Assembly (NCBI GenBank): GCA_038869735.1
Contig: JAWCQO010000005.1
Coordinates: 1-64,000, forward strand
Length of the DNA stretch: 64,000 nucleotides
From: Candidatus Anstonellales archaeon
Lineage (GTDB): Archaea; Micrarchaeota; Micrarchaeia; Anstonellales; CG1-02-47-40
Direction of reading: 5' to 3'
The notes below the pieces were generated by a model. The model was not told the DNA's origin. It ran no database searches and saw only the letters and a program-made list of their open reading frames with translations. Shown here in pieces: positions 1-64,000 of the stretch. The number at the start of each line of letters is the position of its first letter. Position 1 is the stretch's first letter. The translations under genes were made by a program, and so were the position numbers.

Positions 1-1
1 C

Positions 2-157
2 TCATCTCCAACTGAGGACGTTGAAGCGGCGGTAAAGTCCCAAAAGGAAGACGCCCGTCTGTGGTTTGGGGCTCCTGTTGGTTTTCCTTCTTTTGTTGCT
101 TATCTGTTTGCGTGTTTGCTTCTCCTAAACGAGAGAGTTTCGGAGTTATTCTCTTGA
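2..157 (+). CDS. Possible 3' end of a membrane-protein gene (partial)
   Basis: An open frame enters from the left edge and ends at TGA 155-157. It gives 51 residues: a charged stretch rich in E, D and K, then a hydrophobic segment (PSFVAYLFACLLLL) and a short polar tail. This could be the C-terminal anchor of a secreted or membrane protein. Another frame continues with plausible composition (EEASIKANGKANADLSIW) to about 362, so the gene may run on with a frameshift. A terminator-like hairpin at 315-354 supports plus-strand transcription here. No family is recognised, and the call is weak because only the last residues are in the window. Confidence 0.3.
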   Translation, partial: SSPTEDVEAAVKSQKEDARLWFGAPVGFPSFVAYLFACLLLLNERVSELFS

Positions 158-314
158 AGAAGCTTCCATTAAGGCCAATGGCAAGGCCAACGCTGACCTG
201 TCTATATGGACCAAGGACTTGTTTATTTGTTGTTTGCTCTTTTTCTTCTACTTTTTTCGACATATTCATATTTCAACACCTCGTTTATTATTTGGTTTAG
301 GACATATCAGGTTA

Positions 315-354
315 GAGCCAAAAGCAGGATTTTCAAGCCTTTGGCTCTTTTTTT
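315..354 (+). terminator. Hairpin with T-run
   Basis: GAGCCAAA (315-322) pairs perfectly with TTTGGCTC (340-347) and is followed by seven T. It would terminate plus-strand transcription from the left edge, just before the convergent HTH gene ends. Confidence 0.5.
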
Positions 355-704
355 CAGATACGTAGATGGGGGAGTAGGATTTCTGATGCAATGCCAAGCT
401 GTTCGGCTTTTTCAAGAGCTCGAGAAATTGAAGTTCGTGAAACCCCAAAAATAGTTGCAAGCTCCCGAATTGTGTAGTAATCCGAGTATGCAACTCTAAC
501 TAGCTCGCGCATCTTCTCAGAACTAAATATGGACGGTCTTCCTCTCCGCCCAGAAGAAGATCTAAAACCGTTTTTCAAAACTTCTTGTTCAACTTTATTA
601 ATCTCAAAAGTGGAATTCTTTTTAGAATTAGATTTGTTTGTAGTTGCGACGCTATTCTTTCTCATAACCCAGGTGGCCCCACCACCCTTTCTCTGGGAGA
701 ACAT
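354..704 (-). CDS. Helix-turn-helix DNA-binding protein (resolvase-type HTH)
   Basis: Small basic protein of about 116 residues. The N-terminal half is rich in K, N and S and probably disordered. The C-terminal half holds GRRGRPSIFSS, then a helix-turn-helix with TIRELATIFGVSRTSISRAL, which resembles the HTH of resolvases and transposon-type regulators (recognition helix VSRTSISRAL). ATG at 704 follows GGTGG; a TTG at 728 and an ATG at 665 are alternatives. A TATA-like TTTATTAATAAG lies upstream on the minus strand at about 793-806. No recombinase catalytic domain is attached, so a regulatory role or a remnant of a mobile element are both possible. The target is unknown. Confidence 0.6.
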   Translation of the reverse strand: MFSQRKGGGATWVMRKNSVATTNKSNSKKNSTFEINKVEQEVLKNGFRSSSGRRGRPSIFSSEKMRELVRVAYSDYYTIRELATIFGVSRTSISRALEKAEQLGIASEILLPHLRI

Positions 705-837
705 ACCACCGTTTTTGTCGGATGCCAAAACACCCGCCGTTCATCTTTTTTTCACCCCGTATTCAATTTTGTCTTGCTATTATGGACATTCTTATTAATA
801 AAGGTTTGTCACAAAATTCTCTTCAAGTTTTTTCTTT

Positions 838-1329
838 TTAAGTAGGAGGTCGAGAATGAGGATGCCCAAAGAATTTTAGATGCCCCTTTACAAACTCAAA
901 GAAGTTTTTGGTGTCGAGAACAACAAGGTGTTTTCCGGTTCGCTTTACCTTAAACCCAAGTCTTAGTAGAATCATCTCATCCTCTAAATCGGCTTTGCTA
1001 AAAAAGATAGCTATGCTATTTTTGAAACCTCCGCAACCATCGAATAACCCTGCAAGGTAGTTTGCACTAAACTCGTTTTTGTGCATAAATCTCTTTAGCC
1101 TCTCTTCGAGAATCGAATCAAAAAAAGCTCTATATGCCGAATGATAAAAAAATACTTTTTTTCCTTTGACCTGGATTTTATTCGGCTGTGCAATACCGAG
1201 TTTTATGGCCTGACTTGCGAAGATTTCGCAAATCTCACGATTGCCACTAATACCTATGCCCTCTGCTGTTCGTCTTGCTTTCCAAAGCCCTATAAGGTAG
1301 GATAGTGCTGGAGTAAGCGAGAACTTCAT
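838..1329 (-). CDS. LAGLIDADG-fold protein with both catalytic acids lost
   Basis: 163 residues from the ATG at 1329, which immediately precedes the first motif; an upstream start at 1395 would add 22 residues. Two LAGLIDADG-like motifs sit about 80 residues apart: LIGLWKARR (residues 12-20) and LAGLFDGCG (92-100). In homing endonucleases the eighth residue of each motif is the metal-binding acid; here it is R and C. The fold may therefore be kept for DNA or RNA binding without cleavage, as in other domesticated LAGLIDADG proteins. The gene lies just downstream of 16S rRNA on the same strand and may be cotranscribed with it. It is not inside an intron or intein: the 16S has normal length. Confidence 0.65.
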   Translation of the reverse strand: MKFSLTPALSYLIGLWKARRTAEGIGISGNREICEIFASQAIKLGIAQPNKIQVKGKKVFFYHSAYRAFFDSILEERLKRFMHKNEFSANYLAGLFDGCGGFKNSIAIFFSKADLEDEMILLRLGFKVKRTGKHLVVLDTKNFFEFVKGHLKFFGHPHSRPPT

Positions 1330-1420
1330 AATCCAAGCTTTTGCTTGAAGTTCTTTTAAATGAATTCGAAAACTGAAAATTACGCAAACGAACATGTAAC
1401 TTAACTTGCTAAAAATTCTG

Positions 1421-1449
1421 GCGCTTCAAGATATTGCAAAAAGGCAAAA
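1421..1449 (-). other. 3' arm of the pre-16S processing stem
   Basis: In the transcript this segment pairs with 3048-3074. The shared sequences are GCGCTTCAAGAT and the AAAAGGCAAA end, with a small asymmetric bulge near GCAATAT. Together they form a long helix enclosing 16S, as expected for archaeal bulge-helix-bulge processing. Confidence 0.7.
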
Positions 1450-1492
1450 GACGCTTTTTGTCCCCTTCTTTCTTTTTCCAATTTTTAATTAT

Positions 1493-2988
<1,496 letters not shown>

Positions 2989-3047
2989 GCGAATTTAATT
3001 CGCATTTGTCCAAACCCAAAGGATCTGGCAAGGGTTCAAGCGTTTGC

Positions 3048-3074
3048 TTTGCCTTTTTTTGCATCTTGAAGCGC
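3048..3074 (-). other. 5' arm of the pre-16S processing stem
   Basis: Complement of 1421-1449, about 60 bases before the mature 16S 5' end. See that entry for the pairing. Confidence 0.7.
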
Positions 3075-3161
3075 AAGTCAAATCCGGAAAAGATGCCCGG
3101 ATTTCCATCAGTTTTTGTTTAAAAAATAGAAAAAAACTGGCGGTGAATTATGTTACTTCTT

Positions 3162-3175
3162 CTTTATAAATTTAT
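3162..3175 (-). promoter_or_regulatory. TATA box of the 16S unit
   Basis: On the minus strand the sequence reads AAATTTATAAAGA. Transcription would start about 25 bases further on, near 3138, giving a leader of about 150 nt that includes the processing stem. Confidence 0.55.
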
Positions 3176-3269
3176 CGCAAAAAAGAAAGAACTCGCTTTC
3201 TGGCCTGCGGCTTCCTGTAACTTGCTTTTTGATTCGCGTTGGAGCTTTATTTATAATTTATAATAACTC

Positions 3270-3320
3270 AATATATGAGCCTTAAGCTTAATATATTAGC
3301 CTTAAGCCTAATATTTCAGC
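3270..3320. repeat. Imperfect 20-bp tandem repeat
   Basis: Two adjacent copies (3270-3289 and 3290-3309) share AATATAT, one variable base, then AGCCTTAAGC, and a partial third copy follows. The rest of 3180-3444 between the 16S promoter and tRNA-Met shows no gene. Confidence 0.6.
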
Positions 3321-3444
3321 TGGCGATTTTGATTTTTATGACTAGAGACATAATGTAAAGTTTGTGTGCCGCCACTTGGCATCTGATTTTATATACAGCA
3401 GACAAAAGCAGGCGGATGCCTGTAGCCGTTACAAAAAATAAAAA

Positions 3445-3590
3445 TGCCAAGGGCGAGATTTGAACTCGCGACTTCCAGATTTCACTGATTAGAAAATTGC
3501 CATTATAGCTCATCGCCAAAAACGGCTCATTACTCACTATCCTCTGTCATTTATGAGTCTGGCACTCTAACCAGGCTGAGTTACCTTGGC
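3445..3590 (-). tRNA. tRNA-Met (CAT), elongator type, with a 71-nt intron
   Basis: The acceptor GCCAAGG pairs with CCTTGGC, and the T-arm is GCGAGTTCAAATCTCGC. The anticodon stem CCAGA/TCTGG encloses CAT, and an intron of about 71 nt (3481-3551) is inserted after position 37, the canonical archaeal site. The spliced length is about 75 nt. The body resembles archaeal elongator tRNA-Met; a tRNA-Ile2 with modified C34 cannot be excluded from sequence alone. CCA is not encoded. Confidence 0.88.
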
Positions 3591-3788
3591 CTAATGTCTA
3601 GTTTTAGACGCAACAAATAAAAATAAATAATACTCCGGACGCATTATGCATTGTTGAATTTCAGGCGCTAATTTAAATAAAAAAATTAAGTATCTGTTTT
3701 ATTGCTTAATCTAATCAAACTTAATCGCTTTTTGTGGTTAAGGCTAATTGAGGTTCTTTCCTCTGCGGGGGTTTTGCATATTCCAATA

Positions 3789-4225
3789 TGAAAATTATAA
3801 AAGATAATAAAGATAACTTCGTCGATGGTATTGTTAATTCACCACCACGTTAAAAGGTTTAGATTCCATCAAAAATGGTTATCCTCATCCTCTGCCTATT
3901 TTATTAAAATTGATTGACTCTATGGAAAAAGTAAACAAAGATGAGAGTATTCCTAGATTAACTATGATAAAAATGAGATTATGAAGAATTATAGAAAGTA
4001 TAGAAAGGATTATAGAAAAGAAAGAAAAAGATGCTTTGAGGATATCGAACCTTTCTAGCAGATATGTGGAGGTATTATTAGATAATGGAAATGTGGAGGC
4101 CTGGCTAACAATTTATGAGTACGATGGCAAAAGGAGCTGGAAGAGCAAAGTTCTCTGCTGCATTAATTCTTTTAAAAAATAAATTCACATCTGACGAAGT
4201 TAAGAAAATAGTTCAATTATACTAA
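3789..4225 (+). pseudogene. Decayed gene of unknown family
   Basis: Three coding-like fragments lie in succession but not in one frame. ATG 3789 starts a 21-residue piece ending in a stop. A frame-1 stretch (GLDSIKNGYPHPLP...) is broken by an in-frame TGA near 3978 and continues to RYVEVLLDNGNVEAW. Then ATG 4115 starts a frame-2 piece (MAKGAGRAKFSAALILLKNK, ending EVKKIVQLY at 4225). At least two frameshifts and one stop would be needed to join them. The composition is AT-rich and lysine-rich. No family is recognised. It may be a relic of an acquired gene. The last piece (36 residues) could still be a small intact ORF. The stretch 3591-3788 holds nothing recognisable. Confidence 0.4.
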
Positions 4226-4260
4226 CACCCCTAAATGCAACAATGCGTGCTCCAGCCGGC

Positions 4261-4271
4261 TTATTTAAAAA
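4261..4271 (+). promoter_or_regulatory. TATA box before purH
   Basis: TTATTTAAAAA lies 26-36 bases before the GTG start of purH, which fits a leaderless or very short-leader transcript. Confidence 0.5.
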
Positions 4272-4296
4272 TTGATGCGATAACAATATAATAAAC

Positions 4297-5847
4297 GTGC
4301 AAACGATAAAGCGCGCTCTCATTTCCGTCTATGACAAGCGAAACCTGGCTTATCTATCAGGAGAACTCAACGCCCTTGGAGTAGAGATAATTTCAACTGG
4401 CAAAACTGCAAAAAAAATACGCGAATTAGGGGTTCCGGTAAAGGAAGTTTCATCATTTACTGGCTTTCCTGAAATGCTTGGTGGGCGGATAAAAACACTC
4501 CACCCCAAAATTCATGCAGCAATACTTTTTAGGCGTGGGAACAAGCAAGATGAAGAAGAGATAAAGAAGTTCTCATTTTCTCCAATAGATATGGTAGTTG
4601 TAAACCTATATCCTTTTGTAGAGATAGCTGGCCGGGAAAGTTCAACAGAAGCAGAGATAATTGAGAGTATAGATATTGGAGGTCCAACACTGATACGTTC
4701 AGCAGCAAAGAATTTTGAACATGTGGTAGTAGTCGTGGATCCTGACGACTATGAGGCAGTTATTACGGAAATGAAGGAGAAGCAATGCACAGTCTCTTTT
4801 GAAACACGTAGAAGGCTTATGGCAAAGGCGTTCACGCGAACAGCAAGATATGACTGGAATATAGCAAAATTCTTTTCGCAAAAAAAAGAGGACTTTCCTC
4901 AATTTTTAAAGATGAGGTACGAGCGCTCATACAACCTCCGCTATGGTGAAAACCCACATCAGAAAGCAACAGCATATACAAGATGGGGAGAGATTTCTAT
5001 ATTCGACGCAAAGATATATGCTGGCAAGACAATGTCATTTAACAACTTTCTTGATGCTGATGCGGCTCTTGGACTCATTCGCGAATTTAAAGACGATATC
5101 GCAACAATAATAATAAAACATACCAATCCCTGCGGCGGCGCAATTGGAAAAACTCTTGTTGAATCTTACAAAAAGGCGTTTCAGTCTGACCCAGGAAGCG
5201 CTTTTGGTTCGGTAGTTGCATTTTCAAGGCCTGTTGACCTGGAAACAGCAAAGGAGATAGGTAACCGATTCGTAGATGTTATCCTTGCTCCCGGCTATGA
5301 TGACGATGCACTTCTTGTTCTAAAACAAAAAAATAACAGAAGGATTTTAGATATAACAAATCTTCTCTACGAACCTGCTCCAAGGCTTGTAGCAAGAAAT
5401 GTCTGGGGAGGCATTCTTTATCAGGAATACGACAATATAATTTATGATGAATCTGCCCTTCGCTTCGTGACTAAAAGGAAACCAACCAAATACGAACTTG
5501 CGGCAATGAAATTTGCTACAAAGTTTGTGAAGCATACTAAATCAAATGCGATCGTCTTTTCAACCGATACCCAACTTACAGGGGTTGGTGCAGGCCAGAT
5601 GAGCAGGATAGATGCATGTAAGATAGCAATCCAAAAGGCCCGCAGGGATGGGTTTGACCTTTCAAAGTCAGTAATGGCAAGCGACGCATTCATTCCTTTT
5701 CCAGACGTTATAGACGAAATTGCAAAGGAAGAGGTAAAGGCAGTCATCCAACCCGGTGGCTCAATAAAAGACAAAGAGATAGTTTCTGCTTGTGATTCTT
5801 ATGGGATAGCGATGGCTTTTACCGGCGTGCGGCATTTTAGGCATTAA
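4297..5847 (+). CDS. purH: Bifunctional AICAR transformylase / IMP cyclohydrolase
   Basis: 516 residues, full length for PurH. It catalyses the last two steps of IMP synthesis: formylation of AICAR with 10-formyl-tetrahydrofolate, then ring closure. The N-terminal MGS-like cyclohydrolase domain (residues 1-195) has STGKTAKKI and GGRIKTLHPKIH. The transformylase domain follows with RYGENPHQ, a KHTNPCGGAIG segment and SDAFIPFPD near the C-terminus. The start is GTG 4297, close behind a TATA box. No other purine gene is nearby. Many archaea use PurP and PurO for these steps, so a bacterial-type PurH here suggests acquisition by transfer. Confidence 0.95.
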   Translation: MQTIKRALISVYDKRNLAYLSGELNALGVEIISTGKTAKKIRELGVPVKEVSSFTGFPEMLGGRIKTLHPKIHAAILFRRGNKQDEEEIKKFSFSPIDMVVVNLYPFVEIAGRESSTEAEIIESIDIGGPTLIRSAAKNFEHVVVVVDPDDYEAVITEMKEKQCTVSFETRRRLMAKAFTRTARYDWNIAKFFSQKKEDFPQFLKMRYERSYNLRYGENPHQKATAYTRWGEISIFDAKIYAGKTMSFNNFLDADAALGLIREFKDDIATIIIKHTNPCGGAIGKTLVESYKKAFQSDPGSAFGSVVAFSRPVDLETAKEIGNRFVDVILAPGYDDDALLVLKQKNNRRILDITNLLYEPAPRLVARNVWGGILYQEYDNIIYDESALRFVTKRKPTKYELAAMKFATKFVKHTKSNAIVFSTDTQLTGVGAGQMSRIDACKIAIQKARRDGFDLSKSVMASDAFIPFPDVIDEIAKEEVKAVIQPGGSIKDKEIVSACDSYGIAMAFTGVRHFRH

Positions 5848-5857
5848 TTTTTATACA
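5847..5857 (+). promoter_or_regulatory. TATA box before the radical SAM gene
   Basis: TTTTTATACAA is centred about 26 bases before ATG 5878, which predicts a leaderless mRNA. Confidence 0.45.
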
Positions 5858-5877
5858 ACAAAAACTACTTTTGTTTT

Positions 5878-6885
5878 ATGAAAGAAGCAATGCTCTATGA
5901 GCAGATGGAAAAAGGGCTCGTCCGCTGTAATCTCTGTAGAAGAAGGTGTACCATAGGCCCGGGCGGTGTTGGTTTTTGTCGTGTTCGTAAAAATGATGGT
6001 GGAAAACTCTACACGCTAAATTATGGAAAATGTTGTGCATACAACAACGAACCGATAGAAAAGAAACCCTTCTATCATTTTCTTCCGGGCACGTACTCAT
6101 TCTCATTTGCAGCCGTTGGCTGTAATTTTAGATGCCTTCATTGCCAAAATTGGGACATTGCCCAGCCAACAGAAATTTTTGGAAACGACATTAGCCCTGA
6201 ACAGATTGTCAAAATGGCTGAGAAGTATGGCTCAAAAAGCATCGCATACACGTACACAGAACCAACAATATTTTTTGAATACGCCTCTGACTGCGCAAAA
6301 ATTGCACACGAGCGTGGAATTGCAAATGTGTTTGTTACAAACGGTTATATGAGCCCTGAGGCAATCTCGATGATGGAATACGTCGATGCGGCGCGAGTGG
6401 ACCTAAAAGCCTTTAATGACAAATTTTATAAGGAAGTTTGCGGCAACGCCAGCCTCGATGGCGTCCTTGACTCAATAAAATTACTGCACAAGAAGATACA
6501 TGTTGAACTGATTGTCCTTCTGATTCCTACTCTAAACGACTCGCCAGATGAACTTCGTCAGATGGCTCAGTGGATAAAACAGATAGACCGAAGGATACCC
6601 GTTCATTTTACAGCTTATTACCCAGCAAACAAGATGACAATTCCTCCAACCCCACTTAGCACCTTACAAAACGCAAGAAGGATAGCGATTGAAGAAGGAC
6701 TTTTATATGCATATACAGGAAACATACCTGGAGATGAGGGGGAGAATACATGCTGCCCACGATGTGGGAGAGTAGCAATAAGACGGTTTGGCTTTAGTGT
6801 TCTTGAGCTAAATATAGATAAGGAAGGGAGATGCAGTAATTGTCTAAATCCACTTAGTATAGTTACAAAGATTACAAGGGTTTAA
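5878..6885 (+). CDS. amrS: Radical SAM protein of the AmmeMemoRadiSam system (AmrS-like)
   Basis: 335 residues of the COG1180 PflA-like family. A cysteine motif CNLCRRRC sits at 17-24. The radical SAM cluster motif C82-x3-C86-x2-C89 (CNFRCLHC) binds a 4Fe-4S cluster. YTYTEPTIFFEYA and the DLKAFND segment match the AmrS subgroup. The C-terminus has a zinc-ribbon-like pair (CCPRCG ... CSNC). AmrS proteins are usually found with MEMO and AMMECR1 proteins; neither is in this window. The substrate is unknown here. The family call is firm; the exact partner system is inference. Confidence 0.88.
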   Translation: MKEAMLYEQMEKGLVRCNLCRRRCTIGPGGVGFCRVRKNDGGKLYTLNYGKCCAYNNEPIEKKPFYHFLPGTYSFSFAAVGCNFRCLHCQNWDIAQPTEIFGNDISPEQIVKMAEKYGSKSIAYTYTEPTIFFEYASDCAKIAHERGIANVFVTNGYMSPEAISMMEYVDAARVDLKAFNDKFYKEVCGNASLDGVLDSIKLLHKKIHVELIVLLIPTLNDSPDELRQMAQWIKQIDRRIPVHFTAYYPANKMTIPPTPLSTLQNARRIAIEEGLLYAYTGNIPGDEGENTCCPRCGRVAIRRFGFSVLELNIDKEGRCSNCLNPLSIVTKITRV

Positions 6886-6911
6886 ATCTTTTCTTTTGGT
6901 AATTTCTAAAT

Positions 6912-8060
6912 ATGAAACGCTTCTTGACAAGCGCATTTGTCTTTTTTCTTATTTTGGTAAGCTTCCAGTTTGCTTATACTATTTCAGGTAAAATAAAGGG
7001 AGGGATGGGAGCATCTCCAGTTGCGCTTGCCGGTACAACGGCTGAACTTTGGAACGGTAAGTATCTAATATCAAAAACCACAGCAGACTCTTTTGGGCAG
7101 TACTCTCTCTCAGCTGATGAGGGGGAGTATCTCATATTTTTTAAGAGAGATGGCTACCCGGACCACGTATATTCGGTTTCGCTTTTGTCAGACAAAAATC
7201 TCGATCTTTTTATGCAGAAAAGTGCGGTCTTTCTGTATGGGCAAGTAATGCATCCTACAAGCTTGAAGGGAAAAGAGATAGCTCTATATAAAGACGGAGT
7301 TATCTTTTCAAAAACAAGGCTTCAGGACGATGGAGAGTATGCTTTTGTTTCTCTAATGCCAGGCAAGTACAATATCTCGGTTGATCTTGGGGACTACAAA
7401 AAGAAAATTGAAGTGACTCTTGCTGAAAAAACGTCACTTAGACTTGACTTTAGCCTTGATAAAAAGAGTGTGGACATCGAACCTTCAGCAGGGCAGTACT
7501 TGACGGCACCTCAGGGGATAATGTTTGTGCTTCCCGAGAAAGTCAAGAAGGGCGAAATGATTACGGGCACCCTGTTTTCGAATTCCTCCCCACTGGGAGG
7601 TGCACGAATAGAAATTCTGACTCCGTCTTATGAGAGGATAGTAAGAACTACGGACTATAAAGGTGAAGTAAGGGTAGTTGCACTAGAAAACGGCATCTAT
7701 AGGTTCTTTTATCTTGATACGCCGTATCTAGTTTTTGCAGAAGATGAGGATGAGGGGTGGGAACAGCCACAGTCTGAGATAGCGGAACCTTTGCCTCCTA
7801 AAGAAGTCGGTAGCTCGGCAGAGATGGAGCAAAAAAAGACAGAGTTCCCCCAGACCATACTTCTTTTTATCGGAGGGTTTATTGTCATAGTCACTTTTCT
7901 CATAGTAGCTCTGCTTTATCTTGTAAAAAAAAGGAAATTGGCATCTTCGAATGTAGGTGGGGGTAGCGAGAAGGCTTCAACGCCGCCCGAAATTGCTACT
8001 GGACGGGTTGAGCAAGTTAGAGAGGAACAAAGGCCTCTGCACTCGAAGAAAAAAAAGTAA
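6912..8060 (+). CDS. Surface-anchored protein with carboxypeptidase-regulatory-like repeats
   Basis: 382 residues. It has an N-terminal signal peptide (hydrophobic to about residue 23) and two or three beta-sandwich repeats of the carboxypeptidase D regulatory type (for example LWNGKYLISKTTADSFGQYS and ALYKDGVIFSKTRLQDDGEY). A further beta-rich domain follows (about 215-275), then an acidic linker, one membrane helix (about 316-340, TILLFIGGFIVIVTFLIVAL) and a basic cytoplasmic tail. The predicted topology is exterior domain outside, anchor near the C-terminus. A TATA-like GTTTAAATC lies at 6881-6889. The following zinc-ribbon gene starts 19 bases after the stop. The ligand is unknown. Confidence 0.75.
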   Translation: MKRFLTSAFVFFLILVSFQFAYTISGKIKGGMGASPVALAGTTAELWNGKYLISKTTADSFGQYSLSADEGEYLIFFKRDGYPDHVYSVSLLSDKNLDLFMQKSAVFLYGQVMHPTSLKGKEIALYKDGVIFSKTRLQDDGEYAFVSLMPGKYNISVDLGDYKKKIEVTLAEKTSLRLDFSLDKKSVDIEPSAGQYLTAPQGIMFVLPEKVKKGEMITGTLFSNSSPLGGARIEILTPSYERIVRTTDYKGEVRVVALENGIYRFFYLDTPYLVFAEDEDEGWEQPQSEIAEPLPPKEVGSSAEMEQKKTEFPQTILLFIGGFIVIVTFLIVALLYLVKKRKLASSNVGGGSEKASTPPEIATGRVEQVREEQRPLHSKKKK

Positions 8061-8079
8061 AAAAGTAGACAAGCTAAAC

Positions 8080-8409
8080 GTGATATGGTTGGGCATACTT
8101 GAACTTCTTCTTGGACAAAAAAAGAAAGGGATACCTCTCGTCTGCCAAAACTGTAAGGAGAAGATAGACTCAAGTTTGGAAAGATGTCCGCGCTGTGGCG
8201 TGCATCTATCTTCAATGTTTAGAATAAAGTGTCCTCGATGTGGTGAGCCAAATGAACTTGATGCAAAGAAATGTAAGAAGTGTGGTTATAGCTTTGAAGC
8301 ACCGCCTTCTCCACCTATTACAAGTGTAAGGTATACGTGTCCTAGATGCGGATATGTGGCAGACTATTATATGCTGTCATGTCCAGCTTGTGGAGTGAGG
8401 TTTGTTTAG
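8080..8409 (+). CDS. Small protein with three zinc ribbons
   Basis: 109 residues from GTG 8080; a longer frame upstream overlaps the preceding gene and is unlikely to be translated. A short hydrophobic N-terminus (VIWLGILELLLG) is followed by three zinc-ribbon-like cysteine sets: CQNC ... CPRCG, CPRCG ... CKKCG, and CPRCG ... CPACG. Such double- and triple-ribbon proteins occur in archaea as nucleic-acid or protein-interaction modules; no specific function can be assigned. It is probably cotranscribed with the preceding surface protein. Confidence 0.75.
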   Translation: MIWLGILELLLGQKKKGIPLVCQNCKEKIDSSLERCPRCGVHLSSMFRIKCPRCGEPNELDAKKCKKCGYSFEAPPSPPITSVRYTCPRCGYVADYYMLSCPACGVRFV

Positions 8410-8411
8410 AG

Positions 8412-8609
8412 TTATTTCACTATTCGTTCTATTTCTTTTGCAGTCTTTTTAAAGAGTCCTTCGGGGTCTGTGCTGTTTACTTTTCTTATAACATAGCGTG
8501 ATGGCTGCCCTGCAACAAGAGAGCGACCCTTCTGCTCCAAAATTTTGGTTTCTTCCATTAGCCTATCAAAAAATTCTGCCTCTTGCATAGGTTTGTTTGC
8601 TTTCTGCAT
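8412..8609 (-). CDS. Small hypothetical protein
   Basis: 65 residues, charged and mostly helical, with an amphipathic N-terminal half (AEFFDRLMEETKILEQKG), then GQPSRYVIRKVNSTDPE and a helical tail ending KEIERIVK. The composition is like a genuine cytoplasmic protein, and the frame exactly fills the gap between convergent neighbours. No family is recognised. Confidence 0.55.
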   Translation of the reverse strand: MQKANKPMQEAEFFDRLMEETKILEQKGRSLVAGQPSRYVIRKVNSTDPEGLFKKTAKEIERIVK

Positions 8610-8663
8610 AGATAACGCTTCTTGCGCATGTCTATTTATTTATTTGCATGAGAAATTTTTGGT

Positions 8664-8981
8664 ATGCTGCTAAAAATTCATGTTGTAGGAGGAAAGAAGG
8701 TTGTTGCTGTCTGCGACTCTGAGCTGGTTGGTAAGAAATTTGTTGAGGGCCACATCTCTCTTGATTTGGAACGGTGCCGCTCATTTTACGATGGAGAAAA
8801 AATCTCTGATACTCAAAGGATAGTTTTTGCAATAAAGGAGGCGCAATCTGCAAATCTTGTAGGACACCGTTGCGTTGAAGTCGCAAAAAAAGCAGGATTA
8901 ATAACTGATGATGATGTGTTTTTTATATCCGGAGTGCCGCATGTGATTTTGTACAATCTTTCCGTTATTGCCAAAAAATGA
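8664..8981 (+). CDS. DUF424 family protein
   Basis: 105 residues. It matches the archaeal DUF424 family by its pattern: KIHVVGGKKVVAVCDSELVG, then FVEGHISLDL, FYDGEKIS and a C-terminal GVPHVILYN. The family is almost exclusively archaeal; a role linked to translation or RNA has been suggested from gene context elsewhere but is not established. A TATA-like CTATTTATTTATTT (8632-8645) precedes ATG 8664. Confidence 0.8.
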   Translation: MLLKIHVVGGKKVVAVCDSELVGKKFVEGHISLDLERCRSFYDGEKISDTQRIVFAIKEAQSANLVGHRCVEVAKKAGLITDDDVFFISGVPHVILYNLSVIAKK

Positions 8982-9062
8982 GACGAAAAGTTTCAGAAAT
9001 ACAAGAATTGTTAAACATAAAAATTAAAATTGTATCTAGGGAAACTAATTCTGGGGAGGGGG

Positions 9063-9467
9063 ATGAAACATATTGTTATTGTTGTTGATGACAGACCGGG
9101 CGTACTTGCGGACATATCCTATTTGCTTGGAAAGTCAAAAATCAACATGGAAAATGTGAGTGTTGAAGTAGTAGGTGGAAAGGGGATAATTCATATTTTC
9201 TTGAAGGATGACACAAAAGCCCGAAAGATACTTACTATAAATGGGTATAATGTGATATCTCCAGAGCACATTGTTCTTAGACTTGAAAACAAGCCGGGAG
9301 AATGGGCAAAGGCTGCCGGTCTTTTGAAAAAAGAGAAGATAAACATCCTAAACGTTCAGCTTCTTACAAAAGGGAGAACTCATCATATTTACTCTTTGAT
9401 AACTGACAACAACAAGAAAGCGGAAAAGGTACTTTCATCTTATCTTTGGCTTGAGGATGTGCCCTGA
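9063..9467 (+). CDS. Tandem ACT-domain protein
   Basis: 134 residues from ATG 9063, chosen because GGGGAGGGGG lies directly upstream; a TTG at 9030 would add 11 residues. Two ACT domains are visible: residues 1-65 (DDRPGVLADISYLLGKSKIN) and 70-134 (LENKPGEWAKAAGLLKKEKI). ACT pairs bind amino acids or other small ligands and usually regulate enzymes. There is no catalytic domain, so it is probably a stand-alone sensor. The partner is unknown. Confidence 0.8.
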   Translation: MKHIVIVVDDRPGVLADISYLLGKSKINMENVSVEVVGGKGIIHIFLKDDTKARKILTINGYNVISPEHIVLRLENKPGEWAKAAGLLKKEKINILNVQLLTKGRTHHIYSLITDNNKKAEKVLSSYLWLEDVP

Positions 9468-9491
9468 TGCGTTGGGTTTGACCAATAAAAC

Positions 9492-10529
9492 TTAAATTTC
9501 GAGGTAGGCTTTTTTCTCGCCTCTTGCCCTTGCCTCTTCTATCTTCTTCTCTGCAGAATCAAAATTTTCGTAGATGGCTTTTGCGAATGCAGAATTTTTC
9601 GCTATTTCTTTCTCAAGCTTTCGCACTTCTTCTTCTTGCACTTCGATTCGCCGCGATAACTTTTTTATTTGTTCTTCAAGTTCTTCTTCTTTTTTATCTT
9701 TCTCTTGTAAGATTGCAATATAATATTCATCGGCTGCTTCGGAGAGCGTTTCTGTTTCTCTTCTTTCAAACTTGCCCTCGAGGATAGACAGTTTTGCAGC
9801 AGAAAATTGGATAGGTGTGTTTTGTGTATCGAGGTATATTGCGGGATCGTCTTCGGCTCTAATTAAACTGATGTTTTGCAACAGCCTCATAAGTCTGCTT
9901 TCATCAATGGTGGATGCATCTTCTCTTTCTTCGATACCCGAGCGAGCAAGGACCTCTCGTATATATAAAGTTCCTAGAGGTATCTTTGAAAAATTAGCGA
10001 TTGCATATTTTTTTTCGACTTCCATTTTTAGTTCTTCAAGTGTTGGGTTTGGAGAAACGTGAGTTGTCGGTGGGAGGGTGTATTTTCTGCCAGGCAGAAG
10101 CTCGCGCTCGTTCCATATTCTCTGCTCAAACGCCCTTATTATAGTTTGGTTCTCATCAATTAGTATAAGGTTTCCTTGTCCAAACATTTCCAGAATTAAA
10201 TGATAGTTTCCTTCCTTTCCAGAAATTGTAAATTCAACTATTCGGTCATTTCTGATTTGTTGTATGGACTCCACTTTACGGCCTCGCAACCTTGAACGAA
10301 GAAGCATAACTAAGTTTGACGGCTGTGGTGACGTTTTAGGTATGTACTTTGTCTCATGAAGGCGAAGGCCAAGGGTGCAAACAATATCTGCCTTACCAAT
10401 TCTAAGGCGGAAAGTCTTGTCACCAGTTTGGTATATGTTATCAAGGCGACAGCCACATAGATGATGGAGCTCAGAGCATATCCTTGCATACTCCAGATTC
10501 TCCATTTGGCGTGCAATCATAAAGAGCAT
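9492..10529 (-). CDS. rqcH: NFACT/RqcH-type ribosome quality-control protein, C-terminally truncated
   Basis: 345 residues. The NFACT-N domain (about 1-205) is clear: SELHHLCGCRLDNIYQ, LRLHETKY, NLVMLLRSRLRGRKV, the NDRIVEF segment with the DR pair required for tailing in RqcH, and EMFGQGNLILID. A coiled coil follows (about 270-330, EEELEEQIKKLSRRIEVQEE) and the protein then ends. Full-length RqcH/Rqc2 proteins are 550-1000 residues and end with the NFACT-R domain, which is absent. The start overlaps the aIF5B stop (TAATG), so translation is coupled. The missing domain may be encoded elsewhere. Confidence 0.85.
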   Translation of the reverse strand: MLFMIARQMENLEYARICSELHHLCGCRLDNIYQTGDKTFRLRIGKADIVCTLGLRLHETKYIPKTSPQPSNLVMLLRSRLRGRKVESIQQIRNDRIVEFTISGKEGNYHLILEMFGQGNLILIDENQTIIRAFEQRIWNERELLPGRKYTLPPTTHVSPNPTLEELKMEVEKKYAIANFSKIPLGTLYIREVLARSGIEEREDASTIDESRLMRLLQNISLIRAEDDPAIYLDTQNTPIQFSAAKLSILEGKFERRETETLSEAADEYYIAILQEKDKKEEELEEQIKKLSRRIEVQEEEVRKLEKEIAKNSAFAKAIYENFDSAEKKIEEARARGEKKAYLEI

Positions 10530-12268
10530 TAGAGATATTTTCCTTTTAATATTGATATTATTTCACTTAAGATGGCAGAATCCGAACGAGGTAGAATATC
10601 CTTCACCTTCAAGAGCTTATTCTGGGCTTCGTCATTGAGGTGCGTATAGAGAATATCGCCTTCTCTGATTTCCTTCCCAACTTCAGTTCCATCAACAGAT
10701 ATTGCAACTTGCTCTCCTGCCTCTGCAGAATTCACGTCTTGTCTATCCTTTTCGATGCCCCCAACTTCGCCAATCCGTCTTCCTGCACTATCCATAAGGA
10801 CTGCTCGCCTCACAAGCTTTCCTCCGAGTACTTCGATACCGAATATCGCTGGACTACTTTTTCTAAATATATATCCTGGAAGTATTTTCAGCTTTGCAGG
10901 ATAAATGGCCTCTTGGAGAATTCTTTGGCGCTCCTTTTGTTTTACTTTTTCAACCCATTTTTTATAATTTTCAACAAGAGAATAAATCACATTGTCCAAC
11001 ATAATTTCAACCCCGGACCCGTCGCTCTCGTCCTTGACCCCAAAACCTAAAACAACACCAAGAAGTGGGTCGTAAAATGCTGATGCTTTTGCAAGCATTG
11101 CGTCTTTTTTTGTAATGTTGCCAACGCCTGCCTTTTTTACGGCAATTCCTTCATTTGAGATTATTTTTAAGAGCGCCTCGAGGGAGCCAAGAGTGTCTGC
11201 TTTGACTACTATTCCGGCAGAGTCATTCTCGAAAAGTATCCTTTTCACTTGGGATGAAATTCTCTCTTGTGCAATTTCTTGCTCTTCTGGAGTATTTGCA
11301 ACGACAAGAGGAGAACCAGGAATTGCGTCTTCAAGTCCACTTGCAAATATTTTTATTCCACAGGCTGCTCTAACCTCATTTGGGTATTCATATTTTTCGG
11401 CTTGGTTTGTGTGTTGGCTTTTTGGCTTGATTATTGCCCTCACGCTTGTCTTTGCGCAACCTTGAGTTGTTCCAAATAGAATCGTGTCGTTTTTGCGTAA
11501 AATGCCTCTGTAGAGAATAACGTCGATTGTTGTTCCCAACCCACGTTCCTCTCCGACTTCTAGGATGCTTCCTTCGCCCTTTTCTTCATTACCAATAGAG
11601 AGCTCACGCTCCAAGAACTTCTGTGAAAGCCCTGAAAGAAGGAGAAGTAACTCTAAGATTCCTTCCTCAGTCTTTGAGGATATAGGCACTATTACGACTG
11701 TTTTTGTAAAATCGGTGACTCTATCAAAGCGCTCGGAATTTATCCCAAACTCAGATATCTGACTGATTATTTTATAAAGCTTCTCATCTAGTTGGGCGAT
11801 TGTTCGGTCAGTTTGTTCTCGAAGACTATCTGCGATACATCTTCCAGCGCGAGGTATCCAGCCATTTAATGTATCCACCTTGGTTGCTGCAACTAAAAAA
11901 GGTGTTTTGTATTGTGAGAGTATTTTTATGCTTTCAATGGTTTGTGGTTGCACGCCTTCGTTTATATCAACAACAAGTATGGCAATATCCGCAATGCTTC
12001 CCCCTCTTTCCCTCAGGTTGGTGAATGCTTCATGGCCAGGAGTGTCTATAAATAGAAGACCTGGGATTTTGATTTCTATATTCATCCTTTCTAAAGCAGG
12101 CCCGCAAATATCTTTTATTGTGGTTATTGAGACCTCGCTTGCGCCAATATGTTGTGTGATTGCTCCGGCTTCCTTTTTTTGGATGGAAGTCCTTCTTATT
12201 GAGTCGAGTAAGCTTGTTTTTCCATGGTCAACATGACCAAGAACGCAAACGATTGGTTGTCTTAACAT
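10529..12268 (-). CDS. infB: Translation initiation factor aIF5B (IF-2)
   Basis: 579 residues, normal for archaeal aIF5B. It is the GTPase that promotes ribosomal subunit joining. G1 is GHVDHGKTS (residues 11-19), G3 is DTPGHE, G4 is ATKVD. Domain II (EERGLGTTIDVILYRG), domain III and the C-terminal initiator-tRNA-binding domain follow. It starts 7 bases inside the end of the dCTP deaminase gene and overlaps the NFACT start, forming a tight minus-strand cluster. No intein is seen. Confidence 0.97.
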   Translation of the reverse strand: MLRQPIVCVLGHVDHGKTSLLDSIRRTSIQKKEAGAITQHIGASEVSITTIKDICGPALERMNIEIKIPGLLFIDTPGHEAFTNLRERGGSIADIAILVVDINEGVQPQTIESIKILSQYKTPFLVAATKVDTLNGWIPRAGRCIADSLREQTDRTIAQLDEKLYKIISQISEFGINSERFDRVTDFTKTVVIVPISSKTEEGILELLLLLSGLSQKFLERELSIGNEEKGEGSILEVGEERGLGTTIDVILYRGILRKNDTILFGTTQGCAKTSVRAIIKPKSQHTNQAEKYEYPNEVRAACGIKIFASGLEDAIPGSPLVVANTPEEQEIAQERISSQVKRILFENDSAGIVVKADTLGSLEALLKIISNEGIAVKKAGVGNITKKDAMLAKASAFYDPLLGVVLGFGVKDESDGSGVEIMLDNVIYSLVENYKKWVEKVKQKERQRILQEAIYPAKLKILPGYIFRKSSPAIFGIEVLGGKLVRRAVLMDSAGRRIGEVGGIEKDRQDVNSAEAGEQVAISVDGTEVGKEIREGDILYTHLNDEAQNKLLKVKDILPRSDSAILSEIISILKGKYL

Positions 12269-12786
12269 TTTGCACCAACGCCTTTGCCTTTGGCTCTGTT
12301 TTCTTTCATATAGACTCCTTGGTATCCTTGTTCGGCGCTTTTCTCAAGTTTTAGAAGGATCAGTTGCACCAATCTTGCATTTTTCTCAAGCCAAATCCCA
12401 TTTTCATTTGCTACTACAAGAAGAGATTCGCTTCTTCCCTCATAACCCGGATCCCAAACCGCGCAATGAATAAATGCTCCGCATCTAAGAAGACTTGAAC
12501 GTGGAAATGCAAGGCCTATGCAACCGGTTGGAATTTTTATATATTCGTTATATACTATTTTGTAACATCCTTTATTCAGTTTGAGCTTTTCCTTTTTTGA
12601 GAAAGCTACTTTCTCTGTTGGAGCAAGGCGTCTGTTTTTATTCCAAAAGTCAATTACACCTGAGCCCTTAAATTTATACACGTCCCTGAGGCTCAAATCG
12701 ATGCCTCCAGGCTGAAATTGAATTGCATCTAGATAATCACTTGCGATTCCGCTCTTTGAAATTGTCTTTCCGAGGATAACCGCCAT
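12262..12786 (-). CDS. dcd: dCTP deaminase / dUTPase family protein
   Basis: 174 residues from ATG 12786 (ATG 12798 is an alternative). It converts dCTP towards dUMP precursors or hydrolyses dUTP. Family motifs: FQPGGIDLSLRDV near the N-terminus, PRSSLLRCGAFIH (nucleotide-binding region), WDPGYEGRSESLL and a C-terminal GYQGVYMKENR segment. The sequence does not show whether it deaminates, hydrolyses dUTP, or does both. It works upstream of thymidylate synthesis; thymidylate kinase is encoded at 60054. It overlaps aIF5B by 7 bases. Confidence 0.88.
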   Translation of the reverse strand: MAVILGKTISKSGIASDYLDAIQFQPGGIDLSLRDVYKFKGSGVIDFWNKNRRLAPTEKVAFSKKEKLKLNKGCYKIVYNEYIKIPTGCIGLAFPRSSLLRCGAFIHCAVWDPGYEGRSESLLVVANENGIWLEKNARLVQLILLKLEKSAEQGYQGVYMKENRAKGKGVGAKC

Positions 12787-12909
12787 CTTTTCACCCAACT
12801 TTTCGCCTGAGTTTGTTTTTTGTTGCTACGAAACTTGCTTCATTTGCAACTTTGCGTTTGAAAAACGTATCTTTGGAAGAATGATTGATTGGTAAAATTC
12901 TTTGGATTC

Positions 12910-13392
12910 TTATTTTTTGCTTTCTTCTTGTAGATAGTCAGCCAAGCCAATTTCCCTTGCCGTTAAGTAGTTGTGTAGCTCGTCCTTTCTGAAGAATTTT
13001 TTAATTTCCGTTTCCGCAGTTTTGGGTGAATCAGACGCGTGGATTATATTGCACTGTATTGATAGCGAGAAATCGCCACGTATGGTTCCGGGTGCAGCGT
13101 TTCTTGGGTTTGTCGGCCCGCACATTTCTCTAACCACCCTCACGCATTCCTTGCCCTCAAGAACTGCAACGATGACGGGTGCAGATTTCATGAACTTCTT
13201 TATGCTTGAAAAAAAGGGTTTGTTTTTCAAGTGCGCATAATGCTCATCCAAAAGAGAGTCTTCAAGGCGCATCATTTTCATTGCGATAATCTTTAGTCCT
13301 CGTCTCTCAAATCTTCTGATGACTTCTCCAACAAACCCTCCAATCAGGCAGTCCGGTTTAAGGATGATAAGTGTCTGCTCGTTTTCTTCCAT
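12910..13392 (-). CDS. ndk: Nucleoside diphosphate kinase
   Basis: 160 residues. It transfers phosphate between nucleoside triphosphates and diphosphates through a phosphohistidine. The active-site motif NIIHASDS contains the catalytic His, and TLIILKPDCL and the PGTIRGDF segment are conserved. The C-terminus is slightly longer than in compact bacterial forms. It lies in the classical archaeal order L7Ae, S28e, L24e, Ndk. The 123-base gap before dcd holds nothing recognisable. Confidence 0.96.
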   Translation of the reverse strand: MEENEQTLIILKPDCLIGGFVGEVIRRFERRGLKIIAMKMMRLEDSLLDEHYAHLKNKPFFSSIKKFMKSAPVIVAVLEGKECVRVVREMCGPTNPRNAAPGTIRGDFSLSIQCNIIHASDSPKTAETEIKKFFRKDELHNYLTAREIGLADYLQEESKK

Positions 13393-13414
13393 CTAAACCC
13401 CCTAGGTCTTTGAA

Positions 13415-13585
13415 TTATTTCTTTTTCTTCTTTGCACGTGTCCATTTTAGTCGTCTTCCAATGCGTCCCATCTGCCAGCTTCTAAATTCTTTTCTGTTCA
13501 AAAAATAAAGTACGGTGCCATCTTTTTTTACGTACATGAGGCCGGTCCCTTTTGGAATCTCCTTTCCAGAAAAGCTTGAGCGCAT
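13415..13585 (-). CDS. rpl24e: Ribosomal protein eL24, zinc-finger cysteines lost
   Basis: 56 residues, between S28e and Ndk as in other archaea. The conserved core GKEIPKGTGLMYVKKDGTVL and the basic RIGRRLKWTRAKKKKK tail identify L24e. The usual CxxC of the N-terminus is SSFS, and the second cysteine pair (FCSSKC in typical members) reads FLNRKE. All four zinc ligands are therefore gone. Start ATG 13585 is 3 bases after the S28e stop. Confidence 0.9.
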   Translation of the reverse strand: MRSSFSGKEIPKGTGLMYVKKDGTVLYFLNRKEFRSWQMGRIGRRLKWTRAKKKKK

Positions 13586-13590
13586 CTTTT

Positions 13591-13812
13591 CTACCTCGCT
13601 TTAATCTCTTTTGCCTCTCGTTCGGTTTCAAGCAGTAGAATTATGTCTCCTACTTTTACTGGTCCTTTAACGTTTCTCCTAATAACGCGTCCCTTATCTT
13701 TTCCAGATAATACTTTACACATGACTTGGTTAACTTCTCCGTGAATGCCTGTTCGACCGCGTATCTGTACTATTTCTACAGGTATTGGCTCAGAACCTTC
13801 AGACATAATCAT
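13591..13812 (-). CDS. rps28e: Ribosomal protein eS28
   Basis: 73 residues (71 if the second ATG is used). A small-subunit OB-fold protein at the mRNA exit. Conserved [19 protein letters not shown], then [15 protein letters not shown] and the [11 protein letters not shown] tail typical of the family. It sits between L7Ae and L24e. Confidence 0.95.
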
Positions 13813-13845
13813 ACACCACTATTTGTTTGTTTTAGTTTGTCGGTT

Positions 13846-14340
13846 TCAAGACGGTGCTGCTGGTGAGTCTTCCTTCTTTTTTGGTTTTTTGGGTTTTTTG
13901 GGTTTTTTTGCTTCGGCTTGTGGCTGTTCTTCGACCGGCTTTTGCTCTTCTTTTTTCTCTTCAGACTTCTTTTTTGGAAGTAATGGGTCGAGAGCTTCTC
14001 GTATATCTCGGACAATCTCTGAAGACTGACCTTCCTGTTCAATAGCAACACAGGAGCAGGGTACATCAAGGCCTGCGGCACTGCCAAGCTCCTTCTTTGT
14101 CGGAAGATAGCAGTAATAGACTCCTTTCTCTTCGCAGAGGAGTGGGATGTGAAGGACTATTTCCTCCGGATCTACATCCTCTGCCATGACAACAAGGGAT
14201 GGATTAGACGCTTCTATGCTTTTTGTAACCTCGTTGATTCCCTTTCTAATTCTTCCGCTCTCCTTTGCAACTGAAACGGCTTGTTTTATTTTATCCAAAA
14301 TGGTTTTTGGGGTTTCAAACTTGACGTAATTTTTTCCCAT
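13846..14340 (-). CDS. rpl7ae: Ribosomal protein L7Ae (eL8) with an added low-complexity tail
   Basis: 164 residues from ATG 14340 (MGKNYVKFETP matches the family start). L7Ae binds kink-turns in 23S rRNA, box C/D and H/ACA sRNAs and RNase P. Residues 1-118 are the complete domain, with KGINEVTKSI (RNA contact) and LVVMAEDVDPEEI. About 45 further residues are rich in K, E and P, with repeated KKPKKP. Such a tail is uncommon in archaeal L7Ae proteins of about 120 residues and is probably disordered. It is the first gene of the translation cluster. Confidence 0.95.
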   Translation of the reverse strand: MGKNYVKFETPKTILDKIKQAVSVAKESGRIRKGINEVTKSIEASNPSLVVMAEDVDPEEIVLHIPLLCEEKGVYYCYLPTKKELGSAAGLDVPCSCVAIEQEGQSSEIVRDIREALDPLLPKKKSEEKKEEQKPVEEQPQAEAKKPKKPKKPKKKEDSPAAPS

Positions 14341-14444
14341 ACGACCTTTCACCTCACCGCTGTCTAGATGGCGGCATCATTGGCCTTATTTGTAAGAATA
14401 AGTGCCCGGTTTATCTTCTTTTTGTCAGGCCTTCCTTTAAAAGC

Positions 14445-14828
14445 TTATTTATATATCTTTGCCAGAATTGCGCCTCCGATTGCAGAGAGGATAGGAGATA
14501 TAATTAGACTTGCAAAAAATATGGCAACCCCACTAAAAAGCGGGTTGAATCTGAGTCCAAGAGCTGGAAAAAGGAAAAGAGGATAGATTATGCCAGCTAA
14601 AAATCCTCCAAGTATGCCAGCAACAAAACCTCCCATGGCTCCAATAACTGCGCCGTCTTTTGTTGATATTGGTCCACCATATTGAAACCGCAGTGCACTT
14701 GAGGATACTGCTCCTCCAATTATGTAAGGAATAAAGCAACAGACGCTTCCAGCGATTCCGCCGCTAAGTCCGCCTAAAACAACAGAAATGCCTCGTTGTA
14801 CATTGTCACCGGCTTCAATTATGTGCAT
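14445..14828 (-). CDS. Glycine-rich multi-pass membrane protein
   Basis: 127 residues with about three or four hydrophobic segments very rich in G and A (GGLSGGIAGSVCCFIPYIIG, GAMGGFVAGILGGFLAGIIY, LFSGVAIFFASLIISPILSA). Glycine-zipper-like spacing suggests tightly packed helices. It is followed downstream on the same strand by the translation cluster and preceded by another small membrane protein. No family is recognised. Confidence 0.65.
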   Translation of the reverse strand: MHIIEAGDNVQRGISVVLGGLSGGIAGSVCCFIPYIIGGAVSSSALRFQYGGPISTKDGAVIGAMGGFVAGILGGFLAGIIYPLFLFPALGLRFNPLFSGVAIFFASLIISPILSAIGGAILAKIYK

Positions 14829-14862
14829 AAAAAATCAACCTTTGCTAAAGAATCTGGAGATT

Positions 14863-15237
14863 TTATAGATTTATTTTTATAAATTCACCCTCCCCTTTTG
14901 CAATCTTGTATGCATCAGCTATTATTGCAACAGCGAACCCGACTAATAATAAAAAAACAACAAAAGGAATGCAACATAGAGCCCCAATTCCAAGTAAAGG
15001 GGATGCCACACTGACAAGTGAGTAGATAATTGCCCCTATAACTAGAGCGAGTAGATAAATTATGTTTAGGACAATTCCACGTTTTATTCTTCTGATATAA
15101 ATGTGCCCCAGGGCAGGGAACAAACCAAAAAGAAGAAACCCAACGATGCCAATAAAAAGTGTAACTGTCGGGTCGTGGGGAGTAGCCCCCCTTTCTGTTG
15201 TTTTTGTCTTATTCATCTTAGCATCTTTTGATTTCAA
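14863..15237 (-). CDS. Small multi-pass membrane protein
   Basis: 124 residues. A polar N-terminus is followed by three hydrophobic segments: VTLFIGIVGFLLFGLFPALG, IVLNIIYLLALVIGAIIYSL and FVVFLLLVGFAVAIIADAYK. The pattern with HIYIRRIKRG between segments recalls TM2-like proteins, but the match is weak. ATG 15216 is an alternative start. The next gene in the same direction starts about 35 bases on. Confidence 0.6.
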   Translation of the reverse strand: MKSKDAKMNKTKTTERGATPHDPTVTLFIGIVGFLLFGLFPALGHIYIRRIKRGIVLNIIYLLALVIGAIIYSLVSVASPLLGIGALCCIPFVVFLLLVGFAVAIIADAYKIAKGEGEFIKINL

Positions 15238-15634
15238 TAGTTATATAAACGTTTTGGGGACCTTTAAGATAAGTTGTTGAGGTTTTGTGGTTTGTAGCTG
15301 GAGCGTTTCCGCAAGCTTAGTCTTTTTTTTGATGAGACTTTGAGTATAAGATAGTGCAAGATAGTGCATGAGTTCTTGAGGAGGAAATGTTCGGATGCGA
15401 AGCGGATGTTGCGAGTTGTTGTTTGACTTTAGCTTGGACAGACGTTGGGGGTGTGTTTTGCTCTATGTTTGTTGGGTTGATTTGTTAAGTTATGTTAGAT
15501 ATTTGTCAAGTTCGAATCGTTTTCGGGAGCAGGCTCTATGATTTTTTTCTAATATGGTTGAATTTTCTAAGGATTAGACCACATAAGCTATTGATAACGC
15601 TTCCAGAATCCGAACATTTAGATGACTGCAATTT
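15238..15634. other. Intergenic stretch without a recognised gene
   Basis: About 400 bases between a membrane-protein start and the end of the glycyl-tRNA synthetase gene. A short direct repeat (AAGATAGTGC twice) lies near 15346-15368. No RNA gene, hairpin terminator or convincing ORF is visible. Confidence 0.5.
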
Positions 15635-17161
15635 TTACAGGGTTACTCTTCCTTCTTTTATGTTTCGGATTATGGTGCTGTAGACTTCTCCAACTTTTAT
15701 GCGCTCCTGCTTACCATCGTTTCTGTAACGTATAGTCACTGTATCGTCTTTGAGAGTGTCATAATCTATTGTAAGACAATAGGGGATGCCTATCTCATCT
15801 GCTCGAGCATATCTACGTCCTATTGAACCGCTCTCAGTATATATAACGTCCAATCCTTCTGCTCTTAAATTTCCAAGAAGGTCAAGTGCTTTCTCACTAA
15901 GGCCGTCTCTCCTCATAAGCGGATAAACTGCGCATGAGTAAGGAGCAATGACTGGGGGAAAATCAAACCACGCCCAATCTTTTTTGTTTCCTTTTTCTCT
16001 GAAGGTGTGTTCGAGTATGCACCAGAATAATCTGTCAAGCCCCATTGAAGGTTCAACTACATGTGGGATTATCTTCCGTTCGTTTTCCTTTCCTTCTTTT
16101 GCTTCGTTTGGATTGTTGTGGTTTACATAAACGCGAAGATCAACTCCGCTTTTTGAAGAATGAGACGATAGGTCGAAGTCGGTCCGATAGGCATTGCCAA
16201 TAGTTTCTATGACTCCAAAAGAGGTTTCGATTTCCAGATCAAAATTCCCGGCTGAATAATGGGGTGTGTCCTTTTTTCCCATTTTCTTAAAATAAAATTT
16301 CTCGTACGGAATGCCAAGAGATGTATAAAATTGCGTTTGCCTGACCATAAAATATGCCATTATCTCGTTCGGGATTATTCCTTTTCTTACAGCTTCGGCT
16401 GCCGACATCTTTTGGATTCTGTCGCTTCCGGCAACCATTATTCTTATCTGTTCAGTCTCGACTTGAGAAAATTTCTCTATTGTTGGGCTTCGCGGGTCAA
16501 AAAAGTACTCAAGTTCCATCTGTGTAAATTCCCTGAGGCGCAAGATACCCTTGCGGGGAGAGATTTCGTTTCTGAAACTTTTTCCTATCTGACCGACACA
16601 GATTGGAAGCTTTGTTCCATGGTTCCTGAAAATTCTTGAGAAGTCCAGGAATATTCCCTGGGCGGTTTCTGGTCTGAAGTATCCTGTATTTCCTTCCACT
16701 GGACCTATGTTCGTCTTGAACATCAAGTTAAACCAACCCTTGCTTTCAAACTCCCCTCCGCAGGCTGGACAGGCGATTCCTTCCTTCTTTAGCAGAGGTA
16801 ATAGCTCTTCGGGTGAATTCCAGCCTGACGCTTCGAGCTTCTTTTGATCGAGGAACTCGTCGGCTTTGAATTCGGATGAACAGGCCTTGCATCTGATTAG
16901 AGGATCAACAAAATTCTTTGCGTGCCCTGAGGCTTCAAGCACAACTGAAGGCAATACTGTAGAAGTTTCTATCTCAAAAAAACCCTCGCTTTTTATGAAA
17001 AATTTTCTGAAATAGTCCTCTATCTTCTTTTTCATCAGGCAACCTACAGGTCCGTAGTCATAAAAACCACTGATTGATCCGTAGATTTCGAATGAGGGAA
17101 TCAAAAAAGAACGTTGGAGCGCTATTTCCATTAGCCGTTCATACAATTTCTGGTGCTTCAT
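15635..17161 (-). CDS. glyS: Glycyl-tRNA synthetase (class II, archaeal/eukaryotic type)
   Basis: 508 residues. It charges tRNA-Gly with glycine. Motif 1 region GSISGFYDYGPVGCLMK, the zinc-binding cysteines C93/C96 and C129/C132 region (CKAC ... CPACG), motif 2 with FRNEISPRKGILRLREFTQ, motif 3 GLDRLFW and the anticodon-binding domain (ADEIGIPYCLTIDYD) are all present. Length is normal. It is divergent from nop5 with a 62-base shared promoter region. Confidence 0.96.
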   Translation of the reverse strand: MKHQKLYERLMEIALQRSFLIPSFEIYGSISGFYDYGPVGCLMKKKIEDYFRKFFIKSEGFFEIETSTVLPSVVLEASGHAKNFVDPLIRCKACSSEFKADEFLDQKKLEASGWNSPEELLPLLKKEGIACPACGGEFESKGWFNLMFKTNIGPVEGNTGYFRPETAQGIFLDFSRIFRNHGTKLPICVGQIGKSFRNEISPRKGILRLREFTQMELEYFFDPRSPTIEKFSQVETEQIRIMVAGSDRIQKMSAAEAVRKGIIPNEIMAYFMVRQTQFYTSLGIPYEKFYFKKMGKKDTPHYSAGNFDLEIETSFGVIETIGNAYRTDFDLSSHSSKSGVDLRVYVNHNNPNEAKEGKENERKIIPHVVEPSMGLDRLFWCILEHTFREKGNKKDWAWFDFPPVIAPYSCAVYPLMRRDGLSEKALDLLGNLRAEGLDVIYTESGSIGRRYARADEIGIPYCLTIDYDTLKDDTVTIRYRNDGKQERIKVGEVYSTIIRNIKEGRVTL

Positions 17162-17177
17162 CGCAAATTATTAATTG

Positions 17178-17192
17178 TGTATATATTTTATA
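17178..17192 (+). promoter_or_regulatory. TATA box between glyS and nop5
   Basis: GTATATATTTTATAT lies about 32-46 bases before the nop5 ATG. Its near-symmetry could also serve glyS on the other strand. Confidence 0.45.
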
Positions 17193-17223
17193 TCTTGCCT
17201 TGCATTAACTTATAGGGCAAATT

Positions 17224-18015
17224 ATGATTGAAAGAGAGAAATACCTAGAAATGGCACGCATGTCTATGAAGGAGAAGATTTCTTCCCCTGATCTCCTTAT
17301 TTCCCAAACCGTTGCAACTATAAGCGAACTTGACAGATGCATAAATGTTTTGTATGAGAAATTGGCTGAATGGTACGGACTGTATTTTCCAGAGTTAAAG
17401 CTGTCAGATATGCGCACATACTGCCAGGTAGTCATTAAGTTTGACAGAAAAAAGCAAAACGTCGCTTCTATTCTATCTGTTGTTGGTGAGAAGAACGCAG
17501 AAGTAGTAGTCTCTAAAGCCAAGACCTCTGCCGGTGCAGATTTCTCTGATGATGATTTGGAAGAAGTGCGCAAGCTTGCAAGGCACGTTCTTGAGCTTTA
17601 TGAGTTGCGTGATGAGATTGAAAAGTATCAGGCTTCTCTTGCAAGGAAATTCTATCCAAACTTATCTTACTTGCTTGAGCCGGCTCTTGCCGCGAAGATG
17701 GTATCTCTTGCAGGCTCACTTAGGAAGCTTGCTCTTCTTCCTGCAAGTACGATTCAGGTTATGGGTGCAACAAAAGCTTTATTTAAGCATCTAAAAACTG
17801 GTTCAAAACCACCAAAGCACGGGGTCATCTTTCAGCATCCTTCAATATCAGGAGCGCCAAGAAAGCTTCGCGGAAAAATCGCGCGCGCCCTTGCATCAAA
17901 GATAGCCATAGCCGCAAGGGCGGATGCATTCACTGGAGCGCAAATAGGGAAAAAATTAAAGGAGGAGTTTGAAAGGCGAGTTGGTGAGATAAGAGGAGGG
18001 AGCAGACGAGAATGA
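17224..18015 (+). CDS. nop5: Nop5/Nop56-like box C/D RNP core protein lacking its N-terminal domain
   Basis: 263 residues; archaeal Nop5 is usually about 350-420. The coiled-coil region begins at once (LYEKLAEWYGLYFPELKLS) and the Nop domain is complete, with SYLLEPALAAKMVSLAGSL, GATKALFKHL, GVIFQHP and GKIARALASKIAIAARADAF, which bind L7Ae-kink-turn RNA. The usual 100-130-residue domain that binds fibrillarin is missing. The start cannot be moved far upstream because an in-frame TAA lies just before it. No fibrillarin gene is adjacent. The stop overlaps (ATGA) the first of three repeated starts of the next gene. Confidence 0.92.
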   Translation: MIEREKYLEMARMSMKEKISSPDLLISQTVATISELDRCINVLYEKLAEWYGLYFPELKLSDMRTYCQVVIKFDRKKQNVASILSVVGEKNAEVVVSKAKTSAGADFSDDDLEEVRKLARHVLELYELRDEIEKYQASLARKFYPNLSYLLEPALAAKMVSLAGSLRKLALLPASTIQVMGATKALFKHLKTGSKPPKHGVIFQHPSISGAPRKLRGKIARALASKIAIAARADAFTGAQIGKKLKEEFERRVGEIRGGSRRE

Positions 18016-18101
18016 AATTCCTTGCACTTTCTGATCTTCATGCAAGCGAAGAGGCGCTTGATCGCCTTGGTGAGATAAGAGGAGGGAGCAGACGAGAATG
18101 A
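18012..18101 (+). CDS. Mini-ORF 1 created by the 86-bp repeat
   Basis: 29 residues: the first 19 of the phosphoesterase (MKFLALSDLHASEEALDRL) fused to the last 10 of Nop5 (GEIRGGSRRE). It overlaps the nop5 stop and the next mini-ORF start by ATGA. If translated by coupling it would act as a leader peptide. It could equally be an assembly artefact. Confidence 0.35.
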   Translation: MKFLALSDLHASEEALDRLGEIRGGSRRE

Positions 18102-18187
18102 AATTCCTTGCACTTTCTGATCTTCATGCAAGCGAAGAGGCGCTTGATCGCCTTGGTGAGATAAGAGGAGGGAGCAGACGAGAATGA
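18098..18187 (+). CDS. Mini-ORF 2 created by the 86-bp repeat
   Basis: Identical in sequence to mini-ORF 1, and its TGA overlaps the ATG of the full phosphoesterase gene at 18184. Confidence 0.35.
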   Translation: MKFLALSDLHASEEALDRLGEIRGGSRRE

Positions 18188-18822
18188 AATTCCTTGCACT
18201 TTCTGATCTTCATGCAAGCGAAGAGGCGCTTGATCGCCTCCGCGTAATAATGATGAGAGAAAACGACTATGACTGGATATTCATAGTTGGCGATATTACC
18301 ACTAATGGCCCTGTTAGCTACGCCGAAGACCTTCTTGATATACTGCGAGAAAAAGGGCTTTTTGTACATGGAAATATGGATCCGTTTCCTGTTCAAAAGT
18401 TGATCGAGCAGAAAGGTGCATCAGTTCATGGAAAAAAAATAAATATCGGCGAATGGAACGTTGTTGGGTTGGGCGGCTCGAATCCTACTCCCTTTGGGAC
18501 TCCTTGTGAATATTCTGAGGAGGCAATAGAAAAGTGTATATCTGATTCTAATATGGATGAATATTCTATATTTCTATCTCATCCGCCTCCATTTGGGCTC
18601 TTTGACACTGTTGGTGTCGGAGTTCATGTGGGAAGCGTATCTGTTCGCAAAGCCATAGAAGACAAGAAGCCTATTCTCTGCATATGTGGGCATATACACG
18701 AGCATCAGGGAAAAGTTCTTCACAAGGAAACGACGGTAGTAAAGCTTGGAAGCGGAGAGAAACTAAATGCGGCTGAGATAACAATCAAAGATGAAATTAA
18801 AGTCAGTTTTATAAAGATTTAA
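18184..18822 (+). CDS. Metallophosphoesterase (calcineurin-like)
   Basis: 212 residues. All metal-binding blocks are present: SDLHAS (residues 7-12), VGDITTNG, HGNMD and GHIHEHQ, with SHPPPFG between. It belongs to the archaeal small phosphoesterase group; the substrate (nucleotide, phosphoprotein or other) is unknown. The ATG at 18184 is the third of three identical start regions; only this one opens the complete frame. It ends immediately before the acetyltransferase gene. Confidence 0.88.
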   Translation: MKFLALSDLHASEEALDRLRVIMMRENDYDWIFIVGDITTNGPVSYAEDLLDILREKGLFVHGNMDPFPVQKLIEQKGASVHGKKINIGEWNVVGLGGSNPTPFGTPCEYSEEAIEKCISDSNMDEYSIFLSHPPPFGLFDTVGVGVHVGSVSVRKAIEDKKPILCICGHIHEHQGKVLHKETTVVKLGSGEKLNAAEITIKDEIKVSFIKI

Positions 18823-19230
18823 ATGGGGAGAATACGGATTTTTCGGGTTTTGGATGAAGAAGACTTCTGCGATATCTATCCAGTTGTTAAGGCTATTTTT
18901 CCTAGCAGCCAAATACGGTTTTCAGACAAGGACGTCTATTTCTATGCAAGAGTTAAAAAAGAGGTTGTCGGGTTTTCGCATGTCTTTGATAAGGGCGGTG
19001 GCACTTATGTGCTACAGGGGATAGGGGTTCTTCCAAAATTCCGCAACAGAGGGATAGGAGGCAAGTTGGCAGATAAAGCCATAAAATTTTGTGAACAGAA
19101 AGGAGCACTGCGTATATTGCTAAGAGTAAGATGCACAAACCCTGCTGTGCTACTCTATTTAAAAAAAGGTTTTTATCTAAAAAAAGAGTCATTCGGTTCA
19201 TATACGCTTGAAAGACGAAAACCCTCATAA
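18823..19230 (+). CDS. GNAT-family N-acetyltransferase
   Basis: 135 residues. The acetyl-CoA-binding motif is NRGIGGKLADKAIKF in strand-loop-helix context, preceded by LQGIGVLPKF. The C-terminal GFYLKKESFGSYTLER is typical of RimI-like members. The substrate is unknown. It starts at the base after the phosphoesterase stop, so the two are cotranslated from one mRNA with nop5. Confidence 0.85.
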   Translation: MGRIRIFRVLDEEDFCDIYPVVKAIFPSSQIRFSDKDVYFYARVKKEVVGFSHVFDKGGGTYVLQGIGVLPKFRNRGIGGKLADKAIKFCEQKGALRILLRVRCTNPAVLLYLKKGFYLKKESFGSYTLERRKPS

Positions 19231-19273
19231 ACCGATGCTTGCGAGGGAATAGTGGATTTAAGAAACTTTGAAA

Positions 19274-19346
19274 GGGGCTGTGTGCTAACTTGGTATGCTT
19301 CCAGGTTTGGGACCTGGCGGTCTGAGTTCAAATCTCAGCAGCCCCA
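19274..19346 (+). tRNA. tRNA-Pro (TGG)
   Basis: The acceptor GGGGCTG pairs with CAGCCCC. The anticodon stem CCAGG/CCTGG holds TTTGGGA (anticodon TGG), and the T-arm is CTGAGTTCAAATCTCAG. 73 nt, no intron, CCA not encoded. Confidence 0.95.
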
Positions 19347-19651
19347 TTCTAAGAACACCCTTTAGAAGTACTCTTTGCTTTCTTTCTTGTGGTATCTAAG
19401 ACGAGAAAAGTATTTCGCTTCTTAGTTTGCGCGAATTTTAGCTGTTGTTTTTTCTTTGTGACGGCTTGGCTTTCGAGTATTAATCGAGTTTAGTCTCATT
19501 TGCTTTATAATATTGGGGGTAGTCTTCGTGGCATGTTGGTTTTTTAAGTTATTTAGCTACTTTTTATTTTAGCCGATTTTTATAAACTCTCCTATATTAT
19601 AAATATAAAATAGTAGCACTGTGGATGAGGGATAAATAGAAACTTTGCGAT
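19347..19651. other. Intergenic region between two tRNAs
   Basis: No gene is visible. AT-rich promoter-like TATATTATAAATATAAAA near 19594-19611 probably drives tRNA-Ala. Confidence 0.5.
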
Positions 19652-19793
19652 GGGCTCGTGGCGCAGTGGTAGCGCGCGTGCTTTGCATTTCTGAAAGAGA
19701 AATTGATGAGGAACAAAAAAGCACGAGGCCGTGGGTTCAAAAATGGAAGGGAAAGAGCTTGCTTTCTTCCTTTTGAAATTCCCACCGAGTCCA
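19652..19793 (+). tRNA. tRNA-Ala (TGC) with two introns, one in the T-loop
   Basis: The acceptor GGGCTCG pairs with CGAGTCC. The anticodon stem CGTGC/GCACG holds anticodon TGC at 19684-19686. Intron 1 (about 19688-19719, 32 nt) follows position 37. The T-stem GTGGG (19731-19735) pairs with CCCAC (19781-19785), but 45 nt separate them instead of 7, so a second intron of 38 nt interrupts the T-loop near position 59/60. Its ends can pair (TTCAAAA with TTTTGAA, GGAAGGGAAAG with CTTTCTTCC), giving a bulged helix. The spliced tRNA is 72 nt, a normal size. Confidence 0.88.
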
Positions 19794-19867
19794 TCTTTAA
19801 GCACAACAGCGTGCCCATGTTTGCTCCTGCTCTGCCACACAGCTTGATCTTCTTGCGAACTTGCTTT

Positions 19868-19944
19868 TGCATTACAACTTATTAATCAGAGTCGACTTAT
19901 GGGCTTTCGTCTGCATTACAACTTATTAATTAGCATTGACTTAT
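19868..19944. repeat. Direct repeat of about 33 bp
   Basis: TGCATTACAACTTATTAAT occurs at 19868-19886 and 19912-19930, each followed by a degenerate copy ending GACTTAT. The interval 19794-20026 has no other feature. Confidence 0.6.
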
Positions 19945-20026
19945 TAGTTAGTCTTGAAGAACTGGTTTTTAGTTTCTCTCAGTTTCTCGCAAAATAGAAA
20001 GGGGGACTGCCTGTTTTTTATTTTGA

Positions 20027-20680
20027 TTATCTTGAATCTAATTCTTCTTCCATATGGGGTGGCGAGGCAAACTCTACGTGGAGAGGTATTTTTAGTATCT
20101 TGGTTGCGATTAGTTTGAGAACTTCAGCTGCAACTAATGCGTGCTTGTCCGTACTGGAATTTGTTGATATGACTAAATAGCCGTTGCTTTTCTCCGAGTT
20201 TAGATATTTGCCAACGGAGCTATCGTAGAGCACATATTGCAGAACATAGAACTTCTTGTTTGGTTTTGAAGTGTAGGCAGAGCTTCCATAAAATGAGAAT
20301 GCAGGAGCGCCTGGGAGATTTCCTGTTTTTTTCGTGTGGTCTTGGCTTGCTGAGGAAAGGAAATTTTTTAGGTACTCAATCAGCCACAGCCGGTGGGCTT
20401 TGTTATTAAATAAAGTGGTTGAGAGGTCAAAATAGTTATATCTGTGAAGGAGAATTGGTGGGGTTTGGATTGTCTGGCGGACAAAGCCGTTATTTTTAAA
20501 GTAAGGGAGTGTGTCCAATCTTGTGTAATTTGGACTTCCCCTATTTTTGATATAAGACAGTGTTTCGTTCTCTATGAGACATTTTGAATTCTGTATATAC
20601 TTCGTCAAAGGCTTTTTATGTAACGGTTCCTGCTGGTTTGGAATCTTATCTTGTGTTTTGTTTATATATGCTTTATTCAT
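20027..20680 (-). CDS. Hypothetical protein
   Basis: 217 residues, basic, rich in N, K, S and Y, without clear membrane segments. The C-terminal half looks folded, with alternating beta-like segments (KKFYVLQYVLYDSS, SNGYLVISTNSS) and a helix (HALVAAEVLKLIATKIL). The N-terminal 60 residues look disordered. No family is recognised. It is flanked by tRNA-Ala and the 23S unit. The composition differs from the neighbouring housekeeping genes, which may mean a fast-evolving or acquired gene. Confidence 0.6.
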   Translation of the reverse strand: MNKAYINKTQDKIPNQQEPLHKKPLTKYIQNSKCLIENETLSYIKNRGSPNYTRLDTLPYFKNNGFVRQTIQTPPILLHRYNYFDLSTTLFNNKAHRLWLIEYLKNFLSSASQDHTKKTGNLPGAPAFSFYGSSAYTSKPNKKFYVLQYVLYDSSVGKYLNSEKSNGYLVISTNSSTDKHALVAAEVLKLIATKILKIPLHVEFASPPHMEEELDSR

Positions 20681-20850
20681 ACTTACATCACCTCTGTTAC
20701 TTTTGTAGAGTTATAGCGGGCTCCTCCTTCTATCCTCTTCATCAACCGCGACGAAAGTTAGCTTGAAGGGTCGAATTATAGATAAGAGCGTAAATTTGTC
20801 TTGCTCTCTGTGTGCCGATTCTCTGAGAATGTGGAAGATTTGGAGGAACA

Positions 20851-20860
20851 TTTATAAATA
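20851..20860 (+). promoter_or_regulatory. TATA box of the 23S unit
   Basis: TTTATAAATA is preceded by GGAACA (BRE-like). The predicted start is near 20885, giving a leader of about 200 nt before mature 23S. Confidence 0.6.
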
Positions 20861-20885
20861 ACTTTGTATTCAAATATGGCTTACC

Positions 20886-21055
20886 GATTTTCAGGCTGGC
20901 ACCTGGCCTGAAACATTAGCATCCCAGACAAGGGATTGCGATGGAATTATTACTTGCCTTAGGGTAAGCAATCGCATTTTTGACGCTAAGGGCGGCGGAT
21001 GAAGAATGCGAGCGCGTCGTGCGGTTGCGCGAGCGCTTTATGAGGATGAAGGGAA
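20886..21055 (+). ncRNA. GC-rich structured leader of the 23S transcript
   Basis: Composition changes sharply from AT-rich to GC-rich at the predicted start. Three hairpins are visible: TTTCAGGC/GCCTGAAA at the start, GATTGC...GCAATC near 20934-20972, and a strong GCGCG-rich hairpin capped by GGTT near 21006-21038. GGATGAAG occurs on both sides of the last one (20998 and 21043). This may be only spacer structure, or a small RNA released on processing. Confidence 0.4.
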
Positions 21056-21091
21056 AACCGTAAGATTCACAAGAGAGTATGGATATGATAT
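21056..21091 (+). other. 5' arm of the pre-23S processing stem
   Basis: Pairs with 23991-24026 over 36 bases, including a perfect GGATATGATAT block and interrupted pairing further out. It encloses the mature 23S. Confidence 0.75.
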
Positions 21092-23988
21092 GCTGCTTTA
21101 GGCTTGGCAGGGGATAGCTTGGCTTGGGCAATATATCCGCCGTGGCAAGCAGCGAAATGCCCGTGGTAGGCGCAGGCTGCCTGTAATCACGGGGTTGCGG
21201 ATTTACGCGGGGAATTAAAACATTCTAGTACCCGCAGGAAAAGAAAAAAATTTGATTTGGCTAGTAAGGGCGACTGAACGCCAAACAGGGCGACCCGAAT
21301 AGTCCGTCGCGAGGCGGAAAAGATGTGGGACCGCAAAATCTCTCTCTGTGGAGAAGAAACCTCTGGAAAGTGGTGCCATAGAGGGTGAAAGCCCCGTATT
21401 CGAACCGGAGAGAGACGAGGTAAAAAGAGTAGTGTCCATTGGTGATTGGGCACAAATATGGCAGAATCAACTGCCAACCCTAAATATACCCCAAGACCGA
21501 TAGCGTACAAGTAGCGCGAGCGAAAGCTGAAAAGGACCCCGGGAGGGGTGTGAAAAGAGCTTGAAACTGTCAAGCCACAGTTTGATGCGGCCAAAAAGCG
21601 GTTTATGTCCTTCAAAGCAACTGCTGGAGACGGCAGAAGCGAGAAGGAAGTAGCATGGTTGCATCGTCCTTCTATAAGCAAGGGCCAGGGAGTTTTCCTC
21701 AACGGCGAGGCGAAAGCCGGAGCGAAAGCGAGTACTAACGTGCGACAAGTCGTTGGGGAAAGACCCGAAGCCGATGTGAGCTATACGTGGGCAGGGCGAA
21801 GCCGGCCTGACGGCTGGTGAAGGCCCGCAACCAGTACTAGTATATTCTGTTTGGGTGACCTGCGTATAGGGGTGATAGTCCAGTCGAACTCGGCAATAGC
21901 GGGCTCCTCCTGAAGTATATCTCAGTATAGCGGCGCCGGAGCATGTCATACAGGGTAGAGCACTGATTAGGAGGAATGGGCCCGAGAGGGCTCGCCTTCT
22001 TGTCAAACTCCGAATCTGTATGAAGCGTAGATGGTGCTAGTAGGCTTCTCTCGGGTAAGCCGAGAGGACTGTACGGGAACAACCGTTACCGCGGTTAAGG
22101 CCCCCAAATCTTGGCTAAGTGCAACTTAAAAGAGTCTCTGCTCAAAAACAGCTGGGAGGTAGGCTTAGAAGCAGCCATCCTTCAAACAACGCGTAATAGC
22201 GGACCAGCCGAGAGCGCAGATTCTGAAAATGCTCGGGGCTATAAGCCAAGTGCCGATACCGCGGAGTGGCGCATTATGTAGATGCGCGCAATCTGGTAAG
22301 GAGGCGAACCGGTTGGGCAGAAGCGCGGGCGTAAGCTCGCGTGGACCGGCTGGTTATGATAATCCTGGTATTAGTAGCAGCATATCCAGGTGAGAATCCT
22401 GGACGCCGGAAGCACGCGGGTTCCTTGGCGATGCTCGTCAGCCAAGGGTAAGGCGATCCTAAGCGTCGCGCTAATCGCAAAGACGCGAAAGGGAAACCGG
22501 TTAAGATTCCGGTTCCAGACGGATAGGTGCGGTAACGCGAGGGTGTCTTTCTGACGCTTTGGGGTAGGCTCAGTGGAGGAGACTCCATTTAAGCAGGATA
22601 GTTCTCTGGAGTCTAGTTGTTAGGAGAAGGAGAACAAACTGCGAAGGCCACACGGTTGAGCTGACCCCTGGAGCCCGTGAAAAGGAAAGACACAGCGATT
22701 CCGTCTGCTCGTACCTAGAACCAGTACAGGTGGTGCTGGCAGAAAAAGCCAAGGCGTGGCAGGAGAACTCTCGTAAGGGAACTTGGCAAATTAGTGGCGT
22801 AACTTCGGGATAAGCCATGCCTGCGGTTCTCTAAAAAGGAACTGCAGGTCTCAGTGACAAGGGGAGACCGACTGTTTACCAAAAACACAGGTCATCGCTG
22901 AGCCGAAAGGCTGAGTACAATGGCCGATGCCTGCTCACTACTGGTACGTCAAACTCCGGTCCAACGGAGCGAAGCGCCAGCAAAGAGCGGGGGTAACTCT
23001 GACCCTCTTAAGGTAGCGTAATACCTCGCCGCTTAATTGGTGGCTTGCATGAAGGGCATAACGAGTCTCCCACTGTCCCTACGAGGGACCTGGTGAACTT
23101 ACTACTCTGTGAATATGCAGAGGACTTCCAGGGGGAAACGAAGACCCCGTGGAGCTTTACTATAGCCTGTTGTTGGAATGCGGTGATGGTCGCGGAGCGT
23201 AAATGGGAGCCGTTAAGCCGTACCTTTTGGGGTGCGGATAGGCGCCGTTGTAACACCATTCGGCTGTTATTGCATTTCTTACCGGAAGGGACAGCGACAG
23301 GTGGATAGTTTGGCTGGGGCGGTACATCCTCGATAAGGAAACAAGGATGCCCAATGTTCGGCTTAGGTGCGTCAGAAATGCACCGTTAAGGGACAAGGAC
23401 AAATGCCGGACTGACTGTATCCCTAAAAGCATCGGATGCAGAGGCGAAAGCCGGGCCTAACGAACCTTGGTATCCCTTTTGATGAGGGTCCAAGCTGTCA
23501 GACAAGCTACCCCGGGGGTAACAGGCTCGTCGCGGGCGAGAGACGCCTATCTTTAAGTTTTTAAAAAAGAAGGTAGGTGCTCAAATACCCATCGACCCCG
23601 CGGTTTGGTACATCGCTGTCGGCCTAGGTCATCCTGGCGGTGCAGGAGCCGCCAATGGTTGGGTTGTTCATCCATTAAAGACCTACACGAGCTGGGTTCA
23701 GAACGTCGCGAGACAGTTCGGTAGTATCTCCTGGGAGTGCAAATCCGCCTGAGAGGAAGAACCCTTAAGTACGAGAGGAACTTGGGTTCGAAGCCTCTGG
23801 TGTACCGGTTGTGAAAAGCAGATGCCGGGCAGCTACGCTTTATGGGATAAGACCTGAAAGCATCTAAGGTCGAAGCTCATCTCAAAACGAGGCGGTTTGG
23901 CGGTCGTAGCAGACGACTTTGATAGGAGGGAGGTGTAAGAGCCAAGCGCAAGCGAGGCTTTCAGCCTGCCCCTTACTAAAAGCCAGAT
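21092..23988 (+). rRNA. rrl: 23S ribosomal RNA
   Basis: About 2897 nt. Helix 1 can form between GCTGCTTTAG at the 5' end and CTAAAAGCCAG at the 3' end. Universal landmarks are present: GACCCTCTTAAGGTAGCGTAATACC near 23000 (domain IV), the peptidyl-transferase region around 23500-23640, and the sarcin-ricin sequence AGTACGAGAGGAAC at about 23768. No large intron is apparent. The ends are set by pairing and may shift by several bases. No 5S gene follows, and 16S is elsewhere. Confidence 0.95.
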
Positions 23989-23990
23989 GT

Positions 23991-24026
23991 ATATCATATC
24001 CATTCCCTCTTCTGGAGCTTGCGGTT
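23991..24026 (+). other. 3' arm of the pre-23S processing stem
   Basis: Complement of 21056-21091 beginning ATATCATATCCAT; see that entry. Confidence 0.75.
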
Positions 24027-24094
24027 TTCTCAAAATCCTTAAAAACACTTTTTTCTGAAGTTCTGGTGCTTGAATGTGTTTAGACTGGCTCTTT

Positions 24095-24226
24095 CTTGCG
24101 CTATCTAACTTCTAATCTTTGCTTTCTATAGTTGTTGCTGCCTATAGGGTAATAATATTGCCACAATATTGAAAACGAAGGATATAGGCTTCCTTGCGCT
24201 ATCTGCCTCTAATCTTTGCTATCTAA
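24095..24226. repeat. Direct repeat flanking a palindrome
   Basis: CTTGCGCTATCT plus a variable base run and CTAATCTTTGCT occur at about 24095-24126 and again at 24193-24222. Between them is the palindrome AATATTG-CCA-CAATATT (24154-24170) and CCTATAGG. The second copy runs into the stop codon of the large lipoprotein gene. Confidence 0.5.
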
Positions 24227-27200
24227 GTTTCCTCCTCGCATTTTAGCTGTTGATTTGACACAACGTTTGCAAAGACGCATGACTTGGAGATGTCAAGTCC
24301 GGGTTTACATGCTGGAACGTCTCTTCCTCTGTTTCCATATATGATTGGGGTTACGTCTCTCCCTGCTACTTCCATTTTTGCATAGGTATGGTATACCTTT
24401 TCGTCAGGCTGAATCTGCCCGTCGAGATTGCTGTCCTCTTCGCTTGCTATGCAACACCTCATGGATGGAGGAAGTGACGCAAGATACTCAATGTACAGGA
24501 AGGATTCGTCTTGTTCTGTTTCTGGGTTGTTATAAGACATATTCTGAATGGAGGGTGGTTCTTTTACCGTGCCGTCAGTATAAGTACACTTAACAAAATC
24601 TTGAGATTCGTCCCCATCGTAAGACGGATTTGTACAGAGTCTCTCGCTGCATACCTCTCTTCTTGCGCATAGAAGTGGGCATTTATAGCCGTAAGGCCAG
24701 TCATCTCCTGCTGGAATATCACACATAGAGCCATCTGCACAAATATTTGAAACGCCGGCTGTCTGCTCTGACTTTGTTCTTCTTTCACATGTGCACTTCT
24801 GGCTATCTGCAACCAATCTAACATAAGTCGTTTTTGTTGATAAGTCAACGGTGAGCCTTGAGGCGTTTTGAATCACGCAAAATGGCTGCTCCTCTGGAGA
24901 GAGAGTCTCATTAAAACCATAAGGTTGGAGTTCATTTCTTGGCTCATGGATTCCTATAATTCCACTGGAGGATAAGTTTGACGAGAGTTTTATTAGCTCC
25001 TGAATCAGTCGCGCCCTGTCTATATCTTGCCAGCTGTCACACTGAGGAGCCTCTGTTGCCCTTTCTCCAAAGTATATGAGGGATGGTAAGTTGAAATCCA
25101 TAAGAAGCTTTCTTGAAGCGTTTGTCAAGTTTGTTGCCATCAGGAGCGCTTGCTCTTCCGGGGACAGCGCGCAGAACGACGGATTTCCTCCTGAATAATA
25201 AGCCATTTCGGGAATATAGGGCATTATGATTATCAGGTCAAGCTCTTTTAAAAATTCAGTGTCTATCGTACCTGGCGAGGGCGTGTGCACTACTCTTTTG
25301 TAAGTTATCCCGTTAATTGTTTGTACGTTTCCGTCTGCCTGCTCATTTAGGAGCAAGGCATAAGAAATTGCATTAACGTCTTGCATTGGAATAGCCTCGC
25401 CATCTAAAGTCGGTGAAACGCCTCTAAGGGCAGGAATTATGACTGCAGTTAGGGCGTGAGGAAACTTGCGTTTGTAGTATATGACTTTGTTTTTTATGTC
25501 TTCTATCTTAGAGGTGTTTCGCAGAAGGTACTGTTGTCCGTTGTTGTTTAGAATTGTAACCTCTGAGAGGTTAATAGTGTGAAGAGCAAGTATTGTTGTT
25601 CCTTGGTCCTTTAGGTATTTTGCAAGATTTGCTGGAAGAAATGTGTCGAATTTGTTTTGTGGTGAGAGTCTACAGGAGTAATAGGAGTAACATTCTGAAG
25701 GATTGTGTTGCTCGCACCACCCGTTTGATGCACAGGCACTACCGGTCCATTCACATGATGGAGAATCTTCGCATCGAAGCATGGTTTTGTCTTCGCAGTC
25801 GCCTATACAGGAAAAAGAAGTTACATTTGCTAAATACGGAAGCGTGTTTGGAACAACAAGAATTGGAAGAGTGGAGGCTTTTTGATATTTTTGTATTTTT
25901 ACATGGAGGTAGTTTGGGTCTGGCAAAAACGAGGGACCTTGGGCAGTCATTGTTGGATGGGGTGATTGGTTGGGTTGTTCGTCTTGGACATACACTGTCA
26001 CACCCTTTGCGTCTGTGTCGTTGTATGACTTAAAGGGAGAGGGAGGCGCACAGTCATAACAATATCCATTGGAAGCTGTGCATTCCCCATAGCTCTCGCT
26101 TTGAGTAAGGCAAACTGGAGTGTTTTGCTCGGTAGGCGAAATTTGTTGCACTGCACTGGTAGAAAGTGAGCAGGGCTCGCACCCTCCCCAAGAGTAGATG
26201 AGAAGTTGGCCTTCGCGCTCTGGGTCGGAAAGACAGTCTCCAAAAAGGATTTTTCCAGCATCTTGGCCTTCTCCTTGGTGTGGAGTGATAAGCACAAGGG
26301 TTTGGGTTCTTGTTGGTTCCCAGAAAAGTTCATGGGGCCACCAATCTAAACTGCCTCCCTCATGATCAAAGAATTTAAGCTCGAAAATAGTGAATGTGCC
26401 GTATCTTATGTGAAAATCAGTTCCAAGCCTCATGTTGCAGGCGCTAAGAAGTGGTATTCTTTGTTTTATTTCTTGTTCTGTGTAGTGGGAGTTGTACAGG
26501 ACAGTATAGGCACGAGAAGTTTCATTAGAAGTCGTTGTTTTGGACATGTCTATCTCTAGCGGGCCTTCGAGTCTGTTGTTCTCGTACCAGTATCTGCAAT
26601 TATAATGGTTATCGCCTATCTGACCAACTCCTTGTTGATTTTCACCACTGCCTACTGAAATTGAGTGACAGATATACAGCGTATCAGACCACCTATCATT
26701 AGGGAATAGAGTTCTTTCATCTGGAATTGGTGGAATTGCTCTTTCAGGCTGTCCTTCGTATGGGCAGAAGTCTTGATTTCCAAGGCCTTGATAACCTCGG
26801 GAGTCTCCGTCTCTAGAAAATGAATAAGTATTGCCGTCAATTGTAGCAGTACAGCGAAAGGTTTGGGAACTGCCGCTGTTAGAAAAGTTGCCTCCTGTGC
26901 AAACATAACATGCTGAACCGACCGATGTATCTCGCGGATGAATAGTAGCTCTCATAGGAAGTTTTTCGTTAGCAGAAAGAGCGTTTACCTTGCACTTTGT
27001 CTTTCCAAAGCTATCGATGTAGCAGCCGCAGTCAACGGGCGTTCCGTCTTTAAGAATGCATTTGTTGGTTGGGAGTATATTCTTGTTGCAGATGCCAGAG
27101 TAGCACTCCCCGTTTGATTGGCAAAGCGCACTTGCGCCCGGAATTATGTTTAGGATTTTTGAGTTGCGATTATCACACAGTTCTGGCCCTACCTGCTCTT

Positions 27201-28518
27201 CGTTGTCAAGCCTGTTGTTGGAATTTTCATCCAAGTAGCAAACGCAGCCTGGTTCTGGGCAGTAGCCGTTTGCTATTTCAAATTCGTATTGTTCTTTTAT
27301 TTTGGAGATATAATAATCGGTGTCTATTTTTTTTGTAGTCTCTGTTGCGTAAAGCGTGCCATTGGGCCTTGAAATATTTAATTTTTCTTCTGTTGTTACA
27401 TATTGACTTCTTGCTAAGAATGGTAGATATACTCTCTCATCAGCCTGTCCTGTTGGGAGAGAGCATGAACGCTGTGGGTAGCAATTATCCATGCACGCTC
27501 CTTTGCTTGAGTACTGCTTTCCTGTGCTGGCACAAGTCCACTTTATTCTCTTTACTATGGATATGTTAAACTCCTTTGTCCAGTGGCACTCGCCGCCGTC
27601 GCCGTATTTATAGTCCTCGCATGGTGTTCCCCTTAGAAGCTCATCTATGTTTGAATAACAGTTTGCTGTTATAAGTACACCCGAAGGAGAATTTACGGGG
27701 TGGGCTTCGCCCCATTTAGTTGTATACCCGATAAGGTAGCCTTTGAGTGGCCCTGATGCAAACTGCCGCTCAACGTAATTTAGATATCTGTCTTTTTGGT
27801 ATTTGTTATAATCACTAAAGCCGCAGAAGACATCTGAGATGGGAGTATAAAGGCGCGCCTCTTCGAATGTTGAGAAATTGTTTGCGACTCCAAAGCGGAA
27901 TGTGTTTATGAACGCTGTCGGAGACGACTTAAATTCCCTATTTGTCTCTTTGTTGAGTGGCTTGAAAGAACAGAAAGTTCCAAACAGCCCCTCCGGAACA
28001 TCTGTAAAATCAAAAGAAGAAGTAGAGAAGGCGGTTGGGTTTAGGTCTTGTGGTTGGGGTAGTGCTCGGTCTCGTGCATTAAGGTAGTCAGACAAACTCA
28101 TAGATATGCGTGGGTTATAGGAGGTCCTGCCGCAAATCATTGCCGCGCAGTCTGGCGCTATACAGGGGTCAGATGGAATTTGGCCGCAAACGGGGATTTT
28201 GCTGTCTACACCATTGACACAGCCTGGTGGACACCATTGAGGATTTCCATTTGCATCTGCTGGACAGATAGAAGGGTCGCAGTAATATGTGCAGTTTAGC
28301 CTTTCATTTTCGGGACCTAAATCTGATATGCTTGGGCATTCAAGCCTCTGGCTTCCATTGAGGCTTAGAACATCTCTACATTGAAAGCTTGAGGTGTAGT
28401 TACCTGAAGCGCAACAAGAAGTGTATGCGGTTTGAGCAACGCATCCGACAAGAAAAAGGAGAGGGGATATCACTAAAATGAACGAGCCGATTGATGCCGA
28501 AACTGAAATCTTTTTCAT
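24223..28518 (-). CDS. Giant cysteine-rich putative lipoprotein, last gene of the membrane-protein operon
   Basis: 1431 residues. The N-terminus has a signal sequence with a lipobox-like LVGC (Cys at about residue 26), suggesting a lipid anchor on the outer face. Most of the protein is exterior, with dozens of cysteines in small disulfide-type modules (for example CCASGNYTSSFQC, YCDPSICPADANG and CERRTKSEQT). A region at about 960-1230 has few cysteines and alternating strands and helices (ILALHTINLS, LDLIIIMPYIPEM, SSSGIIGIHEP), which looks like an alpha/beta, perhaps TIM-barrel hydrolase-like, domain. There is no C-terminal membrane helix. It starts 4 bases after the preceding gene. It could be the cell-surface adhesin or pilus-tip element of the system. 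No family is recognised. Confidence 0.75.
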   Translation of the reverse strand: MKKISVSASIGSFILVISPLLFLVGCVAQTAYTSCCASGNYTSSFQCRDVLSLNGSQRLECPSISDLGPENERLNCTYYCDPSICPADANGNPQWCPPGCVNGVDSKIPVCGQIPSDPCIAPDCAAMICGRTSYNPRISMSLSDYLNARDRALPQPQDLNPTAFSTSSFDFTDVPEGLFGTFCSFKPLNKETNREFKSSPTAFINTFRFGVANNFSTFEEARLYTPISDVFCGFSDYNKYQKDRYLNYVERQFASGPLKGYLIGYTTKWGEAHPVNSPSGVLITANCYSNIDELLRGTPCEDYKYGDGGECHWTKEFNISIVKRIKWTCASTGKQYSSKGACMDNCYPQRSCSLPTGQADERVYLPFLARSQYVTTEEKLNISRPNGTLYATETTKKIDTDYYISKIKEQYEFEIANGYCPEPGCVCYLDENSNNRLDNEEQVGPELCDNRNSKILNIIPGASALCQSNGECYSGICNKNILPTNKCILKDGTPVDCGCYIDSFGKTKCKVNALSANEKLPMRATIHPRDTSVGSACYVCTGGNFSNSGSSQTFRCTATIDGNTYSFSRDGDSRGYQGLGNQDFCPYEGQPERAIPPIPDERTLFPNDRWSDTLYICHSISVGSGENQQGVGQIGDNHYNCRYWYENNRLEGPLEIDMSKTTTSNETSRAYTVLYNSHYTEQEIKQRIPLLSACNMRLGTDFHIRYGTFTIFELKFFDHEGGSLDWWPHELFWEPTRTQTLVLITPHQGEGQDAGKILFGDCLSDPEREGQLLIYSWGGCEPCSLSTSAVQQISPTEQNTPVCLTQSESYGECTASNGYCYDCAPPSPFKSYNDTDAKGVTVYVQDEQPNQSPHPTMTAQGPSFLPDPNYLHVKIQKYQKASTLPILVVPNTLPYLANVTSFSCIGDCEDKTMLRCEDSPSCEWTGSACASNGWCEQHNPSECYSYYSCRLSPQNKFDTFLPANLAKYLKDQGTTILALHTINLSEVTILNNNGQQYLLRNTSKIEDIKNKVIYYKRKFPHALTAVIIPALRGVSPTLDGEAIPMQDVNAISYALLLNEQADGNVQTINGITYKRVVHTPSPGTIDTEFLKELDLIIIMPYIPEMAYYSGGNPSFCALSPEEQALLMATNLTNASRKLLMDFNLPSLIYFGERATEAPQCDSWQDIDRARLIQELIKLSSNLSSSGIIGIHEPRNELQPYGFNETLSPEEQPFCVIQNASRLTVDLSTKTTYVRLVADSQKCTCERRTKSEQTAGVSNICADGSMCDIPAGDDWPYGYKCPLLCARREVCSERLCTNPSYDGDESQDFVKCTYTDGTVKEPPSIQNMSYNNPETEQDESFLYIEYLASLPPSMRCCIASEEDSNLDGQIQPDEKVYHTYAKMEVAGRDVTPIIYGNRGRDVPACKPGLDISKSCVFANVVSNQQLKCEEET

Positions 28519-28522
28519 GTAC

Positions 28523-29563
28523 TCATATCACCTTTGATATAGCTGAAGTAAGTTCTCCTAATTCCCCTCCAAGGAGTGGTGTTATTATGCGCACAAAAAT
28601 AAGAGTTAGAGCAAAAGCAATAAATGGATAGTACATTATACCGATGGTAAGGGTTGCAAGCTCTGATGAGAAGAGTTCAAATGTACTTCTGCTTATGTCA
28701 ACGTTCTGGGTTATTGTTGAAAGTGTAACTGATGCGCCAGAAAAACCGGCATAGCATGCATTGAACACCTCTGTTTTTGGAGTGACGTCTATATCGCCGG
28801 ATCCGTGAGCATATGCTGGATCCATAACGACATAGAATGCAGGGAGTATAAAATAAAAGCCCATCGCAACGGCTATAAGAAGGCCTCCGGCCCCTCTTGT
28901 AAATTGAAATATTCGAAGGAGGATGCCAAGAGGAAGAAAAACTGACAGCATATTCTTCTCTATATAATCGAGGAAGATGTATTGCGCGTGTAGATGGATA
29001 AGGAGTGGAGTTATTTTTGAGCCAAGAAGATGGGCGCGCTCAACATCTCCACGCAAGAACCAGTCACCGCAGTAAACCTGAATGCCTACAAAGCTCAAAC
29101 AAAATGCAGCTTGCTTTTCGGTTTCTTTGTTTTGTTCAAAAATTCTCTGATACATTTTGTCAAGAAAGTTTATTTTTTCCTGTATTCTGCACTTTGCAAA
29201 GGATATTGGGTTTCCGATTATAAGTCCGTTTTGGTCGATTGAAAATGTTATCGGCTGTCCTCCACACTCTATTGCGGTATCTTGGCCTATTATTATTGCA
29301 ATGGTGATAAATGCGGCTAGGTTGACAAGATTTATAAGCATGACTATGAGGATTGATGATGCAGATGCCTGAAGCATCTCTGAAATGGCCCAGCGCTTTA
29401 TATTTTCAAGAGATAATGACCTTCCAATGACGTATACTATTGTAAAGAAGAAAATGCATAGTGCTACTGCTGAAAGCGCAACGGCATTCCACCCAAGGCC
29501 TTCCCAGACGGAGATGAGGCCTGTGGTTGAGCCATAAGATTGGAGGATGTATGCGGGCTCCAT
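28523..29563 (-). CDS. Polytopic membrane protein, VirB6/TrbL-like, paralogue 5
   Basis: 346 residues; the minimal member of the set, without a cleavable signal or cysteine-rich exterior domain. Core elements: first membrane segment AVALCIFFFTIVYVIG, the polar turn KRWAISEMLQASASS, a second segment, and the shared signature LGILLRIFQFTRGAGGLLIA followed by an aromatic segment ending in Pro (GFYFILPAFYVV). The last segment is followed by GGELGELTSAISKVI, equivalent to the GGxxxxxxxxRLI ends of the paralogues. Its ATG touches the TGA of paralogue 4. It is probably the bare channel-type core of the family. Confidence 0.8.
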   Translation of the reverse strand: MEPAYILQSYGSTTGLISVWEGLGWNAVALSAVALCIFFFTIVYVIGRSLSLENIKRWAISEMLQASASSILIVMLINLVNLAAFITIAIIIGQDTAIECGGQPITFSIDQNGLIIGNPISFAKCRIQEKINFLDKMYQRIFEQNKETEKQAAFCLSFVGIQVYCGDWFLRGDVERAHLLGSKITPLLIHLHAQYIFLDYIEKNMLSVFLPLGILLRIFQFTRGAGGLLIAVAMGFYFILPAFYVVMDPAYAHGSGDIDVTPKTEVFNACYAGFSGASVTLSTITQNVDISRSTFELFSSELATLTIGIMYYPFIAFALTLIFVRIITPLLGGELGELTSAISKVI

Positions 29564-30574
29564 TCATATCAACCTCGATAATCTTCCTGCATCAACCTCT
29601 TGTCCTAACAATCCTGAAACCTGCGATATAGCCGCAACAACAACAATAAGATTGATGGAAGTTATAAAGACTGAACCAAAGAATATTAGAGTTGCATTTT
29701 TTATAAGGAAGATAACGTCTGTACCTTCTTGGATTGTAGAGGAGTAAATCGCTGGAAAGAAAAGGCCCTCCAACATCAAGAGGAACGGAAAGAAGATGTA
29801 AAGCGCGACTCCAAGGCCTATCAGGGAACCTCCAAACATGCGCATAAATGGTATGCTGCGAAGTATGATACCCCAAACAAGGCAGAAGATGAGAAAGGAG
29901 TTAGTATAATCGGTGCCTACAAGAAGAATGTTATAGACGCCTATCTGCGCAAGGATGGTAGCAAGGGATATTAGAGACGAGTTCATAAACAAAGTGAGAA
30001 CTGCGTTGTGTGCCTGCACTCCGGATTCTGGATTTAAAGAAACTCCAGAACCCCCAAGGATGCAGAGGGTTTTGCAGTTCCATAGTGTGAGAGTCAATTT
30101 CCTTTCATTTAGGCCTATAATTTCGCGTAGATTATAAAACGTAGAATAGGAGATTGTTTGCATATAGACTAAAAACTTTTTTGCTGCAGTGTAGACGTTG
30201 TCTGACTCCTGAAAATCTACATTGGCTTGAGATTCAATAGGTATCTGCGGAAGGTTGGTGAGCGTTACTGCGCTTCCTACCTCAATAGAGCAGAAGAGCG
30301 TCAAAATTTGGAGTATTAGTGCAATTATAATGGCAGTGCTGATAAGTTGCATAACTTCATCTTTTGACCAGGCCACTAGCCGAGGATAGCTGAGAAACTC
30401 TCCAGCAGCATATGTTATTGCTATCAGTCCTGCAAGTGCCGCAAATCCCGCGGTTGCGTAAGAGATTGCAGGCGAAAATAGATTTTGTGGCTGCTCACAT
30501 ATCGCTTGTTGGGAAAATGCAAACCCTCCGAGGGCAAGAACAAAAAATAATAGTGTGTTGTTTGTTCTTATCAT
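29564..30574 (-). CDS. Polytopic membrane protein, VirB6/TrbL-like, paralogue 4
   Basis: 336 residues from ATG 30574, which overlaps the stop of paralogue 3 as ATGA. A signal-like N-terminus (NNTLLFFVLALGGFAFS) precedes the core: TAGFAALAGLIAITYAAGEF, the turn VAWSKDEVMQLISTA, a second segment, a helical exterior loop with one short cysteine pair (WNCKTLCILG), the signature WGIILRSIPFMRMFGGSLIG with FFPFLLML, and a last segment ending GQEVDAGRLSRLI. There is no cysteine-rich exterior domain. The function is inferred only from the family. Confidence 0.8.
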   Translation of the reverse strand: MIRTNNTLLFFVLALGGFAFSQQAICEQPQNLFSPAISYATAGFAALAGLIAITYAAGEFLSYPRLVAWSKDEVMQLISTAIIIALILQILTLFCSIEVGSAVTLTNLPQIPIESQANVDFQESDNVYTAAKKFLVYMQTISYSTFYNLREIIGLNERKLTLTLWNCKTLCILGGSGVSLNPESGVQAHNAVLTLFMNSSLISLATILAQIGVYNILLVGTDYTNSFLIFCLVWGIILRSIPFMRMFGGSLIGLGVALYIFFPFLLMLEGLFFPAIYSSTIQEGTDVIFLIKNATLIFFGSVFITSINLIVVVAAISQVSGLLGQEVDAGRLSRLI

Positions 30575-31851
30575 TGCGACAACCTCACAAGGGTCGATAT
30601 GTCTATTTGAGAGCCAAACATTGCTGCAAGCCACTGGATAAACAGAAGCGTTATTGTTAGGTTCAGCGCAGTCGCAAATATGGAGCGCAGATATACTTGA
30701 AAGATGAGTGGTTCAAAGTTGTAAATGCTTTTGTTATCGCCTATTTCTGTTTGGCCGATTAATGGTTCGATGAATTTTTCGCGTGTGCTTGCGTAGGAAA
30801 AATCAAATGGGTCGCATGTTTGAGTGCGAATCGTATTTGCAAGATTAGAATTTTGGTTGCTTCTGTAAGCTTGCAAGTACTCATTAGAGTCTAAAATTTC
30901 TCCAAAAAGAATTTTTTCTGAAAAAAGGAAAGTAAGCGGCAGGACAAGGTATAGCCCAGCTGCAAATGCTATTAACGTTCCACCTACTTTTCGCGTGAAG
31001 TTGAAAGTGCGAAGGAAGATTCCTATAGGAAGCAGGATAGAGAAAGCATAATTCTTTGCAAAGCTCATGATAAGGAAAATTGCCTGAAAATCTGTAACAG
31101 CAAGAGACAATGATGTTGTCGCATGGGTGATGGAAGGGCGCATTGCATTTATGGCGGAACATGTGATTATTGAATACCCAACACCTAATATTGAGCAATA
31201 GCCGGATTTTGAGCCTTCTTGTCCCGATTTCTTTGAAATTTCAAGATAGTTTGAGAGTAGGTCTTCGTAATTGCTCTTTACATCTTCAAGGGTTGCAAAC
31301 GCGTAGTCATAAAATGTCCCCTCTACTTCTGCCCCACCAGCTAAAGACTTAAATGCTGGGAGGAGAGAGGCGTCTAGATAATAAGCCATGCTAGTAAGAG
31401 AAGCTAGAATCAGTGCTGTAAAGATAAGTTGGGTCAGCTCATCTTTAGTATAGGTTTTTAGTTCAGTTATATTGAAGACGGAGCTACCCATATAAAGTAG
31501 CGATATTAATGAAGCGGAGATAAGAAAAGCTATGAGTACTAGAGGAAGCCATTGTGACTGGCAACGGCAGTTAGAGCATGAGGCAGTTAAAGGACATCCG
31601 CCTCTTAGTTCTACTGCAGAAACTTCGCACTCCTCGCCTTGGTCAAGAACTCCGTTTCCACAGATTGGAAGCTGAACGTTGACGTTTTCTGCAATACATT
31701 CGCCGTTTTGGCAGATATAACCTTCTTGACATGGAGGGGAGCAGAGTGCAGCGTTTCCTCCTTCTCCAGCGGAGAAAAGAACAGCTGAGGCTAGGATAAT
31801 GAAAAAGAGCTCAAGTATCAACGCCTTTTGTTGCTTCATTTTGCTCCACAT
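30571..31851 (-). CDS. Polytopic membrane protein with one disulfide repeat, paralogue 3
   Basis: 426 residues from ATG 31851 (TGATG overlap with paralogue 2; a GTG 3 bases earlier is possible). A signal peptide is followed by a small cysteine-rich module (CSPPCQEGYICQNGEC) and one myxo-type disulfide repeat (CGNGVLDQGEECE). The core follows: WLPLVLIAFLISASLISLLY, the turn TYTKDELTQLIFTA, a helical exterior region, LPIGIFLRTFNFTRKVGGTL with LVLPLTFLF, and a C-terminal segment ending GSQIDISTLVRLSQ. It overlaps paralogue 4 by ATGA. Confidence 0.82.
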   Translation of the reverse strand: MWSKMKQQKALILELFFIILASAVLFSAGEGGNAALCSPPCQEGYICQNGECIAENVNVQLPICGNGVLDQGEECEVSAVELRGGCPLTASCSNCRCQSQWLPLVLIAFLISASLISLLYMGSSVFNITELKTYTKDELTQLIFTALILASLTSMAYYLDASLLPAFKSLAGGAEVEGTFYDYAFATLEDVKSNYEDLLSNYLEISKKSGQEGSKSGYCSILGVGYSIITCSAINAMRPSITHATTSLSLAVTDFQAIFLIMSFAKNYAFSILLPIGIFLRTFNFTRKVGGTLIAFAAGLYLVLPLTFLFSEKILFGEILDSNEYLQAYRSNQNSNLANTIRTQTCDPFDFSYASTREKFIEPLIGQTEIGDNKSIYNFEPLIFQVYLRSIFATALNLTITLLFIQWLAAMFGSQIDISTLVRLSQ

Positions 31852-34151
31852 CACAAAAATCTTGATATTCCCGGAAGTTCTATATCTCCTCCGAATGTTT
31901 GGGAAAAAACTCTAATGAATGCTATCAAGACAACTATATTAAAGAGTGGAAGAACGTAAGCAGGAATTGCAAGCACACCTACATTTTTTGTGTCACTCAT
32001 GGTTGTTTTTGCTCCTGTCTGGCTGGATATAAAGCCTGCAGGGGTAAAATCGCGTGAAGCGGCGGTTGGGAGATTGCAAACTTCTGCACAATTTGTCCGT
32101 ATTGGGGGTATTGTGGTGCAGTCATCATCACATTTGAGGCACGAAGTGCAAAGTGATGGCGGTGAGTCTGTTGTGAAATTGCTTTTGCATTCCTTGTTGC
32201 AATATGGTTCAAGGCAACTTGCGGGACAGTTTATGTCTCCAGCGTCTGCAACTCTGCACCTTTTTGGGCATGCAGAACATGTTCCGTCGGGTTGTGGTTG
32301 TATTGAGCCGTAGTTTTGACGAGTTGGAAAGTTTGCACAGTTTTGAGAGGGAGAGGGGATCTGAATTCCACAATAAGCTCGACAGGCAACACAGGAAGGG
32401 TTGGTCCTACAATGTAATTGGAAGTAGTTGTCAGCGTCCTCATTGTCTTGGATGTTGGCGATGCGGCATTCGCGCTGGCAGCTTCCGCAAAGGGTAAGGC
32501 AGTCAAGTAGTTTTGGGTCTGGAATCCCTATCCTGCAGTTTGGTTCGTTTTCGCTTCTTCCCATTGGGCAATGTTCTTCTGTACATTCCTCGCATGCTTT
32601 CCAGACAGATTCTCCGTTTTCCTGCACTGGAAAGTCTGATGGCTTTGGAATTCTCCAATAGCCATCGACGGGGTCGTTTGGGTCATCATCTGACTTATCA
32701 TCCGGATAAAGTGGATTGAAGTAATAAACACGACAAAAGTCTGGGCATAGTGTGCACTTGCCTTGGCATTCTGGCGACATATAACTGACTGAATTTATTA
32801 TTGCACATCCAGATATATAGCAGCCATCTTGAGAATCTTCTATTCTATTTGCTCTGGAGCAAGTATTTTCACCAAATAACTGTTTGATTTCCTCCGGGGG
32901 GTCGGGTTTTTCGTCATCAGAAAAACATGTTGTCCTCTCGCGATAAGGGACATATGCTTGGTTGTCTGAATTCAGCTTACTTTTTCCTCCAACCTTACAC
33001 TCGTCCGGGCAAGTGGAGCAAACGGCCCGTACATCAACGTCCTTAACTATTTGACCTGCGTGTTCAGAGTCTTCTGCTATGAGATCTGATTTGGTGCAAG
33101 AAGGATTTTGGATAGGATAGGGAATTTCTCTACATATGGAGGGACATGAGAGGATTACGGTTTGGCCAGTTATAGTCTCACCTTCTTGATTTACAACCAT
33201 TTGATTTGTCAGTTGTCTCTTGCAACTTCCAAGCTCTTCGCAAGTGTTTATTTTCGGTGGGTTGAAAGTGCATTCTCCAGGACAATAATCTGGAGGTGGG
33301 GAGACCATCTGGTCTCCAAACACTGCAACTTTTAGAGTAAACCAAGAAAAGACGTAGAGCATTGGCCAGACTAAAAGCAGGGATATTCCGATTGCAAGTA
33401 AAAGCCCTCCTAATCTGCGCGAAAAGAAAAATGTGCGGAGGATAACTCCATAAAAAATGAGCACAGATGAAAGAGATGCTGACTGCGGGTTATTTGTTGA
33501 AGCCAGATTGGATAGAAAGCTTTTTTGGGTGGCAAGCGAAGAGTATATCCCTGAGAGAACATCGAAGTTGTATGAATATCTTTCTGTGTACATGGAATAG
33601 CCGGCATTTTTTCCTGAATAATAAGCGGCCCAGAGTGTGTAGTACGTGTTGGTAGACACTCCTTCTCGCTCAGAGGATTTTTTTGCATTTTCAAACGCAT
33701 CTATGAGATTTGATTTTAGCGTTGAGTTTGTAATTGAAAGAAGCGAATCTAAGTAGCACAAACCAAGCGAGATTACATACGGCTGATTCTGGATGGGTTG
33801 GCAGGCAAATTGGCCTGCTGTTATTGATAGTAGAAACGAAGAAAGGAACGAGAAAATAGCGATAAGAGAGATTATTATCAGAGCTGAAGCAAAGACTTGT
33901 GAGAGTTCTGTATTTGCCCAGACTTTTATTTCTGGGATGTTTAGCCCTATCCCAACAATATATGCAATAGAAACGATGGATAAGGAGATGGCCAGCGCGA
34001 TTATTGATGCCGATTGCCAATTTCCATTTCCAAGAAATTGATTATATGTAAGATCTATGGGGGATAGCTGTAGGAGTGGCTGTGGGTACGAGAAAGTAGA
34101 GAATAGCAAAAGAACGAGGAGGATCTGCGTCTTTTTTAATTTTGTATTCAT
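31851..34151 (-). CDS. Polytopic membrane protein with an inserted cysteine-rich domain, paralogue 2
   Basis: 766 residues. The N-terminal half has the core at once: signal, QSASIIALAISLSIVSIAYI, the turn KVWANTELSQVFASA, a helical loop, and FYGVILRTFFFSRRLGGLLL with VWPMLYVF. An exterior insertion of about 400 residues follows (about 280-700), made of repeats around CxxCPxxCRV: CSTCPDECKV, CTLCPDFCRV, CGSCQRECRI, CVACRAYCGI, CSACPKRCRV. A last membrane segment (VLAIPAYVLPLFNIVVLIAF) and GGDIELPGISRFL close the protein. Here the cysteine domain sits between core segments rather than before them. The start abuts the paralogue 1 stop. Confidence 0.82.
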   Translation of the reverse strand: MNTKLKKTQILLVLLLFSTFSYPQPLLQLSPIDLTYNQFLGNGNWQSASIIALAISLSIVSIAYIVGIGLNIPEIKVWANTELSQVFASALIIISLIAIFSFLSSFLLSITAGQFACQPIQNQPYVISLGLCYLDSLLSITNSTLKSNLIDAFENAKKSSEREGVSTNTYYTLWAAYYSGKNAGYSMYTERYSYNFDVLSGIYSSLATQKSFLSNLASTNNPQSASLSSVLIFYGVILRTFFFSRRLGGLLLAIGISLLLVWPMLYVFSWFTLKVAVFGDQMVSPPPDYCPGECTFNPPKINTCEELGSCKRQLTNQMVVNQEGETITGQTVILSCPSICREIPYPIQNPSCTKSDLIAEDSEHAGQIVKDVDVRAVCSTCPDECKVGGKSKLNSDNQAYVPYRERTTCFSDDEKPDPPEEIKQLFGENTCSRANRIEDSQDGCYISGCAIINSVSYMSPECQGKCTLCPDFCRVYYFNPLYPDDKSDDDPNDPVDGYWRIPKPSDFPVQENGESVWKACEECTEEHCPMGRSENEPNCRIGIPDPKLLDCLTLCGSCQRECRIANIQDNEDADNYFQLHCRTNPSCVACRAYCGIQIPSPSQNCANFPTRQNYGSIQPQPDGTCSACPKRCRVADAGDINCPASCLEPYCNKECKSNFTTDSPPSLCTSCLKCDDDCTTIPPIRTNCAEVCNLPTAASRDFTPAGFISSQTGAKTTMSDTKNVGVLAIPAYVLPLFNIVVLIAFIRVFSQTFGGDIELPGISRFL

Positions 34152-36656
34152 TTACATCCCTATTTCAGAAACCTTACGGATTGCGGATGCAAACCCATGC
34201 ACTGAGGTTATTATTATAATTATCGCGAGATTCGGAAGAAAAACGGCTTGTGGGAGAAGCAAGGCGAGCGTTTTAAAGGAAACGTGTGGGTCTGCAGCAA
34301 TATAAAATGAATCAAGAACTTGGCTTGTTAGAGGATATGTGTTTGCGAAGAGGGTATAGATTGCTGGAAATATTAAGTAAAGTGAAAAGCAGAGTGCCAT
34401 AAGATAGTTTCCTGCGGTCCTGGTTGGTGGAAGGACTCTTAGAAAAATTGCAAAGGATAGGAAGAGTACTATTATTGGTTGGTTTTCTTGAGGGGTGGAA
34501 ATGAAAAGAAGCCTAAATAGTTCTAACTGGAGTTTTATGCTGACTATCATTGGTATGAGCAGGTCTATCATCACTTCCTGGGATTGTGAATACGCTCTCC
34601 TGATTGCGTCTTTTGATTCTCCTTTGCCACCTTTAAATGGAATGCCAACAAAGAGATAGTTTGTTGCTTTGAGTTGATTAGTAAGACTACCTTCAGTTAG
34701 ACGTTGAACTTCTGCCGTTCCGATTCTTTGAAGAGAGTCAAGGTATTTTGTTGAGTAAACGTACATCGTTGTACCTTCCGGGACATTTAAAAATGAGCCT
34801 ATGACGGCGTTTGAGTTTTCAAGAAAGTTTGTTGCTAGAATCAAAACGGCAAAAATAGCTGACCAACCAAGATGCACTGCTTCGTCTCTTAGCAATATGT
34901 CAAGATGTACATTGCCTCCGAAATATTTTGAGTACATAAATGCAAGGGCTATGAGCAGGACGATTAAAAAAAATGCAGAGTGCACCAGTGCAGCGATGTT
35001 GCCTGAGCTAGGGCAGTCCTGTTGACAATAGACAGGTTCTGCTCCTTCACATCTGCCGTTTCCACATTCAAATGATGTTTGGATGCACCTGCAAGAATAG
35101 GGGTCGCAACTAAACTTTTCACTACAGTTGTTTTCTATTCCAGGATCGCACTCTTCGCCTTGGTCAAGAACTCCGTTTCCACAAAGCATTTGAGGAGGCT
35201 GTTTAGTTATTAAAACCTCCTTGCTTTCTTGCGCTGAGATTATGCTATCTGAATAGATAATCGACGCTTTAAACACCAGTGTTTTTCCTTCTGAGCAGGA
35301 CTCATAGAGTGGGCATACTATTGACCTTGTTAGTTGTTGGTCTGCCTGTACTTGTGTAGAGCCACTTAACAGCACTTCGGATGAAGATTCTGAACGGATT
35401 ACCCACTCCCACTCAAGACTTTGGGGGCTAACACCTTCTGGAGACGGAATGGTGATCCGTAATGATGGTGATTGTGACTCTGTGGCGGGGTTTGGCGTAA
35501 TGTCAGAAAGAATTGGAGGGGGATGTTCTGGCACTAATTCATCTATAGTAGCTTCGTCAAATGTTTCATTGGAGGTGTAGCGTTCTCCTTGGCCATAAGA
35601 AAGAGTTGCATAAAACCTAAGAGTTGAACGATCAGGGCAACCGTTATCCAGATTGAAGCAGTAGTAGGTTTGATATGAGTAATTTGTTGTTCCTCTTCTG
35701 TAGGCCTGTGTTCCTTGATGAATGGTTACACTCATTCCGTCCGGTTGCGTTAATTCGAAGCGCCAGTTTATAGTGTTGGGCTCAATGATGTTTTCAGGTA
35801 TTGTGACGATTCCGTTAAAAACGTCTCGGGGATTCGCACGTTTTGGTTTAATTGAAACTGATGGTGGGAGGATAGGTTCATAGTATGCATCGTCAGATTG
35901 AGAGTAATCAGTGCAAGCATAAACAGAGCATGCCCTTACACGAACATGAACGTTTCTTGGTGATGAGGCTGAGCACCCTGGATAGTCTGAGCATCTAAAA
36001 GACATTGCTGATTGGCCCTCCATCCATGGAGTTTCAAAGTCTGGTCCGTCTCCAAGATAGGCAACCCACTTAAATTGATAGATAAAGTTACTTGCGTCTC
36101 CCTGTCCGGCAGTGACAAGTTGACATGAGGAGCGGCCGGATATTTGGTTGCAATAATTTCTATTTGCGACAGTGGCTGAATCTATTCCTGAAGTGTATCC
36201 TCTGCATCGAATGTTCCACGGAGGTCCACTTTCGCCTTCAAGCCCTTCATCTGGGACACAAGAGTTTGAGTTTACATCCCAGTGACAACCGGCGGGTTGC
36301 TCTTGAAGAAAATAAGGAGCGTTATAATCGCTATATTGGGCACTCAAAGAATTACAATTATTTTGGTTTAGGATACTGCATCTTGCTTGTGAATTTTGAG
36401 CTCCCTGAGCAAGCTGGCATAATCTGCTGGCAAAATAACTCCCTGCTCGGCAGCCTCCGCTCCAGTCATTGCTTATGCTAACTGTTGTTGAATACGAAGG
36501 AATTGAAATTAGTGTGAGCTCTGGTTTTTCTGGAATGCCGGACACAACATTACCGCCTGCACCCTCGTCATCATCACCGATTATGCAATTTTGTGACATA
36601 AGAAATTGAGCAGCAAATACTAGAAAGAGCAGGATGAAACTATAGGGGCTTTTCAT
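34152..36656 (-). CDS. Polytopic membrane protein with Ig-like and disulfide domains, paralogue 1
   Basis: 834 residues. The signal peptide is at 1-21. The exterior part (about 22-540) begins with a cysteine-containing region, then two or three beta-sandwich, Ig-like segments (PPSVSIKPKRANPRDVFNG and PPILSDITPNPATESQSPSL), then two disulfide modules (CGNGVLDQGEECDPG and CGNGRCEGAEPVYC). The core follows: FFLIVLLIALAFMY, LLRDEAVHLGWSAI, a helical loop, AIFLRVLPPTRTAGNYLMAL with LIFPAIYTLF, and a last segment ending SAIRKVSEIGM, the most divergent end in the set. Its ATG directly follows the TAA of the first gene. Confidence 0.82.
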   Translation of the reverse strand: MKSPYSFILLFLVFAAQFLMSQNCIIGDDDEGAGGNVVSGIPEKPELTLISIPSYSTTVSISNDWSGGCRAGSYFASRLCQLAQGAQNSQARCSILNQNNCNSLSAQYSDYNAPYFLQEQPAGCHWDVNSNSCVPDEGLEGESGPPWNIRCRGYTSGIDSATVANRNYCNQISGRSSCQLVTAGQGDASNFIYQFKWVAYLGDGPDFETPWMEGQSAMSFRCSDYPGCSASSPRNVHVRVRACSVYACTDYSQSDDAYYEPILPPSVSIKPKRANPRDVFNGIVTIPENIIEPNTINWRFELTQPDGMSVTIHQGTQAYRRGTTNYSYQTYYCFNLDNGCPDRSTLRFYATLSYGQGERYTSNETFDEATIDELVPEHPPPILSDITPNPATESQSPSLRITIPSPEGVSPQSLEWEWVIRSESSSEVLLSGSTQVQADQQLTRSIVCPLYESCSEGKTLVFKASIIYSDSIISAQESKEVLITKQPPQMLCGNGVLDQGEECDPGIENNCSEKFSCDPYSCRCIQTSFECGNGRCEGAEPVYCQQDCPSSGNIAALVHSAFFLIVLLIALAFMYSKYFGGNVHLDILLRDEAVHLGWSAIFAVLILATNFLENSNAVIGSFLNVPEGTTMYVYSTKYLDSLQRIGTAEVQRLTEGSLTNQLKATNYLFVGIPFKGGKGESKDAIRRAYSQSQEVMIDLLIPMIVSIKLQLELFRLLFISTPQENQPIIVLFLSFAIFLRVLPPTRTAGNYLMALCFSLYLIFPAIYTLFANTYPLTSQVLDSFYIAADPHVSFKTLALLLPQAVFLPNLAIIIIITSVHGFASAIRKVSEIGM

Positions 36657-38699
36657 TTATATCAACCTATAAAGACCAATTATTCTGGTATCGCCTCCAA
36701 GAACTTCTGATGTGCCTTTGGTCATTACGACCGTTATAAAAACTGTTAAGAGGATGGATATTAGCGCATTTGTGTAAAAGCCAGATATTAGATGTAGAAC
36801 TGATTCAAGAGGGGAGTAATAGTCTGAAATGAGCTCTGATTGAGATATTGCTGCATAGTTATAGAGTGCTGGCCCAAATGGAAGCGGGAATCCCTGCACA
36901 ATTGCAAGGTAAGTTAGCTTTACTATGTTCGCACATGAAAAGAAGCCGCCTGCAGTGGCAGGATTTGACAGAAGAATACTACATATGAGCCACTCATAGA
37001 AGTCTTCTCCGGGTAAAACGAACAGCGCAAATGTAGATGAACACACTAAACTTTGTGCTGGTGGACTACCGGGATCAAAATCAGTTGCATTTTTTATTGA
37101 GTTTAGGTCTAAGTTTGTTTGTGTATAGGCCCATGAGGCAAAAACGATACTGGCAGGAAACCAAAGATATGCTCCAATACACACAGCAATAAGGGTAGTA
37201 CCTACCCTTCTTGTTAATGGAAATGTTCTTAGGGCAAACGCAGCTGGTAGAAGAAGTGTTGGGATTGTTGATGAGAAAAAGTAAAGAAGCATTTTTTGTA
37301 TTGAAAAGGCATATATTATTTTTGATAAATTATCCAAAGCTTGGAGGATGCTTGAGGTTAGGATAGATAGTCCAGCTGATGGAGAACGGGATATAAATTT
37401 ATTTGAGTAAAACGGAATAAGTGGAGTGCTTAATGAATAAGAAAAACTTGAAATCTTTGAAATGTAAAAGTTTACTTCAGCCAGATAGTTTATTGAATTT
37501 CTCGAATTCTGGATAAAGTAATCAATGTGAGAAATCGCAGCTGAAGTCATATCTGGAGAACCCGTAATCGCACTTGCAAATGTCTCTATTCCAGCTATAG
37601 CAATAATGGTGGCAATTATTAATGCTGCACTTGCAAAAACCTCTCTAAATTCTGATTTTGACCAAACGTGGAGTTGGATTGAGTTGGTAAATTCTGCAAG
37701 CATATAGGCAATGGCTGAAATTACGACGGCTGCAAAAAGACCTATTAGGATTATTGGTGAAATAGCGATTTGGACTGCATTGCCAAATAGGCGCGGGGCT
37801 GAAACGCACTGGCAACTTTCACAAATAAAGGCGTCTGCACATTGGTTGGTGTATTCACACTGTTCGTTTTCTTCGTCAATTATTCCGTTTCCACAATAAG
37901 GTGGGTTTGCTCTAGCCACTTCATTTACTGACACACAAGAACAGGAGAAGCATCTCTGACCGACTTGGCAGTCTGCATCTGAATCGCACTCTTCGCCTTG
38001 GTCAAGAACTCCGTTTCCACAGCTGGATGTGAAAGTATAGGGATTGAAATCTCTAATTGATTCACATGTGCAATTTTGAGAGCATGTGTAGCCTGGAGCA
38101 CAATTGTTTGTGTTTATGTCGCATTCCTCTCCAGCATCTAAAAATCCATCACCGCACTGTGGTCCAAAAGCTATCTGTTCGGCTGTTGGGCTGCATTGGT
38201 TATTTAGGCAGGAATATCCTGCTTTACAATCAGCATTTGTTAGGCATGATGTTTTGCATGTGCAAGATTGCGAGCAGACGTATGCGCCACAGTTGAGGTT
38301 TTGTTCTTTGTCGCATTCCTCTCCAGCATCTAAAAATCCATCACCGCATACTGGAAGGGAAGATACGCACTGGCAACTTAGAGGATCGCAGAGTTGTCCG
38401 CTTTTGCAGATTATTTTAGAATCAGCCGGGTCACACTGTTCCCGTCCCGTAATTTTTCCGTCGCCGCATACTGAGTTATCCTGTACGCACTGGCATCCGG
38501 GGTTACAGTAAAAGCCGAATGGGCAATCGCTGTGAATTTCGCATTGCTCTTGTGGTTGCTCGACTATTCCGTTTCCGCATATGTGAGCAGGGGGGCTACT
38601 TTGAGCAAAGAAAACTCCGCTTGAAAGGAGAAGAGTGAAAAATAGTATGGCGAATATGGAGCGCTTGTCAAAAATCACAAAGCCAAGCATCATAAACAC
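36657..38699 (-). CDS. Polytopic membrane protein with six disulfide repeats, first gene of the operon
   Basis: 680 residues (ATG 38690 is an attractive alternative start). After the signal peptide come six CGxGxxxxxExC repeats beginning at residues 41, 78, 118, 182, 227 and 269, of the type called Myxococcus cysteine-rich repeat. The core starts at about 312: ISPIILIGLFAAVVISAIAY, the turn HVWSKSEFREVFASAA, a helical exterior loop, then ALRTFPLTRRVGTTLIAV (489-506) with LWFPASIVF, a second exterior loop with three cysteines, and a last segment ending GGDTRIIGLYRLI. It is transcribed divergently from dus. All six genes of this operon are joined by gaps of -4 to +4 bases. Confidence 0.82.
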   Translation of the reverse strand: MFMMLGFVIFDKRSIFAILFFTLLLSSGVFFAQSSPPAHICGNGIVEQPQEQCEIHSDCPFGFYCNPGCQCVQDNSVCGDGKITGREQCDPADSKIICKSGQLCDPLSCQCVSSLPVCGDGFLDAGEECDKEQNLNCGAYVCSQSCTCKTSCLTNADCKAGYSCLNNQCSPTAEQIAFGPQCGDGFLDAGEECDINTNNCAPGYTCSQNCTCESIRDFNPYTFTSSCGNGVLDQGEECDSDADCQVGQRCFSCSCVSVNEVARANPPYCGNGIIDEENEQCEYTNQCADAFICESCQCVSAPRLFGNAVQIAISPIILIGLFAAVVISAIAYMLAEFTNSIQLHVWSKSEFREVFASAALIIATIIAIAGIETFASAITGSPDMTSAAISHIDYFIQNSRNSINYLAEVNFYISKISSFSYSLSTPLIPFYSNKFISRSPSAGLSILTSSILQALDNLSKIIYAFSIQKMLLYFFSSTIPTLLLPAAFALRTFPLTRRVGTTLIAVCIGAYLWFPASIVFASWAYTQTNLDLNSIKNATDFDPGSPPAQSLVCSSTFALFVLPGEDFYEWLICSILLSNPATAGGFFSCANIVKLTYLAIVQGFPLPFGPALYNYAAISQSELISDYYSPLESVLHLISGFYTNALISILLTVFITVVMTKGTSEVLGGDTRIIGLYRLI

Positions 38700-38704
38700 T
38701 AGAC

Positions 38705-38721
38705 ATAATTAATTTAAATTG
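38705..38721. promoter_or_regulatory. Shared AT-rich promoter between the membrane operon and dus
   Basis: The near-palindromic AATTAATTTAAATT could act as a TATA element in both directions. On the minus strand it lies about 25 bases before ATG 38690, which would make that mRNA leaderless. Confidence 0.4.
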
Positions 38722-38744
38722 ATTTCTAAGTGAGAAATTTTCTG

Positions 38745-39710
38745 ATGCGGATTGGAGATATTCTAATTGATGGATGGCTCGTTCTTGCCCCTATGGCTGG
38801 AAAAACAGATATTGCGTTTAGGCATCTGTGCAAAGAATTAGGGGCTTCATTGGTATTTTGTGAATTTGCAAGTGCCGAGGGCATATTGAGAAATGAGGAA
38901 TACGCTCTTCGAGTGATGAGAACTGAAGAATCAGAGCGTCCGGTCGGAGTGCAAATATTTGGGGAAGGTGCTAAAAGGATGGGAGAGGCTTGTAGAAAAA
39001 TAAATGAGCTGAAAGAGCACGGGAGAATCTGCCCTGACATTCTTGACATAAATTTTGGATGTCCTGGAAAAAATGTTATGAGGTGTGGTGCTGGAGCTGC
39101 CCTTCTTAAAAATAAAGAAGAGATTAAGAGAATACTTAACGCATGTATTGAAAATTCAAAAATACCAATCAGTGCAAAAATTAGAATAGACGGAGGGGTA
39201 GAAAGAACTATTGAAATTGCAAAGGAAATTGAGGATTGTGGTGCTTTTGCTCTGACCGTTCATGCAAGGACTATCGCTGGTGGAAAGAAAAGAAATTCGG
39301 TGCAGTGGGAGGTTATAAAAAGGGTGAAGGAGAGCGTGAATATTCAAGTTATAGGTAATGGGGGAGTCATTAGCTGGAAAGATGCAATTCGTATGCGCAA
39401 CTTGACTGGATGCGATGCTGTAATGGTTGCGCGGGGTGCGTTGTATGATCCATTTATATTTCTGAAAGCTTCATCCGTCAAAATAACGAGCAAAGAAATT
39501 GAGAATCCTGAAAGGGTAAAGTATGAGAGGATGAGCGCTTTGAAAAGATATGTTGAACTTTCACAAAAGTTTGGGATTTTGAACCTGCAAAGTGTCAGGT
39601 CGCATGCACTAGATTTTTGCTTTGGGCTTGAGAGAGCTAGAGAAATGCGTGAGAAGATATCAAAGGCAGGCGATATAGATGATATTGTCAGGGTTTTTGG
39701 GGAAATTTAA
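38745..39710 (+). CDS. dus: tRNA-dihydrouridine synthase family protein
   Basis: 321 residues from ATG 38745 (a GTG at 38730 would add five). A TIM-barrel FMN enzyme that reduces uridines in tRNA. Motifs: LAPMAGKTDIAFR near the N-terminus, DINFGCPGKNVMRCGAGAAL with the active-site cysteine region, KIRIDGG, VHARTIAG and IGNGGVIS (FMN phosphate binding). The C-terminal helical domain is present. It is divergent from the membrane-protein operon. Confidence 0.92.
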   Translation: MRIGDILIDGWLVLAPMAGKTDIAFRHLCKELGASLVFCEFASAEGILRNEEYALRVMRTEESERPVGVQIFGEGAKRMGEACRKINELKEHGRICPDILDINFGCPGKNVMRCGAGAALLKNKEEIKRILNACIENSKIPISAKIRIDGGVERTIEIAKEIEDCGAFALTVHARTIAGGKKRNSVQWEVIKRVKESVNIQVIGNGGVISWKDAIRMRNLTGCDAVMVARGALYDPFIFLKASSVKITSKEIENPERVKYERMSALKRYVELSQKFGILNLQSVRSHALDFCFGLERAREMREKISKAGDIDDIVRVFGEI

Positions 39711-39725
39711 GTTATTGCTTTTTGA

Positions 39726-40307
39726 TTATTTTGAAGGTGGCTTTGAGGCATAGTTTTTTAATACTCTGGTAAGGTGTAACAATGTTTTTCTTACGTCATT
39801 TTCGGACTGACAGCCAGTGCAGATTATCTTGCCGTTTTTAAAAAGAAGGAGAGAGGATTTTGGATTTTTGAATTTTAGGATTGCGCCTGGGAATTGCTCG
39901 GGTTCGTATTCTACGTCCTCTACTTCCGCAGCTATTGAATAAAGGTCAAGGTAAACGCCAAGTGATGCTGAAGCAACGATATTTTCTATCTTGAATTTTG
40001 GTTTTGCGTGTGTTTGTGGAGTTGTTTTTGCGTATGGTTTTAAAAGGTTCATTGTTCTGTTGACTGTTGTTTGGACTTGGGATTCTGACTGACAGCCCGT
40101 GCAGATTATCTTGCCGTTTTTAAAAAGAAGGAGAGAGGATTTTGGTTCTTTTAGCTTCAGGATTGCGCCTGGGAATTGCTCGGGTTCGTATTCTACTCCA
40201 GGTATTTTAAATGCTATAGAATAGAGGTCAAGCTCTATGTTGAGGTTTGCGCTTGCGACAATGTTTTCTATCTTGAATTTTGGTTTTGGTATTCTTATTC
40301 CACTCAT
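39726..40307 (-). CDS. tbp: TATA-box-binding protein with nearly identical halves
   Basis: 193 residues. The TBP saddle consists of two repeats, residues about 9-92 and 103-186. In ordinary TBPs the halves are clearly diverged. Here both contain KPKFKIENIVASA, LDLYSIA, VEYEPEQFPGAILK and a long shared PKSSLLLFKNGKIICTGCQS block, and the DNA is identical over 47 bases (39817-39863 and 40099-40145). The usual phenylalanine/valine DNA contacts appear modified to L and I (SSLLLF). The C-terminal acidic tail of many archaeal TBPs is absent. It recruits TFB and RNA polymerase to the TATA boxes noted throughout the window. Confidence 0.95.
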   Translation of the reverse strand: MSGIRIPKPKFKIENIVASANLNIELDLYSIAFKIPGVEYEPEQFPGAILKLKEPKSSLLLFKNGKIICTGCQSESQVQTTVNRTMNLLKPYAKTTPQTHAKPKFKIENIVASASLGVYLDLYSIAAEVEDVEYEPEQFPGAILKFKNPKSSLLLFKNGKIICTGCQSENDVRKTLLHLTRVLKNYASKPPSK

Positions 40308-40459
40308 CTCAACACAACACCTGCTACTTTGAAAACATTTTTAAATAGGTATATTTTGGATGACGGCTTTAAAAAGGTATATATATCAATTTATAATGGA
40401 GCTATCAATAGCATGACGCCTTTGAGCTATAGGTAGTGTTGAGTTTAGTGGGTGATTTG

Positions 40460-40738
40460 ATGGCAAAGATGTCAAAAGGGTTGCTTAGAAGGAAAACGCG
40501 TGCCCTTGGAAGGTCATCAAAAAGACTCAGCATAAACCGTGTTGTCAAGACATATGGGATTGGAGACCGGGTAGTTATAAAAATAAATGCGCGATATGGC
40601 GGCGCCCCTAACCCGCGGTTTAATGGTAAGGCAGGAATGATTGTAGGGAAAAGGGGTAAAGGATGTGTTGTTAGAATAAAGGATATAGAAAAAGAAAAAG
40701 AATTAGTCGTCTTACCTATGCATCTTCAGGCTCGGTAA
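40460..40738 (+). CDS. rpl21e: Ribosomal protein eL21
   Basis: 92 residues from ATG 40460 (a longer frame from 40436 is unlikely). Conserved SKGLLRRKTRALGRSSK, then GDRVVIKINARYGGAPNPRF and GKAGMIVGKRGKG, an SH3-like fold. It is the first gene of the archaeal L21e-RpoF-DUF655-KsgA cluster. Confidence 0.95.
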   Translation: MAKMSKGLLRRKTRALGRSSKRLSINRVVKTYGIGDRVVIKINARYGGAPNPRFNGKAGMIVGKRGKGCVVRIKDIEKEKELVVLPMHLQAR

Positions 40739-40774
40739 GTTAGTTTAGTTAAACTTTGTGTTGGGGGTATTTCT

Positions 40775-41218
40775 GTGATAGGAAAAAACATAAAGTCAAA
40801 AACACCACTATGCCTTGCAGAAGTAAAGGAAATTTTGGATAGTAGAAAGAAAGATGGAGAGTTCGGATTTGAGCAAAAGGCGTCTTATGATTATTGCGAG
40901 AAGTTTTGTCACCTTAGTCTAGAGGACGCAAAAGGTCTTTTGGAAGAACTAGGGAAAGTTGAGAAGCTAAACGAAGAAGCAAGGATAAAGATAGTGGATA
41001 TATTGCCAGAATATGCGTCTCAAATTCGGCTCATTTGTCAGAAGGCAAAGGTAGAGTTAAGCGAAAATGAAGTTGAGAAAATATTAAACATTGTAAAAAA
41101 GTATTTGGAAGTTGCAGATAAAAGTAGAAAAGTAGAAAAAGATGAGCAAAAGATTTCTGAATCTGAAAAGGGAGAAGATGAAAAAAAGAAAAAGAGTCAA
41201 AAGAAGAAAGGGAAGTGA
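40775..41218 (+). CDS. rpoF: DNA-directed RNA polymerase subunit Rpo4 (RpoF)
   Basis: 147 residues from a GTG. With Rpo7 it forms the stalk of archaeal RNA polymerase. TPLCLAEVKEILDSRK is the N-terminal tip; the HRDC-like helical domain includes EDAKGLLEELGKVEKLNEEA and ARIKIVDILPEYASQIRLIC. A lysine/glutamate tail of about 30 residues extends beyond the usual 105-120-residue protein. Confidence 0.9.
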   Translation: MIGKNIKSKTPLCLAEVKEILDSRKKDGEFGFEQKASYDYCEKFCHLSLEDAKGLLEELGKVEKLNEEARIKIVDILPEYASQIRLICQKAKVELSENEVEKILNIVKKYLEVADKSRKVEKDEQKISESEKGEDEKKKKSQKKKGK

Positions 41219-41245
41219 GTGTTATATTGGTTGTGGTTGTTGCTT

Positions 41246-41815
41246 ATGGGAGAAATGGAGGAATGGGCTTACGTTCTTGATTTTATGCCGCAGGGGATGG
41301 CTGCTTCTCGAGAAGCCGAACCGTTGGCACAGGTTATTGGAACAAAGTTTTTCACCTTACTTGAAGTTATTCTGAAGCCGGGAGTTGCGGTTTCTATTGA
41401 ATCAAAGGTTTATGTGGGGCGAGACAAACGCGTAGAGGTTGATAGGATAAAAAGAAGAATTGGTGTCCGAGAACTAACAAATACTGCAAAGACAGAGCTG
41501 CATCCGGTTTTGAAAAAAATTGTGCAGGAAAGAGAAAAGGATTTTGTACAGTTCTTTAACAAGTGCGGTCCTATATCAATAAGACTGCACCAACTTGAGC
41601 TTCTTCCGGGGGTTGGAAAAAAGCATATGGAGCAGATATTGGAGGAGAGGGAGTTGAGGGGATTTGAGACCTTTGCTGATATAAGAAACAGAGTGACCTT
41701 GCTTAGTGACCCATTAAATATAATTGTTACAAGGATCGCGCGGGAGTTAGAGGGCGTTGAAAAATACTATCTTTTTGTAAAGCCTCCTCTATCGTCAAAG
41801 AAAGGATTATATTAA
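41246..41815 (+). CDS. DUF655 family protein (OB fold plus helix-hairpin-helix)
   Basis: 189 residues from ATG 41246. EEWAYVLDFMPQG opens the OB-like domain; the helix-hairpin-helix LELLPGVGKKHMEQILEER is near the middle and is a non-specific nucleic-acid binder. DUF655 is conserved next to RpoF and KsgA in archaea and is thought to act in RNA metabolism, but no function is proven. The C-terminus has an LSDPLNIIVTRIARELEG helix. Confidence 0.88.
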   Translation: MGEMEEWAYVLDFMPQGMAASREAEPLAQVIGTKFFTLLEVILKPGVAVSIESKVYVGRDKRVEVDRIKRRIGVRELTNTAKTELHPVLKKIVQEREKDFVQFFNKCGPISIRLHQLELLPGVGKKHMEQILEERELRGFETFADIRNRVTLLSDPLNIIVTRIARELEGVEKYYLFVKPPLSSKKGLY

Positions 41816-41845
41816 AAAGAAAAGGGGATATTTTTTAGTGTTGGT

Positions 41846-41992
41846 GGGCCCGTAGCGCAACGGATAGCGCGCTTGGCTTCGGTCACAATTGAGCCTGAAA
41901 GTGGAAGAAACCAAGAGGTTGCGGGTTCGAATCAGCTGATGTTAGGACTTTGACATTGCCTAAGCATAACTGTGACAATCCCGTCGGGCCCG
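41846..41992 (+). tRNA. tRNA-Arg (TCG) with two introns, one in the T-loop
   Basis: The acceptor GGGCCCG pairs with CGGGCCC. The anticodon stem CTTGG/CCAAG holds TCG at 41879-41881. Intron 1 is 27 nt (about 41883-41909) after position 37. The T-stem GCGGG (41921-41925) pairs with CCCGT (41980-41984), but 54 nt lie between, so a 47-nt intron splits the T-loop near 59/60, the same site as in tRNA-Ala. TTAGG and CCTAA in the intron can pair. The spliced length is 73 nt. CCA is not encoded. Confidence 0.88.
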
Positions 41993-42035
41993 TTATTTGG
42001 CTTAGGCATCATTTGGTTTAGAAGGTGGGGGGAGG

Positions 42036-42539
42036 ATGTCGGCAGGCAGAAGGAGGATTAAATCGGTTTGCGCTTTTATCTTTTTCTTTGTTTTGGTTGG
42101 GTTATTTTATGGTCTTGAGCTTTTGGTTTCCAATGCCACTGTTGGAAAGGACATTTATGTTTTAGTTTATGAGGAAAGAGGCGAGTTGTTTGATGGGGTG
42201 GGGAAGGCTCAAACTCCAACGGGCGCTGAAATTTTTTTTGAATTATATCATGGGCAGGGGAGAATAAATGCTAGTGAGGTTGGTAGGTGGGAGATCTGGG
42301 TTGGGGAAGAAAAAAGAGATGTGTTTGTCTTTGACGAGAAGCCGCGAACGAGGGTGTTTGAGGGGCAAGCCGATTTTTTTCTTCTTTTTTCTTTTTTGCT
42401 TGCACTTGTAGTTGTATTTGGGTTTTTAGGTGTCGTTTTTATTTGTAGAAAGCTTGTTTTGGAAGAAGAGAGAGTGGATTTGATTAGGGAAACGCGAAAG
42501 CGAACACTTGGTAGGGAGGAAGCAGGACGTGGCAGATAA
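42036..42539 (+). CDS. Predicted secreted/membrane protein inserted before ksgA
   Basis: 167 residues. A signal-like segment (SVCAFIFFFVLVGLFYGLEL), an exterior domain of about 85 residues with beta character and no cysteine, then one membrane helix (FLLLFSFLLALVVVFGFLG) and a charged cytoplasmic tail. It overlaps the ksgA start by 11 bases. The gene interrupts the usual DUF655-KsgA neighbourhood together with tRNA-Arg. No family is recognised. Confidence 0.65.
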   Translation: MSAGRRRIKSVCAFIFFFVLVGLFYGLELLVSNATVGKDIYVLVYEERGELFDGVGKAQTPTGAEIFFELYHGQGRINASEVGRWEIWVGEEKRDVFVFDEKPRTRVFEGQADFFLLFSFLLALVVVFGFLGVVFICRKLVLEEERVDLIRETRKRTLGREEAGRGR

Positions 42540-43281
42540 GCGGCTTGGACAGAATTTTCTTTGCAATGAGGATATACTTGAATTTGAAGCTAGTCTTGTT
42601 GAGATAAGTGGAAAGAGAGTCATTGAAATTGGCGCAGGCGATGGAAGACTTTCAAAGAAACTTGTTTTGAAAAACCCAAGCAGGCTTGTACTAATTGAAA
42701 AAGATAGGAATCTTGCGCGAGTACTTGAAAGTGAGTTTAAAAATATGAGTAATGTTTCAATCTTAAACTGTGATGCGCTTGAGGTTGATTTCTCTCGATT
42801 TGATGTTGTGTTTGGGAATATACCGTATAGTATAAGCTCTCCGCTTCTGTTTTTGCTTGCAAGGCAACAAATTAATAGAGCGGTATTATGCTTGCAAAAG
42901 GAATTTGCTCTCAGACTTGTGGCAAAGCCAGGAACAAAGGAATATGGAAGACTGTCGGTAACTGCAGGGCACTGTTTTAACAGCAGAATAATGCGCATTG
43001 TTCCTGCCGAAGCGTTTAGACCAAAGCCAAAGGTAGATTCAGCAATAGTTATGCTGGAGCGACGAGGAGAGGCGCTTGGAGATGAAGAGTCTGATTTCAT
43101 CAGGAAGATATTTTCTTATAAAAAACAAAAGGTGAAGAATGCAATTAAGCATGCATTTCAAACTCTTGGCTCATCGGTTCTTGAGATGCTGCCCCACAAA
43201 GACAGAAAGGTTTATACACTCAATATAGAAGAAATAAGAGATGTGTTCTGGAGCTTGAAAGCTTATGGGAAAACGGATTAA
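42529..43281 (+). CDS. ksgA: 16S rRNA dimethyladenosine transferase
   Basis: 250 residues from GTG 42529, which has GGGAGG about 12 bases upstream; a start at 42508 is possible. It dimethylates two adenines in the 3' hairpin of 16S rRNA. Motifs: RLGQNFL, IEIGAGDGRLSKKL (SAM site), IEKDR, and FGNIPYSISSP, the N-P-P-Y-type catalytic motif in the NIPY form. RPKPKVDSAIVML is typical of the family. The C-terminal helical domain is present. Confidence 0.94.
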   Translation: MADKRLGQNFLCNEDILEFEASLVEISGKRVIEIGAGDGRLSKKLVLKNPSRLVLIEKDRNLARVLESEFKNMSNVSILNCDALEVDFSRFDVVFGNIPYSISSPLLFLLARQQINRAVLCLQKEFALRLVAKPGTKEYGRLSVTAGHCFNSRIMRIVPAEAFRPKPKVDSAIVMLERRGEALGDEESDFIRKIFSYKKQKVKNAIKHAFQTLGSSVLEMLPHKDRKVYTLNIEEIRDVFWSLKAYGKTD

Positions 43282-43291
43282 GCTGGTGGAT

Positions 43292-43600
43292 ATGCACAAG
43301 AGGCACAAAAAAAAATTTAGAGGGAGGCTCTCTTCTTACGTACTTGTTGTTTTGGGGTCGTTGAGTTTTTTTCTTTGGGCTTATGGGAAAATAGATGTTA
43401 TAATTCTCTCGGCCGTGTCAGTTGTTTTAATTTTTTTGGGCTTTATTGTATGCGCCTATATGCATTTCTGGTCAAGGGTTGCTGGGGTTTTGGGGGTTTT
43501 GCTGGCGCTTGTTCCTGTAGTGATTGAGAAAATGCCTTATTGGGAATATGTAGTACTTTTAGGAACTGCTATTGGATGGTGGGTTTGGAAGCACGATTAG
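43292..43600 (+). CDS. Small multi-pass membrane protein
   Basis: 102 residues from ATG 43292, chosen because GGTGG lies just upstream; the longer frame overlaps ksgA. A basic N-terminus (HKRHKKKFRGR) is followed by three or four membrane segments (YVLVVLGSLSFFLWAYG, VIILSAVSVVLIFLGFIVCA, VAGVLGVLLALVPVVI, VVLLGTAIGWWVW). No family is recognised. Confidence 0.6.
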   Translation: MHKRHKKKFRGRLSSYVLVVLGSLSFFLWAYGKIDVIILSAVSVVLIFLGFIVCAYMHFWSRVAGVLGVLLALVPVVIEKMPYWEYVVLLGTAIGWWVWKHD

Positions 43601-43603
43601 ATG

Positions 43604-44683
43604 TTACTTTTTCTTGTTACTTTTTTCCTCTTTTGGAGTTAGGAGAGACATTATTTCTCTTGATTTTTTCTCAAAATCCTCTCGCAGTTTATCTATTTCG
43701 TCTAGTTGTTTTGAGGGGGAGCTGGTAACTTTGGGGTATGTAGAAGGTTCTTTTTGTTTGGATACTTTTAGACCCGCAGTGTATCTAGAGGGAATCCCTT
43801 TTTCTATTTTGGGTTTGGAAATGCTCGAGCTTTTTTTAGCAAGTAGGTCTTTTAAAAGGGAAATGCTTTCAAACAGGCTTTTCTTAGATGAACCGAATCT
43901 ACGAGCATAATTCTCTATTTTTGAAAGTGTGCGCGAGCTAGATAAATAAGTTGCTGAAATATCGCTATCGGTTTTGGCCGCTTTTACCTTCGCTATTTCT
44001 TTTGCAAGCTTTCGTTCATATTCGTCTTCTAGCGATTTTGCAATTGTAGAGAGCTTTCTTTGCGCCTCTTCCATTTCTTTTTTTCTTGCTTCTTCTGCCT
44101 CCTCCTTTAGGCGTTTTATTTCCTCGCTTAGCTTTGCTTCTTGTTCCGCTTTCAGTTTGTTTATTTCTCTTTTTAATCGTTCTATCTCCTTTTGGGCTTC
44201 TGAAAGATGAATTTCTTTTCTTGCAAGCTCTATATCACCTAGGAGATCTTCTGGAGTGAGAGGCATGTCGTCGCGTTGTTTTTGGTATTTTTGTTGAGGT
44301 TGGAAGGTATCCGTTTCATTAGTCAATTCGATTTGTTCGGTTTGGTTTGCTTGCATGCTTGGCGTTGGTTTTTCCATTGGTTTTGGCGGAACAGTCAAGT
44401 ATATCTCGTCAAGTATTATTTTCTTTGGTGAAGGTTCTTTGATTGGCTTGGTGGAGGTTATTCTTTGACTTACTTCTTGCGTTTTTGGTGCTTTTCCAAG
44501 GAGTGATTCAAGAGCATTGACACGTATTAGCAGATTCTGATAGATAATTGGCTCGGGCTGAAAAAAAGCAAGGGGAACTATCGGCTCGTAGCTTGTCGTT
44601 TTCTTTGGCGTTGTTGCTTTCTTCTCCATTTGTGCTACCGCTTTGGAGAGTGATGCAAAATCTGTCTGGAATTGTTCTCCCAT
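43604..44683 (-). CDS. Long coiled-coil protein
   Basis: 359 residues, cytoplasmic, without membrane segments. Residues 1-130 are proline- and threonine-rich and probably disordered. Residues about 145-225 form a strong coiled coil (EAQKEIERLKREINKLKAEQ and following). A second helical region lies at about 235-280, and a short helix with EIDKLREDFEKKSREIMSLL near the end. No family is recognised; it could be a scaffold or cytoskeletal-type protein. Confidence 0.65.
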   Translation of the reverse strand: MGEQFQTDFASLSKAVAQMEKKATTPKKTTSYEPIVPLAFFQPEPIIYQNLLIRVNALESLLGKAPKTQEVSQRITSTKPIKEPSPKKIILDEIYLTVPPKPMEKPTPSMQANQTEQIELTNETDTFQPQQKYQKQRDDMPLTPEDLLGDIELARKEIHLSEAQKEIERLKREINKLKAEQEAKLSEEIKRLKEEAEEARKKEMEEAQRKLSTIAKSLEDEYERKLAKEIAKVKAAKTDSDISATYLSSSRTLSKIENYARRFGSSKKSLFESISLLKDLLAKKSSSISKPKIEKGIPSRYTAGLKVSKQKEPSTYPKVTSSPSKQLDEIDKLREDFEKKSREIMSLLTPKEEKSNKKK

Positions 44684-44745
44684 ATAATTGAAGATGTGTA
44701 AGAAGAATTAATAAAGATTGAGTGTGATGAGTCAGAGGTAATAGT

Positions 44746-45231
44746 ATGGGCGAAGGATTATTCTATCCGCGTCAGGTTGTTCTTTTGACGTCCTCCTATC
44801 GCGGAAGAAGCAATCTCTCGTGTCTAGATGCAATCCTTCCAGTTGGCGACGGACCGGATTTTGTGGTTTTTACTCTTACAAAAAACTCATTTACGCTTGA
44901 ACTTATCGAGAGATCAAAGGAATTTGTAATTGCAATTGTTGACGCAAGGTTTAAAGATGCAGTACGCCTTGCAGGAAGCGTTTCTGGAAATGTGGTGGAT
45001 AAAGTCTTAGAGGCAGGGATTGTTACGGAAAGGGGAGCATATGTAAGTGCTCCCTACATTGTAGGTGCACTTGCAAATATAGAGTGCCGCGCTGTTGGAA
45101 GCTTTGAATGTGGAGAGCGCGCCATAATTGTTGGGGAGGTTCTAAAGATTAACAAGGAGGCGTCTGAGGGGAGGGAAAATTCAAAAAGTCTTTTTATAGA
45201 TGTGGATGGAAGTTTATTTGAAGTTGGGTGA
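44746..45231 (+). CDS. Flavin reductase-like (FMN-binding split barrel) protein
   Basis: 161 residues. YPRQVVLLTSSYRGRSNLSC is the FMN-binding start of flavin-reductase-like proteins, followed by FVVFTLTKNSFTLELIERS and a central EFVIAIVDARF strand. These proteins bind FMN and can reduce flavins with NAD(P)H or act as FMN carriers; the electron partner is unknown. The winged-helix gene follows after 7 bases. Confidence 0.8.
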   Translation: MGEGLFYPRQVVLLTSSYRGRSNLSCLDAILPVGDGPDFVVFTLTKNSFTLELIERSKEFVIAIVDARFKDAVRLAGSVSGNVVDKVLEAGIVTERGAYVSAPYIVGALANIECRAVGSFECGERAIIVGEVLKINKEASEGRENSKSLFIDVDGSLFEVG

Positions 45232-45238
45232 AACAAGA

Positions 45239-46273
45239 GTGGTACAGGATCTGCAAGAGATAAGTGTGATAAAGCCAAACAAAACTGCCAAAGAAAGGCA
45301 GAGAGATGAGGAATGGGTAAGACAACAGATTGGTGAGGTTGGGATTGATATTTATAAACGAATTGAAGGGAAGCGTAAGTTTGTTGACATCGAACGCGAA
45401 GTTTTGCTGACTCAAAATGAGCTTGGCTCAATTCTAGCAAGCATGCAGGTTGGAGGAGTAATAAGAGCGCTCGATGATATGGGAAAACCTATTGAGCTTA
45501 ACCGGATTTTTTTAGAGTATCGGCGTGATAGAGAAGTAGATGCAGGCGAAAAAGAGGAAATTAGAGAAACAAAAAAACGCATTAAAAGCATTTGGGGAGA
45601 AAAAGGCATCAGAATTTACGATAGCGTAGAAGGTGATTCTGCATTTGAGGATATAGTAAGAAAAAGCGGTATCCCAGCAGATGAAACTAAAAAGATTATT
45701 TTTGAGATGGAACGTGAGGGGATAATAAGACTTGAACGTAACAGAGAAACCGACACATCTGCAGTTTCTGTGAAGTACATAAGAAATCTTGGTCGAAATG
45801 CAATTGCCTATGCTAAATTTTTGTGGAACCCACTATATTTTTTAGTAGTTTTTAATGCCATAATGCGGTTTGGGCTTGCGGCGCTGATAGTGTTTAAAAT
45901 GATAAAAAAAGAGGCAACTGTTCCGGAGATAGCGGCAGAGGCTGGTATTAGTATAAAGCATGCGTTAAACATCATTGAATTTTTTGAAAAGAAGAAGATT
46001 GTGGCCATCCTGAGATTTGGGCGAGAAAAAATAAAAGAGAAGTATGGAGCAATTGGTGCGGAAATTTTGAAGTGTTTTGGTTCTGATGGAATGTTGATCT
46101 ATGAGTTGTACAAAAGAGGAAAGACGCCATCTGAAATAATAAAGCAGTCCGGGGTTTCTCCAAGCTGCGTTATTGAAATTATTGCATTTATAAATAAGTT
46201 ATGTAGGATTCCCATTGATGCAGAAAAACTCTTGCGTTACGAACGATATAGAATTGAAATGGAAAGATCATGA
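45239..46273 (+). CDS. Multi-winged-helix protein
   Basis: 344 residues from GTG 45239, preceded by GGTGA. Several winged-helix-like units are visible: at about 25-80 (IYKRIEGKRKFVDIEREVLL), 115-165 (IYDSVEGDSAFEDIVRKSGI), a third in TVPEIAAEAGISIKHALNII, and a fourth in KTPSEIIKQSGVSPSCVIEI. A moderately hydrophobic stretch (NPLYFLVVFNAIMRFGLAAL) in the middle could touch the membrane. A repeated degenerate wHTH array suggests a regulator or DNA-organising protein. No specific family is recognised. Confidence 0.7.
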   Translation: MVQDLQEISVIKPNKTAKERQRDEEWVRQQIGEVGIDIYKRIEGKRKFVDIEREVLLTQNELGSILASMQVGGVIRALDDMGKPIELNRIFLEYRRDREVDAGEKEEIRETKKRIKSIWGEKGIRIYDSVEGDSAFEDIVRKSGIPADETKKIIFEMEREGIIRLERNRETDTSAVSVKYIRNLGRNAIAYAKFLWNPLYFLVVFNAIMRFGLAALIVFKMIKKEATVPEIAAEAGISIKHALNIIEFFEKKKIVAILRFGREKIKEKYGAIGAEILKCFGSDGMLIYELYKRGKTPSEIIKQSGVSPSCVIEIIAFINKLCRIPIDAEKLLRYERYRIEMERS

Positions 46274-46304
46274 TGTGTTTGTTGGATTTGAGTTTGTTGG
46301 TTGC

Positions 46305-47402
46305 TCATTGGCTGGTTTGAGGTTTTTTGAAGTAGAGAGTTAAGATGTCTCCATCTTGCAGTGTGTGTGAGGGCCCAACCATTTGACCTTCAAAGCGAGC
46401 GGATGGGCCCCAAATTCTTGCAAACTGGAGGTCTTCTAACCGACTTTCCTGTATCCTTTTACATACATCCGCTACTGTTGAACCTGACGGTAGCATGAGG
46501 GGATATTGGATGTCTGCCTTGCTGCCTCTTGGCCTGGTATATACTCGGATTAGATTGAGTTTTTTGTATATCTCACGCTTTAAGAGGTCTATGTTGATGT
46601 TCTTTTCAACTGATATTGGGATAAAGTCAAATTGGAGGCTTGAGAGATAGTCTGGCGGCGCCAGATCAACTTTATTTATTGCTATTAAGCTTGGGATGTA
46701 GCACCTATTTCCTACGCAGATGTCGATAAGAGAATCTTCGTCTGCGTCTTCCCTAAACGTTATATGGGCGTTATGTATTTTGTATTCGTTTAGGATTCCT
46801 ATTATTGTCTTTGGAGAGAGCTTTGTAAGCCTAAGCGTTGAGCTTATTTCTAAGCCTCCAGATGTTCTTTTTATTATTGATATCTTAGGTGGTGACTTGT
46901 CAAGTCGAATGCCCATTGCTTCAAGCTCATTTTTGATTGGCTCGGGGTTCGGTTTAAATATATCAAGAAGGATGAGGATCAGGTCGGCACTCCTTGCCAC
47001 TCCAATAACCTCTCTGCCTCTGCCTCGTCCTTCATGAGCACCCTCTAAGATGCCTGGAAGGTCCAGTAACTGTATTTTAGAACCCGCATATTCCATCGTT
47101 CCTGGGATGCAGGAGGTTGTAGTAAAGTAATGTGGCGCCGTCTTACTTGATGCGTTAGTAAGAGCATTTAGAAGGCTTGATTTTCCTACTGATGGCAAGC
47201 CTATTATCGCCACCGTTGCGTCGCCGGATTTTCTTACAGCAAACCCTGTATCGCTTTTAGCAGATTTTTTTGGCGATGCAAGTTGTCGTTTGATATTCGC
47301 AATTTTAGCTTTCAATATACCGATGTGATATTCTGTTGCTTTGTTTTTCTGAGTGCGTCTGAGTTCTTCTTCAAGTTCCCTCAATTTGTCTGTAAGTCCC
47401 AT
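46305..47402 (-). CDS. drg: DRG-family GTPase (Obg/HflX class) with TGS domain
   Basis: 365 residues from ATG 47402. G1 is GLPSVGKSS, G2 region TTTSCIPGTMEY, G3 DLPGILEGAHEGRGRG, G4 NKVD. An N-terminal helix pair and a C-terminal TGS domain (ending GDILTLYFKK) complete the DRG layout. DRG proteins bind ribosomes and affect translation. It is divergent from the metallopeptidase gene. Confidence 0.93.
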   Translation of the reverse strand: MGLTDKLRELEEELRRTQKNKATEYHIGILKAKIANIKRQLASPKKSAKSDTGFAVRKSGDATVAIIGLPSVGKSSLLNALTNASSKTAPHYFTTTSCIPGTMEYAGSKIQLLDLPGILEGAHEGRGRGREVIGVARSADLILILLDIFKPNPEPIKNELEAMGIRLDKSPPKISIIKRTSGGLEISSTLRLTKLSPKTIIGILNEYKIHNAHITFREDADEDSLIDICVGNRCYIPSLIAINKVDLAPPDYLSSLQFDFIPISVEKNINIDLLKREIYKKLNLIRVYTRPRGSKADIQYPLMLPSGSTVADVCKRIQESRLEDLQFARIWGPSARFEGQMVGPSHTLQDGDILTLYFKKPQTSQ

Positions 47403-47446
47403 ACAGATATTAATATGGTTCAATGAAGATTTTATAGATTGGGATT

Positions 47447-47842
47447 ATGGAAGTCGAAAAGGCTCTTGACGTACAGCAGAGAATCGAAAAAATTATTGAT
47501 GCACTACGGCCAAAGGGGATAAACCAGTTTAGGATAATCTGTATGCGGAGCCGGGGTTCAAGTTCAAGAGCCTATGCAAGAATATGGAGCATGCCCAAGA
47601 TTTGGCAGAAAGCGCTTGACATAGGCACATTTTATGTTATTGAGGTCTTGAGTGAGAGGTTTGATGGACTGAGTGATGAGGATAAGACAAAGGTATTGAT
47701 ACATGAGCTTATGCACATACCGCAAACGTTTTCAGGTGCACTCCTTTCTCATGGGCATCGAGGTGGGAGGGGTGATTGGGAACGAGAAGTCGAGATGCTT
47801 TATAGGGAATACAGCTCACGCGTAAGATATATGAACAAATAA
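47447..47842 (+). CDS. Putative zinc metallopeptidase
   Basis: 131 residues. The motif LIHELMHIP (residues 84-92) is a gluzincin/metzincin-like HExxH with the catalytic Glu at 87; histidines in LLSHGHRGGRGD may give the third ligand. It resembles the small putative metallopeptidase family found in archaea and phages (COG4900-type). No signal peptide, so intracellular. The substrate is unknown. Confidence 0.75.
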   Translation: MEVEKALDVQQRIEKIIDALRPKGINQFRIICMRSRGSSSRAYARIWSMPKIWQKALDIGTFYVIEVLSERFDGLSDEDKTKVLIHELMHIPQTFSGALLSHGHRGGRGDWEREVEMLYREYSSRVRYMNK

Positions 47843-47955
47843 GAGCTTGCTTTGATGGTGGGGCAAATTGTTAAGAATTGTTAAGAATTGTTTGGAATGT
47901 TGTTTGGGCTTCCGATGTTTGTTTAACGTTGTTTGTCTAAGTCACGATTGAAAAC

Positions 47956-49530
47956 TCAAAAGTCAGCATCAATCTCAAAGAGGGCTACTGGGTGTTCAAT
48001 TGAAAGATTTTCCAAGACCTGTGGATGAATCTCGCCAATCCTGCCGACAGATTTTCCTAATAAATTAATTGTGGCACAGCGGCCCTCAATAAATGTTGTG
48101 CCGGCAACTCCTTCTTCTTTCTTTAGGGTGTAGGTTTTGTTGCTCTCGCGCATCAGTAGCTCAAGCACAGACTTTATCTTTGAGAACGATGCGTTGTGAG
48201 ACAAAATTGCAACGCATAGTTTCTCTTTTTCTTCTGGAACTGATACGGTACCAATCTCGTATATTTTTTGAGGCAATCGCTCGTTTTTGCTCTCTGAGAA
48301 GACGCGGAGTAATCCTGGGATTAGTGATGGGCGAAAAGTCGTGAAATCTTCTGTTAGAGGATTCTTTATTTTTACGCCTCTAGCATCTATTCCACAAAGT
48401 GACAACTCGTGGGGAGAGGTTAAGAGCCAGCTTTTTATTTCAAGAAAACCTGCTCCCACGAGAATAGCGTTTGCTGGATGCTCATCTTTTGAGCTTCCGG
48501 TTGTCGATAGCTGGGGAAGTGTTGGAGTGAAGTTGTCGTATCCGTGAGCTATTGCTATATCTTCGTATATGTCCACTTCGTGCATTATGTCTGCGCGATA
48601 AGGTGGGACAAGAACCGCTGAAGGGCCGGCCAGAGAATAGCCCATTTTGAGTAGATAGTCTTTAATTTGCGACTCTGTAAACTTTATTCCTAAAAGGCGC
48701 TCGCATCTTTTTATTGAAAATTTCTTTATGTGTGGGGTTAAGTTAGGAGTTAGTTCTTTTCCACATTTTATTTTTTTAATCTTGCCGCCACGGTCAGCTA
48801 ACATGCAGACCAATATGTTGAGGGTTGCATGCACTGCATCTTTTGAGGTGCCTGTTACGTCTATCAGTAAATTTTTTGTGTTTTCACTAACACGCGTAAG
48901 CTCTCCGTTTATTATTGGTGGAAAGGATAGGACGTTTTCGTCTGCGTCAGTAATTAGAGGACATTTTCTTCCTACAAGATGGCGGTATTCGATTCCTTTT
49001 GGATGTTCATGAAGAATTTGTTTTGGAGTCATTGGGGAGTGCATGTCAAGTGGCACAAATGAAACGGCTTCTGGGCTGCATGCAAAATACTTATAGGGTG
49101 GTTTGACGGCGTCTGCATTGTGTATTCCAATTGCAACTTTTTTTCTTTTTCGTCCAAGTGTCTCGTGGAGCTTCTCCTGTATTTGGATTATTGATTTTAT
49201 TGAATAGTCGTCAAGACTAACGCCATCCACTCTGGCCATTGCAATAAATGGACGCACCCGCCGCACAGAAGTGTCTATTATGAGCTCGCCGGCAAGCCCT
49301 TCTTCTGCAACATATGTGTTTGGTGGTTTTCCAAAGTATAGATTTAACGCCCGTGATATTCCTTCTGAAGAAAGCATATCTGGTCTGTTTGGAGTTATTT
49401 CAAGATGAAGCTCGTCCTTGTCTGCTCTGTTTGTTGGTACTCCTAGAAGCGGAAGAGTTTGTAGTATATCTTCTTCGGAAAGTCCTGTCTGGTTTTGGAT
49501 ATCTCTAAGTGAGGTAGTTATCTGCGCCAT
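47956..49530 (-). CDS. pheT: Phenylalanyl-tRNA synthetase beta subunit
   Basis: 524 residues, normal for the archaeal beta chain. It forms an alpha2-beta2 enzyme with PheS, which is not in the window. GLSEEDILQTLPLLG opens the protein; the B3/B4 domain has ITDADENVLSFPPIING (with the variant P-P-I-I-N-G); the B5 domain includes the segment TPHIKKFSIKRCERLLG and YRADIMHEVDIYEDIAIAHG; the catalytic-like C-terminal domain has PLTEDFTTFRPSLIPGLL and RIGEIHPQVLENL. Confidence 0.95.
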   Translation of the reverse strand: MAQITTSLRDIQNQTGLSEEDILQTLPLLGVPTNRADKDELHLEITPNRPDMLSSEGISRALNLYFGKPPNTYVAEEGLAGELIIDTSVRRVRPFIAMARVDGVSLDDYSIKSIIQIQEKLHETLGRKRKKVAIGIHNADAVKPPYKYFACSPEAVSFVPLDMHSPMTPKQILHEHPKGIEYRHLVGRKCPLITDADENVLSFPPIINGELTRVSENTKNLLIDVTGTSKDAVHATLNILVCMLADRGGKIKKIKCGKELTPNLTPHIKKFSIKRCERLLGIKFTESQIKDYLLKMGYSLAGPSAVLVPPYRADIMHEVDIYEDIAIAHGYDNFTPTLPQLSTTGSSKDEHPANAILVGAGFLEIKSWLLTSPHELSLCGIDARGVKIKNPLTEDFTTFRPSLIPGLLRVFSESKNERLPQKIYEIGTVSVPEEKEKLCVAILSHNASFSKIKSVLELLMRESNKTYTLKKEEGVAGTTFIEGRCATINLLGKSVGRIGEIHPQVLENLSIEHPVALFEIDADF

Positions 49531-49678
49531 CGTATCATATTCTATTTTAAGAGAAGAATTTTAAATGTGGAGTAAATCAAGTAATACTTTTTTTATTTTG
49601 GATAGAAGGTTGAGGCGCTCCTTTATAACAATAAAAGAAAGGTCCTTCTGCTTTGATTTTAAGGTTCTGAAATAGAGT

Positions 49679-50395
49679 TCAGGGATTTTCTGCTTTTGCA
49701 ATATAACCGCCTTTTAGGAGCCTATCAAGTGCTTGTTCAACGCGGACTTCGGAGACGCCGTGTGCCTTCGAAAAGGAACTTATACGTATTCTACCACCAT
49801 GTATCTTTATCCAATCAAAAACCATACATTCAAGCTCAGTGTCGGATATTCCATCAATTGAATCAAGACGTTTTTTTAGTATTGAATTTGTTTTTTCAAG
49901 TTCCATTCTGATTGAGCTTTCCTTTTCCAATAATTGCGACATTGTCTTGTACTCTTTAGATAGGCGTCTGCATTCTGCTGTCAATTTTTCACATTGGTTG
50001 GAGAGGATTTCCTGCTGGGTGTTTGTAAGCTTAAGAAGATGGTCTATTGGACCTCTGAGGATGGAATGGGCTTGTGAAAGAGGTATATTATAGCAGTTGC
50101 AGATGGCGAGTATGTCAAATAAATTAAGTAGCATTGAGAGGCGACGCGTGAGGTGTCTCTCTGATTCAGTTGTAAATTCAAGTTCAAATCCAGTGGGCAT
50201 TAAAGAAAGAGTCCAAAAAGCGCGTGGATTGCCAATGAAGTCTTGTGATTCTACATGGGTTATACTAATAGTATCTGAACTCTTTAATGGGCGAAAGCCG
50301 ATGGAGGAGAGGTTCTTAATTAGTTCGTCTGCGTTTTTTGTGCGCTTGCATTTGAGGCTAATTTTTTCTGTTTGTAATTTCAATCTAATCACCAT
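49679..50395 (-). CDS. Coiled-coil/winged-helix protein downstream of the VirB4-like ATPase
   Basis: 238 residues. The N-terminal 120 residues look like an alpha/beta domain (FWTLSLMPTGFELEFTTESE). A coiled coil follows (about 125-175, LTAECRRLSKEYKTMSQLLE), and a C-terminal winged helix (MVFDWIKIHGGRIRISSFSK, VSEVRVEQALDRLLKGGYI). It starts 11 bases inside the end of the ATPase gene, so it is translationally linked. It could regulate or adapt the ATPase. No family is recognised. Confidence 0.7.
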   Translation of the reverse strand: MVIRLKLQTEKISLKCKRTKNADELIKNLSSIGFRPLKSSDTISITHVESQDFIGNPRAFWTLSLMPTGFELEFTTESERHLTRRLSMLLNLFDILAICNCYNIPLSQAHSILRGPIDHLLKLTNTQQEILSNQCEKLTAECRRLSKEYKTMSQLLEKESSIRMELEKTNSILKKRLDSIDGISDTELECMVFDWIKIHGGRIRISSFSKAHGVSEVRVEQALDRLLKGGYIAKAENP

Positions 50396-51875
50396 CCAAA
50401 GTTAGTGTTGCGAGTTTATCAGCATCGGCTCCGAGACGAGAACGCTGAAGGGTAGAAAAGAGGCTTAAAAGTGATGCCTCTGGCGCTCCGAGTTCTCTGA
50501 AGAGTGATAGAATCCGTGTTCTTGCAAAACCATATTTTTCGAGTAAGGAGACGAGTTCCTGTGCAGGAATAGTGTTGCCAGACAGTGAAAACCTTAAAAG
50601 GATCTCTGAAACCTGTTCGTCTTGAAGGCCGAATAAGTGTAGCTTTCGCCTCAGCTCTTCTTTTTCAAATTCGAATTTCATTCCATCACCCCGCAGAGAT
50701 AGGAGCACGAAAGGCTCTTCACCATCAATTTTTTTTATTATAAACGTTGTCGAGCTCGTTGTTTTTTCTTTCCGTATTAGATGAACTGCGGCTGACCCAA
50801 CGTTGAAGGTTGATATCTGTTTGGCTATTTCATCAGAATAAGCTAAGGAGGAGCGGACGTAGTCTTTGTATTCATGAAGAAGAAGACGAAAGATGAAAAT
50901 TGTTCCTGCATTTGAGAGGATTGTTTTGCTTATATCGGTTGGATTTTGCGATGCCACTATGAGAGAGAAGCCGTACTTTCTTCCTTCTCTTATCAGAGAA
51001 ACGGCATCGCTCTTTTCATCTTGAGCTATTTTCCATGCTTCGTCAAGCACAACAAACAGCCTTATTTTATCTTCTTGAGTTGGTTGGCTGCGCATTAATT
51101 CAATTATGAATTGGAGGATAGTGAGGCCGGCTAGGCTTCTTGATTGCTCTGAGGGTAAGCTATGGAGGTCTACGCATACTAAGCCTGAAGAAGCAAGCTG
51201 TAAAATGCTAGTTGTAGATTTTCCAAAAAAGAAGTTCTGGTTTGGGGAACATAGTTTCTCAAGTCGGTATATGCATTCTTCAATATCGTCCTTTTTCTGT
51301 TCACTTTTTGCTTTCTTCAAAAAAAAGTGAAGATGGTCAAAAACATCTGCAATTGTAGGGACTCTGTTTTTTGAACATTTATATGCCTGGCGAAAAGCTT
51401 TCTCAGTTATTCTTTTTTGTGATGGATAGTTGGAAATGTCTGTGAGTATTTCAAGCGCATCTATTATCTGGGTTATTCGTTCCTCCTTTTCTCCTATGCA
51501 GTCAAGAAGGTTGAGGCTATGCCCTTCCTTAAAGCTTATTATTTTTCCACCAACTTCCCGTACCCATGGCACATATTCTCCTGACCAATCAAGAATTAGT
51601 GCGTTTGCGCCCCAAACGAGACTTGCCCTTACCAGGAATGTCTTTATAAGGTAGCTCTTCCCGCTTCCGGATATACCTAAGATTACTATGTGTGGATTTG
51701 CAAGGAGTGCCGGATTCCAGAAAAATGGGGTTGAAAAAATAGAGGTTCTGCCAACGTAAATTGAATTTGAAGGGTTGTTTGAAAGGAAGGTAATGGGAGG
51801 TTCCTCTTCTGAAAAAAAGATCTGTCTACTATCAAAATCAGAGGTAAAAAACCTCTCTAAATTGATATTACCCAT
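50385..51875 (-). CDS. VirB4/TraC-type secretion ATPase (C-terminal motor part)
   Basis: 496 residues from ATG 51875 (TTG 51884 possible). A RecA-fold motor of the VirB4/HerA/FtsK class. In the longer numbering Walker A is GISGSGKS at 70-77, Walker B LFVVLDEA at 277-284, and the sensor SLIVASQNP at 307-315; ALILDWSGEYVPWV is the conserved strand after Walker A. A C-terminal helical part follows. VirB4 proteins power type IV secretion and conjugation. Complete VirB4 is about 750-850 residues; the missing N-terminal part is supplied by the preceding gene. It could also be a HerA-like helicase, but the NurA partner is absent. Confidence 0.85.
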   Translation of the reverse strand: MGNINLERFFTSDFDSRQIFFSEEEPPITFLSNNPSNSIYVGRTSIFSTPFFWNPALLANPHIVILGISGSGKSYLIKTFLVRASLVWGANALILDWSGEYVPWVREVGGKIISFKEGHSLNLLDCIGEKEERITQIIDALEILTDISNYPSQKRITEKAFRQAYKCSKNRVPTIADVFDHLHFFLKKAKSEQKKDDIEECIYRLEKLCSPNQNFFFGKSTTSILQLASSGLVCVDLHSLPSEQSRSLAGLTILQFIIELMRSQPTQEDKIRLFVVLDEAWKIAQDEKSDAVSLIREGRKYGFSLIVASQNPTDISKTILSNAGTIFIFRLLLHEYKDYVRSSLAYSDEIAKQISTFNVGSAAVHLIRKEKTTSSTTFIIKKIDGEEPFVLLSLRGDGMKFEFEKEELRRKLHLFGLQDEQVSEILLRFSLSGNTIPAQELVSLLEKYGFARTRILSLFRELGAPEASLLSLFSTLQRSRLGADADKLATLTLDGD

Positions 51876-51885
51876 ATTAAGCAAC

Positions 51886-52662
51886 TCAGGATGTTTCCTC
51901 TTTTATTTCGGTAGCTGTTTCTGGGATTGCGTACTCCCATTCAAAGCACTTTTTCATTTCTTCTCCGCGTAAAATTGAAACCCGCGCAGAGAGCGCGTTT
52001 GCGAATATTGCTTTTATTTCGTTTGCTTGTGAACGTGATTTGGTTTGAGCTTCTTCGAAGCTATCACCATATGCTGTTGTTGAGACAAACGCTAACGATT
52101 GGATTGGCTTCTCTCCATTTGCAAGTTTGTTTATTTGTGAGGTCCACATCGAAATCTCGCGCTCGAGAACCGCTATTTGGGCGGCATTTTTGTGTTGATC
52201 AAGAAGCAGTTGTGACTTCTTATTCTCAGCCAGACTTCTCCGTGCCTTTAGCTCATCTAAAACTGATGAGAGGTCTGGATTATAGAGAAGTACGGAAAGT
52301 TTGCAGGGTGAACGTATTGAAGATATTGCTTTTGCAAAGCTTGAGCTGTTGGGTTGGGCTGTTGGTTGTACTGGCTCAAGATTAATTGAAAGAAATGTTG
52401 TTGCAAGATAGCCGTTTTGTGTTTTCTTGACAAGAACGTCTTGACTCGGCGGTATCTGAAATTCGCCTATTCTCTCCTTTAGCCCTAATCCAAGGAATAT
52501 GGACGGCATTATTGCATAGCCATACTTCCAAAGAAAAAAGGAAATTGACAATAAGAAGGCGCAGAGAAACGCAAAGAAAGCTGAGCCGACAGAGATAGAT
52601 AGAAGGAGGGAAATTGCCGAACCAGCGATACAGATTAGTGCTATGGACCGTGTGCCTATCAA
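51886..52662 (-). CDS. Membrane protein fused to a VirB4 N-terminal-like domain (VirB3/PrgI-VirB4N)
   Basis: 258 residues. Two adjacent membrane segments form a hairpin at 7-50 (ALICIAGSAISLLLSISVGS and FFAFLCAFLLSISFFLW), as in VirB3/PrgI proteins. After a QIPPSQDVLVKKTQNGYLATT strand region comes a cytoplasmic domain with SSIRSPCKLSVLLYNPDLSS, a long helix (LDELKARRSLAENKKSQLLL ... EISMWTSQINKL) and a LAFVSTTAYGDSFEEAQTKS strand-helix, the layout of the N-terminal domain of VirB4/TraC ATPases. The ATPase gene follows at once. Sequence identity to known families is low, so the assignment rests on layout and context. Confidence 0.65.
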   Translation of the reverse strand: MIGTRSIALICIAGSAISLLLSISVGSAFFAFLCAFLLSISFFLWKYGYAIMPSIFLGLGLKERIGEFQIPPSQDVLVKKTQNGYLATTFLSINLEPVQPTAQPNSSSFAKAISSIRSPCKLSVLLYNPDLSSVLDELKARRSLAENKKSQLLLDQHKNAAQIAVLEREISMWTSQINKLANGEKPIQSLAFVSTTAYGDSFEEAQTKSRSQANEIKAIFANALSARVSILRGEEMKKCFEWEYAIPETATEIKEETS

Positions 52663-52689
52663 AAAAAGCCCCGGACAGTTTAATGTATG

Positions 52690-52700
52690 GATATATTTTT
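52690..52700 (+). promoter_or_regulatory. TATA box before marC
   Basis: GATATATTTTT is centred about 31 bases before ATG 52726, supporting that start and a leaderless mRNA. Confidence 0.45.
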
Positions 52701-52725
52701 ATGGATATTGTGGGTAAGCCTTATT

Positions 52726-53307
52726 ATGTTTCTGTCGGAAATTGCGGATGTAGCTATAATATTTTTCATTATTATGGATCCCTTTTCATCTGTTCTCCCA
52801 TTCTTAGCTGTTACTAAGAATGCGGGTGTGAAAGAGAGAGTGCGTCTTGCGGGTGTTGCAACCATTACTGCAGGCATAGTTCTAGTAACGTTTACACTTA
52901 TTGGGCCTGAGATGCTTCGGATTTTGGCTGTGAGGGTTGAGAGTTTTCAAATAGCTGGAGGGCTCTTGCTTTTGTTGATTGGGATTGTGTTCGTCTTTGG
53001 CCTCCATTTTGAGGATAATTCAAGAAGAAAGAAGGAGATTACGAGTGAGGTATTGCTTATAGGCGTCCCTCTTATATGTGGTCCTGGAACTATGACAACT
53101 GCACTTTTATTTTCAGCAAGTCATGGTGTTTTAGTAACGCTTATGGGGGGGATTGCTGCATGCATTGTCGTTTATGTCGTCTTAATGGCGGCTAACCCGA
53201 TAGCGCAGTTAGTAGGCGTGAGGGGATTAGAGATATCTTCCAGGCTTATAGGGATAATAGTCTCAGCTGTTGGAGTTGAGTACATCCGCCTTGGATTTGG
53301 ATTTTGA
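52726..53307 (+). CDS. marC: MarC-family membrane protein
   Basis: 193 residues from ATG 52726, chosen from the upstream TATA box; ATG 52687 would add 13 hydrophobic residues. Six membrane segments in two similar halves. IIMDPFSSVLPFLAVTK matches the MarC I-x-D-P-x3-xP-xF motif, and VPLICGPGTMTTALLFSASH the second-half P-L-x-x-GPG motif. The function of the family is uncertain; a role in antibiotic resistance was withdrawn for E. coli MarC. It is divergent from the split VirB4 operon. Confidence 0.92.
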   Translation: MFLSEIADVAIIFFIIMDPFSSVLPFLAVTKNAGVKERVRLAGVATITAGIVLVTFTLIGPEMLRILAVRVESFQIAGGLLLLLIGIVFVFGLHFEDNSRRKKEITSEVLLIGVPLICGPGTMTTALLFSASHGVLVTLMGGIAACIVVYVVLMAANPIAQLVGVRGLEISSRLIGIIVSAVGVEYIRLGFGF

Positions 53308-53484
53308 TAGCATTGGTTATTAGTGAGTTTAAACGTTGATTGTTAGAATTTGAGTGGTTGTTGTTTTGATTGGCGGCGTATTGGTGAATGAAGCTTCTGC
53401 AGAAGAATTATAAGTGCTGATGTATGTATCTAAATGGATAAATGGCCGGAAACAAGAGATTAAGTATTAGTAGGAGTAGTAGAT

Positions 53485-54669
53485 GTGGGTATATCTAGTA
53501 TGCTTGTTGGTGTTGTTGGAGCTCCAAATAAAGGAAAAACCACTTTTTTCTCAGCAGCTACTCTTGTTGATGCAAAAATTGCAGATTACCCATTCACTAC
53601 CATTGAGCCAAATCGAGGGGTTGCGTATGTGGGTGTTAGATGTGCCTGTGTAGGTTTGGGAGTAACCTGCAACGCAAGAAACAGTGTTTGCAGAGGTGGT
53701 ACCCGGCTTGTGCCTATTAGTATGGTTGACGTTGCTGGGCTCGTGCCTGGTGCACATTCCGGGCGCGGGATGGGGAATAAATTTTTAGACGATTTGAGGC
53801 AGGCTGACGCTCTGATTCAAGTTGTTGATGCAACTGGAAAGACAGATTTAGAAGGAAAACCTGTTGAATGGTCAAACCCCGCAGAAGAAGTCTTGTTCCT
53901 CTTAAGGGAAATTGATGCTTGGGTTGCTGGCATAATAAAAAGAAACTGGGACAAAATAAAGGGAAGAGACATAAAATTTGTTTGCTCTGCACTAAGTGGA
54001 TTTGGGGTCGGCGAAAGAGAGATTAAGGGAATCGTTGAGCGGTTAGGTTTAGATGCTGAAAGAATTGCGTGGGGCGATGAGGAGATATTAAAGTTTGCAC
54101 AAGAAGTCAGGGTAGAGAGTAAGCCTATTGTGGTGGCTGCCAATAAATGTGATATTCCAGAGGCACGTGAAAACGCCAAAAAGTTGGCTTCGGAACTTAA
54201 CGGTCTGCGTGGAGTTAGGGGAGTATTCCCTTGTTCTTCGGCTGTTGAGCTTGCACTAAGAAAAGGAGAAAGGGCAGGGGTGGTAAGCTATGTGCCTGGA
54301 ATGTTGGGGTTCGAAATACTAAAGGGGGCAACTGGGAAGCAGAGGGAGACTCTTGAAAAAATTGAAGCTATGGTTAGAGAGAACGGCACAGGTGTACAAA
54401 ATATTATAGATTATGTTGCAAGACAGGTACTAAGATTATTGGTTGTTTATCCTGTTGAGGATGAAAACAGATTTTCGGATTCTGCTGGAAGTGTGCTTCC
54501 TGACGCATATCTTGTAAAAGACGGCACAACCGCGCTTGAGTTTGCTGGAAAGATACATACTGAATTACAGAGCGGATTTCTTGGTGCAATTGATGCAAGG
54601 ACAAAAAAGAAGGTCGGGAAGGAGTACATCTTAAAGGATGGCGACATCATAAAGATAATTGCAAGATAG
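53485..54669 (+). CDS. YchF/OLA1-related archaeal GTPase with TGS domain
   Basis: 394 residues. G1 GAPNKGKTT (residues 13-21), G2 region DYPFTTIEPNRGV, G3 DVAGLVPGAHSGRG, G4 ANKCD. A cysteine-bearing insertion (VRCACVGLGVTCNARNSVC) follows the G2 region, typical of the archaeal subgroup. The TGS domain ends with KDGDIIKIIAR. The protein binds nucleotide and probably ribosomes. Confidence 0.92.
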   Translation: MGISSMLVGVVGAPNKGKTTFFSAATLVDAKIADYPFTTIEPNRGVAYVGVRCACVGLGVTCNARNSVCRGGTRLVPISMVDVAGLVPGAHSGRGMGNKFLDDLRQADALIQVVDATGKTDLEGKPVEWSNPAEEVLFLLREIDAWVAGIIKRNWDKIKGRDIKFVCSALSGFGVGEREIKGIVERLGLDAERIAWGDEEILKFAQEVRVESKPIVVAANKCDIPEARENAKKLASELNGLRGVRGVFPCSSAVELALRKGERAGVVSYVPGMLGFEILKGATGKQRETLEKIEAMVRENGTGVQNIIDYVARQVLRLLVVYPVEDENRFSDSAGSVLPDAYLVKDGTTALEFAGKIHTELQSGFLGAIDARTKKKVGKEYILKDGDIIKIIAR

Positions 54670-54699
54670 GACATGAGGGTTTTAGAATTCTGCTTTTGG

Positions 54700-54737
54700 T
54701 TTGGTTGATTGTTTGTTGTTTGGTTGATTGTTTGTTG
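54700..54737. repeat. Tandem duplication of a 19-bp unit
   Basis: TTTGGTTGATTGTTTGTTG occurs twice in succession between two convergent genes. Confidence 0.85.
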
Positions 54738-54751
54738 ATAGATTGGATTTT

Positions 54752-55927
54752 TTAGGCGTACTTTTCTATAAACTGTCCAATTTTGGATACTGCTTCTTCT
54801 ATTATATCGGGAGGAGGGAGAAAGGTTATTCTGAAGTAGAGACCGTTCAAAATTGGGGAGAAACCGCTACCTGGGATAGCTACAACTCCTGTTTCTTCTA
54901 GAAGCGAATACACAAACTTTTTGTCGTTTTTGAATTTTTTTGTTTTTACTTTGATGAATGCATAAAACGCTGCGTTTGGAGTAGGACACTGAAGGGCTGG
55001 TATTTTTGATATTGAGCGGATGAGTGCGTCTCTTCTTAAAAGAAGTTGTTTTTTGACATCTGCAAGATGGGTTGGAGGTAGGGTAAAGGCAGCTAATGCC
55101 CCACGCTGCATCTCCCAATTGACAGATAAACGCTGGTTGCATAGCTTCATTATTGCAGTCTGGAGGTCTTCTGTACCTTCACCATGAAATGCAAGATATC
55201 CAACTCGTGCACCGGGATAGATAAAGTTCTTTGATAGACCGTTTCCAGAAATCAGAGGAACGTCATGTGAAATGGAGCGTAGATTAATCATGGGTTGCTC
55301 GTTGAGTATTAGCTGGTCGTATATTTCATCTGCAATGATTGGGAGTGAGTTTTCACCTGCGATGTTAACTATTTCTTTTAGTAGTGAATGAGGGTAGACT
55401 GTGCCTGTAGGGTTGTTGGGATTTATGACTACAATTGCACGGGTTCTCTTATTTACTCTTTTTCTGATCTCATCTGGAATTGGAAGATAGTTTTCATCGC
55501 ATGGATAGAAGTTGTCGGTTCCTCCCAAAACCCGTGATTTTGTATTATACAGCGGATAGCCTGGAGATGGAAGTAGTATATTGTCTCCTGGGTTTAAGAG
55601 TGACTGGAAAAGGAAGTCTATTCCTTCGGAGAGTCCGTTTGTTATAAAAACTGCTTGTGGGTTCACACCTTCCCTTTTAGCTATTGTTTGGCGAAGTTCA
55701 GGATCTCCTTCCGAAGGGCAATAACCAGAGTATTTTGGTTGGTGTAACGCTTCGATGACTGCGTCGGTTATGTGCTGAGAGGGGCAAAAACCAAACAGAT
55801 TCGGGTCGCCTATATTGAGCCAAATCATTTTCTTTCCTTTTTTTTCAACTTCCTTTGCTTTTTGGACGATATCCCGAATTTCATAAGTGATATGTGCTAC
55901 TCGCGATGCAACTCTGATTTTTTGCAT
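54752..55927 (-). CDS. PLP-dependent aminotransferase, class I/II
   Basis: 391 residues. Fold-type I aminotransferase, related to AlaA/aspartate aminotransferases. NIGDPNLFGFCPSQ and YCPSEGDPELRQTIAKREGV are near the N-terminus, VINPNNPTGTVY is the conserved PLP/substrate block, DEIYDQLI the cofactor Asp/Tyr region, and SGNGLSKNFIYPGARVGY carries the Schiff-base lysine. Substrate specificity (alanine, aspartate or aromatic) cannot be read from the sequence. Confidence 0.92.
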   Translation of the reverse strand: MQKIRVASRVAHITYEIRDIVQKAKEVEKKGKKMIWLNIGDPNLFGFCPSQHITDAVIEALHQPKYSGYCPSEGDPELRQTIAKREGVNPQAVFITNGLSEGIDFLFQSLLNPGDNILLPSPGYPLYNTKSRVLGGTDNFYPCDENYLPIPDEIRKRVNKRTRAIVVINPNNPTGTVYPHSLLKEIVNIAGENSLPIIADEIYDQLILNEQPMINLRSISHDVPLISGNGLSKNFIYPGARVGYLAFHGEGTEDLQTAIMKLCNQRLSVNWEMQRGALAAFTLPPTHLADVKKQLLLRRDALIRSISKIPALQCPTPNAAFYAFIKVKTKKFKNDKKFVYSLLEETGVVAIPGSGFSPILNGLYFRITFLPPPDIIEEAVSKIGQFIEKYA

Positions 55928-55958
55928 AAGCGAAGGTAATACGACTATAAGTTATAAA

Positions 55959-58214
55959 ATGTTTCTTTTATTGAATCTGGAAAGGATTAAAAGATTAAAT
56001 TGTTTTGATGCATGTGTGGAGAGAAAAATTTTGTTTTGGTTGATGTTGCTGCTTTTTCTTTCTTCGCTGCTTGTTGTTTGGGCCAATATCCAGCATCTTG
56101 ACTTGAATTTTTTTCAGATCAAACAGCCTCAAGAGATATTTGTAAGCTGGCGGGGTGGGGACTCGTTTAATCTTTCAGCAAATTTTGATGGGGAATGTAG
56201 CATATGTGGTATAAGGCGTGAGATTCAGAGTGGAGATAACCGGTTGAGTTATGGAGGTTGTGAAAGCCGCATTATAGTTGAATGCGCTGATGAGCAAGGG
56301 AGGAATAGTTCTCTGGCTTTTTTGCGTCCTAAAATAGCTGAGGTTATTAACCTAAATACATGGAGTAAAAGGGAAGATGACGGGGGAGCGGGAGTTATCT
56401 TTGTTAGTGGGGCAACAAAAAACAGAGGTGACTTGCAAGTTAGCTACTTTATTGATGGAATACTAAAAAGAAGATTTTTTGAAAAAAACGTCTCTGGGGA
56501 GTTTGTTTTTGGTGAAAAATTTAGATTTGATAGGGGGGAGCACACCTATCAGATTGACGTCAATGGAGTCGTGGTTGAAGGTGTATTTGATTATGAAGGA
56601 TTAACGGTTCCTGTGTCTCAAGTAATCATTGTTACCTGCTCTGTGATTTTGGCTCTTGCAGTTGGGAGAGGGCATCTTGAACGAATTTTTAGTATGTTCT
56701 GCTTTCTTGCTATTTTTTTTGCTTTTCATTATGAGGTAGTGTCGCTTTTTAAAGCCGAATTTTTTGTTCCTGCAATAGCTGATTTTCTTGCTATTTTGTT
56801 TGTTAGTAGGAAGTTAAGGTGGAGATTTTGGCTACCGAAGATTGACGAGAAGGAAGTGCTATGGTTTGTATTAGTTGGTTTGGGGCTTGTTGTCCTATCA
56901 AACATTTTTATAGGTTCTTTGGATTTGTGGGGGCCTTATTATTATAGGCATGTGCAGGCCGTCATGGATAAAGGGGGGGTGTTTTACTCTGATCTCCTGA
57001 GTTATTTGGGAAGACCGTTTACATATCCGCCTGCGTATTTTCAGTTTGCGGCTGGTCTTACAAGCGCATTTTTTATATCTGATTTTGAAACTGTGAGACT
57101 GTTTGAGCATTTACTTATCGCTTCACTCTATTTTGCTAGCTTATATATGCTTTTTTTTAAGTATTTAAAGAGGGCTAGAGTACTAGGGGCACTTATTACA
57201 ATCTCTGAAGTATTTGTGTTAGTTACAGCATCAAATGTAACGCTACATATTTTTGCATATACACTAATGCATATTGCTGCAATCCTTTCTACCGGACGAG
57301 GAAGAATTTTTTTATTTATTCTATTAGGAATATCCGTTGCGGCCCATCCATCATCAATCGTACTTTTTCCATTTTATGCGCTTGTTGCAAACCAATTTGA
57401 ATTGAAAAAAAGGTTCGTCCTGAAGCTCATAGCGTGCATTTTTGGTGGGTTGTTGGTTTGCTTGCCGTTCTACTCTATAATTTTTTACAAATATGGGTTG
57501 CCTTATGAAATCGCTCCTTATGAGTGGGGGTATCTTCTGACTTGGGGATTTGGAGGTATGGTAAATGATTTTGGGCCTCTCCTCTTCCTTGGATTATCTG
57601 GTGCTTTTTTGGTATTGCTTGCGCGGCTTGGCTTCATTGAAAGGAGGTTTGATGGTGTGGGATTGCCGAAGCTAATTGTTCCAGCAATTCTTATTTTTGT
57701 ATTTTTTATATTAGGTATTTTTGTCAGCTTTAGAGCGAATATGTTGTTTGGTGTGATGTCAGCAGCGTTAGTTTCTTCTATCTTTGAAAGAAGTTTATCG
57801 GATAAAAAATTATTTTACCTGTTGTGCCTGTTTTGTGTTTTTAACTTCATTTTGTTTTTTCTTGTTCAGTCAGGACCGCATGCATGGTGCTATTGGGGTG
57901 TTGCAAACGACAACTGCTTATTGCCTATGAAATATTTAGAAAAGTACACTAAAGGAGAAAGCTCTGTTGTAGCAAATCCTCGATTTGGTCACTTGGAGAC
58001 ATATATAGGCAAAAGAAAGATCCTATCTGATTTATATGTGGAATATGCAGATAATGAGAAATATTTGGCTGCAGTTGAAGCTTACAAAACAGGGGTTTTG
58101 CCAGAAGAATTTGAGGTTGATTACCTCGTTTTGGATGTTGTTGAAGGAGCAGAACAGGGAGTAAGTTTAGACAAGATATATGACAATGGATTTGCGAGCA
58201 TTTGGGAAAAGTAG
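55959..58214 (+). CDS. GT-C-like polytopic membrane protein
   Basis: 751 residues from ATG 55959; the longer frame runs into the divergent aminotransferase. One membrane helix at about 25-42, an exterior beta domain (about 50-210), then roughly ten membrane segments, and a C-terminal exterior part of about 110 residues. GSLDLWGPYYYRHVQAVMDK followed by RPFTYPPAYFQFA is the acidic loop and PP motif layout of GT-C glycosyltransferases of the PMT/AglB superclass. It probably transfers a lipid-linked sugar outside the membrane. The acceptor is unknown. Confidence 0.7.
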   Translation: MFLLLNLERIKRLNCFDACVERKILFWLMLLLFLSSLLVVWANIQHLDLNFFQIKQPQEIFVSWRGGDSFNLSANFDGECSICGIRREIQSGDNRLSYGGCESRIIVECADEQGRNSSLAFLRPKIAEVINLNTWSKREDDGGAGVIFVSGATKNRGDLQVSYFIDGILKRRFFEKNVSGEFVFGEKFRFDRGEHTYQIDVNGVVVEGVFDYEGLTVPVSQVIIVTCSVILALAVGRGHLERIFSMFCFLAIFFAFHYEVVSLFKAEFFVPAIADFLAILFVSRKLRWRFWLPKIDEKEVLWFVLVGLGLVVLSNIFIGSLDLWGPYYYRHVQAVMDKGGVFYSDLLSYLGRPFTYPPAYFQFAAGLTSAFFISDFETVRLFEHLLIASLYFASLYMLFFKYLKRARVLGALITISEVFVLVTASNVTLHIFAYTLMHIAAILSTGRGRIFLFILLGISVAAHPSSIVLFPFYALVANQFELKKRFVLKLIACIFGGLLVCLPFYSIIFYKYGLPYEIAPYEWGYLLTWGFGGMVNDFGPLLFLGLSGAFLVLLARLGFIERRFDGVGLPKLIVPAILIFVFFILGIFVSFRANMLFGVMSAALVSSIFERSLSDKKLFYLLCLFCVFNFILFFLVQSGPHAWCYWGVANDNCLLPMKYLEKYTKGESSVVANPRFGHLETYIGKRKILSDLYVEYADNEKYLAAVEAYKTGVLPEEFEVDYLVLDVVEGAEQGVSLDKIYDNGFASIWEK

Positions 58215-58282
58215 TGGTAGGATTACTTGATTAGTCTTAGTTGTTGATTGATTTTTTGATCATACATATTGCGGGGGGTGAG

Positions 58283-59248
58283 TTAAGCTTTTGTAAGAAC
58301 GCGAGCTCCATCTTTTTCAATCACTATAGTGACTTCGGATTGCGAGACGTAAGAGCCCTTTTCGTCTGATAGGATTGGGAATGGCTGAATTGCACTGTTA
58401 TTCATAAGATCACGGAGTGATGCGTGGAGGATTAGGTGCGATTGGAATTTACCTGAAATCCAGCGCTGAGCAAATGGAAGAGTAAGATAGTTTTCAATCA
58501 AATAAGATAGAAGTTGTTTTGATGTTCGAAGGCGAGTATTTGTTAGCTTCATAACTTGGAATATCTCTATTTGGTCCGTATCATGCACTCTTCCGCTTCC
58601 TGTAGAAGCAAAAGGTTCTATGGCAAAGAAATCTCCTTCTTTAAACTCGTAGCCTCCACTGACTGCTATGTTTGGAATTTCTGGTCCTGCGTGGAGGGTG
58701 TACGGCTGCAGCATGTGCCCCGTCAAGTTCTCTATAGGCTTAAATCCAAATGAAGTTATTGTTTTTTGTATTATTTGCCCTATTTCGCCAGTTTTTTTTC
58801 CTGGCCTAATAGACGCGATTGCTTCATCGAGCGCTTTTTCTGAAGCCTCGACGAGTTTGCCGTGTTCTTCTGATAAGTCAACGGTAAATGCGGTATCAGC
58901 AATGCAGCCGTTTATATGCACGCCAAGATCTATTTTTACTAAGTCCTTCTCCCCGATTAGCAACGTTGAGGACGCTTCGGGTGTCGCATGAGCGGCAATT
59001 TCGTTTATGGATATATTAACAGGAAAAGCTGGTTTTGCTTGAGCATCAAATATCATTTTCTCTAAGCTCTCTGCAATATCAATTGTTGAGGCTCCTGGCA
59101 TTATTAGTTTTTTTGCATCTTGGCGGATAGAATACGCTATTTTGTTTGCTTTCTCATAGTGTTTTAGTAGGTCTTCTTCATTTGTCATATCATCTTTATT
59201 TGTATTCTTATCTGATTCGTTTGTCTGTGTTTTCGACATAAGGCTCAC
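58283..59248 (-). CDS. map: Methionine aminopeptidase, type II
   Basis: 321 residues, of which the first 20-25 are a polar extension; ATG 59188 (MTNEEDLLKH) may be the true start. It removes initiator methionine. The metal ligands are in KIDLGVHINGCIADTAF (two Asp), GHMLQPYTLHAG (His), EPFAS (Glu) and the C-terminal SEVTIVIEKDG (Glu). The type II helical insertion is present. It follows the HAD gene after 7 bases. Confidence 0.94.
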   Translation of the reverse strand: MSLMSKTQTNESDKNTNKDDMTNEEDLLKHYEKANKIAYSIRQDAKKLIMPGASTIDIAESLEKMIFDAQAKPAFPVNISINEIAAHATPEASSTLLIGEKDLVKIDLGVHINGCIADTAFTVDLSEEHGKLVEASEKALDEAIASIRPGKKTGEIGQIIQKTITSFGFKPIENLTGHMLQPYTLHAGPEIPNIAVSGGYEFKEGDFFAIEPFASTGSGRVHDTDQIEIFQVMKLTNTRLRTSKQLLSYLIENYLTLPFAQRWISGKFQSHLILHASLRDLMNNSAIQPFPILSDEKGSYVSQSEVTIVIEKDGARVLTKA

Positions 59249-59255
59249 GTATAGT

Positions 59256-59927
59256 TCAAAGCAGCTTTAAAAGGTCCGTTATTTCCTTTATCTCGAAGTC
59301 GGACTTACAGTGCTTATTTTTGTTTTTGCCTTTTAAAATCCTCACTGAAATCAGGCCAGCCATGTTGGAGTATAGAATATCTGCTACTGGTGAGTCACCA
59401 ACCATCAGGCAATTTTCTGGGCGGAACCCCAATATTTTACAAATTCGTTTATAAAAAAGTGGGGATTTGTTTATGCCTAGTTCTTGTGATATAAAAACGT
59501 GGTCAAATGAATCTTGTAAAGACAGACGAATTAATTTGTCCCATTGTTTTTTTGGTATTCCTTCTGTTGCAATACAGAGGATATAGCCGGCTTTTCTAAG
59601 TTGTGAGAGAAGTTGTTTTACTCCTCGATATGGCTTTAAGTTCCTTTTTGAGTCGTGATACGCTCTGATTCCTGAGGCAACTATTTTTGATTTGTCTTTG
59701 GCATTCAATTTTTTACACAACAAGTCAAAGTGATTTTGAGAATTTGAGCCAACCTTAGATATTATTTGATTGAGGAGTTCTTGCGCCTTTTTTTCTGTCG
59801 TCGGCAATCCTGCACGGACCATGGCTCTTATTGCAGCACGCCGCGCTTTTTTTGAAAAATCGGTTGAGGCAAATAGGGTGTCGTCTATGTCAAATAAGAT
59901 GGCTCTTACTCTTTTTATGTCAGGCAT
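59256..59927 (-). CDS. HAD-superfamily hydrolase
   Basis: 223 residues. Motif I is FDIDDTLF, motif II ATEGIPKKQW (T in place), motif III lysine in INKSPLFYKRI, motif IV VGDSPVADI. A helical cap lies between motifs I and II. It resembles phosphoglycolate phosphatase-like members; the substrate is unknown. It is cotranscribed with map. Confidence 0.88.
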   Translation of the reverse strand: MPDIKRVRAILFDIDDTLFASTDFSKKARRAAIRAMVRAGLPTTEKKAQELLNQIISKVGSNSQNHFDLLCKKLNAKDKSKIVASGIRAYHDSKRNLKPYRGVKQLLSQLRKAGYILCIATEGIPKKQWDKLIRLSLQDSFDHVFISQELGINKSPLFYKRICKILGFRPENCLMVGDSPVADILYSNMAGLISVRILKGKNKNKHCKSDFEIKEITDLLKLL

Positions 59928-59961
59928 GATTTGAGATAGGTTGTTTTAGTATAAAAAGAAG

Positions 59962-60051
59962 CGCTCCGACCGGGATTTGAACCCGGGTTACCGGCTTTCT
60001 TCACGAAAATTTGAAAGGCCGGCGTCCTTGACCGGGCTAGACTATCGGAGC
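59962..60051 (-). tRNA. tRNA-Glu (TTC) with a 15-nt intron
   Basis: The acceptor GCTCCGA pairs with TCGGAGC. The anticodon stem CCGGC/GCCGG holds TTC, and about 15 nt (59997-60011) interrupt after position 37. The T-arm is CCGGGTTCAAATCCCGG. The spliced length is 75 nt. It begins two bases after the thymidylate kinase stop, so the two are probably cotranscribed. Confidence 0.93.
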
Positions 60052-60053
60052 TC

Positions 60054-60656
60054 TCAGACTGGGATTACGCTTAAGGATCTAAGAAGCCTTATTATTTGTG
60101 AATGTATTTCTTGTTTGTCTTTTGCTCCATCTATCTTTATCCATTTTTTGGTTAGGAATTTTGAAGTATAAAGTTTTTTGTAGTTTTTTCTTGTCTGTGT
60201 GAGGAGATTGAAGTTTGATTCGTGAGTATCGAGGTGAAGTTTCTGTTTCTTTTTGCGAGATTGGGAGGTGGCGACGTCGACATCAAGGAGGATTATTACA
60301 TCTGGTGTACAGAAGGGAAAGGACGAGATGATGTTTATTGCTTCTTTAAAAGATATTGAGCGTGAGTAGGCTATTGTTGAAGTTATGTATCTGTCTAAAA
60401 TCACTATGCGGTCTTCTTCTAGTTCTCTATTTATTTTTTGTTGGTTGAGTAGGATATCCAGCAAGTAAAGAAAGAATACAGTCCTGAGTGGCAACTTTGA
60501 CTTTCCAGATAGATATGTGTGTATTTTTGAGGCTTTTTTTGTAGGGTATTTGTGGATTGAAAATTTTATTTTTCTTGATTTTAGAAATGAAGATAGTAAT
60601 TGGATTTGTGTGGCTTTCCCGCTTCCATCTATACCTTCAAATATGATGAGGGGCAT
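60054..60656 (-). CDS. tmk: Thymidylate kinase
   Basis: 200 residues. It phosphorylates dTMP to dTDP. The P-loop is FEGIDGSGKATQ, the DRY-type motif is ILDRYITSTIAYS, and the VIILLDVD strand precedes the lid region (TSQSRKKK). It belongs to the archaeal/eukaryotic group by its lid. It is divergent from pyrB. Confidence 0.93.
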   Translation of the reverse strand: MPLIIFEGIDGSGKATQIQLLSSFLKSRKIKFSIHKYPTKKASKIHTYLSGKSKLPLRTVFFLYLLDILLNQQKINRELEEDRIVILDRYITSTIAYSRSISFKEAINIISSFPFCTPDVIILLDVDVATSQSRKKKQKLHLDTHESNFNLLTQTRKNYKKLYTSKFLTKKWIKIDGAKDKQEIHSQIIRLLRSLSVIPV

Positions 60657-60703
60657 AGAAATGTTTTTAATTTTGGAAATTTTAAAAGAGGTGGGGTTTA
60701 GAA

Positions 60704-61612
60704 GTGAGGCACCTAATTTCTATTCGTGACCTGTCGCGGAAGCAGGTTGAGAAGTATTTTAGAGAAACGGAGAAAATGGAGCGCGCTCTTGAGAAGGGAA
60801 GAGTGAATGTTTTGAGTGGCAAAATTATAGCTACTTTATTTTTTGAACCATCGACAAGAACTAAAATTTCGTTTCAGGCTGCAGCAAAACGTCTTGGTGC
60901 AGATGTTGTAGATTTTAATCAGGAAACTTCATCACTTAAAAAAGGAGAGAGTTTTTTAGACACAATACGAATGGTTGATGGATATGTTGATGGGATGATT
61001 ATTAGACATGAAAGTGATGGTTCGGCAAGGCTTGCATCTGAAGTTGCTACCCATCCTGTGATAAATGGGGGGGATGGGGCTAACCAGCACCCGACCCAGA
61101 CGCTTATTGACCTCTATGCAATAAAGAAGTTTAGTGGTAGGGTGACCAACCTACATGTAACTCTCTTTGGTGACCTAAAACATGCAAGAGCTATGCGCTC
61201 ATTTTTATATGGTGTGTCTATGTTTGGGAATGAGGTTGATCTTTGCTCGCCACCAGGTTTGGGAATGGATGAAAACGTGATATCTGAGATAAAAGAAAGA
61301 TTTGGAGTCGCGATAAGAGAGGTTAGCCGCCCACAACTTTCAAATTGTGATGTCCTCTATGTTTGTAGAATACAGAAAGAGAGATTTTCCGATCCTTATG
61401 AGGCGGTTCGGGTTCAACAAGAATTTTCGATTAATAGACAGATTTTAAGAGATGCTAAAAAAGACATGGTTATTTTACATCCCCTCCCAAGAATTGAGGA
61501 GATATCCAGAGATATTGACTCTGATAAAAGAGCGAGATATTTTGAGCAAGCAAAGCTTGGAGTTCCTGTTAGAATGGCTATTTTGGTGGATGTGGTGGGT
61601 AGGGGGTATTGA
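60704..61612 (+). CDS. pyrB: Aspartate carbamoyltransferase, catalytic chain
   Basis: 302 residues from GTG 60704. It joins carbamoyl phosphate and aspartate in pyrimidine synthesis. The carbamoyl-phosphate loop is FFEPSTRTKISF, followed by GANQHPTQTLIDLY, the 240s region ending in a RVQQEFSINR-type loop, and HPLPRIEEI. TATA-like ATTTTAAAAG lies at 60675-60684. The regulatory chain follows. Confidence 0.96.
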   Translation: MRHLISIRDLSRKQVEKYFRETEKMERALEKGRVNVLSGKIIATLFFEPSTRTKISFQAAAKRLGADVVDFNQETSSLKKGESFLDTIRMVDGYVDGMIIRHESDGSARLASEVATHPVINGGDGANQHPTQTLIDLYAIKKFSGRVTNLHVTLFGDLKHARAMRSFLYGVSMFGNEVDLCSPPGLGMDENVISEIKERFGVAIREVSRPQLSNCDVLYVCRIQKERFSDPYEAVRVQQEFSINRQILRDAKKDMVILHPLPRIEEISRDIDSDKRARYFEQAKLGVPVRMAILVDVVGRGY

Positions 61613-61668
61613 AGGGGGGGTATTTTATTTGTGTAATTGATGTTGATGTTTGGTGGTAAGGTGTGGCG

Positions 61669-62103
61669 ATGTTTGTTGAAAAGATAAAGAATGGGACAGT
61701 TATAGACCACGTGCCGGTTGGTTTGGGGCTGCAGATAATGAAGATTTTAGGGGTTGACAAGAACTATCCTGCGCGTGTTGCTCTTATTATGAATGTTGCT
61801 AGTAAGAAGATGGGTAGAAAAGATGTTTTGAAAGTTGAGGACAAGTATTTGGATAGATTGAGTTTGGATAGGATCTCGCTTGTTGCTCCTGGAGCCACAA
61901 TAAATTTAATAAAGGACGGAGATGTTGTTGAAAAGAGAGCTTGCCGGATGCCAAAGATTGTTGGGGGGATAATGGGGTGCCCAAATCCTAAGTGCATAAC
62001 AAATTTAGAGAGGGTTATAAATACCTTTTTTGTTGATGGTAGCGATGGGAGAGTTAGATGTAAGTATTGTGAACGAGTATTTCTCCCAGATGAATTAATA
62101 TAA
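61669..62103 (+). CDS. pyrI: Aspartate carbamoyltransferase, regulatory chain
   Basis: 144 residues from ATG 61669 (GTG 61663 possible). The allosteric domain begins VEKIKNGTVIDHVPVG and LGLQIMKILG. The zinc domain has cysteines in GCPNPKCIT and RCKYCERVF, four ligands that hold the interface to PyrB. Complete, so nucleotide-regulated ATCase is expected. Confidence 0.95.
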   Translation: MFVEKIKNGTVIDHVPVGLGLQIMKILGVDKNYPARVALIMNVASKKMGRKDVLKVEDKYLDRLSLDRISLVAPGATINLIKDGDVVEKRACRMPKIVGGIMGCPNPKCITNLERVINTFFVDGSDGRVRCKYCERVFLPDELI

Positions 62104-62156
62104 GGTAGGGTGGCGAGTTTTTTTAAACTTGAAGGAGTAGTTGTGTGGTGTTGGAT

Positions 62157-62570
62157 ATGGGGATACTTGACATCTTTAAAGGTTTGAGAGGTAAAAAGAG
62201 TGACGGTTTGCGGGTTCCATATAAAATAGAGACTCGGTTTAATCCGCTCCGGCTTTCAGCAAGGAGGGCGTCTTCGGTGGATTTGATTTTGGACATTACT
62301 AATATATCTGGCGAAGACGCACTCTGTTCTGTTATCGTGGCGGTTCCAAAGGGACTTGGAACTGATCCTACTGGACTTCAAAGAAAGAAGGAAGTTAATG
62401 TGGGTAAGATAGGAGTAAATGAGAAGAAGACGGTTACTGTTACGATTTACGGGACGCCAATGACGGCGGCACAGGAATATATGGTTGGAATTTTGGCGTA
62501 TGTTCATTTTAGAGATTATAGACATGTTTTGAATTCAATGAAAAGGACGATAACTTTGAGGGCAGTATAG
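62157..62570 (+). CDS. Conserved archaeal beta-sandwich-like protein
   Basis: 137 residues from ATG 62157 (GTG 62145 possible). MGILDIFKGLRGKK is an amphipathic, possibly membrane-touching N-terminus. The rest is beta-rich with LSARRASSVDLILDITNISG and EKKTVTVTIYGTPMTAAQ, like an immunoglobulin or arrestin-type sandwich. The function is unknown. It follows pyrI after 53 bases. Confidence 0.65.
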   Translation: MGILDIFKGLRGKKSDGLRVPYKIETRFNPLRLSARRASSVDLILDITNISGEDALCSVIVAVPKGLGTDPTGLQRKKEVNVGKIGVNEKKTVTVTIYGTPMTAAQEYMVGILAYVHFRDYRHVLNSMKRTITLRAV

Positions 62571-62605
62571 AATATTGGTAGTGGGTATAGGCGAGATATA
62601 GAAGG

Positions 62606-62932
62606 TTACGCGCTTTTTGCTTCTGTGGGTTCTTTTTGTTGTTGGATTGGTTGTGTCGGGGGTGGTGTTAGCTTTTCAAACAACGTTTCAAGTGTGTTTG
62701 CGATTGCCATGCCCTTACTTGTAAGTAAAACCACTCTTCGCCTTCCTTCCTTAGTAGTCTCTACCAACCCATCTTTTTGAAATTCAGTTATCAGTGACGA
62801 AACATAAACAAAAGTTGTGTTTGTTTGTCTTGCTATTTTTGATAAATGCCATTTTTGTGTAGTATTTTTTAGGAGTAATAGTATTGAAGAGGGTTTTTTG
62901 CGTATTAGTTTTTCAGCGTCCGTTTTAGACAC
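62606..62932 (-). CDS. MarR-like winged-helix transcription regulator
   Basis: 108 residues. wHTH: WHLSKIARQTNTTFVYVSSL as helix-turn-helix, GLVETTKEGRRRVVLLTSKG as wing, then a dimerisation-type helix. A proline- and glutamine-rich tail ends the protein. Target unknown. Confidence 0.8.
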   Translation of the reverse strand: MSKTDAEKLIRKKPSSILLLLKNTTQKWHLSKIARQTNTTFVYVSSLITEFQKDGLVETTKEGRRRVVLLTSKGMAIANTLETLFEKLTPPPTQPIQQQKEPTEAKSA

Positions 62933-62962
62933 CTATACTGAAGGATTTAAGTTTCTTGAAGG

Positions 62963-63036
62963 CGGGCCCGATGGGATTTGAACCCATGACACGCGGGTTA
63001 AGAGCCCGCTGCTCTGCCAACCTGAGCTACAGGCCC
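62963..63036 (-). tRNA. tRNA-Lys (CTT)
   Basis: The acceptor GGGCCTG pairs with CGGGCCC. The anticodon stem GCGGG/CCCGC holds CTCTTAA (anticodon CTT), and the T-arm is ATGGGTTCAAATCCCAT. 74 nt, no intron, CCA not encoded. Confidence 0.95.
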
Positions 63037-63119
63037 GCTTCTCTTCTTTTTGTTCTTTTTATTTTAGAGAGACAGGATTTATAAAATTTTGATGTTTGAG
63101 TTTTGAGGTTGGAAGAGCT

Positions 63120-63674
63120 ATGGTAGGTGAAGTCAACAAGGAAGGGATCTTTGTTTTTAGGGTTGGGCATCGTGTTGGTAGGGACGAGCGCGCCAGCACC
63201 CACCTTTTTTTAGCTGCTCGAGCGCTTGGTGCCACGGGAGCGTATTATTCTGGCCAAAGGGATTGTGAGTTGGAGAGTAGATTGAAGAGGGTTGTGGGGA
63301 GTTGGGGTGGGCATTTCTTTTTAGAATATGTTGGGGAAGGTTGGAAAATGTTTTTGGATAGGTGGAAGAAAATAGGGGGGACAATCGTTCACTTAACTAT
63401 GTATGGTGAACGGGTGGGTGATGTTTTAGGAAGTATTGGTGACCGGCGTCCGTTGTTAATTGTTGTCGGCGGTGCGAAGGTGTCTTATGAGGTTTATGGC
63501 AAAGCTGACTTTAATGTTGCCATAGGAAATCAGCCTCATTCTGAAATTGCCGCGGTAGCTATATTTTTAGACAGGTATTTAAAGGGTGAGTGGGAGGCGT
63601 TTGGTTTTGAGAAGGCAAGGATTAAGATCGTGCCATCAAAAATGGGAAAAAAGGTAATAGAATGTAAAAAATAG
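63120..63674 (+). CDS. trm56: tRNA (cytidine(56)-2'-O)-methyltransferase
   Basis: 184 residues from ATG 63120; TATA-like TTTATAAAAT at 63080-63089 supports this start. A SPOUT methyltransferase specific to archaea that methylates C56 in the T-loop. FRVGHRVGRDERASTHLFLA is the family signature; GGTIVHLTMYGE and VGGAKVSYEVY form the knot, with IGNQPHSEIAA. It is notable here because two tRNAs have introns in the same T-loop. Confidence 0.94.
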   Translation: MVGEVNKEGIFVFRVGHRVGRDERASTHLFLAARALGATGAYYSGQRDCELESRLKRVVGSWGGHFFLEYVGEGWKMFLDRWKKIGGTIVHLTMYGERVGDVLGSIGDRRPLLIVVGGAKVSYEVYGKADFNVAIGNQPHSEIAAVAIFLDRYLKGEWEAFGFEKARIKIVPSKMGKKVIECKK

Positions 63675-63699
63675 ACATAGATATTTATAATAGTTATTT

Positions 63700-63715
63700 A
63701 TAAAGCTTTTTGCTT
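63700..63715 (+). promoter_or_regulatory. TATA box before the last gene
   Basis: TAGTTATTTATAAAGC is about 25-35 bases before ATG 63736. Confidence 0.5.
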
Positions 63716-63735
63716 GTTTAGAAATGGGTGTTTAA

Positions 63736-64000
63736 ATGAAGAATATTAAAAGGGATAAGCGCCGACGGACCGCTAAGATAAGGGGCAGGGTTCGTGCGGT
63801 GAGTAAAAAATTCAAAAGTAATGGTAGGGGAGTGAGTGTTAAGAGAGTTGGTGGTTTGAAGGTAGTAAGAAATAAAACTAAAAAAGGTTTGAAGAAGGCA
63901 AGTACAAAAAAATTGCAAAAAAGTTTGGTTTATAGAAAAAGAATGGAGCTTCTATCAACCGCTCTTAGTAGGCAAAAAATGATTGAATTGGGTGGTGAGG
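63736..64000 (+). CDS. Basic hypothetical protein, cut by the window edge
   Basis: At least 88 residues, open at the right edge. The first 65 residues are extremely basic (KRDKRRRTAKIRGRVRAVSK and KKGLKKASTKK), then a helix-like stretch (SLVYRKRMELLSTALSRQKM). It looks like a nucleic-acid-binding or ribosome-associated protein. No family is recognised from this part. Confidence 0.65.
   Translation, partial: MKNIKRDKRRRTAKIRGRVRAVSKKFKSNGRGVSVKRVGGLKVVRNKTKKGLKKASTKKLQKSLVYRKRMELLSTALSRQKMIELGGE

Follow-up and report, generated by a model that had tools for sequence, protein, structure and literature searches.

A conserved array of six paralogous membrane proteins in Micrarchaeota as a candidate VirB6-like channel module

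A tightly packed operon in an 884 kb micrarchaeal genome encodes six paralogous membrane proteins and a giant cysteine-rich lipoprotein, and we consider it fairly likely that the operon belongs to a Ced/Ted-like apparatus in which a VirB6-like channel has diversified into six non-interchangeable subunits, most likely joined in one mixed assembly. The array recurs in fixed order in relatives of the window's taxonomic order, the core of its proteins is found across most genomes of the phylum, and in several families core genes are linked to genes for a VirB4/CedB-like ATPase and VirB2-like pilins. A search of open-licence papers found none on such a system in Micrarchaeota.

Layout and conservation of the array

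The operon occupies positions 24223-38699 on the minus strand of the window, by which we mean the whole stretch of 64,000 nucleotides analysed here. A reading made from the sequence alone had described it as six genes, five of them paralogues; the coordinates, strand, and tight spacing given there were right, but the counts were not, as the operon has seven genes, of which six (36657-38699 through 28523-29563) encode paralogues and the seventh the lipoprotein. The gene junctions are 0, 0, -4, -4, 0, and +4 bases when the start of the fifth gene is taken as the ATG at 30574. The features of the operon and of a second gene group in the window are as follows.

36657..38699, minus strand: array gene 1, 680 aa; signal sequence and a DUF4215-like N-terminal exterior rich in Cys (40 Cys), followed by the VirB6-like five-segment core
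37758..38699, minus strand: Cys repeats of the N-terminal exterior of gene 1, about residues 1-314
34152..36656, minus strand: array gene 2, 834 aa; N-terminal exterior of ~556 aa, then core
31851..34151, minus strand: array gene 3, 766 aa; core split between its fourth and fifth membrane segments by a Cys-rich exterior insert
31994..33344, minus strand: Cys-rich insert of gene 3; the exterior loop contains 44 Cys; limits approximate, taken from profile match ends
30571..31854, minus strand: array gene 4, 427 aa; core and one Cys repeat
29564..30574, minus strand: array gene 5, 336 aa counted from ATG 30574 (the ORF opens at 30634); core alone
28523..29563, minus strand: array gene 6, 346 aa; core; the array position nearest the single-core genes, a weakly supported placement
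24223..28518, minus strand: giant Cys-rich putative lipoprotein, 1431 aa, 73 Cys
51886..52662, minus strand: membrane protein with two N-terminal segments (the 258-aa partner), 258 aa
50385..51884, minus strand: CedB/VirB4-like ATPase, placed by phylogeny with the single-core system, not the arrays
49679..50395, minus strand: coiled-coil/winged-helix-like protein, 238 aa, which travels with the ATPase

The shared core that had been proposed was confirmed by conserved E, LR, TR, GG, LIA, and FP columns and by a single profile that matches all six paralogues at E values of 1e-43 to 1e-93. The proposal of a 1431-residue lipoprotein likewise held, with the lipobox LVGC present in the window and a lipobox kept in nearly all relatives. 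The window also carries archaeal 16S and 23S rRNA.

Relatives of gene 6 were found in 58/59 nearby genomes searched, most of them with about 12 copies per genome, and whole-genome profile searches, which covered the phylum of the window, found the core family in 258 of 295 genomes of Micrarchaeota. Because homologues are this widespread, the core family is not a chance pattern. Relatives bearing the family that have names are Candidatus Micrarchaeota, with one scan of named genomes having used strict patterns that detect close relatives only. The window's order is probably Anstonellales, to which the Anstonella genome LFW-35 belongs. In the window's taxonomic order, arrays consist of six genes in fixed order and usually come in two versions per genome, A and B, as surveyed in 20 regions (at most 20 kb each) drawn from 12 genomes, a few of whose arrays were incomplete through assembly or gene calling. 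Array A, the type in the window, has Cys-rich exteriors and precedes the giant lipoprotein in 12/12 A loci fetched; array B, which in the window's own genome lies at G000:C4 (L021 10139-16771), is plainer and has no lipoprotein. This genome also has a thirteenth core gene (L140), which stands singly outside the arrays.

A phylogeny of 90 sequences from 15 complete arrays was inferred with IQ-TREE (UFBoot support) and also with FastTree. Positions 1, 2, 3, 5, and 6 each formed a clade (UFBoot 98-99), and the A and B members formed clades in all six positions (UFBoot 97-100). For position 4, the IQ-TREE consensus resolved the A members and the B members each as a clade but did not join the two; FastTree recovered all six positions. 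The presence of A and B clades inside every position indicates that the six kinds of subunit arose first and that the whole array was duplicated afterwards, a step that predates the divergence of the sampled families. In f12/f13, the genes at positions 2 and 5 pair with their positional counterparts, and the remaining ones pair among themselves. Single-core genes form one group, with the root of the tree and the placement of this group weakly supported.

Topology and fold of the core

The core consists of five hydrophobic segments. Across 220 proteins, K+R makes up 30% of the loop between segments 3 and 4 versus about 5% of the exterior parts, and Cys makes up 1.5-4% of the outside versus 0.03-0.6% of the cytoplasmic loops; this distribution of charge and cysteine places the N-terminus and loops 2-3 and 4-5 outside. 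In the 5TMS model of VirB6, the N-terminus is outside and the C-terminus inside. The core, with five segments, N outside, and C inside, agrees with that model, which is named in PMC2653234.

All large elaborations of the core proteins are located in their exterior parts. The N-terminal exterior domains vary from genome to genome; the long Cys repeats found in gene 1 were seen in the window's genome only, position 1 lacking them in nine further A arrays that were compared. At position 3, loop 4-5 is large and rich in Cys in almost all A arrays and not in B (in G012, one gene was missed by calling, so the position numbering is shifted).

A single-core protein was modelled well by AlphaFold (pLDDT 87, pTM 0.81), and we compared the model to known structures. 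The only entries with Z>=8 were R388 VirB6, which VIA ranks as the top three: 7o3v with Z 9.1 (227/260), 8rt9 with Z 9.1 (236/272), and 8rtd with Z 8.4, covering ~87-90% of VirB6, although a Z of about 9 can also be reached by unrelated helical bundles and falls short of what would rule out a chance match between helical proteins. A model of gene 6 had VirB6 at Foldseek rank 1 with E 0.8. Foldseek with the single-core model returned nothing significant, the TTYH channels coming first at E 0.5. For a helical protein, the predicted match of the core to the R388 VirB6 fold is suggestive.

Sequence comparisons did not detect a relationship to VirB6. PF04610 (TrbL/VirB6) was silent in the window's own genome and was not among the families listed for 71 core members. 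Scans with the core against Pfam, NCBIfam, and PHROGs, a profile search of the PDB with the core, and a plasmid search with a single-core protein all gave no match. HHalign comparisons of the core to ten plasmid VirB6 proteins, made with small input alignments, gave noise, equal to reversed decoys, and comparisons to polytopic neighbours were likewise noise, whereas the within-family positive controls reached 99.8-100%. Since the sequence and profile tests fail, the case for VirB6 homology rests on fold and context. The earlier suggestion of VirB6/TrbL-like channel subunits with variable outer domains thus stands as regards topology, fold, pilin and ATPase context, and synteny, and falls short in having no sequence or profile match to TrbL/VirB6. 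Our best reading is that the core works like VirB6/CedA, with membership of the VirB6/TrbL family unproven.

ATPase, partner, and pilin context

In three families (f12, f13, and f17), one array of core genes precedes two partners of the 258-aa type and an ATPase on the same strand, together with a coiled-coil protein and a two-segment protein of ~800 aa, and VirB2-like pilin genes lie upstream of the array. Families f21, f12, f4, f7, and f8 have compact operons with one core gene, a partner, and an ATPase, many of them with a pilin gene, and the order pilin-core-partner-ATPase is found in single-core operons of several families. Homologues of the 258-aa partner sit between the core gene and the ATPase both in single-core operons and in the arrays of other families. 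Within the window's order, neither an ATPase nor a pilin gene adjoins the six-gene arrays.

The ATPase at 50385 is CedB/VirB4/HerA-like. Its best NCBIfam model is CedB at 8.8e-25, which is far under the equivalog cut-off, so the protein is CedB-like by sequence. VirB4-type models score above most HerA models, HHalign to R388 VirB4 gave 95% over 270 columns, and plasmid matches were mostly TraC. The sequence-only reading had suggested modelling the array proteins in a complex with this ATPase. In the ATPase tree, this protein sits with the single-core systems linked to pilins, not with the arrays; a second copy in the window's genome, G000:C1:130860-132410, is the one that clusters with the ATPases of the f12, f13, and f17 arrays and is thus the array-type copy.

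Core and ATPase also occur together. A strong ATPase match (E at most 1e-60) was present in 237/258 core-positive versus 5/37 core-negative genomes and, among good genomes, in 88/88 core-positive versus 1/8 core-negative ones; the table was counted by hand, and because the genomes are related, p-values are indicative only. The outcome named in advance as speaking against the proposal, absence of the cluster from relatives together with a lack of such co-occurrence, was looked for, and both the cluster and the co-occurrence were found.

The pilins match TrbC/T4SS_pilin at 1e-5 to 2e-4, just below the Pfam curated cut-offs, and HHalign to R388 VirB2 gave 44%. Pilin relatives are present in 39/39 nearby genomes. 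The window's own genome has six pilins, of which one adjoins the single core gene L140 and none lies beside the arrays.

PDB profile matches of the 258-aa partner were mostly to coiled coils. An assignment of this partner as a VirB3-VirB4N piece is unproven, HHalign to R388 VirB3 and the VirB4 N-terminal domain giving noise. Apart from a giant fused ATPase, no coupling protein was found, and Pfam scans of the neighbours found no VirB8, VirB9, or VirB10.

Competing readings and known systems

We propose that the operon supplies the membrane-channel module for a Ced/Ted-type apparatus that is encoded in the chromosome and derives from type IV secretion. The six paralogues would be VirB6/CedA-like channel subunits, assembling most likely into a mixed ring or stalk base, and the array-type ATPase, together with the two-segment membrane partner, would energise the channel from inside. 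Outside, VirB2-like pilins may form a pilus or tube and, with the Cys-rich exterior domains, meet the channel; these domains and the giant lipoprotein would be the part that contacts another cell surface. As to cargo and direction, we infer that DNA or protein is probably moved between the Micrarchaeon and the contacted cell. A stronger form, in which the channel is an obligate ring whose six VirB6-like subunits all differ and have set places, with two parallel versions per cell as a cell-contact organelle of Micrarchaeota, is a tentative idea that we lean against.

Each paralogue could instead form its own homo-oligomeric VirB6-like channel, with the ATPase engaging alternately with interchangeable pores that carry different outer heads. 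R388 VirB6 is indeed a homopentamer (PMC9259494), and one gene suffices in single-core systems. Nevertheless, the persistence of six distinct lineages in one constant order, in array A as in array B, suggests a joint requirement for all six, and in the window's order, arrays of fewer than six genes were seen only in cases of apparently incomplete assembly or gene calling, so we find this unlikely. We think it more unlikely still that the core merely anchors surface adhesin domains in the membrane and has nothing to do with type IV secretion, with the ATPase and pilin neighbours incidental. Such an anchor would accord with the several A-array proteins that are dominated by outer domains variable between genomes and with the missing sequence link to VirB6; however, the B arrays and single-core proteins are conserved though they have no large outer domains, the linkage to pilin and ATPase genes recurs in several families, and core and ATPase co-occur across genomes. 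The least probable reading by far is that the array belongs to a conjugative element integrated in the genome. Parts resembling those of conjugation are present, and Mia14 islands have been suggested to be conjugative (PMC5498576), but the array occurs across the phylum with a vertical pattern position by position, and the relaxase PF03432 was not found in 29 genomes of relatives, an absence more in keeping with a domesticated exchange system like Ced/Ted than with a conjugative element.

The mixed Ced/Ted-like assembly that we favour would be a cell-contact apparatus previously undescribed in Micrarchaeota, a group of very small archaea believed to rely mostly on other microbes, and a widespread gene-level candidate, with testable partners, for the exchange of material between DPANN archaea and hosts. 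With six lineages in a constant order, the idea that the channel has non-identical subunits can be put directly to the test.

Several known systems resemble parts of this one. In the Ced/Ted systems of Thermoproteota (CedA/TedA, CedA1/TedC, CedB/TedB), as here, a pilin gene adjoins a gene for a polytopic VirB6-like protein and there is a VirB4/CedB-like ATPase, in the Ted layout with the pilin gene beside the channel gene and the ATPase near (PMC9905601). These systems are likewise chromosomal and have no relaxase, and Saccharolobus also has a second CedA paralogue, the five-segment CedE (PMC9905601, PMC11868833). In contrast, the Micrarchaeota, a different archaeal phylum, have six (twice six) channel paralogues, Cys-rich exteriors, a giant lipoprotein, and a separate two-segment partner, and the likeness to CedA is one of description. 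The SPEARE proteins of Nanohaloarchaeota also pair a giant surface protein with a VirB4/TraG-like ATPase in a DPANN archaeon (PMC10266531), but as a single fused protein and not a channel array. A SPEARE look-alike is present in the window's genome.

VirB6/TrwI of plasmid R388 is the best structural match, over nearly its full length, and is a polytopic protein at the base of pilus and channel, which as a pentamer lies under a five-start pilus (PMC9259494). Unlike the array, it is encoded by one gene and forms a homopentamer, and its sequence similarity to the Micrarchaeota core is undetectable. The view that no described system has five such paralogues in a row has to be given up, as rvhB6a-e of the Rickettsiales, five tandem extended VirB6 genes, are a precedent (PMC2653234). 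There too, host-dependent microbes have diverged VirB6 paralogues (VirB6a-e of the rvh T4SS) with large variable flanking domains (PMC2653234). The Rickettsiales, however, have five genes that match TrbL (PF04610), within a reduced vir system with VirB8/9/10, whereas the Micrarchaeota arrays have six, are duplicated whole, and leave PF04610 unmatched. If our proposal is true, the two would be independent parallels, host-dependent microbes of both domains having multiplied the same channel subunit.

Other genes of the window

1493-2987, minus strand: 16S rRNA gene
21083-23999, plus strand: 23S rRNA gene

These two rRNA genes are not linked, and they lie on opposite strands. Elsewhere, positions 39726-40307 encode a 193 aa protein that, from its residues as read, looks like a TATA-binding protein, its two halves being almost identical.

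Proteins beside the arrays and their ATPases

L135:4015-6567 and relatives: protein of about 650-860 aa

This protein is conserved beside the ATPases that group with array systems as well as within the compact single-core operons of family f21, and it matches no known family. In several relatives (L024, L026, L030, L029, L037, and L039, among others), a giant protein family adjoins arrays A and B alike; its members, of up to 1867 aa, have two membrane segments and no Pfam match.

Pilins and a giant ATPase-tailed protein of the window's own genome

C2:169, C2:696, C2:58638, C2:103421, C11:4297, C5:78622: VirB2-like pilin genes
L147:1-9816 (contig C6): giant fused protein, reading frame open at contig start

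The six pilin genes are dispersed, with two of them in tandem. The gene for the fused protein extends beyond the contig start; its product measures at least 3271 aa, with an exterior of beta-helix and Ig-like parts, a single membrane segment near residue 2874, and a HerA/TrwB-like ATPase tail. This protein bears a likeness to the SPEARE giant proteins of Nanohaloarchaeota.
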